From contig JAJQGF010000335.1 in assembly GCA_021200695.1 (NCBI GenBank), positions 1-38,344 of the forward strand: a DNA stretch of 38,344 nucleotides, given 5' to 3'. The DNA is from Lachnospiraceae bacterium. GTDB taxonomy: Bacteria; Bacillota; Clostridia; Lachnospirales; Lachnospiraceae. Made by a program: the position numbers and the translations under genes. Positions 1 to 38,344 of this stretch are shown here, one piece after another; the stretch's first letter is position 1; the number at the start of each line of letters is the position of its first letter. The notes below the pieces were generated by a model. It did not search any database, had not been told where the DNA came from, and saw only the letters and a list, made by a program, of their open reading frames with translations.

Positions 1-522
1 ATACAAATAAGTCAACAACACTATAACATCAAATGTTATAATATCTATTTGTTCAAGTACATGTAAATCCTCTGCAATATCGTCTACCATTATCTCCTTA
101 GAGCTAAAATAATTAATCTGATTATATGAAGCATATGCCAGACTGTATACCTCACCCCTGTCCTTGGACGTACCCCGCACATACTGTACTCTTTCGTGCC
201 GGGCAATATCATTAAAAATTGTAGTATATAGAGGGTCTTTTCCGTAAAGGTCGTCTTCCTTAACTATCATCATATTTTTCCCTTTATATTGTCCTACAAA
301 TTTTTTTGCCTCCATATCCAATTCATTATAAACCTGTTCATGTATAATTATTTGAGTAAAGCTATCAAAAACAGGAATCAAAAAAAGTTTTTTTATATTT
401 TCAAATGAGCAATTTTCATTACTTGCACGTTTTTCTATACCAACCATGAAAATATTTGCATCAAACATAATAGGCTGTTGACATAAACTTTCCAATGATA
501 TTTTCTCTAAAGGTGATTTCAT
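1..522 (-). CDS. PIN-domain-like nuclease (partial, C-terminus beyond window start)
   Basis: Hand-translated open frame from ATG at 522..520 (MKSPLEKISLESLCQQPIMFDANIFMVGIEK...HEQVYNELDMEAKK...GTSKDRGEVYSLAYA...) with no stop to the window edge; N-terminal FDANI plus spaced acidic residues resemble the PIN fold. Not in the ORF track because it is truncated. Start overlaps the ImmA stop (TAATG). Confidence 0.7.
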   Translation of the reverse strand, partial: MKSPLEKISLESLCQQPIMFDANIFMVGIEKRASNENCSFENIKKLFLIPVFDSFTQIIIHEQVYNELDMEAKKFVGQYKGKNMMIVKEDDLYGKDPLYTTIFNDIARHERVQYVRGTSKDRGEVYSLAYASYNQINYFSSKEIMVDDIAEDLHVLEQIDIITFDVIVLLTYLY

Positions 523-1457
523 TACTCATCCCCCCAAAGCTTCTCCAGAAGCTTCTGCATCTCTAAATCATCATCCTTATCTTCTTCCTCTGTATTATCA
601 AAAAAATCATTTACAATCTGGTTATCAAGCTTAAGCGTCTCTGCGTCCCGAAGTATTTCTTCTCTTGCAGCATATCCTGTATCATAAGCGCTTTTCATCT
701 GACGATATATATTTCCGTAAATATCAAAATGGTGATTTTCATTACTATATAAGTACCCTACTTTTTTTTCAAAAATTTTCAATTCACGCAGAACACTTTT
801 AATAAATTCATAGTTCTCTATATATTGACTTATATCATTTATATAAGCCTCCTCATGCAACCTGTATATAACAGCCTTAAGAGGCATCTGATATTTCACT
901 GTAAGCATAATTGATATTGCAGCATAAAACTCAAAATCATGTTTCGTTTCATCCAAACCATTCATATTCTTATGCATAATACGAATTTCGTTTCTCAACG
1001 CATCCTCTGGCAGCAGAAATTCAGCTGCAAAACGGCTTGCTTTTTTTTCATTTACACCTTCAAGAGCATTAAAATTGCAGATATATGGCGTTTCCTTTAT
1101 CATAGCATAATCTTTAATATAGTGATAATACTCATGCGCGGCAGTAAAAATCTGGTTAATCAGCGGTTTATTTGAATTTAAAATTATATAGGCTTTAGCT
1201 GAACCTGTTACGGGAATATAAAGCATACCATCTATCTTGTCCGACTCCAAATCAACCATCTCAAAATGTATATCTGCATTCTGTTCTGAAATCCAATCAA
1301 AAATTTTTTCACCTATAGGTGCAAGTGCATAATTGACCCTTTTTTCTCTTGCCAATTCCTTAATAGCAAATACCTCCTCCTCAGTCAGTGTGGAGGTATT
1401 ATAGTCATACTCAGCCTGATAATACTTTTCAAATGCCTCCTTATTGTCAATTATCAC
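522..1457 (-). CDS. ImmA/IrrE family metallo-endopeptidase (COG2856-like)
   Basis: HExxH motif in AAHEYYHYI followed by NEKKASRFAAEFLLP, typical of ImmA/IrrE; start codon is GTG preceded by GAGG. Confidence 0.88.
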   Translation of the reverse strand: MIIDNKEAFEKYYQAEYDYNTSTLTEEEVFAIKELAREKRVNYALAPIGEKIFDWISEQNADIHFEMVDLESDKIDGMLYIPVTGSAKAYIILNSNKPLINQIFTAAHEYYHYIKDYAMIKETPYICNFNALEGVNEKKASRFAAEFLLPEDALRNEIRIMHKNMNGLDETKHDFEFYAAISIMLTVKYQMPLKAVIYRLHEEAYINDISQYIENYEFIKSVLRELKIFEKKVGYLYSNENHHFDIYGNIYRQMKSAYDTGYAAREEILRDAETLKLDNQIVNDFFDNTEEEDKDDDLEMQKLLEKLWGDE

Positions 1458-1523
1458 CGTTTTACCTCATTTCCGCACATTATAAAATAAGCTTTACAGC
1501 TTCTGCGCATTATTAATAAATCG

Positions 1524-1868
1524 TCAATTTTTTTCGCTCTTACACCTTCTGGCTAAAATTTCATACTTTTCTTTTATTTTTATTCTTTCCATCATGGACA
1601 TAATCTTTTCTTTATCCGCTTCCTCCAATGTGCCCATCAGGTAAATCATTGCATCGTTATCTGTATCATTAAAGTAATCATTTGGCTGAAATTCTCCCAG
1701 ATTACATATCCTATTAAAAATGTCTAACGACGGAGTCTGTTTGCCTGTTTCCAAAAGAGAAAGTGTACTTCTGTTTATTTGAAGCTTTTCAGCAAAATTT
1801 TGCTGCGATTCTTTGCCCCTCAAATTCATCAGGTCTTTACAAAATTTCTGCAAATCAAATGTTTTCAT
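1524..1868 (-). CDS. XRE-family helix-turn-helix transcriptional regulator
   Basis: MKTFDLQKFCKDLMNLRGKESQQNFAEKLQINRSTLSLLETGKQTPSLDIF is a classic HTH_XRE; internal ATG at 1868 preceded by GAGAGG RBS is preferred over the longer ORF to 1907. Confidence 0.88.
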   Translation of the reverse strand: MKTFDLQKFCKDLMNLRGKESQQNFAEKLQINRSTLSLLETGKQTPSLDIFNRICNLGEFQPNDYFNDTDNDAMIYLMGTLEEADKEKIMSMMERIKIKEKYEILARRCKSEKN

Positions 1869-1934
1869 TTTTCCTCTCTTTTCTGCGAAGCCGTCTCGCT
1901 CAATCACGTTTATAATAAAGCTGACCTGTTATTT

Positions 1935-1963
1935 ATTTTAACATTTTATGACATCAGCGTCAA
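1935..1963 (-). promoter_or_regulatory. Putative sigma-A promoter of the XRE-ImmA-PIN cassette
   Basis: Minus strand TTGACG (1963..1958), 17-nt spacer, TAAAAT (1940..1935). Confidence 0.55.
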
Positions 1964-2031
1964 CATGCTGTTATTTTATTTAACATCATGTTATTCATTT
2001 ACATGGTTTCTGTATAATAAACACTTCCGAG

Positions 2032-3504
2032 CTACAGAATATCATCCGTCCACTCAATGTCCACATCAGCGCCGGAATCTGAGCCGCTGTCGCTTCCTGA
2101 AGAATCACTGTCACCGCTGCTGTCATTGCTTCCGCTGTCATCACTTCCGGTATCGTCATCATCATAGTCATCATCGTCTGATAGTGTCTGTGCAGGTGTT
2201 GTAGCTGTCGCCGGCGTTGTCGATGCAGAGGGCGTTGTTGATGTCGAAGGCGCTGTTGATGTCGAAGGTGTTGTCGATGTCGACGTCGAAGGTGCAGTTG
2301 TTGCGGTCGCTGCGGAAGATGATGCTGCGGACGGTTTTGACGCTGATGCCTCTTCAGACGCAGCAGTCGTCTCAGTAATACTCTCCGTTGCTTCAGCATT
2401 TTTTACTGCTTCATCATATTCCTGTTTCGCCGCGGCATATTCCAAAAAGGGGTCCTGAGCAGCATACTCTTCAAGAGCTCCCAATCCTATCCAGCCATTT
2501 TCAGACAGCCATTGTATTTCACCGTCAAATATTCGTATCTGTGGATTTAACAAATTAAGCGCTGTTTCCTCATCCACAGGTTCATAGCCTGTAAATATCG
2601 GATTCGCCGGGAGCCCCGAAATTGCAGATTTGTCCGGCGCGCCGCCATAACCGTCAAGCGCAGTGTATTCCATGCTTTCACGGTTATTCCACAGGTCATA
2701 TATATCGCTCTTGCCAAATCCCTCATGAAGTGCAATTTCATAACCGTCCGTCCGGAGTACACCCTCGCTGAAGCTGCCGCCCTCCCTCATAATATCTCCT
2801 GTAGTACCGTTAAGCGTCCATAAAGTAAATTCTCCATCGTATACTCCGTCCGCAATCATTGTATCCAGCATAATGGCCGTATTATTATTATATCCCAGAT
2901 AGATAACCTTATTGTCCTCACCGTAATACCATATATTTGAATATTGTCCCCCGTCCTCATTATATCCTGCTGAAATCACCATTTTCACTTCACCGTCGGC
3001 AAGCTTAAAATAATTTCTTCCGCCCTCATAGAGCTTAGGCATCATTGTGGTGAACCAATCGTCCTCCTCCACCAGATGCAGGCTCTCCGGTCGATACTCT
3101 TCAAGCTCCAGATTCTGAAGCATAAGCCCGGCCATATCCTGCTGCTCTGTATCCTCCTCGTCCAGATTTACATAGATTTCACTCAATCTGTCAAGAGCTT
3201 CCGCCTCTCCGAAAAGCCGATAGCTCTGTTCAAGAATATCTCTCTGTTTTCTAATCAGTCCAAGTACGGCATATTGCTCCGCCAAAGCATAATAATCCTG
3301 TGCCGTGGAATCATCCTTAATAAACTGCAGCTGTAGTACATCAGTATTTTCAGCTATATTGTCAGCCTCTGTATCCGCTAAATCCGCTGAGGCTCCTGAA
3401 TTCGTAATATCTCCGCAGCCCACAGTCAGCAATACACCTATAAGGACTGCTGACAGTGCATGCAGCTTTTTTATTCTTCTATTTTTATTTTTCATAATCT
3501 TCAT
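2032..3504 (-). CDS. Large lipoprotein: TPR-like N-terminus, MORN-like middle, Ser/Thr-rich stalk and Asp/Ser-rich acidic tail
   Basis: Signal sequence with lipobox LTVGC; YYALAEQYAVLGLIRKQRDILEQSYRLFGEAEALDRLSEIYV TPR-like; DGVYDGEFTLWTLNG...MREGGSFSEGVL MORN-like; C-terminus ...STSTTPSTSTAPSTSTTPSASTTP...SDDDDYDDDDTGSDDSGSNDSSGDSDSSGSDSGSDSG. Confidence 0.75.
   Translation of the reverse strand: MKIMKNKNRRIKKLHALSAVLIGVLLTVGCGDITNSGASADLADTEADNIAENTDVLQLQFIKDDSTAQDYYALAEQYAVLGLIRKQRDILEQSYRLFGEAEALDRLSEIYVNLDEEDTEQQDMAGLMLQNLELEEYRPESLHLVEEDDWFTTMMPKLYEGGRNYFKLADGEVKMVISAGYNEDGGQYSNIWYYGEDNKVIYLGYNNNTAIMLDTMIADGVYDGEFTLWTLNGTTGDIMREGGSFSEGVLRTDGYEIALHEGFGKSDIYDLWNNRESMEYTALDGYGGAPDKSAISGLPANPIFTGYEPVDEETALNLLNPQIRIFDGEIQWLSENGWIGLGALEEYAAQDPFLEYAAAKQEYDEAVKNAEATESITETTAASEEASASKPSAASSSAATATTAPSTSTSTTPSTSTAPSTSTTPSASTTPATATTPAQTLSDDDDYDDDDTGSDDSGSNDSSGDSDSSGSDSGSDSGADVDIEWTDDIL
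2213..2290. repeat. Imperfect ~18-bp tandem repeat encoding the S/T/P/A stalk of the lipoprotein
   Basis: Consecutive units ggcgttgtcgatgcagag / ggcgttgttgatgtcgaa / ggcgctgttgatgtcgaa / ggtgttgtcgatgtcgac, then a partial gtcgaa. Confidence 0.75.
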
Positions 3505-3516
3505 ATTCTCCCCGCA

Positions 3517-5676
3517 TTATTGCGCATCATTTATAAGCTGGTTCAAAAAATTATAGGCGTCCGAGCCCTCCTCATATGTTCCCATGCCAAGCACCTGCTC
3601 AGCAAGCGAATAAATACTTCTCGCCATAATCGGTCCATATACCGTAGTCTGTACTCCGTCCTTTTCCAATATTGCATAACCCCTGAACGCAAACTCAGTC
3701 TTGTACTGCTGCTCCGGCAGTCCCACAAGTACGGAGGTAAACCTGAGCCTTCCATTAACTGTTTCATATATATAATCGTCCAGACCTCCATCAGCATTGG
3801 TGCCATATGACATTCCCGATGCAACCTTCTCGCCTCCCTTTATCATCGCATATGATGAACGGTTGGCATTGTTCATTACAAGAGTCCCATACTCCTTAAG
3901 CACATAGCCGTTTACCCCGGCTTCTGTAAGGCTGCTTCTAAGCTCTTCGGATATTCCGGTCTTAAAGCGTATTCCGCTCTTTCCCGTTATTCTTATGGAA
4001 AATCCGTGGTAAGTAAGCAGATCCTCCAGGTCTGGCTGTTCAGTAACAGTGTACGCATTATTTTTGTACTGAAGTGTCCACAGATACATTCCCTCAGGTA
4101 CACCGCTGTCGTTATAGCGGTACACAACCGCATTAGTTGCATTTCCGTCGGATGCCGTAACTATTAAATTCCCGTTTCTGGATACTCCGCTGTACTCAAC
4201 TCCGTCCAGCCAGACTGTTGAGGAATAACCACTTGGAATTTGCAGCACTACATTTGTGGAATATTCGGGCTTCTCACATGCAGTCTCCGGCATATTGTCA
4301 TACACAGGTATCTTAAACACAAAGGTGCTGTCAAAAGCTCCCGCACTCACATAAAGCTTTTTCATGCTCAGCGCTTCGCTGGCAGGTGCGGATATATTCT
4401 GCATATACTGATGGCTGAACGTGGAATTGGTGGTAACATTAAACTTCTGCAAATACAGCGTATCCTGTCCTCTTCCTATATAGTTGCCTGAAATTGTCTC
4501 GGTGCCTCCAAGTATAGAGTAATATGCATTATACCAGTTCTTGCTCTTTGCGTATTTAAGACCATTCTCAATATACTCTGAATCAGAGCTTCCCGTGGCT
4601 CCTATATTAAAATAATTGTAATATCCCTCATATCCGCTGTATGTGCCTGATATAAGCGCAGATGTCCCCTGCCCCTGCTCCTGATATACTCTGGATGCAA
4701 GATGAAAAGGGCTTACATTCATTTCACTGCCAATCGCCCAGAAAATTTTTGCAAAGGTCATGTCAGTACCAGGCGCATTCTGGCTATTGTTCATAAAGGT
4801 ATTGCTTAAGAATGTATCTACCGCCGCCTCCGTATGATAGCTCTCGTTATATGTCAGCTGCTCAAACTGAAATATTGCATCCTCCGTAAGGCTGTTTCTG
4901 GGGTCCATATAATATTTCAGTGCAGCCTCCGATGCAAAATACCAGCTTCCATTGTCGTAAGAGCCCTCCTTCATGCAATCAGCCAATGACGAATGCACAA
5001 GGCTCTTACCCTCTCCTATTTCATTTTCTATAGCTGTATCCCAATCAATATTTGTATTCATCGGTACAAATATCCAATCAGGATGCGCCTCCTTCAGCTC
5101 ACGCAGAGCGGTCTGGTAGCTTTCAGGGAACTGCTCTACATCGGAATAGTCAATGACAGCGCCCTCCTCAAGACTGTACTGCGCAACCTGCGTCACAGGG
5201 TCAAGCCCGGAATTTGCCTTCCACTGAATAAATCGTTCGTCAGAGGTTACCACATTGCCAGAGGGCACATAACCCCTGTATTCTTCATTATTATAGCAGA
5301 GGCTCACATACAGCCATAATTTCCACACATTATAATATTCATCCAGCGGCTCTATTTCCGCATCCTCTATAAAGACCGTCTGACCGCTGAATATGGTGAC
5401 TACTGTCTCACTGTCATCAGACGCCTCTGCGCGCACTTCAATTTCATCAGTCAGATATATCAGTGCAAGAATCTGCTGCTCATCAGATATTGCTCTAAGC
5501 TTTCCCCTCTCCTCACTTACAACCTCAGACATATATTCTGCAATTTCCTGAGCAAGCTCAGCATCATTGTCAGAAACGGCATGCGCGTAATTGCTGCCTC
5601 CCGACATAAATATCGCAAAGGATATTACAAGCATCACTGCTGCTGCCGTTATCTTAAACATTTTTCTATTTTTCAT
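3517..5676 (-). CDS. Secreted glucosaminidase-domain cell wall hydrolase (N-acetylglucosaminidase-like, with SH3-like N-terminal region)
   Basis: Signal peptide MKNRKMFKITAAAVMLVISFAIFMSGG; region FAKIFWAIGSEMNVSPFHLASRVYQEQGQGTSALISGTYSGYEGYYNYFNIGA typical of the glucosaminidase family; RBS GAGGAATAATG at 5676. Confidence 0.75.
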   Translation of the reverse strand: MKNRKMFKITAAAVMLVISFAIFMSGGSNYAHAVSDNDAELAQEIAEYMSEVVSEERGKLRAISDEQQILALIYLTDEIEVRAEASDDSETVVTIFSGQTVFIEDAEIEPLDEYYNVWKLWLYVSLCYNNEEYRGYVPSGNVVTSDERFIQWKANSGLDPVTQVAQYSLEEGAVIDYSDVEQFPESYQTALRELKEAHPDWIFVPMNTNIDWDTAIENEIGEGKSLVHSSLADCMKEGSYDNGSWYFASEAALKYYMDPRNSLTEDAIFQFEQLTYNESYHTEAAVDTFLSNTFMNNSQNAPGTDMTFAKIFWAIGSEMNVSPFHLASRVYQEQGQGTSALISGTYSGYEGYYNYFNIGATGSSDSEYIENGLKYAKSKNWYNAYYSILGGTETISGNYIGRGQDTLYLQKFNVTTNSTFSHQYMQNISAPASEALSMKKLYVSAGAFDSTFVFKIPVYDNMPETACEKPEYSTNVVLQIPSGYSSTVWLDGVEYSGVSRNGNLIVTASDGNATNAVVYRYNDSGVPEGMYLWTLQYKNNAYTVTEQPDLEDLLTYHGFSIRITGKSGIRFKTGISEELRSSLTEAGVNGYVLKEYGTLVMNNANRSSYAMIKGGEKVASGMSYGTNADGGLDDYIYETVNGRLRFTSVLVGLPEQQYKTEFAFRGYAILEKDGVQTTVYGPIMARSIYSLAEQVLGMGTYEEGSDAYNFLNQLINDAQ

Positions 5677-5698
5677 TATTCCTCGTTCTTTCCTGCAT

Positions 5699-6451
5699 TT
5701 ATCCAAAAATCCATTTTACTGCTTCTATCATTACACATTCTATAATATAAAGCCTGCTGAAGCCATTAATACGATAGCAATAGCGATAACGGTCCACTAT
5801 ACGCTTTTTTGCCTCTCTGAGGCTCTTTTTATTGCTGGCGCCTCCCATTCTGAAATTTGCAAGAACCTTATCTATAACAACGATTTTTCTTTTCTGTTGT
5901 TTCATTTGAAGAAAAAAACCATAATCATCGTGTATTCCCAGATTTCGGAAGGGATTCTCCTTATAAATCTGTGCCCTTACAAAGGTTGTAGGATGATTCC
6001 AGTCTCTTGAGGTTTCAAAGCCTCTGAGCCTTGCTTTCTTGATAAAGGTGCTTCCGTCAGTCCTATGCATACATATATTGGCATACATGAGGTCACAGCT
6101 GTTAAGCCTGAAGGTCTCTGCCACAGTCTCCACAGTGTCGGGTTCGTACCAGTCATCGCTGTTTAATATACCTATTACATCTCCCGTGGCCTTGCGTATG
6201 CCCTTGTTCATCGCGTCATAGATTCCCTTGTCCGGCTCGCTGTCCACACGGTATATCACGCCCTTCTCCTCAAATCTCTCACGATAGCCTTCTGCAATAC
6301 CCACTGTATCATCGCTGCTTAATCCGTCCACTATCAAATATTCCAATTCAACATCCGCGGAGCCTAAGCAGGTCTGTCCCAGCACTGATTCGATTGTATG
6401 AGCAATGGTTTCACCACTGTTATATGCTACTGTGATTATGCTAATCCTCAT
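5699..6451 (-). CDS. Glycosyltransferase family 2
   Basis: MRISIITVAYNSGETIAHTIESVLGQT...YLIVDGLSSDDTVGIAE...DKGIYDAMNKGIRKATGDVIGILNSDDWY; start overlaps the upstream gene. Confidence 0.85.
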   Translation of the reverse strand: MRISIITVAYNSGETIAHTIESVLGQTCLGSADVELEYLIVDGLSSDDTVGIAEGYRERFEEKGVIYRVDSEPDKGIYDAMNKGIRKATGDVIGILNSDDWYEPDTVETVAETFRLNSCDLMYANICMHRTDGSTFIKKARLRGFETSRDWNHPTTFVRAQIYKENPFRNLGIHDDYGFFLQMKQQKRKIVVIDKVLANFRMGGASNKKSLREAKKRIVDRYRYCYRINGFSRLYIIECVMIEAVKWIFG

Positions 6452-7343
6452 GTGTTTTCCTGATACTCTCCTCAAGTGAATATATCTGATATCCCGAAAT
6501 CCTTCTGCGGCTTAAATCCTTATCAATAGTCAGCGAGCCAAATGCCTTGTCCGCAAGAGCACCTGTTTTCCCCGGCACATGAGCCGCAATATGCACAAGC
6601 GGATTCAACAGCCTGCAAGGCGCGACCCTTCCTCCCATTGCGGCAGCTATCTCGCACACCATCCGGCATGTATTCACATACTCAGCGTTCTGCGGATAAA
6701 ATGTACCCCCTTCTCCGCACTCGATAAGAAGCCTTAAAAATTCCGCAAGATTTTCAACATATATCATGCTGCGGCTGTTTTTTATATCCGGGAAAACCGG
6801 AAGCTTCCGGGCAAGATGTACAAGCATCGGATAATTTCCCCTGCTGCCTTTACCATATACCATCGGGGAACGTACAATCGCCACCGAAAAATCCTCGTCC
6901 GCCATAGCATTAAGCTTCTGCTCTGCCTGCCATTTGCTGTCACCATAAAAATTTGCGGGCGCCGGCTTCGTGTCAGCCGTAATGCGCTTATCCTTTCCGA
7001 CACCGGCACTGTCTCCGTATATTATGACACTGCTCATATATATGAACTGCGACACACCGCTCTCCTTCGCTTTCCTGCAGGCCTCTGCCGCCAAATCACA
7101 ATTTACTTCATAATATTTTCTCTTTGTCTCCTCAGAGACATTGCCTGTGTCGGCATGTGCAATTCCCACCATGTGAAGCACCGAGGCATACACTGAGAAA
7201 TCCGTCTTCTTCCATTCATCACCCCTGAGTGATATTACATCAACACAGTACATGCCGCCATGAGAATCATTATATTCCTCAAGCCGCCTCTTAACATTTT
7301 GTCCAAGATAACTGTCTTTTCCTGTGATAAGTATTCTTTTCAC
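6441..7343 (-). CDS. NAD-dependent epimerase/dehydratase
   Basis: Rossmann start VKRILITGKDSYLGQNVKRRL, YGDSKWQAE catalytic region; GTG start at 7343 with AGGAG 8 nt upstream is favoured over the longer ORF to 7406. Confidence 0.8.
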   Translation of the reverse strand: MKRILITGKDSYLGQNVKRRLEEYNDSHGGMYCVDVISLRGDEWKKTDFSVYASVLHMVGIAHADTGNVSEETKRKYYEVNCDLAAEACRKAKESGVSQFIYMSSVIIYGDSAGVGKDKRITADTKPAPANFYGDSKWQAEQKLNAMADEDFSVAIVRSPMVYGKGSRGNYPMLVHLARKLPVFPDIKNSRSMIYVENLAEFLRLLIECGEGGTFYPQNAEYVNTCRMVCEIAAAMGGRVAPCRLLNPLVHIAAHVPGKTGALADKAFGSLTIDKDLSRRRISGYQIYSLEESIRKTHED

Positions 7344-7365
7344 CGTATCACTCCTGTCAGGAATT

Positions 7366-7995
7366 TTAATATTTGGCATCATCGCCCTCTGCTTTTTCTT
7401 CGTCACGGCTTCCGGTGCCGCCCTCTACAACACCGTCCTCTCTGAACACTTTTATAAAGGTACCGAAAAAGCATTTTAAATCCATCCGAAATCCCATCCT
7501 GCTGACATATTCACCATCAAATCTTGCCTTCACAGGTATCTCAAGCTCATCCCGTCCGTTTATCTGCGCCCATCCGGTGAGACCCGGCCTGACATCATTT
7601 GCGCCGTATTTGTCTCTCTCCTCTATCAGGTCATACTGGTTCCAGAGTGCGGGACGCGGCCCGACAATCGCCATGTCTCCTTTTAGTATATTGATAATCT
7701 GCGGAAGCTCATCAAGGCTTGTCCTCCTTAAGAAGCCTCCAAGCCTTGTAATGTACTGTCCGGGATTTTTAAGCATATGCGTAGGCATATCCTTCGGCGT
7801 ATCAATGCGCATAGTACGAAACTTTAATATATTAAAATATGTTTTGTGTATTCCCACACGCTTCTGTTTAAAAAGTACAGGTCCCTTAGAATCAAGCTTT
7901 ATGGCCAATATCAGAAGCAAAAATACCGGCGAGAGCACAATTAGCCCTAAAAGGGCGAGCAGACGGTCTGTTATATTCTTAAACCCTTTATACAT
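7366..7995 (-). CDS. Short bacterial sugar transferase (undecaprenyl-phosphate phosphoglycosyl transferase, PglC/EpsL-like)
   Basis: DRLLALLGLIVLSPVFLLLILAIKLDSKGPVLFKQKRVG...FKILKFRTM-like...RTSLDELPQIINILKGDMAIVGPRPAL...RPGLTGWAQINGRD. Confidence 0.9.
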   Translation of the reverse strand: MYKGFKNITDRLLALLGLIVLSPVFLLLILAIKLDSKGPVLFKQKRVGIHKTYFNILKFRTMRIDTPKDMPTHMLKNPGQYITRLGGFLRRTSLDELPQIINILKGDMAIVGPRPALWNQYDLIEERDKYGANDVRPGLTGWAQINGRDELEIPVKARFDGEYVSRMGFRMDLKCFFGTFIKVFREDGVVEGGTGSRDEEKAEGDDAKY

Positions 7996-7998
7996 GTA

Positions 7999-9900
7999 TT
8001 ATTTCCTTTCGTACCGGTAGGTAGGAACAATCTCCTTTATAACGGCTCGTATATCGCTCTCCTCGTCAAGCGAAGCCAGACGCAGCTTTTCAAGCTGCTC
8101 CTCAAACCTGTCCTCATCGTACTCGATAGGCTCTCCGATATAAATCATCCTGTTTGCGGTCTCCCTCAGACCCTCTTCATTCATCAAAAGCTCCTCATAC
8201 ATCTTTTCACCGGGTCTGAGGCCGATAAATTCAATCTTTATATCCTCCCCGACCTTATATCCCGAAAGCTGTATAAGATTCCTGGCAAGGTCTACTATCT
8301 TCATCGGCTCTCCCATATCAAGGACAAATATTTCTCCTCCTTTGGCATACGCGCCTGCCTGAAGTACAAGCGAAACGGCCTCGGGAATAGTCATAAAATA
8401 TCTGATTATATCAGGACTTGTTACCGTTACCGGCCCGCCCTGCTCTATCTGTTTTTTAAACAGAGGTATGACGCTTCCGTTGCTTCCGAGAACATTTCCA
8501 AATCTGACAGCCACAAACTCCGTCTTGGACCTTCTGTTAAGGCTCTGTATCAACATCTCACATATACGCTTGCTGGCGCCCATAACATTGGTCGGATTTA
8601 CCGCCTTGTCGGTAGAAATCAGAACAAATCTTTTTGCCCCATATTTATCTGCCGCCATTGCCACCTTTAATGTACCAAACACATTGTTTTTGATTGCCTC
8701 ATTGGGGCTGTCCTCCATCAACGGCACATGCTTGTGCGCCGCCGCATGGTATACAATATCGGGACGGTATTTTTTAAATAATTCCTCCACCCTGCCGGTA
8801 TTCCTGACGGAGCCGATAAGTACAACAATTTCGAGCTCGGGAAACCTGCTTATAAGCTCCTGCTGTATATCATAAGCATTATTTTCATAAATATCAAAAA
8901 TAACAAGTCTCTTAGGAGAATGCTCGGCAATCTGCCTGCACAGCTCGCTTCCGATTGAGCCACCGCCTCCGGTTACAAGGATTACCTTATTCCTGACATA
9001 ACCCATTATCTCGTCCACGTTGACCTCTATAGGGTCTCTTCCCAACAAATCCTCTATCTGAACCTCGCGAAGATTGGACACATTGACATCGCCATTGATG
9101 AGCTGATACATTCCGGGAAGTATCCTTAAATGGCACCCGCTCTCCTTGCATATCTCCACTATGGGCTTTATCTTCTGCCTGCTCGCAGAAGGAATGGCAA
9201 TAATTATCTCATCTATTGCGTATTTCTGAACATTGTCAAGTATGGTGTCCCTTCCACCGACAATCGGCACACCTCTAAGATATTTCCCATGGCATCCCGG
9301 ATTGTCATCAATAACACAGGCAACATGCATACTCAGATAACTGCTGACCTCTATTTCCTTTATTATAGCATTTCCCGCAGCACCACCTCCGATTATCATA
9401 CAGTTGAGACGTATCTTACCTCTGGCATGGTCGAGCCGCCGCTTTTGAACCGCACGCATTATTCTATAGCTGAATCTAACCCCGCAGGTAAATATAAGCA
9501 GGAAAAATCCATAGAAAAACGGAAAGCTTACCGGCAGCCTCACACCCATAATAACACAAAATACAGGCTGAGCTATCATGCAAAATATTACAGCTATTCC
9601 ATTATTAATCATTTCCGAATCGGACGCATATCTCCACACACTGTTATACAGTCTTAAAAGATAAAATATAAACAGCATAAACAGCACGTTCGGAATATAT
9701 GTCATAATTGCCGCGTCCCAGAATTCTCTTGGAACATCCATAAACTTAAAATCGTATCTTACATATAAGCTTAAAATCTCCGAAATAAATACCGCTACTA
9801 TATCAGAAAGCATAAGCAGTATTATTCTTGTTACAGGTATTTGCAGAAACCCGATTCTTACATCCTTCAAATTTTTTAATTTTTTCATAACCATCCTCAT
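7999..9900 (-). CDS. Membrane-bound polysaccharide biosynthesis NDP-sugar epimerase/dehydratase (CapD/EpsC-like)
   Basis: N-terminal TM helices, second Rossmann VILVTGGGGSIGSELCRQI, KAVNPTNVMGASKRICEM, GLRPGEKMYEELL. Confidence 0.92.
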   Translation of the reverse strand: MRMVMKKLKNLKDVRIGFLQIPVTRIILLMLSDIVAVFISEILSLYVRYDFKFMDVPREFWDAAIMTYIPNVLFMLFIFYLLRLYNSVWRYASDSEMINNGIAVIFCMIAQPVFCVIMGVRLPVSFPFFYGFFLLIFTCGVRFSYRIMRAVQKRRLDHARGKIRLNCMIIGGGAAGNAIIKEIEVSSYLSMHVACVIDDNPGCHGKYLRGVPIVGGRDTILDNVQKYAIDEIIIAIPSASRQKIKPIVEICKESGCHLRILPGMYQLINGDVNVSNLREVQIEDLLGRDPIEVNVDEIMGYVRNKVILVTGGGGSIGSELCRQIAEHSPKRLVIFDIYENNAYDIQQELISRFPELEIVVLIGSVRNTGRVEELFKKYRPDIVYHAAAHKHVPLMEDSPNEAIKNNVFGTLKVAMAADKYGAKRFVLISTDKAVNPTNVMGASKRICEMLIQSLNRRSKTEFVAVRFGNVLGSNGSVIPLFKKQIEQGGPVTVTSPDIIRYFMTIPEAVSLVLQAGAYAKGGEIFVLDMGEPMKIVDLARNLIQLSGYKVGEDIKIEFIGLRPGEKMYEELLMNEEGLRETANRMIYIGEPIEYDEDRFEEQLEKLRLASLDEESDIRAVIKEIVPTYRYERK

Positions 9901-9997
9901 TTCTGAGCGATTTACCGCGCTTTAAACAGACTATACTCCTGTTTGTCCTTCTAATGTATTACATATTAATAAAAATGTCAAAACCACAGCCATTATA

Positions 9998-11035
9998 TCA
10001 TTTTAATGCCCTTATTTTCCTGTGCAGCCTTCTCGCTGTACGCGGAGCGGCGGCAAGTATTATATGATAGCATTTGTTTTTTATGGTCAGATATCTGTTT
10101 CCCATGCTCTTTAACAGATTGCATCTCATCCATGCTACTATTTCCCTGTACTGTACATTGTCCCCTGTCATAAGGCATACCGGTATATGCAGAAGGTATT
10201 CTATTCTCTGGAACACCCCGAACCTGAATGCCTCATCCTCAAGAGCCGGATAATTTTCCTTAACTATTTCCGCCGCCATATCTGCATTATCAACACAATC
10301 CCCGAACACCTCCGAAAAGCTGTCCCTGTCCGCTTTTCTGGAATTGCTGCCTATCCTGTAAAACACATGATATGCCTGCTTTGGCAGCGATACCAGCCCT
10401 TCTGTCTTTGGCAGCAGACGCACCAGAAGCGCGAAATCCTCATTAAGCCTTCCTATAGGGAAGGGCTCTCTGTTTTCACACAAAAGCGACCTGTGTGTAA
10501 GCTTTGTGCAGAATGAGCAGTCCCCCCTGTGCATCAGCAGCTCGCGCATAAAGGCTTCGCTGTCTATGCATACCGGCGATACAGGAGGCTCGCAGATGTT
10601 TGGAAGCCTGCTGCCATCCGAAGCTATCTCGTCCCTGCCAATCTGAGCTATCTTCACATTATAAGCGGTTATTCCCTCATACAGCAGGCTGTACATATCA
10701 CTGTCTGCATAATCATCACTGTCTATAAAGCCTATATATTCGCCGCTCGCATATAGAAGCCCCAGATTACGTGCCGACGAGGAGCCTCCGTTCTCCTTGT
10801 GCAGCACCTTTATACGTGAATCCTCATTTCCAAGCTCATCACAAAGTATGCCCGTTCCATCGGTTGAGCCGTCGTCCACAAGTATAATCTCAAGATTTTT
10901 GTATGTCTGCTCCATTATGGAGTGTACACATCTGGGCAGATATTCGATTACATTGTACACCGGAACTATAACTGTTATCAGTGGTTCTATATCGGTATTT
11001 ATTGTGTCACTCATGTGTATCTCCGTATTTTCCAA
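9998..11035 (-). CDS. Glycosyltransferase family 2
   Basis: LITVIVPVYNVIEYLPRCVHSIMEQTYKNLEIILVDDGSTDGTGILCDE...ARNLGLLYASGEYIGFIDSDDY. Confidence 0.9.
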   Translation of the reverse strand: MENTEIHMSDTINTDIEPLITVIVPVYNVIEYLPRCVHSIMEQTYKNLEIILVDDGSTDGTGILCDELGNEDSRIKVLHKENGGSSSARNLGLLYASGEYIGFIDSDDYADSDMYSLLYEGITAYNVKIAQIGRDEIASDGSRLPNICEPPVSPVCIDSEAFMRELLMHRGDCSFCTKLTHRSLLCENREPFPIGRLNEDFALLVRLLPKTEGLVSLPKQAYHVFYRIGSNSRKADRDSFSEVFGDCVDNADMAAEIVKENYPALEDEAFRFGVFQRIEYLLHIPVCLMTGDNVQYREIVAWMRCNLLKSMGNRYLTIKNKCYHIILAAAPRTARRLHRKIRALK

Positions 11036-11050
11036 AACAAATAAAATCAG

Positions 11051-12256
11051 TTACTTTATTAATCTGCCATACATTCTTTTTTCTGATATGGCTCTTTCAG
11101 GTGCGCAGGGATATGTGTCCTCATAATTTTCACCACATTGTCCTCCACTGTCTCCCAGCAGCCCGTCAAGCAGCTCAAGGAGACGCTTTGCAGCATTTTG
11201 CGGATTCCAGACCTCTGTTATCGTCCTATAGGCGTTTTCCCCAAGCTCCCTGCGAAGCCCGGGCTCCATGACAAGCCTCTCGGTTTCCTTAAAAAGCTGC
11301 TGTTTATCCCCGTCTCTGTAAATAATACCGTTGTGTTCGTTTCGTATCAGGTACGGGACAGCGCCTATCATGTGGTCGGCCACAACCGCACAGGCGCTGT
11401 TCATAGCCTCATTCAGGACTGCACCCCAGCCCTCCTGCCTGTCGCTGGTAAAAAGAAATATATCCGCCCTCTCCATATATCGGCGTACCTCACCGGGAGT
11501 CTTAAAGCCTGCCATTTTAACGCTGCCTGAGAGACCCTTCCTGTCTAGCATTTCTCTCAGCCCGGCTTCCATATCTCCTCCTCCTATTATATCCATATGA
11601 AAGGCTATATTTTTATTTTGGAGATATTCCGCGGTTTCAAGGGCAAGCTCGGCATGCTTCCAATCTATAAGCCTTCCTGCCCACAGAATATATGGCAGCT
11701 CTCCGTACCCCTTACCCTCGATAAGCCTATCCACATCATACAGCTCCGTACGGGGAAAATATCCCCATTTATACATTTTCCCAGGGTAAGCCCTTACTAT
11801 ATGATAGTCTGATGCAACATACCCGCCGGCACAGAGCAGAAATACCGGTGCCCTTCTGTATCTTGTATGGTCGTGATATTTCTTAATAAGGCCTCGGGGT
11901 GATATTGCCTTCCATTGTCCCGTCTTATAGAGCCTCTCGCTTATTCTTACAACCGGCATCCCGTTTTTCAGCCTTTCCTCAATATATGTCTCATCATCAC
12001 AGCCTCCGAAAAGCACAACCTCGCTTTCTCTTATAAGTCTTTTGCAGTATTCCTCCTCCTCATAAAAGCGCCGTACATATAAAAGCCCCTTTTCCTCACT
12101 CCAGCCCATTTTGACGCGTTCCTCCTCCATAGGCTCGGTTTGTATAAAGGTAAAGCTTCCTCCTCTCTCCTCCAATAAACAGCACATGCTCTCGCAGAAA
12201 GGAATCTGATGATGATTTATATAATTTGACACAAATGTCACATTAATTTTTCTCAT
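11051..12256 (-). CDS. Glycosyltransferase family 4 (GT-B)
   Basis: LPYILWAGRLIDWKHAELALETAEYL...ADIFLFTSDRQEGWGAVLNEAMNSACAVVADHMIGAVPYLI; 4-nt overlap with the upstream gene. Confidence 0.87.
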   Translation of the reverse strand: MRKINVTFVSNYINHHQIPFCESMCCLLEERGGSFTFIQTEPMEEERVKMGWSEEKGLLYVRRFYEEEEYCKRLIRESEVVLFGGCDDETYIEERLKNGMPVVRISERLYKTGQWKAISPRGLIKKYHDHTRYRRAPVFLLCAGGYVASDYHIVRAYPGKMYKWGYFPRTELYDVDRLIEGKGYGELPYILWAGRLIDWKHAELALETAEYLQNKNIAFHMDIIGGGDMEAGLREMLDRKGLSGSVKMAGFKTPGEVRRYMERADIFLFTSDRQEGWGAVLNEAMNSACAVVADHMIGAVPYLIRNEHNGIIYRDGDKQQLFKETERLVMEPGLRRELGENAYRTITEVWNPQNAAKRLLELLDGLLGDSGGQCGENYEDTYPCAPERAISEKRMYGRLIK

Positions 12257-13602
12257 TTCCGAGCCCTTTCCGCAATATTTGAGTAGATTTCCACCATTTT
12301 CGCATAATTAGCCTCTCTGTTATGGGTAGTTTTTGCATGTATTCTTGCATTTTTGCAAAAAGTGTGTTTTTTTGAGGGATTTTCCCATATTTCACAAACA
12401 GCCTTTTCCAAGGCCTCAGAAACATTATAAAGTCCGCCGTCATATGCTGTCATATCCGGTCTTAAATCTGCATCAAAGCCTTTAAATCCTGCTCCGTCAA
12501 CTCCCGCCGTAAACATATCGGGTATTCCTCCTACAAGCGCCGCCACGCATGGTACCCCCAGAAGCATTGCCTCGCCAAGAGAGTTAGGAGAATTTTCATT
12601 TGCCGAGCAGCACACGAAAACTCCGCAGTTTAGATATTCCTCCTTCATCTGTTCTGCCGAAAGCATACCCGTAAAATGCACCCTGCCCTCAAGACCCTCA
12701 TCTCTTATCAGCCTGCGCAGATATTTTCCATAGGCAGATATTTTCATTTTGTCTTTAAGGGCAGCATACTCTACCAGACTGTTTCCTGCCGCACGTATCT
12801 CAATATCAGGATATTTCTTCACAAGCCTTCCCGCGGCAATCAGCAAATAATGAAATCCCTTAAGCGGATAGTCCGCCTGACTGATAAATATAGTGTGCGG
12901 CTTACTGCTCTCCTCACTCCACTTTCCCTGATAAAAGCAGGTACGCAGCGTCTCGTTCATTGAATAATACGTTAAGCCCTGATTGTATTTATATGCATAT
13001 CCGCGGTCAAATTTCGTGCGGCCGATGACATTTACCGCACGGGATATCACCTCCTGCTCACGAAGTCCCCTGATTGCGTATTTGCGCTGCTGCTGCTTTA
13101 TGCTGTCCCTTTTTATAAAATCCCTGAAGGTTACACTGTTCTGAACACTCTCGGGAATATTTGCCATATAGCTCTCCGCTATAGCGGTACATATCCCCTG
13201 AAGCCCAACTACGATTTTCTCAGGCGTACTGCAGGCTTTAATTGCTGCCAGCGTATGCGGAAATTCCGTTCCAAAGCAATGTATAACCTCCGGCTCTGCT
13301 TCATTTATTATATCAGCAAGCTGCTTCTCAAGAAACGGCCTGTATTTCTCTGGCTTGTGTATCTCCTCGGTAAACGCGTAATATGTCAATACTGCACCGT
13401 TTTCCAAATGAAGCTGCCCGCTTTTTATTCCTGAAGCATTGTCTGTCGGAAATGCAATGTGAAGCTCTATATTATTTTTTGTGTGATTTTCGAGGATAGT
13501 GCTGCACAGTCCCGTGAGCCACCCCTCCTTATTGCCGGCGCCAAGTCCGAGCTTATGGGCAATTATGGGAAGCATTGTATTGCATATCCACAATATTTTC
13601 AT
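12253..13602 (-). CDS. Glycosyltransferase family 4 (GT-B)
   Basis: MKILWICNTMLP...FISQADYPLKGFHYLLIAAGRLVKKYPDIEIRAAG...CSANENSPNSLGEAMLLGVPCVAALVGGIPDMF. Confidence 0.88.
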   Translation of the reverse strand: MKILWICNTMLPIIAHKLGLGAGNKEGWLTGLCSTILENHTKNNIELHIAFPTDNASGIKSGQLHLENGAVLTYYAFTEEIHKPEKYRPFLEKQLADIINEAEPEVIHCFGTEFPHTLAAIKACSTPEKIVVGLQGICTAIAESYMANIPESVQNSVTFRDFIKRDSIKQQQRKYAIRGLREQEVISRAVNVIGRTKFDRGYAYKYNQGLTYYSMNETLRTCFYQGKWSEESSKPHTIFISQADYPLKGFHYLLIAAGRLVKKYPDIEIRAAGNSLVEYAALKDKMKISAYGKYLRRLIRDEGLEGRVHFTGMLSAEQMKEEYLNCGVFVCCSANENSPNSLGEAMLLGVPCVAALVGGIPDMFTAGVDGAGFKGFDADLRPDMTAYDGGLYNVSEALEKAVCEIWENPSKKHTFCKNARIHAKTTHNREANYAKMVEIYSNIAERARK

Positions 13603-13614
13603 TCCTGCATCTCC

Positions 13615-14736
13615 TCAGTCAAATATCCAGTTAAGATAAGGCAGAAGCCTTACGTCTACATCATACATTCCCCTAAGCAGCATGGCAAAATATACTGTGA
13701 ATGCGGCCGTAACCCCTGTATAGCATAATCTCCTGAACCATCTGCTCTCTATCTCTCCAACCACCCGCGGAATCAGAAATATCTGGGATATTATCATATA
13801 ATACCCCACCCTCGAGACCTCCGGTATAAATGAACCGCAGCAGTATACAATAAGCCCCCCTAAATTAAGAAAAAAGTAAAATCTGTTGGCAATATCACCG
13901 TTAAGACTTTTCCTTCGGCATATTCCACACAATACCAATACTGCGATACATTTTGCAATATTTACATATGAAACCTGACCATTGTCAAATGCAGAAGCCT
14001 CATAATACGGATAAAAGTAAAAAACAATCTGTCTTAAAATACTCTTACCAAAGATTATTACCGCCAATATAAACGCACAGCCTAAGGCATAATGCCACTT
14101 TTTCAGTCTTGCAGCCGCAAGCCATCTCGCAATAATATACACCGGTATAACAAGGAAAACAGATTTGTGAAACGCACCTCCGGCTATTATCCAGAGCACA
14201 AAGCATGCATATTCTCCTCTAAGCACATATTTCATTGAGTAAAGCGCAATCGCCAGCGCAAGATAATATCGCACGGAATTCAGACTGTTAAAATAATATC
14301 CCCCGGTCATCAGAAGAAACAGGGAAAACGCATAGTCTGAAGCCTGTGCATGCATCGCCAGCGAAAAAAACATCACCGTAAGAAATGAGAACAGCGCAAA
14401 GACAGGAAGATAATTATCATAGCCAAAAAGCTTCTGCATTCCCTTTACAATTAAATTAAACCCAAACTCAGACGATACATAGCGCTCCTGAGCTATAAGC
14501 CTGAAATTGAAACGATATGGCCAATAATCATTTCCTACCGCGATACGGCATGCCGATACACCGGTTAGCAGACAAAATATTGCAAGCTCGGCAACCATAT
14601 TGCGGGCATACTGCCTGTCCTTATAAATATATTGTCCGCCGATACAGCGCGGCACATATGACTTATTTCTGACAAACAGACCAAGCGCCACCGTAACTAT
14701 GGTAAGAATAATGTAAACCAATGCCGAGCTCTCCAT
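13615..14736 (-). CDS. EpsG-like multi-pass membrane protein (putative EPS polymerase)
   Basis: MESSALVYIILTIVTVALGLFVRNKS...VGNDYWPYRFNF...SSEFGFNLIVKGMQKLFG...NSVRYYLALAIALYSMKYV; start at 14736 preferred (RBS, avoids overlap with upstream gene). Confidence 0.78.
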   Translation of the reverse strand: MESSALVYIILTIVTVALGLFVRNKSYVPRCIGGQYIYKDRQYARNMVAELAIFCLLTGVSACRIAVGNDYWPYRFNFRLIAQERYVSSEFGFNLIVKGMQKLFGYDNYLPVFALFSFLTVMFFSLAMHAQASDYAFSLFLLMTGGYYFNSLNSVRYYLALAIALYSMKYVLRGEYACFVLWIIAGGAFHKSVFLVIPVYIIARWLAAARLKKWHYALGCAFILAVIIFGKSILRQIVFYFYPYYEASAFDNGQVSYVNIAKCIAVLVLCGICRRKSLNGDIANRFYFFLNLGGLIVYCCGSFIPEVSRVGYYMIISQIFLIPRVVGEIESRWFRRLCYTGVTAAFTVYFAMLLRGMYDVDVRLLPYLNWIFD

Positions 14737-14759
14737 ACCGCATCTACCTTTCCTGACTA

Positions 14760-15533
14760 TTACTCCTCCCGCATGCCGTCCCGCATCCATGCGAATGCCT
14801 GTCCTACTCCTGTCTCCCTGCATATTGTGTCCCTATGCGCAAGAAGGAATCTTATCGCCATCACTGCTGCCGGCTTTCCGTACAAATATTTGTACAACAC
14901 TCCTCTGTCCCTGAAAAATTTCTCATTATAGCCTTCAAACCATGACGACTCTCCGGTCTCCTCCCTGCCTATCGTTACAGGCGCAGTATAAACCCTGTAG
15001 CCCTTTGACATGAATTCCCTGAGAAAGAGGCTGTCCTCTCCGTTGCTGTACTTAGCTCCGCCTCCAAACAGCAGAGAAAAGGTGACTCCTGATTTTAACA
15101 GGCTCTCCCTTCTTACAGCAAAGCTCACCGCACCGTATCGTCCGCAATTATACCAATGCACCCTTCTCCTGTCAGTAATATTATAGGTGCGTCTGGCCTC
15201 GTCGACCGTAATATTAAAAAGTATCATATCCGCTTTGGGATTTCTTTCAAATTCCGCCTCAACCGCATCGGCATATCCATCCTCATACACAATGTCTTCA
15301 TCAGAAAAAAGGCAGATATCTCTATCTGCTCTTAAAATTGCCTCATTGCGGCTCCTTCCTACTCCTCTGTCAGGAAAGGAAAAAAAGCGCACTCTGTGCC
15401 CTTTGTATTCTGCCTCCTCAAATGCAAAGCAGTCACATTGGTTAATTATAATTGCATCTGAATCAATTCTCATCGTATCCACAATATTTTGAAGTGAACT
15501 GTTCATAACACTCGCCAAAACCTGAACACTCAT
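14760..15533 (-). CDS. Glycosyltransferase family 2-like
   Basis: DRGVGRSRNEAILRADRDICLFSDEDIVYEDGYADAVEAEF; RBS GAGG before ATG at 15533. Confidence 0.75.
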   Translation of the reverse strand: MSVQVLASVMNSSLQNIVDTMRIDSDAIIINQCDCFAFEEAEYKGHRVRFFSFPDRGVGRSRNEAILRADRDICLFSDEDIVYEDGYADAVEAEFERNPKADMILFNITVDEARRTYNITDRRRVHWYNCGRYGAVSFAVRRESLLKSGVTFSLLFGGGAKYSNGEDSLFLREFMSKGYRVYTAPVTIGREETGESSWFEGYNEKFFRDRGVLYKYLYGKPAAVMAIRFLLAHRDTICRETGVGQAFAWMRDGMREE

Positions 15534-15540
15534 AGATACC

Positions 15541-16644
15541 TCATTTCCCGGCCTGTTTATCCATATCATTTTTAGGAATCAGATAGTATGCCCTGATAAG
15601 CCATTCATCCGCAGAATTCAAAAAAACCGCCGTAACATCTATATCCTGCTCCGCCATAAATTCAAGAACTCTCTCTATTTTCCTGCCTGCATGACTGCCT
15701 GCATTTACACTGAGAAGAACCCCGTCCATCTTTCGCATACATTTTACACTCTCGGGACAGATTGCCGGAGCCGGAACGGGAATCCACTCTGTCTGCACAC
15801 GCGGGGGATTTCCCGCCTGCGCGCCGCCGTTTTGAAGCATACGGCTGAGCATATCTGCTATCTGGCTGCAATCGGCACTGTCCTCTGCCGTGCACACCGC
15901 TGCCTTTCTTACATCCTTAAAAATATATTCTACATTTGTAAGAAGCTCTATGCTCTGTGCGGTTCCCACACATTTGAGTCCATACCTCCTGCGTATGGAT
16001 GCGGGAAGCCATATACCATCATTTCCCGTCTCATAAATCAGGAATATCACCAGCGCGGAAAAGCATGAAAGCACCGCGCTTAATATAACCGCCCTAAGGG
16101 GTCTTACATCCTCCTCTGACTCGACAGCCTCCCTGGCCTGGGAAATAACCGTTATCCGGCTTATCTGAGGATTGCTCCCGGCAAAGTATTCCGTCATTGT
16201 CACCTCCACAGCCCGTTCGACCTGAATACACAGCTCAGGCTCCTGGGCAGTCACAGTCACCGTCGGAACATGCAGGTCGGACGCAAGTGTTGCGCTCAGC
16301 ATCCCCGCAAGCTCACCTGAATCACACTGCTGCACGCCCATCTCCGCAAGCGTTTCGCAGAGCGCGCCGATAAAATCTCCCGACTGCACATAGGTATTCC
16401 AGCTCGTCTCATTAATGTAATAATCACCCGATTTTGATGGCTCGTCAGTATATTCAACCTTATATGTGGAGGCCGCCTCATAATAATGTGTTGTAACAAG
16501 CATCACATTCTTCACATAATATCCGCCTCCAAACACAACAGTGCCTAACACCGTCGCCATTACAATGATATTAAGCCTTCTGATAAGCCTCAGCACTGTC
16601 AGTCTGAGGTCAAAGGGTTCTCTGCCATATTGCGCCTCGAACAT
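15541..16644 (-). CDS. Wzz/CpsC-like chain-length determinant with degenerate BY-kinase-like C-terminal domain
   Basis: Two TM segments flanking an extracellular domain (LRLTVLRLIRRLNIIVMATVLGTVVFGGGYYV ... LRAVILSAVLSCFSALVIFLIYE); C-terminal region resembles CpsD/ParA-type sequence without a Walker A motif. Confidence 0.75.
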   Translation of the reverse strand: MFEAQYGREPFDLRLTVLRLIRRLNIIVMATVLGTVVFGGGYYVKNVMLVTTHYYEAASTYKVEYTDEPSKSGDYYINETSWNTYVQSGDFIGALCETLAEMGVQQCDSGELAGMLSATLASDLHVPTVTVTAQEPELCIQVERAVEVTMTEYFAGSNPQISRITVISQAREAVESEEDVRPLRAVILSAVLSCFSALVIFLIYETGNDGIWLPASIRRRYGLKCVGTAQSIELLTNVEYIFKDVRKAAVCTAEDSADCSQIADMLSRMLQNGGAQAGNPPRVQTEWIPVPAPAICPESVKCMRKMDGVLLSVNAGSHAGRKIERVLEFMAEQDIDVTAVFLNSADEWLIRAYYLIPKNDMDKQAGK

Positions 16645-16655
16645 AATGCCTCCCG

Positions 16656-18098
16656 TTATTCCTGTCCTTCATGTTTACTGTTGTATTCTTCCCTCAGCGC
16701 TGTTATCTGTTCTCCCTCAACACCCTCCGTGCTGTCGGGCCACAGCAATATTTTAAGCGTGAGCAGCATCAGCTTCAAATCCAGCCAGACTGAATATTTC
16801 CCTATATAAGTCAAATCCAGCTTCAGCTTATCATAAGGAGAGGTATTATATTTTCCGTATACCTGGGCAAAGCCGGCAAGTCCCGCCTTTACCTTCATCC
16901 TGTACGCAAACTCCGGCATGATTTCCAGATACTGCGCAATTATCTCCGGCCTTTCAGGTCTCGGACCTATAAATGACATATCTCCCCTGAGTATATTTAT
17001 AAGCTGCGGCAGCTCATCGATTCGGCACTTCCTTATAAACCTTCCTATAGGTGTGATTCTGCTGTCATTCTTCTGTGCAAGTCTTGCAATTCCGTCCTTT
17101 TCAGCATCCACGCGCATGCTTCGGAATTTCATTATCTCAAATTCCTTCTGGTTGATAGTACAGCGCACCTGCCTGTACAGTACGGGACCCCCGTCATACA
17201 GCTTTATCGCTATGGCAGTTACCAGCATAAACGGTGACGCTATAATTAAAAGTACAAGCGAGCATATGATATCGATTGCGCGTTTTATAAAACGCTGTTC
17301 CATTGTAAGTGAGTACTCTCTGGTAAGAAGTATAGGGGTGTCAAATACATGCAACTCCTCAGCGCCAAGCATTATGACATCTGTTATTTTAGGCATCATA
17401 TATACCCTTATTGAATTGGAATAACAGAATTTAAAGAGGCTGTTCCTCTCCTCGTTTGATAAATCCCACAGCACTACCGCGCTGCATCTGCCCGAACGAT
17501 AATCCTCACTGATTTCCCTGCAAATCTCCCTTATACCTCTGCCTGCACTGATGCACTTTTCAATCCTGTACTTGTCGCTCCTGCTCTCAAACTTAGCCTT
17601 TATGTCCTCTATCGGTCTGTTTCCATGAATAAGCAGCAGCTTTCTTGGCGGGAATATGGAACGATACAGTCTGTTTGCAGCATAAATATATACAATTACA
17701 ACAACCGTCTGCTCTATCATCATAAATATGAACACATCCGGCACAAAAAGCTGGAATGCCATTACCGACAGCTCTGCGTATATTATTAAATTAGCTATAA
17801 AGGTTGCAAATACCTGCGAAAAAATTATCTCCGCATTTTTCAAATATCCCAGCCTGATACCGCCATACATATTTGACAGAGCAAACAGGATAACTCCGTA
17901 TATGGAAATTTCCAAAACATGTCCCTTAAACCAGAAGCCTCTTAAATCCTCTACAATGCTGTATTGGAAATGATATATCCAATGATAACCGAATATGGCT
18001 ATTTCAAGTGCCAGACATCCGGCGACCAATGCAATATTTATCAGACGCTTAAACGCTTCCATTTTCCGTATCGAATTTTCATTAGTGCTTATTTCCAA
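16656..18098 (-). CDS. Polyprenyl-phosphate sugar phosphotransferase, long form (WcaJ/CpsE-like)
   Basis: N-terminal TM helices plus FIKRAIDIICSLVLLIIASPFMLVTAIAIKLYDGGPVLYRQVRC...EIMKFRSMRVDAEKDG...CRIDELPQLINILRGDMSFIGPRPERPE. Confidence 0.92.
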   Translation of the reverse strand: MEISTNENSIRKMEAFKRLINIALVAGCLALEIAIFGYHWIYHFQYSIVEDLRGFWFKGHVLEISIYGVILFALSNMYGGIRLGYLKNAEIIFSQVFATFIANLIIYAELSVMAFQLFVPDVFIFMMIEQTVVVIVYIYAANRLYRSIFPPRKLLLIHGNRPIEDIKAKFESRSDKYRIEKCISAGRGIREICREISEDYRSGRCSAVVLWDLSNEERNSLFKFCYSNSIRVYMMPKITDVIMLGAEELHVFDTPILLTREYSLTMEQRFIKRAIDIICSLVLLIIASPFMLVTAIAIKLYDGGPVLYRQVRCTINQKEFEIMKFRSMRVDAEKDGIARLAQKNDSRITPIGRFIRKCRIDELPQLINILRGDMSFIGPRPERPEIIAQYLEIMPEFAYRMKVKAGLAGFAQVYGKYNTSPYDKLKLDLTYIGKYSVWLDLKLMLLTLKILLWPDSTEGVEGEQITALREEYNSKHEGQE

Positions 18099-18187
18099 GC
18101 TTTATTTCCTCCCTGTTTCGAAGGTGCATGATTTTAAAAGCATACCTTTAGAGTATACCACATTCCTTGCATTTTTGTATATATTTC

Positions 18188-18949
18188 TTATATACGCCTT
18201 TTTACCGCATGCACCGCCCAGAAGCATATATGGTATGCACTGCTTATAATGCTCATATTTTCGGCTTTTCTGTATAATCCCCAAATCCGCCTCACCGCCT
18301 CAAGCTTATTTGAAGAGAGCGATTTTCCGGGGCGCCTGTATTTTACAAGGTTTTCGTCCAATCCATACGCAGTATATCCGGACCTTAGTATTTTCCACCA
18401 AAGAGCCGTATCCTCGCTCTTTATCATCGGCATCTCAAGCATTGCCTTTTCAATTTTTTCAGTGTCAAACATAACCGTGCTTGTAAAAATAGTAGTATTT
18501 TTAAGCGCCTCTCTATAATTAAGCGTCTTAGGGGCTCTCACCAGCTTTCCAAGCCCTTCCCCGTTTTCGTCGGCAAATTCATATCCGGTAAATGCAAATG
18601 CCGCGTTGTTTTTTATCATAAATTCAAGCTCTTTTTCAAGCTTATCTCTCTCCCACAAATCGTCCGCATCAATGTAAGCAATGTAACGGCCCTCCGCCTC
18701 GGAAAGTCCTCGGTTTCTTGCTGCCGCCGCGCCCATATTTGAGGGCTGGCGGATAAGCCTAATCCTGCCGTCACCTGTCTGCCTGATATAATTTTCTATA
18801 AGCTCTGCACAGTTATCTCCTCCGCAGTCCTCCACAAGCAAAAGCTCCCAATTAGTATAGGTCTGGCTGCGCACACAGTCTATTGTTTCTTTAATATATT
18901 TTTCCACATGATAAACAGGAACTATAATACTGACAAGCCCGCAACTCAT
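18188..18949 (-). CDS. Glycosyltransferase family 2
   Basis: LVSIIVPVYHVEKYIKETIDCVRSQTYTNWELLLVEDCGGDNC...AAAARNRGLSEAEGRYIAYIDADDLW. Confidence 0.9.
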   Translation of the reverse strand: MSCGLVSIIVPVYHVEKYIKETIDCVRSQTYTNWELLLVEDCGGDNCAELIENYIRQTGDGRIRLIRQPSNMGAAAARNRGLSEAEGRYIAYIDADDLWERDKLEKELEFMIKNNAAFAFTGYEFADENGEGLGKLVRAPKTLNYREALKNTTIFTSTVMFDTEKIEKAMLEMPMIKSEDTALWWKILRSGYTAYGLDENLVKYRRPGKSLSSNKLEAVRRIWGLYRKAENMSIISSAYHICFWAVHAVKRRI

Positions 18950-18990
18950 CCTTGTCCTCCATTCTGAAGCGCTCTGTACTGTCCGGAGCT

Positions 18991-19920
18991 TTACCTTATT
19001 ACATATACAAAATATCCGTTTATTTCTGTCTCCTGAACTCCAAGCAGCTCTTCCATCTCTGCCCTTGTGCCGTCCAAAGTATTGCCCGGCAAAACAACCA
19101 CATTTAAGCCTGCTGCCAAAGCAGCTTCCAAAGCTCCGGCTATCTGGAATCTGTCGGTTTCTGCAGCTTCACCATACTCTGCAACACTCTCCATCCATTC
19201 ATACAGCTCTTTATATTCATCTGTATACGTGTCATAGGAATAGGCATTCAGCGCATTATCCCACATGCTTCTGCCATATAAAAGCTGTATATCCGCCGAA
19301 TATACACGCGCATACGCAAGTATTTCCTCCGGCCCCCACAGACAGACACCCTTACGGTCGTCCGCAGTCTCATATCCATAATTGTATTCCTGCATGATTT
19401 CCTCCAGCAATACAGCCGTAGCAGAATATTGTACAATGGTATCCTGCCCATTGTCTTCACTGCCGCTCAAATACTCCGTCTGATTAGATATAAGTCCTCC
19501 GCCTGCACCGCAGATAACAGCCACAAAAACTATTAAAACCGTTACAAACGCAGCTCCTGCCCTATCCTTAAGGGTATTGCGTTTCTGCCATATCACCATA
19601 AAAACTGTGCTGCCTCCTGCCGCTATCACGGCAGTCATGGGCACATAACTCCATATCCACTCATAGTTGTAAAATTTTGTCTGATACAGCATAAGCAGCG
19701 CCGCGGTAAGCGGACAAATACACAGCACAACCATAAATGCAGCGTATATATATAATATTTTCTCCTCCGCTTTGAAAAAAAGCCTCCTTTTTATAGACGA
19801 GGCTTTTATTTCAGAATACAGAAGAAAAAAAAGAAAAATCGCAATTGGGAGCGCCGCCAGCTTTCCCGCCTCTGTATATGACTGCCAGCCGAACCATGCA
19901 CTATCTATAAACTCAGACAT
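18991..19920 (-). CDS. Uncharacterised multi-pass membrane protein in EPS cluster
   Basis: Open frame with several hydrophobic helices; ATG at 19920 with GGAG upstream, overlapping the previous stop by 8 nt. Confidence 0.6.
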   Translation of the reverse strand: MSEFIDSAWFGWQSYTEAGKLAALPIAIFLFFLLYSEIKASSIKRRLFFKAEEKILYIYAAFMVVLCICPLTAALLMLYQTKFYNYEWIWSYVPMTAVIAAGGSTVFMVIWQKRNTLKDRAGAAFVTVLIVFVAVICGAGGGLISNQTEYLSGSEDNGQDTIVQYSATAVLLEEIMQEYNYGYETADDRKGVCLWGPEEILAYARVYSADIQLLYGRSMWDNALNAYSYDTYTDEYKELYEWMESVAEYGEAAETDRFQIAGALEAALAAGLNVVVLPGNTLDGTRAEMEELLGVQETEINGYFVYVIR

Positions 19921-20980
19921 GAGACTCCCCCTTTCCGGAATATGTCCCATCATCCTTTTTCCTTTGGACAAAATTATAAAAATATTCTGCCACAGTCAGC
20001 CCTACCGCTGCAAAAAGGCAGACCCCTGCGCCATAAAGCGTCCACGTAATACATGCCTCCGCTATTATGCACAAGGCTGCATGAAGCCGTTTTTTTCTGA
20101 GAATAAGGGAAACCATATATGGAAGCAGTATCAGATTTCTGACTGACACACCCCTGAAGCCACTCTCCAAAAGCAGAAAGCCGTCCATTCCGTACATATA
20201 ATCTCCCAGCAGGAATACAACGAACACAAGCATCATAAACAGATTTCTTTTTGTATAATCGGACTGGTTTCCATGTCCGTCTAAAAAAATCGCGTCCGCA
20301 AGGCTTTTGTATGCAGCAGCAGTACAGATAAGCACAAAGGCGGGAACAGCCCTCCATACTATAACGGTGCTGCTCATATTAAAAATTATGGTAAGAAACG
20401 TATACAGACTCGGAAGACACAATATCTTAATTCTGGAAGGCAGTCCCTGGGTATATGCCGCACCTGTCAGCGGTTCGACTGAATAAAATTCATCTGTGGC
20501 AATAAAAGTATTTACCGTCTCTATCGTCATGTCACCGTCTGTATAAATATTATTGTCAACCTGAAGAATTATAAATTCCACAAGAAAAAGGATTAACGCA
20601 GCAAAACCGATATATACAGCGGCCTGACCTGTTTGAGCCTTTGATACCGCACTAAGCATTGTTTCCCTGCTTTTTAACCGCTGAACGGCGCAAATTACAA
20701 GTCCCGACAGAGCTGCCGCTGCAAAAAGACCTCCGAGCAGCCGCACACATTGCGTCACAGAAGCTCCACCGTACACGCCGTACAGATGTATGGCCTCTGT
20801 GAGCATCACACAGATAACCACTCCCGTCAGCAGAAAATCTGTTCCTGTATATCCCTGTGTATGCGTTTTACCGCTGAACATATTAAGGAAGCCTCTTCCG
20901 CAAATATATGGTACAATTAACATGCAGAGCCATAAAAGATATATCATATATACCACCATGATTAAATGCCGGTCAAACAC
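19913..20980 (-). CDS. Uncharacterised multi-pass membrane protein, first gene of EPS cluster
   Basis: Many hydrophobic helices, no recognised catalytic motif. Confidence 0.6.
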   Translation of the reverse strand: MFDRHLIMVVYMIYLLWLCMLIVPYICGRGFLNMFSGKTHTQGYTGTDFLLTGVVICVMLTEAIHLYGVYGGASVTQCVRLLGGLFAAAALSGLVICAVQRLKSRETMLSAVSKAQTGQAAVYIGFAALILFLVEFIILQVDNNIYTDGDMTIETVNTFIATDEFYSVEPLTGAAYTQGLPSRIKILCLPSLYTFLTIIFNMSSTVIVWRAVPAFVLICTAAAYKSLADAIFLDGHGNQSDYTKRNLFMMLVFVVFLLGDYMYGMDGFLLLESGFRGVSVRNLILLPYMVSLILRKKRLHAALCIIAEACITWTLYGAGVCLFAAVGLTVAEYFYNFVQRKKDDGTYSGKGESHV

Positions 20981-21004
20981 CGCATTTTTACCTTATTATG
21001 GTAT

Positions 21005-21033
21005 AGTCTAACATATTTTACTGATTAGTACAA
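21005..21033 (-). promoter_or_regulatory. Possible promoter of the EPS cluster
   Basis: Minus strand TTGTAC (21033..21028), 17-nt spacer, TAGACT (21010..21005), just after the preceding terminator. Confidence 0.35.
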
Positions 21034-21067
21034 ATAAAAACACCGTCCGACTCAAATGTCAGACGGC
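21031..21067 (-). terminator. Rho-independent terminator after the Spo0A-CTD gene
   Basis: Minus strand CCGTCTGAC-ATTTGA-GTCGGACGG hairpin (one G-U pair) followed by TGTTTTTATTTG. Confidence 0.8.
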
Positions 21068-21090
21068 TTTATCAAAATCAGTCCCCGGGC

Positions 21091-21468
21091 TTACATAGCC
21101 TTATAGTCAAGACGAACCTTGTCCGCAATTCTTGCGATATATTCACTGTTTGTCGGTCTTGTCTTGCCGGATGCGGCAGAATATCCGAACATCTCCTCAA
21201 ATGTATCCGGGTTGCCTCTGTTCCATGAAACCTCAATGGCATTCCTTATAGCCCTCTCGACCTTCTGGTCCGTGGTTTTAAAACGCTTTGCCACCGTAGG
21301 ATAAAGAAGCTTTGTAACGCTGGTCACAACCTCCATATCCCTTCCCGTCAGCATGATAGCGTCCCTCAGGTAATGATAGCCCTTCAAATGCGCGGGTACT
21401 CCTATATCCAACATAATATCCGTTATATATTTTTCCAATTCATAATCTTTTACACCGGCAATATCCAT
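21091..21468 (-). CDS. Stand-alone Spo0A C-terminal (effector) DNA-binding domain protein
   Basis: ITDIMLDIGVPAHLKGYHYLRDAIMLT...VTKLLYPTVAKRFKTTDQKVERAIRNAIEVSWNRGNPDTFEEMFGYSAASGKTRPTNSEYIARIADKVRLDYK matches the Spo0A-C domain; ATG at 21468 with GGAG RBS leaves no space for a receiver domain. Confidence 0.9.
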   Translation of the reverse strand: MDIAGVKDYELEKYITDIMLDIGVPAHLKGYHYLRDAIMLTGRDMEVVTSVTKLLYPTVAKRFKTTDQKVERAIRNAIEVSWNRGNPDTFEEMFGYSAASGKTRPTNSEYIARIADKVRLDYKAM

Positions 21469-21661
21469 ATTATTTACTCCTTTCGATGTCGAGTCCTCAT
21501 AATGACTTAAGCTTTTTGTCAATGTATGACCGAAATGTAAGTAAATATTATCATACATGTCGAATTCTGTATAGACTTTCAACCGTTAAGGTATTGTAAA
21601 GATTGTGATAATAAATTTTAACATTCTCGCCTTCAGGCACGATTTCTGCGGCTTTCACCGC

Positions 21662-22591
21662 CTATAACTCCTCCTTGACAATATATATAGGACGTTTTTT
21701 AACCTCCAGATATGTGCAGGCGAGATATTGTCCCAGAATACCCGTACAGAAAAACTGCACCCCGCTGGTCATAAGCATAATGCATACAAGTGACGGCCAG
21801 CCCGAAACAGGGTCTCCAAATATCATTTTCCTCACTATTATAAATATCATCATGATAAATGCAATTATACAGAAAAATACACCCGCTAACGAGGCTATCT
21901 GCAGAGGCATTGTGGAAAACGCAACAATTCCCTCAATAGAATATTTTAAAAGCTTCCAGAAATTCCACTTTGTCTCACCTCTCGCCCGTTCTACATTCTC
22001 ATACTCAAGCCATTTTGTGTTAAATCCGACCCATCCGAAAATTCCCTTTGTAAAACGGTTATATTCCTTCATGGAAAGTATAGCGTTAACCATCTGTCTG
22101 GTCATAAGCCTGTAATCCCTCGCGCCATCCATCATCTCCGTCTGTGATATCTTCTTCATCAGGCGATAAAATATTCTCGCAAAAAAGCTTCTCACGGGAG
22201 GCTCTCCCTTTCTCGTCACACGTCTGGTCGCAACAGAATCATAGCCTTCATTTATAGCGCTGAGCATCTCCGGAAGCAGCGATGGCGGGTCCTGAAGGTC
22301 TACATCCATTATAACCACATAATCACCCTCAGACCTCTCGAGGCCGGCAAACATTGCCGCCTCCTTTCCAAAGTTTCGTGAAAATGAAACAAGGTGTACC
22401 CTCTCGTCCTTTTCGCGCAGTTTTTTTACCTCCGCCACGGTTCTGTCCTTCGAGCCGTCATTTATATATATGAGCTCCATATCAATCCCGTTTTCGGCAA
22501 AAAACGCGTCATTTTTGATAAGCTCAGTATAGAAAAGGCCTACGCTTTCCTCCTCGTTATAGCATGGTACTATTACACTTAATAAGCTCAT
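21662..22591 (-). CDS. GtrB/DPM1-like family 2 glycosyltransferase with C-terminal TM helices
   Basis: LLSVIVPCYNEEESVGLFYTEL...FSRNFGKEAAMFAGLERSEGDYVVIMDVDLQDPPSLLPEM; two C-terminal TM segments; RBS GGAGG before ATG. Confidence 0.9.
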   Translation of the reverse strand: MSLLSVIVPCYNEEESVGLFYTELIKNDAFFAENGIDMELIYINDGSKDRTVAEVKKLREKDERVHLVSFSRNFGKEAAMFAGLERSEGDYVVIMDVDLQDPPSLLPEMLSAINEGYDSVATRRVTRKGEPPVRSFFARIFYRLMKKISQTEMMDGARDYRLMTRQMVNAILSMKEYNRFTKGIFGWVGFNTKWLEYENVERARGETKWNFWKLLKYSIEGIVAFSTMPLQIASLAGVFFCIIAFIMMIFIIVRKMIFGDPVSGWPSLVCIMLMTSGVQFFCTGILGQYLACTYLEVKKRPIYIVKEEL

Positions 22592-22631
22592 ATTTCCTCC
22601 GATTGCATGATTTTATTACTCTGATTACTAT

Positions 22632-22660
22632 AGTATACTATTCCAGCCCCCAATTCGCAA
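22632..22660 (-). promoter_or_regulatory. Putative promoter for the GtrB-like gene
   Basis: Minus strand TTGCGA (22660..22655), 17-nt spacer, TATACT (22637..22632). Confidence 0.45.
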
Positions 22661-22678
22661 GATGGAAAGCGGTATGCA

Positions 22679-22707
22679 TGGACTTTTTGAATGATTTGGG
22701 GTATACT
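22679..22707 (+). promoter_or_regulatory. Putative promoter for the DUF212 gene
   Basis: TGGACT, 17-nt spacer, TATACT. Confidence 0.45.
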
Positions 22708-22746
22708 GTTTATAGTCATATATGTTTTCGCACAAGAGAGGTAAAT

Positions 22747-23208
22747 ATGTCTTTTTTTACAGATATTTTAAGTAACCGGATTTTTTTGTCAGCTGCCGCC
22801 GGATGGTTAATTGCCCAGATATTAAAAACGATTATTCATACATTTTTTTTTGGTGAATTTGTACCGGAAAGACTTGTTGGAAGCGGGGGAATGCCCAGCT
22901 CACACTCCGCGACTGTCTGTTCGCTTGTTACCGCAACATGCTACGAATACGGCGCGGGAGGGTATGAGTTTGCAATAGCCCTTATTCTTGCTATTATTGT
23001 CATGTACGATGCGATGGGTGTCCGTCGTGAGACAGGCATACAGGCTAAGCTGCTAAACGACATTCTCAATGTATTTGAGAATATGGGTCGTGAAGAAATA
23101 TCCGCCCACGATAAGCTTAAGGAATTTGTCGGACATACCCCGCTTCAGGTTCTTATGGGCGCAATACTCGGAATTGCGGTGGCGGTTCTGCTTCAGCTCA
23201 TATGGTAA
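22747..23208 (+). CDS. Divergent PAP2 family protein (DUF212, YuiD-like)
   Basis: GSGGMPSSHSATVCSLVTA, YDAMGVRRETGIQAKLLN, LKEFVGHTPLQVLMGAILGI. Confidence 0.9.
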   Translation: MSFFTDILSNRIFLSAAAGWLIAQILKTIIHTFFFGEFVPERLVGSGGMPSSHSATVCSLVTATCYEYGAGGYEFAIALILAIIVMYDAMGVRRETGIQAKLLNDILNVFENMGREEISAHDKLKEFVGHTPLQVLMGAILGIAVAVLLQLIW

Positions 23209-23227
23209 TATATAAGAGAGGATTCGT

Positions 23228-24367
23228 ATGAAGAAGAAAATATACGGCTTGTCCGTTCTGCTTGCGACAGCTCTGCTCGTCGGCTGTTCAGGCATCTACA
23301 CAGGTACAGACAGCCCTGTGATTACAGAAGAAAATGAAGAGTCTCCCGCACCGGTATTATCAGTAACCGATGATGTTCCTGTAGAGGATGACTCCGTTCC
23401 TCCACATGACGGAATGGTTCGCAGTCTCCTGACAAACGAATGGATTGATGCAGACGCTGCCCAATCCCGTCCCATCGCTGTTATGATAGCCAACGAAAAG
23501 GATGCCGTTCCCCATTATAATCTGTCGGAAGCCTCCGTGGTATATGAAGCGAATGTAGAGGGCAGGATGACACGCCTGATGGCTATATTTGAAGGCTGGT
23601 CGGATTTGGACAAGATTGGAAATATCAGAAGCCTGCGCTCATATTATGCTTATTGGGCATTTGAATGGGATGCCTTTCTGGTTCACGTAGGCGGCCCCTT
23701 TTTTATTGACGAGCTGCTGGCTCAGCCCACAACCGAAACTATAGACATGAATTCCCGGACAGGCGAAAATGCTTTCTTCCGTTCTGATGACCGTGCAATG
23801 CCGCACAATGTGTATACCTCGGGAGAGCTTCTGGAGGATGCCATTGAAAATAACGGTTATTCGACAGAATACCGCGGCGTCACGGACGACAGCCATTTCC
23901 TTTTTGCAGCAAAGTCCGAGCCAAATACTCTAAGCCAATACGGAGACAGTGCCGTCACGGCAGAATACATAGATATGTCAGGATGTTATCCGCTGACCCG
24001 GTGCTATTTTGAGTATGACGACTCCGATGGACTATATTACCGCTCACAGCATTTATCGGGGGATGTAGACGGCCCCCACATAGATGCCGCCACCGGTGAA
24101 CAGCTTTCGTTCAAAAATATTATAATCCAATACACTCAATATGAGGATTTAGGTCTTGAGGAGGGATATCTGGCATTTCAGTGCCATGATGACACAATGG
24201 ACGGCTGGTACTTCACAAACGGACGCGGTATCCATGTTACATGGAAAAAATACTCTGATTACGGCGCCACCAGGTACTATGACGATAACGGAAATGAAAT
24301 AGTCCTCAATACGGGTAAGACTATGATATGTATAATAGAAGACGGCGATGTGTTTTATTACAGATAA
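23228..24367 (+). CDS. DUF3048 domain-containing lipoprotein (YerB-like)
   Basis: Lipobox LLVGC; RPIAVMIANEKDAVPHYNLSEASVVYEANVEGRMTRLMAIFEG and IRSLRSYYAYWAFEWDAFLVHVGG. Confidence 0.88.
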   Translation: MKKKIYGLSVLLATALLVGCSGIYTGTDSPVITEENEESPAPVLSVTDDVPVEDDSVPPHDGMVRSLLTNEWIDADAAQSRPIAVMIANEKDAVPHYNLSEASVVYEANVEGRMTRLMAIFEGWSDLDKIGNIRSLRSYYAYWAFEWDAFLVHVGGPFFIDELLAQPTTETIDMNSRTGENAFFRSDDRAMPHNVYTSGELLEDAIENNGYSTEYRGVTDDSHFLFAAKSEPNTLSQYGDSAVTAEYIDMSGCYPLTRCYFEYDDSDGLYYRSQHLSGDVDGPHIDAATGEQLSFKNIIIQYTQYEDLGLEEGYLAFQCHDDTMDGWYFTNGRGIHVTWKKYSDYGATRYYDDNGNEIVLNTGKTMICIIEDGDVFYYR

Positions 24368-24377
24368 CACCGCCGTC
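24336..24377 (-). terminator. Likely leuA terminator overlapping the 3' end of the convergent gene
   Basis: Minus strand GACGGCGGTGTT...AACACATCGCCGTC stem with 2-nt bulge, followed by TTCTATTAT. Confidence 0.45.
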
Positions 24378-24382
24378 ACCGC

Positions 24383-26056
24383 TCATACAAGCTGTAGTCT
24401 GTTAATTGCCGAGAATATGGCTCTCACCGAGGCTCTTGTAATATTCGAGCTTACACCTACACCGTATGTCACACGACCCGTATCTGCATCAAGCAAATGT
24501 ATGTAAGCTGCAGCCTGCGAGTTTGCGCCGCTCTGAAGTGCATGCTCCTCATAGTCAAGTACCTTTATTTTTATACCAAGCTCCTCACACAGTCCTCTCT
24601 GAACCGCATCTATAGGGCCGTTACCAACTGCCTCAAAAAGCTTTTCTTCCCCATTTATGGTAAATACCACTGCAGCTCTTGTATCAAATTCACTTTTGAC
24701 CGAGCCGCTCAGGTCATCTATGCGCAGTCTTCTGAAATGCAGCGGCTCCTTTTTGTCAAGATATTCCGCTTTAAAGCATTCCATAATCTCATCCGGCGAT
24801 ACCTCTCCCTGCTTTTCCGACATAGTCTGAATCACATTGGCAAATTCCTTGTGCATTGCTTTTGGAAGCTTAAATCCAAAGTATGTGTCCATAATAAACG
24901 CGACTCCTCCCTTACCGGACTGCGAATTTATACGGACAATCGGTTCATACTCCCTGCCTATATCGGATGGGTCTATAGGCAGATATGGTACCTGCCATAT
25001 CTCGCTCCCTCTCTCCTTCATAGCCTTCACACCTTTGTTTATCGCATCCTGATGTGAACCGGAAAATGCAGTGAACACAAGCTTGCCGGCATACGGATGT
25101 CTGGGGTGTATAGGAAGCTTGCAGCATCTCTCATATATTTCTATAATTTCATTTATATGTTCAATATTAAGCTCCGGATTAATACCCTGTGAAAACATAT
25201 TATAAGCAATATTGAGAATATCAACATTTCCCGTGCGCTCACCGTTGCCAAAAAGCGTTCCCTCAACGCGGTCCGCTCCCGCAAGAAGCGCAAGCTCAGC
25301 GCTGGCAACTCCCGTTCCCCTGTCATTGTGGGGGTGAACGCTTACAATAATGCTTTCTCTGTTGTCAAGATGCTTTATCATCCATTCAATCTGGTCCGCA
25401 TACACATTTGGAGTATTCATCTCAACAGTCGACGGAAGGTTGATAATTATAGGCTCGTCAGGTGTTGGAACCCATTCTGAGGTTACCGCATTGCATATTT
25501 CAAGCGCGTAATCAAGCTCCGTTCCGGTAAAGCTTTCCGGTGAATACTCAAGAATAATCCTGCCCGGAAATTTCTCTGCTCTTTCCTTAACCATTGCTGT
25601 TCCCTTTACAGCTATTTCCGTAATATGCTCCTTATCCATGTTAAATACAACATCTCTCTGAAGTGTAGATGTGGAATTATAAATATGTACAATTGCCTGT
25701 TTACAGCCCTCTATAGCTTCAAAGGTTCGGTCTATAAGCTCCTCGCGGCACTGCGTAAGCACCTGCACCACCACGTCATCCGGAATCAGCTTTCTCTCCA
25801 CAAGCTGACGCAGAAAATCAAATTCAATCTGACTTGCTGCCGGAAATCCAATCTCAATTTCCTTAAAGCCAAGCTTAATAAGGTACTCAAACATTTCGAC
25901 CTTCTCTTCGACAATCATCGGGTCAATCAATGCCTGGTTGCCGTCGCGCAGGTCAACGCTGCACCATATGGGTGCTTTTGTTATCTCCCTGTTGGGCCAT
26001 TCCCTCTCAGGATAATTAACCACTGGATTTTTCTTATATCTCTTATAATTAAGCAT
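24383..26056 (-). CDS. leuA: 2-isopropylmalate synthase
   Basis: APIWCSVDLRDGNQALIDPM, VHPHNDRGTGVASAELALLAGADRVEGTLFGNGERTGNVD; C-terminal regulatory domain; start at 26056 with RBS favoured. Confidence 0.93.
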   Translation of the reverse strand: MLNYKRYKKNPVVNYPEREWPNREITKAPIWCSVDLRDGNQALIDPMIVEEKVEMFEYLIKLGFKEIEIGFPAASQIEFDFLRQLVERKLIPDDVVVQVLTQCREELIDRTFEAIEGCKQAIVHIYNSTSTLQRDVVFNMDKEHITEIAVKGTAMVKERAEKFPGRIILEYSPESFTGTELDYALEICNAVTSEWVPTPDEPIIINLPSTVEMNTPNVYADQIEWMIKHLDNRESIIVSVHPHNDRGTGVASAELALLAGADRVEGTLFGNGERTGNVDILNIAYNMFSQGINPELNIEHINEIIEIYERCCKLPIHPRHPYAGKLVFTAFSGSHQDAINKGVKAMKERGSEIWQVPYLPIDPSDIGREYEPIVRINSQSGKGGVAFIMDTYFGFKLPKAMHKEFANVIQTMSEKQGEVSPDEIMECFKAEYLDKKEPLHFRRLRIDDLSGSVKSEFDTRAAVVFTINGEEKLFEAVGNGPIDAVQRGLCEELGIKIKVLDYEEHALQSGANSQAAAYIHLLDADTGRVTYGVGVSSNITRASVRAIFSAINRLQLV

Positions 26057-26075
26057 ATTTTCCTTTTCCTCCATT

Positions 26076-26108
26076 TAAAAAAGCCCACCCGTATAATCGG
26101 ATGGGCTT
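26076..26108 (-). terminator. Intrinsic terminator between ptsH and leuA
   Basis: Minus strand AAGCCCATCCG-ATTATA-CGGGTGGGCTT followed by TTTT; 11-bp stem with one wobble. Confidence 0.85.
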
Positions 26109-26112
26109 CCAA

Positions 26113-26376
26113 CTATTCTCCAAGACCACTTTCTACCGCCTGAACAAGAGTCTTAAGCGCTTCCTCTTCATCCTCGCCCTCGCAGACGAATTCTATTTCA
26201 TCTCCACACTTAACACATGCACCCAATACACTCAAAACACTTTTTGCGTTCGCCGTATTATCCCGAAACGAAAACGTAATTAACGATTTAAACTGCATTG
26301 CTTCTTTGCACAAAATACCTGCCGGTCTGAGATGCAAGCCGGTGGGATTTTTTATTACCACCTTCTGACTTACCAT
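26113..26376 (-). CDS. ptsH: HPr family phosphocarrier protein
   Basis: MVSQKVVIKNPTGLHLRPAGILC with active-site His; ANAKSVLSVLGACVKCGDEIEF. Confidence 0.92.
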   Translation of the reverse strand: MVSQKVVIKNPTGLHLRPAGILCKEAMQFKSLITFSFRDNTANAKSVLSVLGACVKCGDEIEFVCEGEDEEEALKTLVQAVESGLGE

Positions 26377-26432
26377 AAGCCTACCTCCAATCACGCTGTA
26401 CTTTCACCGTCAGCATAGCCTTCCCTGAATTT

Positions 26433-26461
26433 ATAATATCAGATTTAAAATACATTCACAA
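26433..26461 (-). promoter_or_regulatory. Putative ptsH promoter
   Basis: Minus strand TTGTGA (26461..26456), 17-nt spacer, TATTAT (26438..26433). Confidence 0.5.
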
Positions 26462-26509
26462 GCTGTTTTACAAAAATATAATAAATTACCGCCTTTTTAT
26501 TATAAGGCT

Positions 26510-27859
26510 TTAAAACATGATATCCTGAATTAATGCCGCCAGCTTTACAGCTTCATTCTGAATAACCTCCTGTTCCTTTCCCTCAATCATAACCCGGACA
26601 AGCGGTTCAGTTCCCGAGGGTCTTATAAGCACTCTGCCCTCGCCTGCAAACCTTCTCTCAAGCTCGTCTATGGCAGCTGCTATTTCAGGATACTCCATAT
26701 ATTTTTCTTTTTTGTGATTCGCAACATTTGCATTTACAAGCGCCTGTGGAAGCACCTCCATAATGCCCGCCAGCTCAGACAGACTCTTACCCGTCTCCAC
26801 CATAACCTGTAAAAGGTGAAGTGCAGAAAGAAGTCCGTCGCCTGTCGTATTCTCGTCAAGGAAAATTATATGTCCGGACTGTTCACCGCCCAGACTTGCG
26901 CCTATCTCCTTCATTCTTTCGAGCACATATCTGTCGCCAACCTTTGTTCTTTCCAGTTTTATTCCACATTTTTCGCACATAATGGAAAATCCAAGATTAC
27001 TCATCACTGTGGCAACTATAGTATTATTTTTAAGCCTTCCCTTATCCTTAAGATAGCTTCCGACCACAGCCATAATCCTGTCTCCGTCAACAATATTGCC
27101 ATTCTCGTCAACGGCAAGAAGTCTGTCTGCATCACCGTCAAACGCAAGGCCAACTGCTGCTTTCTCATAGACTACTCTTGCCTGAAGCTCCTGCATATGC
27201 GTTGAACCGCAGTTTGCATTGATATTAGTGCCATCCGGGCTGTTGTGTATAGCCACCACATTCGCCCCCAGCTCCTTCAGCGTCTCAACGGATGTATAAA
27301 ACGAGGCTCCCTCAGCGCAGTCTACCACTATTTTCATCCCATTAAGCTCAATATTCACAGAGCGCATCGCGTGATTAATATACTCCTCCCTTGCGTCCGT
27401 GCGGAGTTTTATTTTTCCCACACCCGGGCCTATCGGGAACTTCACGCCTGACATTCCGTTCCTTATCAGCGCCTCGATTTCATCCTCCAAATCATCCGGC
27501 AGCTTATATCCGTCTCCGTCAAAAAATTTAATTCCATTAAATTCCACGGGATTGTGAGAGGCTGAAATCACAACACCTGCATCAACCTTATATTTCTGTG
27601 TTAGATATGCTACCGCAGGAGTCGGCATAACCCCGACATATACACAGTTTGCGCCTACAGAGCATGCGCCTGCCATAAGCGCATTAGCAAGCATATCACC
27701 CGAAATCCTGGTGTCGCATCCGACCATTATTGTCGGTTTATGTTCTTTTTCCTTTGTGAGTACGTATGCACCCGCCTGCCCCAGCTGCATAGCAAGCACA
27801 GGTGTCAATTCCTCATTGGCAATTCCTCTGACGCCATCTGTTCCAAATAATCTGGACAT
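26510..27859 (-). CDS. glmM: Phosphoglucosamine mutase
   Basis: MSRLFGTDGVRGIANEELTP, VISASHNPVEFNGIKFFDGDGYKL, DGDADRLLAVDE, RPSGTEPLVRVMIEG. Confidence 0.96.
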   Translation of the reverse strand: MSRLFGTDGVRGIANEELTPVLAMQLGQAGAYVLTKEKEHKPTIMVGCDTRISGDMLANALMAGACSVGANCVYVGVMPTPAVAYLTQKYKVDAGVVISASHNPVEFNGIKFFDGDGYKLPDDLEDEIEALIRNGMSGVKFPIGPGVGKIKLRTDAREEYINHAMRSVNIELNGMKIVVDCAEGASFYTSVETLKELGANVVAIHNSPDGTNINANCGSTHMQELQARVVYEKAAVGLAFDGDADRLLAVDENGNIVDGDRIMAVVGSYLKDKGRLKNNTIVATVMSNLGFSIMCEKCGIKLERTKVGDRYVLERMKEIGASLGGEQSGHIIFLDENTTGDGLLSALHLLQVMVETGKSLSELAGIMEVLPQALVNANVANHKKEKYMEYPEIAAAIDELERRFAGEGRVLIRPSGTEPLVRVMIEGKEQEVIQNEAVKLAALIQDIMF

Positions 27860-27892
27860 AATTCCTCTTTTCTGCCATATTATCAGGCATTT

Positions 27893-29170
27893 TTAATCTT
27901 CTGCCGCACGTATCTGCACATGCACAACTACATCCTCAGCAATAACTATATCTTCATCTAATGTAATGCCTGCCGACATATAATAAGAGCCCTGACTGAG
28001 TGCAGAAATATCCTGCTCCTCCATCCATTCGGATATGTCTATAACCCCCTTGATTTCGGATTCCTGAAGAGAATTCACCATATCCCCCAGACCCTTTACC
28101 TGAAGCTCATATTCCTCAGTGTCGTCTATCAGTATCGCCTCAAAGCCCTCAGGAATATTTGTAAAGCTTATATTAGACGCAGCTATCATCAGACTTCTGT
28201 CCACAACAGGCTCTATATATACGGTAACCTCGACTTCTCCGTCAAAATCTGAATCCGCAAGCTTTACATTACCCGTTATATAGTCGCTTATATCTACAGT
28301 CTGAACTACATTCTCCTCTGCATCTGTAATATCCACAGCTTCTGCAGGTATTGAAATACTGCTTACATTTGAAAGCGCTGAGCTGCTTCCTGCAATTTTA
28401 ACCGTAGAAGGAGACGCTTCCACAACTCCGGTCGTCATATAGCCGTTCGCAGGCTCGCCCTCATAATCAATTTCTATAGGTACCTCCTTAGTTGCAAGCA
28501 CCTCCACAGAAACCTTTGCATAGTCAGTCTGCTTATCTATATTTTCCTGTGTAATCACATTTCCGTCCTTATCGTAGAGCTTTATCTCCATATTTGCCGA
28601 AAGGCTGCTGGAAGCTCCCTCCACATTAATGTCAACCTTAGCGGCCGAGACTGTCTCCACCGCAGACTTGGGACCGGATATTTCAAGCATATTCTGGTCA
28701 AGGGTTATATTTCCAAGAATATAACCGTCCTCCACCTCACCTACAATATTGTATCTGAGGGACACATACTTGCTTGCTTTATCCTCCACACTTAATTTGA
28801 CCACATCATGATTTCCCGTTATCTCTACAGACTCATCATCAGCATTCTGTATATAATATGTTATTGCTATGGTATTGATATCCGTCAGCTTGCTCATATC
28901 TGCTTCCGCAATAATATCGCTGCTTCTAATCTCAGTAACAACACTTCTCGGCGCACGCACCGTAACCTTTACCGTATCGGTATCCTCCAACACCTCATAT
29001 ACCTTATTCTCAGCATCAAGCAGCTCCGTATTTGTAAGATTAACGGTTATATTGCCAAAAGATTTTGAATCAGTCGGGTCCTCTATCTGTATAATCAAAA
29101 TCCAGATTGTCGCGGCAAGAAAGAGGGAGGTAAGCTTCAATATCCAATTATGAAATAGTTTATTCTTCAT
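27893..29170 (-). CDS. cdaR: YbbR-domain protein (CdaR-like)
   Basis: N-terminal TM plus repeated YbbR-type segments; located between cdaA and glmM as in the conserved cdaA-cdaR-glmM operon. Confidence 0.88.
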   Translation of the reverse strand: MKNKLFHNWILKLTSLFLAATIWILIIQIEDPTDSKSFGNITVNLTNTELLDAENKVYEVLEDTDTVKVTVRAPRSVVTEIRSSDIIAEADMSKLTDINTIAITYYIQNADDESVEITGNHDVVKLSVEDKASKYVSLRYNIVGEVEDGYILGNITLDQNMLEISGPKSAVETVSAAKVDINVEGASSSLSANMEIKLYDKDGNVITQENIDKQTDYAKVSVEVLATKEVPIEIDYEGEPANGYMTTGVVEASPSTVKIAGSSSALSNVSSISIPAEAVDITDAEENVVQTVDISDYITGNVKLADSDFDGEVEVTVYIEPVVDRSLMIAASNISFTNIPEGFEAILIDDTEEYELQVKGLGDMVNSLQESEIKGVIDISEWMEEQDISALSQGSYYMSAGITLDEDIVIAEDVVVHVQIRAAED

Positions 29171-29171
29171 T

Positions 29172-30038
29172 CTATGAACGGCTCCTTCCCTTCCATTTTC
29201 TGTTGTTTTTGCTCTTATCCTCCGACTCCCCTATCATTATCTCACGTATTTTTTCCCTGAGCTCATCAGCGTTAAGATTTCTTTCAAGCGCACCCTCATA
29301 AGCAATGCTTACCTTACCCGTTTCCTCTGAAACAATTATGGTAAGAGAATCCGTAACCTCTGAAATTCCTACTCCTGCCCTATGTCTGGTTCCCAGCTCC
29401 TTGCTCAGGCCGGTATTGTCTGACAAGGGCAGATAACAGGTTGCCGAGGTTATGCGGTTGCCGCGTACAATAACAGCACCGTCGTGAAGCGGTGTATTAT
29501 GCTCAAAAATATTTATTAAAAGCTGGCTGCTTACAATTCCGTCCACATCTATTCCGGTTCTCTCATAGTCTCTTAAGGACTCATTTCTCTCAAGCACTAT
29601 CAGAGCTCCCGTTCGTGCCTTTCCCATTTCAAAGGAAGCCTTTACCATCTCCACAATGGTTTTCTCGGAAATTATCTCCTCCTCCCGCCGTCCGGCATCA
29701 AACGGAAGAACGGATGTGATAATATTCTTCTTTCCCAGCTCCTCCAATGCCTTTCTGAGCTCGGGCTGCATCACAATTATCAAGGCTATCGCCGCAAAGC
29801 TGAGAACATTTTTAGCTATCCAGAGAATTGTAGACATATTTAAAATATCAGCAATCAAAAGAAATGCACAGATTACTATTATGCCCTTAAGCAGCGCCCA
29901 CGCTCTTGTGCTCTTCATCCATACTAAAATATAATACAACAAAATGGCAATAATAAGAATTTCCACAACATCCATAAAATCCATTGTTGTTCTATATGTG
30001 CTGAAATTTTTTAAATAATTTAATATCTGTTCACGCAT
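29172..30038 (-). CDS. cdaA: Diadenylate cyclase
   Basis: Three N-terminal TM helices; LHDGAVIVRGNRITSATCYLPLSDNTGLSKELGTRHRAGVGISEVTDSLTIIVSEETGKVSIA (DGA and RHR DAC motifs). Confidence 0.95.
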   Translation of the reverse strand: MREQILNYLKNFSTYRTTMDFMDVVEILIIAILLYYILVWMKSTRAWALLKGIIVICAFLLIADILNMSTILWIAKNVLSFAAIALIIVMQPELRKALEELGKKNIITSVLPFDAGRREEEIISEKTIVEMVKASFEMGKARTGALIVLERNESLRDYERTGIDVDGIVSSQLLINIFEHNTPLHDGAVIVRGNRITSATCYLPLSDNTGLSKELGTRHRAGVGISEVTDSLTIIVSEETGKVSIAYEGALERNLNADELREKIREIMIGESEDKSKNNRKWKGRSRS

Positions 30039-30076
30039 ACCACTCCGCTACCTGTTTCCAATACAATCAAGACGTC

Positions 30077-31159
30077 TTAAAACAACTCTTCAAAATCATC
30101 ATCATTATCACTGCCAATCGTAACGCTCTTACCTGTGCCTCTTCTGTAGCCCCTGGTATTATCATAATCCCTTGTACGCGAAGCTCCCCTCGGCGCCGAA
30201 GTTCTCTCAGTGGTTACATTCCTTCCACCTGAGCGTTGTGTGTTGATGCGTTTTACCGTCTTGGTCTGAGCCGTCACTGTCATCTTGGGTACTGCCTTAA
30301 CGTAGTAATAATACTCATCATCCTCAAACTGTACCTTCTCAGTGCGGCTGTAATCCACACAAAACCGGAAAAATTCTATAACCTTTGCCGCCAAAAATGT
30401 TACTATCGCACCAATCAGCACATTAAGCACTGACAGATTTGTGTCATAAAGCAAATCTCCGACAAGCAGTATCACAAGATTTACCATTATACCTGCCGCT
30501 ATCGCTATTGTCCATGAGTAATCCATAGACATCCTTCTTATCATATATACCACCAAAACGGTGACGGTAAATGCCACCAGCGTAATCATCATCTGCCGGT
30601 TTCCCAATATACCGTCTATAATAAGCCTTATCCTGGCAACAGCTTCATCATCGCCCATAGTATTTATAGCGGCTGAATTGCCTGTAACCGTATACAGCAG
30701 GTAATATATGATAACGCCGCACCCCACCGATACCGCAGATGCCGGCCCTCCAATAAGTCCCATTGCAACCGGTATTATATAGGGGAGCTTATATATACAA
30801 AAAAGCGGTGTGAGCAGCACCACTATGGAATCCTTAGGGCAGAAGCGCAGATATAAAAGAAACATCAGCATATAAACGGCAAAGCCTACAAGCGCCACCT
30901 CCACGGAAAGCGCATACATATGCATAAGCGATACCAGCGCCGCCAGAAAAACCATGACCCCAACAGGCAGAAATGAACACAAAAGCGCAATTATAAGCAC
31001 AACTGCAATATTATCTATTCCTGTCATGTACCCCAGCCTGCTGTTTATGGAATTGAAAACCACAAATGCCAGAATAAACTTTATGATTGGAAGAATAAAT
31101 ACCTCATTCCTGCTGTAAAACAGCTTGAGTTTTTCTCTTAATTCCAGTAAATCAGTCAT
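30077..31159 (-). CDS. Uncharacterised polytopic membrane protein with disordered basic/acidic C-terminal tail
   Basis: About ten hydrophobic segments then FEDDEYYYYVKAVPKM...RSGGRNVTTERTSAPRGASRTRDYDNTRGYRRGTGKSVTIGSDNDDDFEELF. Confidence 0.65.
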   Translation of the reverse strand: MTDLLELREKLKLFYSRNEVFILPIIKFILAFVVFNSINSRLGYMTGIDNIAVVLIIALLCSFLPVGVMVFLAALVSLMHMYALSVEVALVGFAVYMLMFLLYLRFCPKDSIVVLLTPLFCIYKLPYIIPVAMGLIGGPASAVSVGCGVIIYYLLYTVTGNSAAINTMGDDEAVARIRLIIDGILGNRQMMITLVAFTVTVLVVYMIRRMSMDYSWTIAIAAGIMVNLVILLVGDLLYDTNLSVLNVLIGAIVTFLAAKVIEFFRFCVDYSRTEKVQFEDDEYYYYVKAVPKMTVTAQTKTVKRINTQRSGGRNVTTERTSAPRGASRTRDYDNTRGYRRGTGKSVTIGSDNDDDFEELF

Positions 31160-31188
31160 ACTTTCCTCCGAATTATTTCCCTATACGC

Positions 31189-31575
31189 CTATTCACTGTA
31201 TAGGGAATTTAATTTCTTAAGGTTGTGATAATAAAGCTTCAGGCTCTTTTTAGCCTTTGAATACTTATATGCGCACACCCCATAGCATGCGGCACTGTAT
31301 ACCACAACAAGCCCCGCATATAACAGCAGTGCGTTTTTTGCAAATGTAACCAAATCCATTTTGTAAATATCCTGCATAAATGTCTCAAAATCATAAAAAA
31401 TGAATAAGGCAAACAATACCCCGAAGGATATTGTTGCACAGACAACCGCCTTTAGCACCTGAACAGCTATGTAGTCACTGCGGAAATATCTGCCGATGGC
31501 CATATTCTTCCTGCCTTCATGCTCCTCATATGAAGCCATTTTAGTCATCAGTATGATACGCTCTTCATTCAGCAT
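31189..31575 (-). CDS. Uncharacterised small membrane protein
   Basis: Two hydrophobic helices; RBS GGAGG before ATG at 31575. Confidence 0.65.
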   Translation of the reverse strand: MLNEERIILMTKMASYEEHEGRKNMAIGRYFRSDYIAVQVLKAVVCATISFGVLFALFIFYDFETFMQDIYKMDLVTFAKNALLLYAGLVVVYSAACYGVCAYKYSKAKKSLKLYYHNLKKLNSLYSE

Positions 31576-31598
31576 ATATTACCTCCATAACCTTCACT

Positions 31599-32012
31599 TT
31601 ATAAAAATCTCATCTTTGCGCCCGAGCCGTCAGTCTTATTACGCGGAGGCGCCACATGTCCGGTGGGCTGGTTGCCCTTTAAAACATTCTTAAAGCCATT
31701 TGTCATTTCAAGCTTGCATTTATCACAGTATCTTCCGCTTCTTATGGGAGCGCCGCAGCTCTCACAGTTAAGGAAAATAGGAGAGTTCTCAGTAATTTCA
31801 AGCCTATCCTCCCTAAGCCACTGTCTTATCTGCGAGGCCTCAACATCACATTCCTCAGAAACCTCGGGTATACCCACACCCGGATTGGCGCGTATATACT
31901 CCTTTACCTCGTTAAACTTTATTTCCATCTTTTCCCTGCACGGCTGGCAGAGACACGCGCCCGCAACATAGTTAAAAATACGTCCACAGCTTTTACAGTT
32001 TCTAATATTCAT
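31599..32012 (-). CDS. YvyF-like flagellar-operon zinc-ribbon protein (TIGR03826-like)
   Basis: MNIRNCKSCGRIFNYVAGACLCQPCREKMEIKFNEVKEYIRANPGVGIPEVSEECDVEASQIRQWLREDRLEI...CESCGAPIRSGRYCDKC. Confidence 0.82.
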   Translation of the reverse strand: MNIRNCKSCGRIFNYVAGACLCQPCREKMEIKFNEVKEYIRANPGVGIPEVSEECDVEASQIRQWLREDRLEITENSPIFLNCESCGAPIRSGRYCDKCKLEMTNGFKNVLKGNQPTGHVAPPRNKTDGSGAKMRFL

Positions 32013-32054
32013 AGTTTACCTCTCTTCCGCAAAAAATATCGGTTTTAAGCTTCA

Positions 32055-32786
32055 CTACATTCCCTGACCACAGGCAAGCGTAATAAAATAAATATTTTTT
32101 ACTCCGGCCTTCCTAAGCACAGCCGCGGCTTCGTCTATCGTACTGCCTGTAGTGTATATGTCGTCTATTATTAGAATCGTATCTAATTTTACATCATTTT
32201 GAGCTATAATAAAAGCCTTTTTCAAATTATTTTGCCGTTCAACAGGATTTTGCAGCTTTAAAGGCTTCGTATTCTTCACCCTGCGCAGTAATTTTTTGTA
32301 AACCGGTATGCCGGAATACCCTGAAACTGCCTCTGCAATAAGCTCCGCCTGATTGTATCCGCGCTTTTTTCTCCTGCTTTTGTGAAGGGGAATCGGAACA
32401 AGTGCGTCAGGAGATACCTCTCTGATAAAATCCCCCAGATACCGGAATATTTCTTCCCCAAAGAAATCTGCATACTCTGCCCTTCCACCATACTTAAAAC
32501 GATAAATTGCCTCCGCCACACTGTCATATTCATACAGGGCTCTGCCTCTTATATAATTATGCTGCCTCCGCCGACAGTCTTCGCAGTATTCTCCCTGTTT
32601 TCTTAATTTTTTCCCGCACCTCATGCACCATGGCGGCGATATAAGCTTCAGCCTTCCCATACACCGCAGGCATATTTTTTCACCATAGGGAACGACTATT
32701 CCGTCACAGATTGGACAGCGCAGCGGAAAAAGCCACTGCATAATTATTTTTGCAGCTTTGTCAAAAAATTTCAGCATATTTCGCAT
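32055..32786 (-). CDS. comFC: ComF family phosphoribosyltransferase
   Basis: Zinc-binding Cys pairs CPICDG...CLRC...CMRCGK...CEDC; DALVPIPLHKSRRKKRGYNQAELIAEAVS; ILIIDDIYTTGSTIDEAAAVLR. Confidence 0.9.
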   Translation of the reverse strand: MRNMLKFFDKAAKIIMQWLFPLRCPICDGIVVPYGEKICLRCMGRLKLISPPWCMRCGKKLRKQGEYCEDCRRRQHNYIRGRALYEYDSVAEAIYRFKYGGRAEYADFFGEEIFRYLGDFIREVSPDALVPIPLHKSRRKKRGYNQAELIAEAVSGYSGIPVYKKLLRRVKNTKPLKLQNPVERQNNLKKAFIIAQNDVKLDTILIIDDIYTTGSTIDEAAAVLRKAGVKNIYFITLACGQGM

Positions 32787-34990
32787 ATTCGTTCAACCAG
32801 CGCTGTATAACGTGTGTTTTCGTTTACATTATCAATCATAGACCTGACTGTTTCGCTGCTGCCCAGAATGGTTACGCAGCTTTTAGCCCGGGTAATTCCC
32901 GTATATAACAGGTTTCTGTTAAACAGCATTTTTGGCCCTCCTAAGAGCGGCATTACTACCGCAGGATATTCGCTGCCCTGAGATTTGTGAATCGTTATTG
33001 CATAGGACAGCTCAAGCTCGTCCAGCATTGAAAACGGATATGTCACCCTGCGCTGCTCGTCAAACTCAACAACAACAGTTTCCGACGTTTCATTTATCTC
33101 AAGCAGCCTTCCCATATCGCCGTTAAATATTCCGACTCCCTTGTCCACAGGTATTCCATAACGGCTGACCACCTCCCACTCAAGCTGGTAATTATTGCGT
33201 ATCTGCATTACCTTGTCTCCCTCGCGGTAAACCGTATTTCCCGATATGTGTTCTTTTTTGTCCTTATTCGAAGGATTGAGATAACGCTGCAATATACCGT
33301 TAAGCGTCTCACAGCCAAGATATCCTTTTCTCATAGGTGTCAGCACCTGTATATCATAGGGTGTCGCATTGACATATGGTGGCAGCTTGTCTCTTACAAG
33401 CTGCACCAGATGTTTATATATGACGTTTATGTCATTTCGCTCCAAATGAAAGAAATCCTTAGATTTATTGTCAAGTGCAATCTGCTCGCCATTGTTTATC
33501 CTATGTGCATTGACAACAATGTCACTTTTCCCTGCCTGCCGGAATATCTTCTTAAGTATAACGGTATGAAACCTTCCGCTGTCTATTAAATCCCTGAGCA
33601 CCTGCCCGGGGCCCACGCTTGGAAGCTGATTTACATCCCCGACCAATACAAGTCTTGTTCCCGGGACAACCGCCCTTAACAGTGCCTGAAAAAGCTGTAT
33701 GTCTACCATTGACATCTCATCAATTATTATTACATCCGCCTCCAGCGGATTCTCCTCGTTGCGTTCAAAGCCTGCCTTTTCCGGATTTCCTCCCTCAAGC
33801 GCGCTGTTAAGCTCAAGCAGCCTGTGTATGGTTTTTGCCTCAAAGCCGGTTGCCTCCGACATCCTTTTAGCCGCACGTCCCGTTGGTGCCGCAAGATATA
33901 TATCCATACCTTCGCTTTCAAAATAACGTATTATCATGTTAATAGTAGTGGTTTTCCCGGTACCCGGCCCTCCCGAAAGAATAAATACTCCATTTTTTAT
34001 ACATTCCATCACGGCATTCATCTGAAGCTCATCAAATTCCATTTTAAGCTCATCTGTCAGCGTCTCCAGCCTGCCTTTGACAGCCGCCTGCTGCGAGGGC
34101 AGCAGCTCCTCCTGTAGGCTCAGATTGATTTCGTCAAGCATTCTTGCACAGTTTAATTCTGCATAATAATAAACAGATGAAAAAACCTTGTCGCCCTTAA
34201 TAACAAGCTTTTTGTCCATCATAAGATTATCCATCTGAGCGCGGATATTCTCAGTGCCAACCCCCAGCAGACTCTGCGCTCTTTCAAGCAGCAGCGGCAT
34301 TGGAAGATAACAGTGTCCCTCACCTACCGCCTGCAAAAGCGTATAAAGTATACCGCTTCGTATACGGTAATCAGAATCTGCATTTATCCCGATTTTTGAA
34401 GCAATATCATCGGCCATCTTAAAGCCAATTCCATTTATGTCCTCCGCAAGTCTGTAAGGATTCTCTCTCATTATCCCATAGAGCGCCTGACCATATCTCT
34501 CAAATATTTTAACCGACAAAGCATTCGACAGCCCATACTGCTGAAGGTAAATTAGCGCCTCACGCATATCTTTCTTCTCTTCAAGCTGTACGGCAATCTC
34601 CATAGCTTTTCTCTGGCTGATACCCTTTATCTCTGCAAGCCTCTCCGGCTCCTCCTCAATTATGCGAAGTGTGTCATCACCGAATTTCCTTACTATACGT
34701 GACGCAAGCGCCGCCCCAACTCCCTTTATTGCGCCGGAGCCGAGATATCTTTCTATTCCCTCCTTGTCCTCCGGCACTACTACCCTGTAAGTATTTATTT
34801 TAAATTGCCTTCCGTACACAGGATGCTCAATATATTCTCCCTGCGCCTCGATATTTTCGCCCTGCTCAAGACTCCTGCACATTCCCACACAGGTCGTCTC
34901 TTCCCCATCATTTATAAGGTTAAGCACGGTATATCCGTTTTCTGCATTCTGAAAAATGATATGCTCAACATATCCCGTCAATACTTCCAT
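32771..34990 (-). CDS. recD2: ATP-dependent RecD-like (RecD2) DNA helicase
   Basis: FILSGGPGTGKTTTINMIIRYF Walker A, IIDEMSMVD Walker B, SYAITIHKSQGSEYPAVVMPL, N-terminal HhH region. Confidence 0.95.
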   Translation of the reverse strand: MEVLTGYVEHIIFQNAENGYTVLNLINDGEETTCVGMCRSLEQGENIEAQGEYIEHPVYGRQFKINTYRVVVPEDKEGIERYLGSGAIKGVGAALASRIVRKFGDDTLRIIEEEPERLAEIKGISQRKAMEIAVQLEEKKDMREALIYLQQYGLSNALSVKIFERYGQALYGIMRENPYRLAEDINGIGFKMADDIASKIGINADSDYRIRSGILYTLLQAVGEGHCYLPMPLLLERAQSLLGVGTENIRAQMDNLMMDKKLVIKGDKVFSSVYYYAELNCARMLDEINLSLQEELLPSQQAAVKGRLETLTDELKMEFDELQMNAVMECIKNGVFILSGGPGTGKTTTINMIIRYFESEGMDIYLAAPTGRAAKRMSEATGFEAKTIHRLLELNSALEGGNPEKAGFERNEENPLEADVIIIDEMSMVDIQLFQALLRAVVPGTRLVLVGDVNQLPSVGPGQVLRDLIDSGRFHTVILKKIFRQAGKSDIVVNAHRINNGEQIALDNKSKDFFHLERNDINVIYKHLVQLVRDKLPPYVNATPYDIQVLTPMRKGYLGCETLNGILQRYLNPSNKDKKEHISGNTVYREGDKVMQIRNNYQLEWEVVSRYGIPVDKGVGIFNGDMGRLLEINETSETVVVEFDEQRRVTYPFSMLDELELSYAITIHKSQGSEYPAVVMPLLGGPKMLFNRNLLYTGITRAKSCVTILGSSETVRSMIDNVNENTRYTALVERICEIC

Positions 34991-35021
34991 ATCTTTATTC
35001 CTTCGACAAATTACTGTTTTA

Positions 35022-35027
35022 ATTATA
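35022..35027 (-). promoter_or_regulatory. Putative -10 element of recD2 promoter
   Basis: Minus strand TATAAT 32 nt upstream of the ATG; -35 weak (TCGAAT). Confidence 0.4.
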
Positions 35028-35079
35028 CCTTTTTTGTGAAATAAATTCGATAGAAAAAGAAAAAATCATATAAGAATCA

Positions 35080-35110
35080 GAGAAAAGCGGCAGCCGTCTA
35101 AACTGCCGCT
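35080..35110 (-). terminator. Intrinsic terminator of the mreB-flagellar gene cluster
   Basis: Minus strand AGCGGCAG-TTTAGACGG-CTGCCGCT followed by TTTCTCT. Confidence 0.7.
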
Positions 35111-35138
35111 CTAAATTCAAATTATTATTTTAATGCTT

Positions 35139-35552
35139 TTACAATTCCTCTATAGCCGCCTCCGCAGCTGTCGTCTCTATTGCCGCTTCAGAAATCTGCG
35201 TTATATCAGTGCCCAGATTTCTCTGCATCTGCTCATACAGCATCTGCGCAAGTCCAAGACTGCTCTGCTCTGTAGATTCGGATGCAATCTCCTGAAGCAT
35301 CTCATCCTTAAAATAATCGACGAGCTGACTTGTAGATGAATCACTGTCCTCGTCCTCAGGGATGGTCTTCTCCATCTCCTTGAATACCTGTTCAAGAAAA
35401 TATGCTTCAAATTGTTTGCAGACATCCATGAGTTCATCGTCAGTCGCACTCGTGTAATCTGAAGATAACTTGTCCTGCAGCTCTGTAGCAGACTGATTTG
35501 CTGCTGTGGTATACACGTCGCTGTACAAAGATGTAATACTACTTATATCCAT
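35139..35552 (-). CDS. Flagellar rod-binding protein (FlgJ N-terminal-like, no muramidase domain)
   Basis: DELMDVCKQFEAYFLEQVFKEMEKTIPEDE...LVDYFKDEMLQEIASE, position after flgF/flgG-like genes. Confidence 0.8.
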   Translation of the reverse strand: MDISSITSLYSDVYTTAANQSATELQDKLSSDYTSATDDELMDVCKQFEAYFLEQVFKEMEKTIPEDEDSDSSTSQLVDYFKDEMLQEIASESTEQSSLGLAQMLYEQMQRNLGTDITQISEAAIETTAAEAAIEEL

Positions 35553-35566
35553 ATTTACCCTCCTTA

Positions 35567-36382
35567 TTAACGAAGATTATTTGCCTGCTGAAGCATTTCG
35601 TCCGATGCGGTAATAGCCTTTGAGTTAAGCTCGTATGCCCGCTGTGTCGTAATCATATTAACCATCTCGTCAACCACCTGGACATTAGAGCCCTCAAGGT
35701 AGCCCTGAATCACACTGCTCTTATCCAGATTATCATTTGTGGCTTCATTTATCGGCTCTCCGCTTGCAGCTGTCTGGGCATAGCGGCTGTCGCTTAACCT
35801 TTCAAGTCCGTTTGGATTGCTAAACTGATATACGCCTATAGTAATTCCAAGCGACTGCGGATTGTTGTTGCCGTCAGGATAGCAAAGAGTTCCGTCCGAA
35901 GTCACGGTAATGTTGCTTACCGTATACACCGAGCTGAGAATAATCGGATTCCCCTCCGTGTCAAGCACAGGCTCGCCGTCAGATGTCGCAAGCATGCTTC
36001 CCCCGTTTGATGCCGTTGTAAAATTAAAATTACCGTTTCTTGTATAATATGTATTTCCGTCAGAGCCCCTGATTGCAAAGAAGCCTTTTCCATCAATTGC
36101 AAATGCAGTATCGCTGTCGTTTGCAATCAGATTACCCTCTTTAAACACTGAGGTTATCGATGCATTGCGCACACCTAAGCCTACCTGGGCGCTGCTTGGC
36201 TTCTCGTCACCATTTGCAGATGTAGTTTTGGTCTGAATCGTCTGATACAAAAGGCTCTTAAATTCATTCTGTTCAGTCTTATATCCTGTTGTATTAACAT
36301 TTGCAAGATTATTGGCAATAGTGTCCAAATTAGTCTGCTGTGCCAGCATTCCTGTTGCTGCCGTCCATAAACTGCGTACCAT
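35567..36382 (-). CDS. Flagellar hook-basal body rod protein (FlgG/FlhP-like)
   Basis: MVRSLWTAATGMLAQQTNLDTIANNLANVNTTGYK; C-terminal YLEGSNVQVVDEMVNMITTQRAYELNSKAI. Confidence 0.92.
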   Translation of the reverse strand: MVRSLWTAATGMLAQQTNLDTIANNLANVNTTGYKTEQNEFKSLLYQTIQTKTTSANGDEKPSSAQVGLGVRNASITSVFKEGNLIANDSDTAFAIDGKGFFAIRGSDGNTYYTRNGNFNFTTASNGGSMLATSDGEPVLDTEGNPIILSSVYTVSNITVTSDGTLCYPDGNNNPQSLGITIGVYQFSNPNGLERLSDSRYAQTAASGEPINEATNDNLDKSSVIQGYLEGSNVQVVDEMVNMITTQRAYELNSKAITASDEMLQQANNLR

Positions 36383-36393
36383 ATCTTACCTCC

Positions 36394-37173
36394 TTAGCTC
36401 AGCCTTCCGAGCTGATTAACTGCAACATCCATTGTATCGTCGTAGGTCTGTATAAGCTTCTGATTGCTCTCGTACTGTCTTGTGATGGTTATAAGATTCA
36501 CCATCTCCTGTACGCTCTGGACATTTGACATCTCCAGATAGCCGGATATAACTTCAGCATCAGAATCTATTATTTCGGCGCCCTCAATCGGCTCAAAATA
36601 TGTCTCACCATAGCGCTGCAGATAGTCGTAATCCGCGAAATCAACAACCTGAATCGTTGCCACTGTCACACCGTTCTGCTCAATATCTCCGTTCTCCCTG
36701 ATTTCCGAGTCGCTAAGCGTATCAAGCACTATCCGCCGGCTGTTTTCATCCAGAACGTAATCGCCCTCTTCCGTTGTAAGATAGCCGTCCTTATTGAGGG
36801 TGAAATTTCCTGCACGGGTGTACTTTGTGCTTGTCTCTCCCGCCTTGTTCGTAAACTCCACGGCAAAAAAGCCATCTCCGGAAAGCGCCAAATCATAAGT
36901 GTTTTCCGTAAGCCTGAACGAGCCCTGACTATAATCAACATAGTTCTCGCCAACCTTAACTCCGGGATTGTCTATGCCTGTGCGCGTTACATTTAATTCG
37001 CCCACTGATGCGTCTTTTATCTTAACGGTAAGTATATCATCAAAGGATTGGCTGGTGGTTCCTTCCTTTTTAAAGCCGACAGTAGTAATGTTAGCAAGAT
37101 TGTTTGTCATGGTATCCATTCTGTTCTGCTCGTTAATCATTCCGGTATAAGCCGTGTACAAACCCTTAAACAT
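36394..37173 (-). CDS. Flagellar hook-basal body rod protein (FlgF/FlhO-like)
   Basis: MFKGLYTAYTGMINEQNRMDTMTNNLANITTVGFKKEG; C-terminal YLEMSNVQSVQEMVNLITITRQYESNQKLIQTYDD. Confidence 0.92.
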   Translation of the reverse strand: MFKGLYTAYTGMINEQNRMDTMTNNLANITTVGFKKEGTTSQSFDDILTVKIKDASVGELNVTRTGIDNPGVKVGENYVDYSQGSFRLTENTYDLALSGDGFFAVEFTNKAGETSTKYTRAGNFTLNKDGYLTTEEGDYVLDENSRRIVLDTLSDSEIRENGDIEQNGVTVATIQVVDFADYDYLQRYGETYFEPIEGAEIIDSDAEVISGYLEMSNVQSVQEMVNLITITRQYESNQKLIQTYDDTMDVAVNQLGRLS

Positions 37174-37223
37174 GTATCAGTCCTCTATATCCTTTCCTTA
37201 TTGCCGATATGTCTGTCCGCTCA

Positions 37224-38213
37224 TTATTCACGGTAGCCTGCAATAAACTCTACATATTTTCCTGTTCCTATGGCAACCGCCGTCATCGGGTCCTCTGCCG
37301 TCATAGTGTTGATTCCGGTCTTGGAGGAGATAAGGTCCTCAAGTCCTCTCAGAAGGCTTCCGCCGCCGGTAAGCACGATTCCTCTGTCTGCAATATCCGC
37401 TGCCAGCTCAGGAGGAGTTTTCTCAAGAACGCTGTGTATTGTCTCCACAATCTGTGCCGTGGTCTCTCTTAAAGCCTCCTCTGTCTCCTCAGAGGATACC
37501 TTAACCGTCTTGGGAAGTCCCGTAACAAGATTACGTCCCCTGACATCCATATAGTCAACCTCCGGTCTTTTGAAAGCACATCCTATTTTAATTTTGAGGT
37601 CTTCCGCCGTTCTCTCTCCTATGAGGAGATTGTGCTTTTTCCTCATGTAGCGCACAATTGCCTCGTCAAAGTCATCTCCTGCTATCTTGATAGAAGCACT
37701 TACAACTGTTCCTCCAAGTGATATAACGGCAATATCGGAGGTTCCTCCTCCAATATCAACTATCATATTTCCGCAGGGCTTTGATATGTCTATTCCTGCA
37801 CCGATAGCAGCTGCAATGGGTTCCTCAATAATCGAAACCTCCCTTGCGCCTGCCTGATAGGTTGCATCCTCAACAGCCTTCTTTTCAACCTCTGTCACCC
37901 CGCTGGGCACACAGACCGCTATTCGCGGCTTCCTGAAGGTTCTTTTACCGAGTGCCTTCTGAATAAAATATTTCATCATTTTCTCGGTAACCTTGTAATC
38001 TGAAATAACTCCCTGGCGCAGAGGTCTCACCGCAACTATATTTCCGGGAGTCCTTCCCAGCATAAGACGGGCATCCTCTCCGATTGCCTTAATCTTGTTA
38101 GTATCTCTATCAAACGCAACGACCGAGGGCTCTTTAAGTACCACGCCTTTTCCCCTGATGTAAACAAGTATGCTGGCCGTTCCGAGGTCAATTCCAATAT
38201 CTGTGCACTGCAT
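37224..38213 (-). CDS. mreB: Rod shape-determining protein MreB/Mbl
   Basis: DIGIDLGTASILVYIRGKGVVLKEPSVVAFD, IVDIGGGTSDIAVISLGG, GIVLTGGGSLLRGLEDLI; second ATG (38213) has better spacing to AAAGGGG than the ATG at 38222. Confidence 0.95.
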   Translation of the reverse strand: MQCTDIGIDLGTASILVYIRGKGVVLKEPSVVAFDRDTNKIKAIGEDARLMLGRTPGNIVAVRPLRQGVISDYKVTEKMMKYFIQKALGKRTFRKPRIAVCVPSGVTEVEKKAVEDATYQAGAREVSIIEEPIAAAIGAGIDISKPCGNMIVDIGGGTSDIAVISLGGTVVSASIKIAGDDFDEAIVRYMRKKHNLLIGERTAEDLKIKIGCAFKRPEVDYMDVRGRNLVTGLPKTVKVSSEETEEALRETTAQIVETIHSVLEKTPPELAADIADRGIVLTGGGSLLRGLEDLISSKTGINTMTAEDPMTAVAIGTGKYVEFIAGYRE

Positions 38214-38344
38214 ATAATTCATACCCCTTTCTGATGGTATCTATAAATATATAATCCTTATAATATCTTCATTATTCTTGACTATAGATGATTTTTTAGT
38301 CATACATAATGTATTATAACTGAAAATTTTACATTTTCATAGAG

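What the first reader, a model, noticed from the sequence alone, without database searches (positions are those of the whole stretch)
1..1868. XRE / ImmA-IrrE metallopeptidase / PIN nuclease three-gene cassette (candidate protease-controlled toxin or defence module)
Seen: XRE HTH gene, then ImmA-like gene with intact HEYYH, then a PIN-like ORF whose ATG overlaps the ImmA stop (TAATG), all co-oriented behind one promoter-like sequence. Known: ImmA-type proteases cleave cognate XRE repressors (ICEBs1 ImmA/ImmR), XRE-COG2856 pairs have been predicted as toxin-antitoxin-like, and PIN domains are common RNase toxins. Inference: protease-triggered derepression could release a translationally coupled nuclease. 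The ORF track misses the PIN gene.
Basis: partly seen in the sequence, partly recalled or inferred. Interest (0 to 1): 0.62.

Follow-up and report, generated by a model that had tools for sequence, protein, structure and literature searches.

The report
Protease-controlled PIN toxin defence cassette
Three bacterial genes (a DNA-binding repressor, a zinc protease and an RNA-cutting enzyme) always travel together and probably form a phage-defence or toxin switch; databases already flag this trio as a candidate defence system, so it is a well-supported but not new kind of thing.

Summary
The window is a whole contig from a Lachnospiraceae-type genome bin. Its first 1.9 kb encode XRE, ImmA/IrrE (M78, HEYYH) and a PIN nuclease. 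The ImmA stop overlaps the PIN start, and the PIN gene is cut by the contig end (174 of about 219 residues). All 42 relatives found with the PIN profile carry the same three genes in the same order. A full-length relative folds confidently as a PIN domain, with invariant D21, E67, E124 and D/E143. The trio matches PADLOC's uncharacterised candidate defence system PDC-M69, and Xre/COG2856/PIN operons were predicted as three-component toxin-antitoxins in 2009.

New here: (i) twin palindromic operators TGTTA-N7-TAACA, 42 bp apart, on the promoter, conserved in the family; (ii) a cysteine 15 residues after HExxH in 34 of 39 proteases, resembling the cysteine switch of CapP and VapB52; (iii) in six treponeme loci the trio lies between hsdR and hsdS; (iv) PIN is broken in seven cassettes with intact XRE and ImmA, never the reverse.

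Best reading: XRE autorepresses; ImmA senses damage or infection and, by cleaving XRE, raises or frees the PIN toxin. Function is untested.

The parts
1524..1868 (-). XRE-family repressor gene, 114 aa (P0002); HTH plus a short helical C-terminal region
   Evidence: Pfam HTH_3 E=4e-6; PADLOC capH 1.7e-5 and PDC-M69A 0.003, PDC-M69A in 19 of 26 and capH in 23 of 26 family members
522..1457 (-). ImmA/IrrE-type zinc metallopeptidase gene, 311 aa, GTG start (P0001). HExxH 108-112, third ligand E137, cysteine at H112+15 (residue 127), helical C-terminal region with acidic tail
   Evidence: Peptidase_M78 1.5e-11; PDC-M69B 5.7e-19, capP 1.2e-13; fold matches IrrE/PprI and an M. tuberculosis regulator; conservation
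1..522 (-). PIN-fold nuclease gene, cut by the contig end (174 aa of about 219; P0003); acidic residues corresponding to D21, E67, D121, E124, E143 of the full-length homologue
   Evidence: PDC-M69C 4.5e-10, 37 of 38 family members; AlphaFold2 of the full-length 70%-identical homologue pLDDT 92.6, Foldseek hits are PIN nucleases
1935..1963 (-). sigma-70-type promoter TTGACG-17-TAAAAT
   Evidence: same arrangement in most Lachnospiraceae relatives
1927..1943 (-). operator O2 TGTTAAAATAAATAACA, covering the -10 hexamer
1969..1985 (-). operator O1 TGTTAAATAAAATAACA, just upstream of the -35 hexamer, 42 bp from O2
520..524 (-). TAATG stop/start overlap between ImmA and PIN (likely translational coupling)

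Best explanation
A self-regulated three-gene toxin/defence operon of the PDC-M69 type. XRE binds the twin operators over its own promoter and keeps the operon low (inferred from conserved operator sites). ImmA is a zinc protease held inactive by a cysteine-containing loop (inferred from a conserved Cys). On a signal of phage infection or DNA damage ImmA becomes active and cleaves XRE. This lifts repression and/or breaks the XRE-ImmA complex that restrains PIN. PIN, made from the same mRNA by coupled translation, then cuts RNA (most likely tRNA, by analogy with VapC) and stops growth or blocks phage. Shown here: gene order, conservation, folds, active-site residues, operator sequences, co-inheritance. 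Inferred: repression, cleavage, signal, target, toxicity, defence.
For: 42/42 PIN-profile loci carry XRE-ImmA-PIN co-oriented, co-diverging, mostly with non-conserved neighbours in Lachnospiraceae, as expected of a mobile module. PIN model pLDDT 92.6, top structural matches VapC, Nob1, PRORP/HARP; D21, E67, E124 and D/E143 kept in 38 of 38. HExxH in 39/39, E137 in 38/39, Cys between them in 35/39 (34 at H+15), near where CapP and VapB52 have theirs (PMC13273310). Operators: 26 exact GTTA-N7-TAAC in 25 upstream regions versus 0.1 in shuffles; 19 of 25 have two or more sites (allowing one mismatch), nearly all 41-43 bp apart; other gap lengths give 0-2 exact sites. capP profile hits 39/39 proteases, PDC-M69B 39/39, PDC-M69C 37/38 PINs. 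Cassette between hsdR and hsdS in six treponeme loci (domains confirmed by Pfam in one). PIN-only lesions 7:0.
Against: No functional data. Window PIN is incomplete. Cleavage of XRE, the ssDNA or other signal, and toxicity are all inferred. The predicted C-terminal part of this ImmA is helical with no strands, unlike the GAF-like domain that PprI needs for ssDNA activation (PMC10904395), so the signal may differ from CapP. A small subclade (L057, L058, L059, L061) lacks the cysteine. The window's own neighbours look like exopolysaccharide genes, not a defence island, and flanks in Lachnospiraceae hold only scattered defence genes (no enrichment control).
Confidence: 0.6

Rival explanations
1. 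ImmA (with or without XRE) is mainly a direct antitoxin that binds and neutralises PIN, as in RosmerTA and VapBC52; its protease activity destroys the antitoxin complex (self-cleavage or XRE cleavage) to release ready-made toxin. Transcriptional control is secondary.
For: Seven cassettes have a broken PIN with intact XRE and ImmA (L018/L086 insertion sequence, L047 46-residue deletion over the active site, L053, L055 both copies, L011/L090, L072) and none of the scorable ones the reverse; under equal per-base lesion rates p = 0.002 for PIN versus ImmA. RmrA profiles hit most proteases. NetFlax places ImmA as antitoxin hub with PIN-like partners (PMC10440598); VapB52 binds VapC52 and self-cleaves with ssDNA (PMC13273310).
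Against: Separate XRE gene with strong conserved operators points to transcriptional control; lesion counts are small and some single-base ones may be assembly errors; no interaction tested.
Confidence: 0.3
2. XRE/ImmA is the immunity control of an integrated element (ImmR/ImmA type) and PIN is a passenger.
For: XRE and ImmA resemble ImmR/ImmA; such pairs are common in phages and prophages (PMC2701414).
Against: PIN is tied to this XRE/ImmA subfamily in 42/42 loci, flanks are unrelated between loci, and PIN overlaps ImmA translationally; no plasmid or phage record matched the PIN.
Confidence: 0.07
3. A stress-response module (DNA damage) without phage defence role.
For: IrrE/DdrO-like logic (PMC10904395); toxin-antitoxin modules often act in stress.
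Against: Placement inside type I restriction operons in treponemes and match to defence-candidate profiles favour defence.
Confidence: 0.15

Closest known systems
PADLOC PDC-M69 (candidate defence system, unpublished function)
   Same: Three genes with profiles A (XRE), B (ImmA) and C (PIN) all hit, same composition
   Different: Window XRE hits M69A only weakly (0.003); PDC-M69 has no published mechanism or test in the library searched
Xre/COG2856/PIN three-component toxin-antitoxin (Makarova et al. 2009, PMC2701414)
   Same: Same gene kinds and the same proposed logic (protease cleaves an Xre repressor/antitoxin of a PIN toxin)
   Different: There the Xre and COG2856 domains are often fused; here they are separate genes; this PIN family has no significant Pfam match
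VapBC52 of M. tuberculosis (PMC13273310)
   Same: HTH plus IrrE peptidase antitoxin next to a PIN tRNase, with a cysteine switch and ssDNA-triggered cleavage
   Different: HTH and peptidase are one protein there; Cys at H+9 not H+15; only remote sequence similarity
CapH/CapP controllers of immune operons
   Same: Separate HTH repressor and M78 protease; capP/capH profiles hit; Cys in the same loop (H+13 by sequence in the CapP chain)
   Different: CapP has a GAF-like domain and controls adjacent immune operons; here the operon is just the two genes plus PIN and the C-terminal part is helical
RosmerTA (RmrA/RmrT)
   Same: HTH-M78 antitoxin with a toxin; RmrA profiles hit
   Different: RmrA carries HTH and protease in one protein and pairs with varied toxins in a two-gene layout

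Membership tests
PDC-M69 | protein A profile (XRE) | tested here: inconclusive
   window E=0.003; 19 of 26 family members hit at 0.01
PDC-M69 | protein B profile (ImmA) | tested here: met
   5.7e-19; 39/39 members
PDC-M69 | protein C profile (PIN) | tested here: met
   4.5e-10; 37/38 members
PDC-M69 | anti-phage activity | not testable with these tools
   needs phage challenge
PIN nuclease superfamily | PIN fold | tested here: met
   model pLDDT 92.6 of the full-length homologue; nearly all of the top 30 PDB matches are PIN nucleases, TM to target about 0.5-0.6 for the best
PIN nuclease superfamily | three to four acidic active-site residues | tested here: met
   D21, E67, E124, D/E143 in 38/38; D121 is D or N
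ImmA/IrrE (M78) peptidase | HExxH plus downstream Glu ligand | tested here: met
   39/39 HExxH, 38/39 E137
Cysteine-switch protease (CapP/VapB52 type) | Cys in the loop between HExxH and the Glu ligand | tested here: met
   35/39, 34 at H+15; coordination of zinc not tested
CapH/CapP | C-terminal GAF-like domain on the protease | tested here: not met
   predicted C-terminal part all helical
RosmerTA | HTH and protease fused in RmrA | tested here: not met
   separate genes
Toxin-antitoxin system | toxicity of one gene and neutralisation by another | not testable with these tools
   only indirect: lesion asymmetry 7:0

The most novel reading that the evidence does not exclude
A compact immune switch in which a cysteine-gated protease with a non-GAF helical sensor region both restrains a PIN toxin directly and cleaves the operon's repressor, giving two-layer (release plus derepression) control, and which can be slotted into type I restriction operons as a back-up that fires when restriction fails.
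Probability: 0.2. Interest if true: 0.65.

Novelty: new member of a known kind. Interest (0 to 1): 0.4.

Why it matters
Three-component Xre/protease/PIN operons were predicted in 2009, and PADLOC's PDC-M69 still has no published function in the library searched. This family gives concrete handles to test them: defined operators, a candidate cysteine switch, active-site residues and cultured relatives that carry complete copies (Eubacterium ramulus, Coprococcus catus, Butyrivibrio hungatei). The restriction-embedded treponeme versions make the 'back-up to restriction' idea testable.

Tried and rejected
Completing the PIN gene from the same genome bin: nothing found. PIN in plasmid and phage collections: no match. 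A regulon for XRE: exact operator sites elsewhere in the genome occur only at control level and are not paired. Sequence search of PDB with the PIN profile: no match; only fold comparison worked. Pfam did not recognise the PIN family. Viral structure library: nothing strong. General defence-island enrichment of flanks: scattered AbiE, BrxL, type I methylase hits but no control, so not claimed. Papers naming PDC-M69: none. RNA features and tRNAs: none.

Full report
What is there. The window is a whole contig (G000:C272) of a 2.26 Mb, 80% complete genome bin. Reading leftwards on the minus strand from 1868 are an XRE gene (114 aa), an ImmA/IrrE metallopeptidase gene (311 aa, GTG start, HEYYH) and an ORF that runs off the contig end (174 aa). 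The last two share TAATG. Pfam confirms HTH_3 and Peptidase_M78; the third ORF has no significant Pfam match. PADLOC recognises all three as PDC-M69 A (weak), B and C.

Is it conserved? A search of 397 family genomes with the truncated PIN found 11 genomes; the trio is seen in those examined with near or moderately distant PINs, while the weakest match (L022) is an unrelated ATPase. A scan of 85k species genomes with a PIN alignment gave 42 loci, mostly Lachnospiraceae, others in Spirochaetes (Treponema, Pleomorphochaeta), Sporomusa, Fusibacter and other clostridia. All 42 have XRE, ImmA and PIN in this order and orientation. The three proteins co-diverge. Flanking genes are unrelated between Lachnospiraceae loci, apart from two near-identical loci (L043, L046) and a few isolated shared genes, so the module moves as a unit.

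Is it a PIN nuclease? AlphaFold2 on the closest full-length homologue (70% identical) gave pLDDT 92.6. Foldseek against PDB returned VapC proteins, Nob1, protein-only RNase P and exosome Rrp44 PIN domains as nearly all of its top 30 (best E 8e-4; TM to target about 0.5-0.6). D21, E67 and E124 are invariant in 38 sequences, position 143 is always D or E, and position 121 is D or N. In the model these fall after strand 1, beside the helix after strand 2, at the start of a helix, and after the fourth strand, as PIN active sites do (my reading of the secondary structure).

The protease. Its structural matches are IrrE, PprI and an M. tuberculosis HTH-peptidase regulator (modest scores). HExxH is invariant in 39, the Glu ligand in 38. 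A cysteine lies 15 residues after the second His in 34, and in that loop in 35. CapP and VapB52 are reported to use a cysteine in this loop to block the zinc until ssDNA binds (PMC13273310; alignment). Unlike CapP and PprI, the C-terminal part is predicted to be helical, so the signal may differ.

Control region. The promoter TTGACG-17-TAAAAT carries two palindromes TGTTA-N7-TAACA at 1969-1985 and 1927-1943, the second over the -10. In 25 Lachnospiraceae-type upstream regions there are 26 exact GTTA-N7-TAAC sites (0.1 expected from shuffles). Allowing one mismatch, 19 regions have two or more sites, nearly all 41-43 bp apart; no other gap length shows this. This is strong evidence for an autoregulatory operator, though binding by XRE is inferred. 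In the genome bin, exact sites elsewhere are at background level, so no regulon is indicated. In the window the operators sit about 37 bp further from the XRE ATG than in relatives.

Defence context. In six treponeme loci the cassette lies between a gene for a type I restriction HsdR and one for HsdS, which overlaps PIN in most of them, with an HsdM gene further down in several (Pfam for locus L050). L033 has an HsdM-like gene downstream. In the window itself the neighbours look like surface polysaccharide and envelope genes (inspection of ORFs), so context there is neutral.

Direction of control. Seven cassettes carry a damaged PIN with intact XRE and ImmA; none of the cassettes that could be scored shows the reverse. 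If PIN and ImmA were hit in proportion to length this has p about 0.002 (0.03 if only four lesions are counted). A pure activator would be lost as readily as the toxin, so this hints that ImmA also restrains PIN. Some single-base lesions may be assembly errors, and the loci were found through PIN.

Known context. Makarova et al. (PMC2701414) predicted three-component Xre/COG2856/PIN systems. NetFlax (PMC10440598) places ImmA as an antitoxin hub, partnered by PIN-like domains. VapBC52 (PMC13273310) shows the fused form working: PIN tRNase, peptidase antitoxin, ssDNA-triggered cleavage, phage resistance on toxin overexpression. CapH/CapP is the split form controlling immune operons (reviewed in PMC13373217). 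PDC systems in PADLOC are unpublished candidates (PMC11811056), and two others (PDC-M63AB, PDC-S04) showed no activity when tested (PMC12409345), so a PDC label is not proof of defence.

Conclusion. A real, conserved and mobile XRE-ImmA-PIN operon; a divergent Lachnospiraceae branch of PDC-M69. It most likely works as an autorepressed, protease-switched PIN toxin. The kind is known; the operators, the cysteine, the restriction embedding and the lesion asymmetry are the additions.

Noticed in passing
L055 1950-6700: Two XRE-ImmA-PIN cassettes on opposite strands side by side in a Pleomorphochaeta bin, both with PIN interrupted by stops while XRE and ImmA are intact.
   Followed up: partly
L018 / L086 (G283 contig C23 end): PIN interrupted after residue ~69 by what looks like a transposase sequence at the contig end, XRE and ImmA intact.
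   Followed up: partly
L048-L052, L054: Cassette sits between hsdR and hsdS of a type I restriction operon, with the hsdS ORF overlapping PIN by about 28-46 bp in four of six; accessory ATPase genes differ between loci; their promoter region carries a different palindrome, GTTACAATTTGTAAC.
   Followed up: partly
window 1458-1523: 66-bp gap between XRE and ImmA that most relatives do not have (they overlap there).
   Followed up: no
L091, L093, L096, L108: More distant XRE/ImmA pairs are followed by other, dissimilar PIN-like or unassigned genes, suggesting the XRE-ImmA control pair is modular.
   Followed up: no
window 2032-21000: Long, mostly minus-strand run of envelope/exopolysaccharide-type genes (glycosyltransferases, sugar epimerases, a 490-aa Ser/Thr/Asp-rich lipoprotein-like ORF) beside the cassette.
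   Followed up: no
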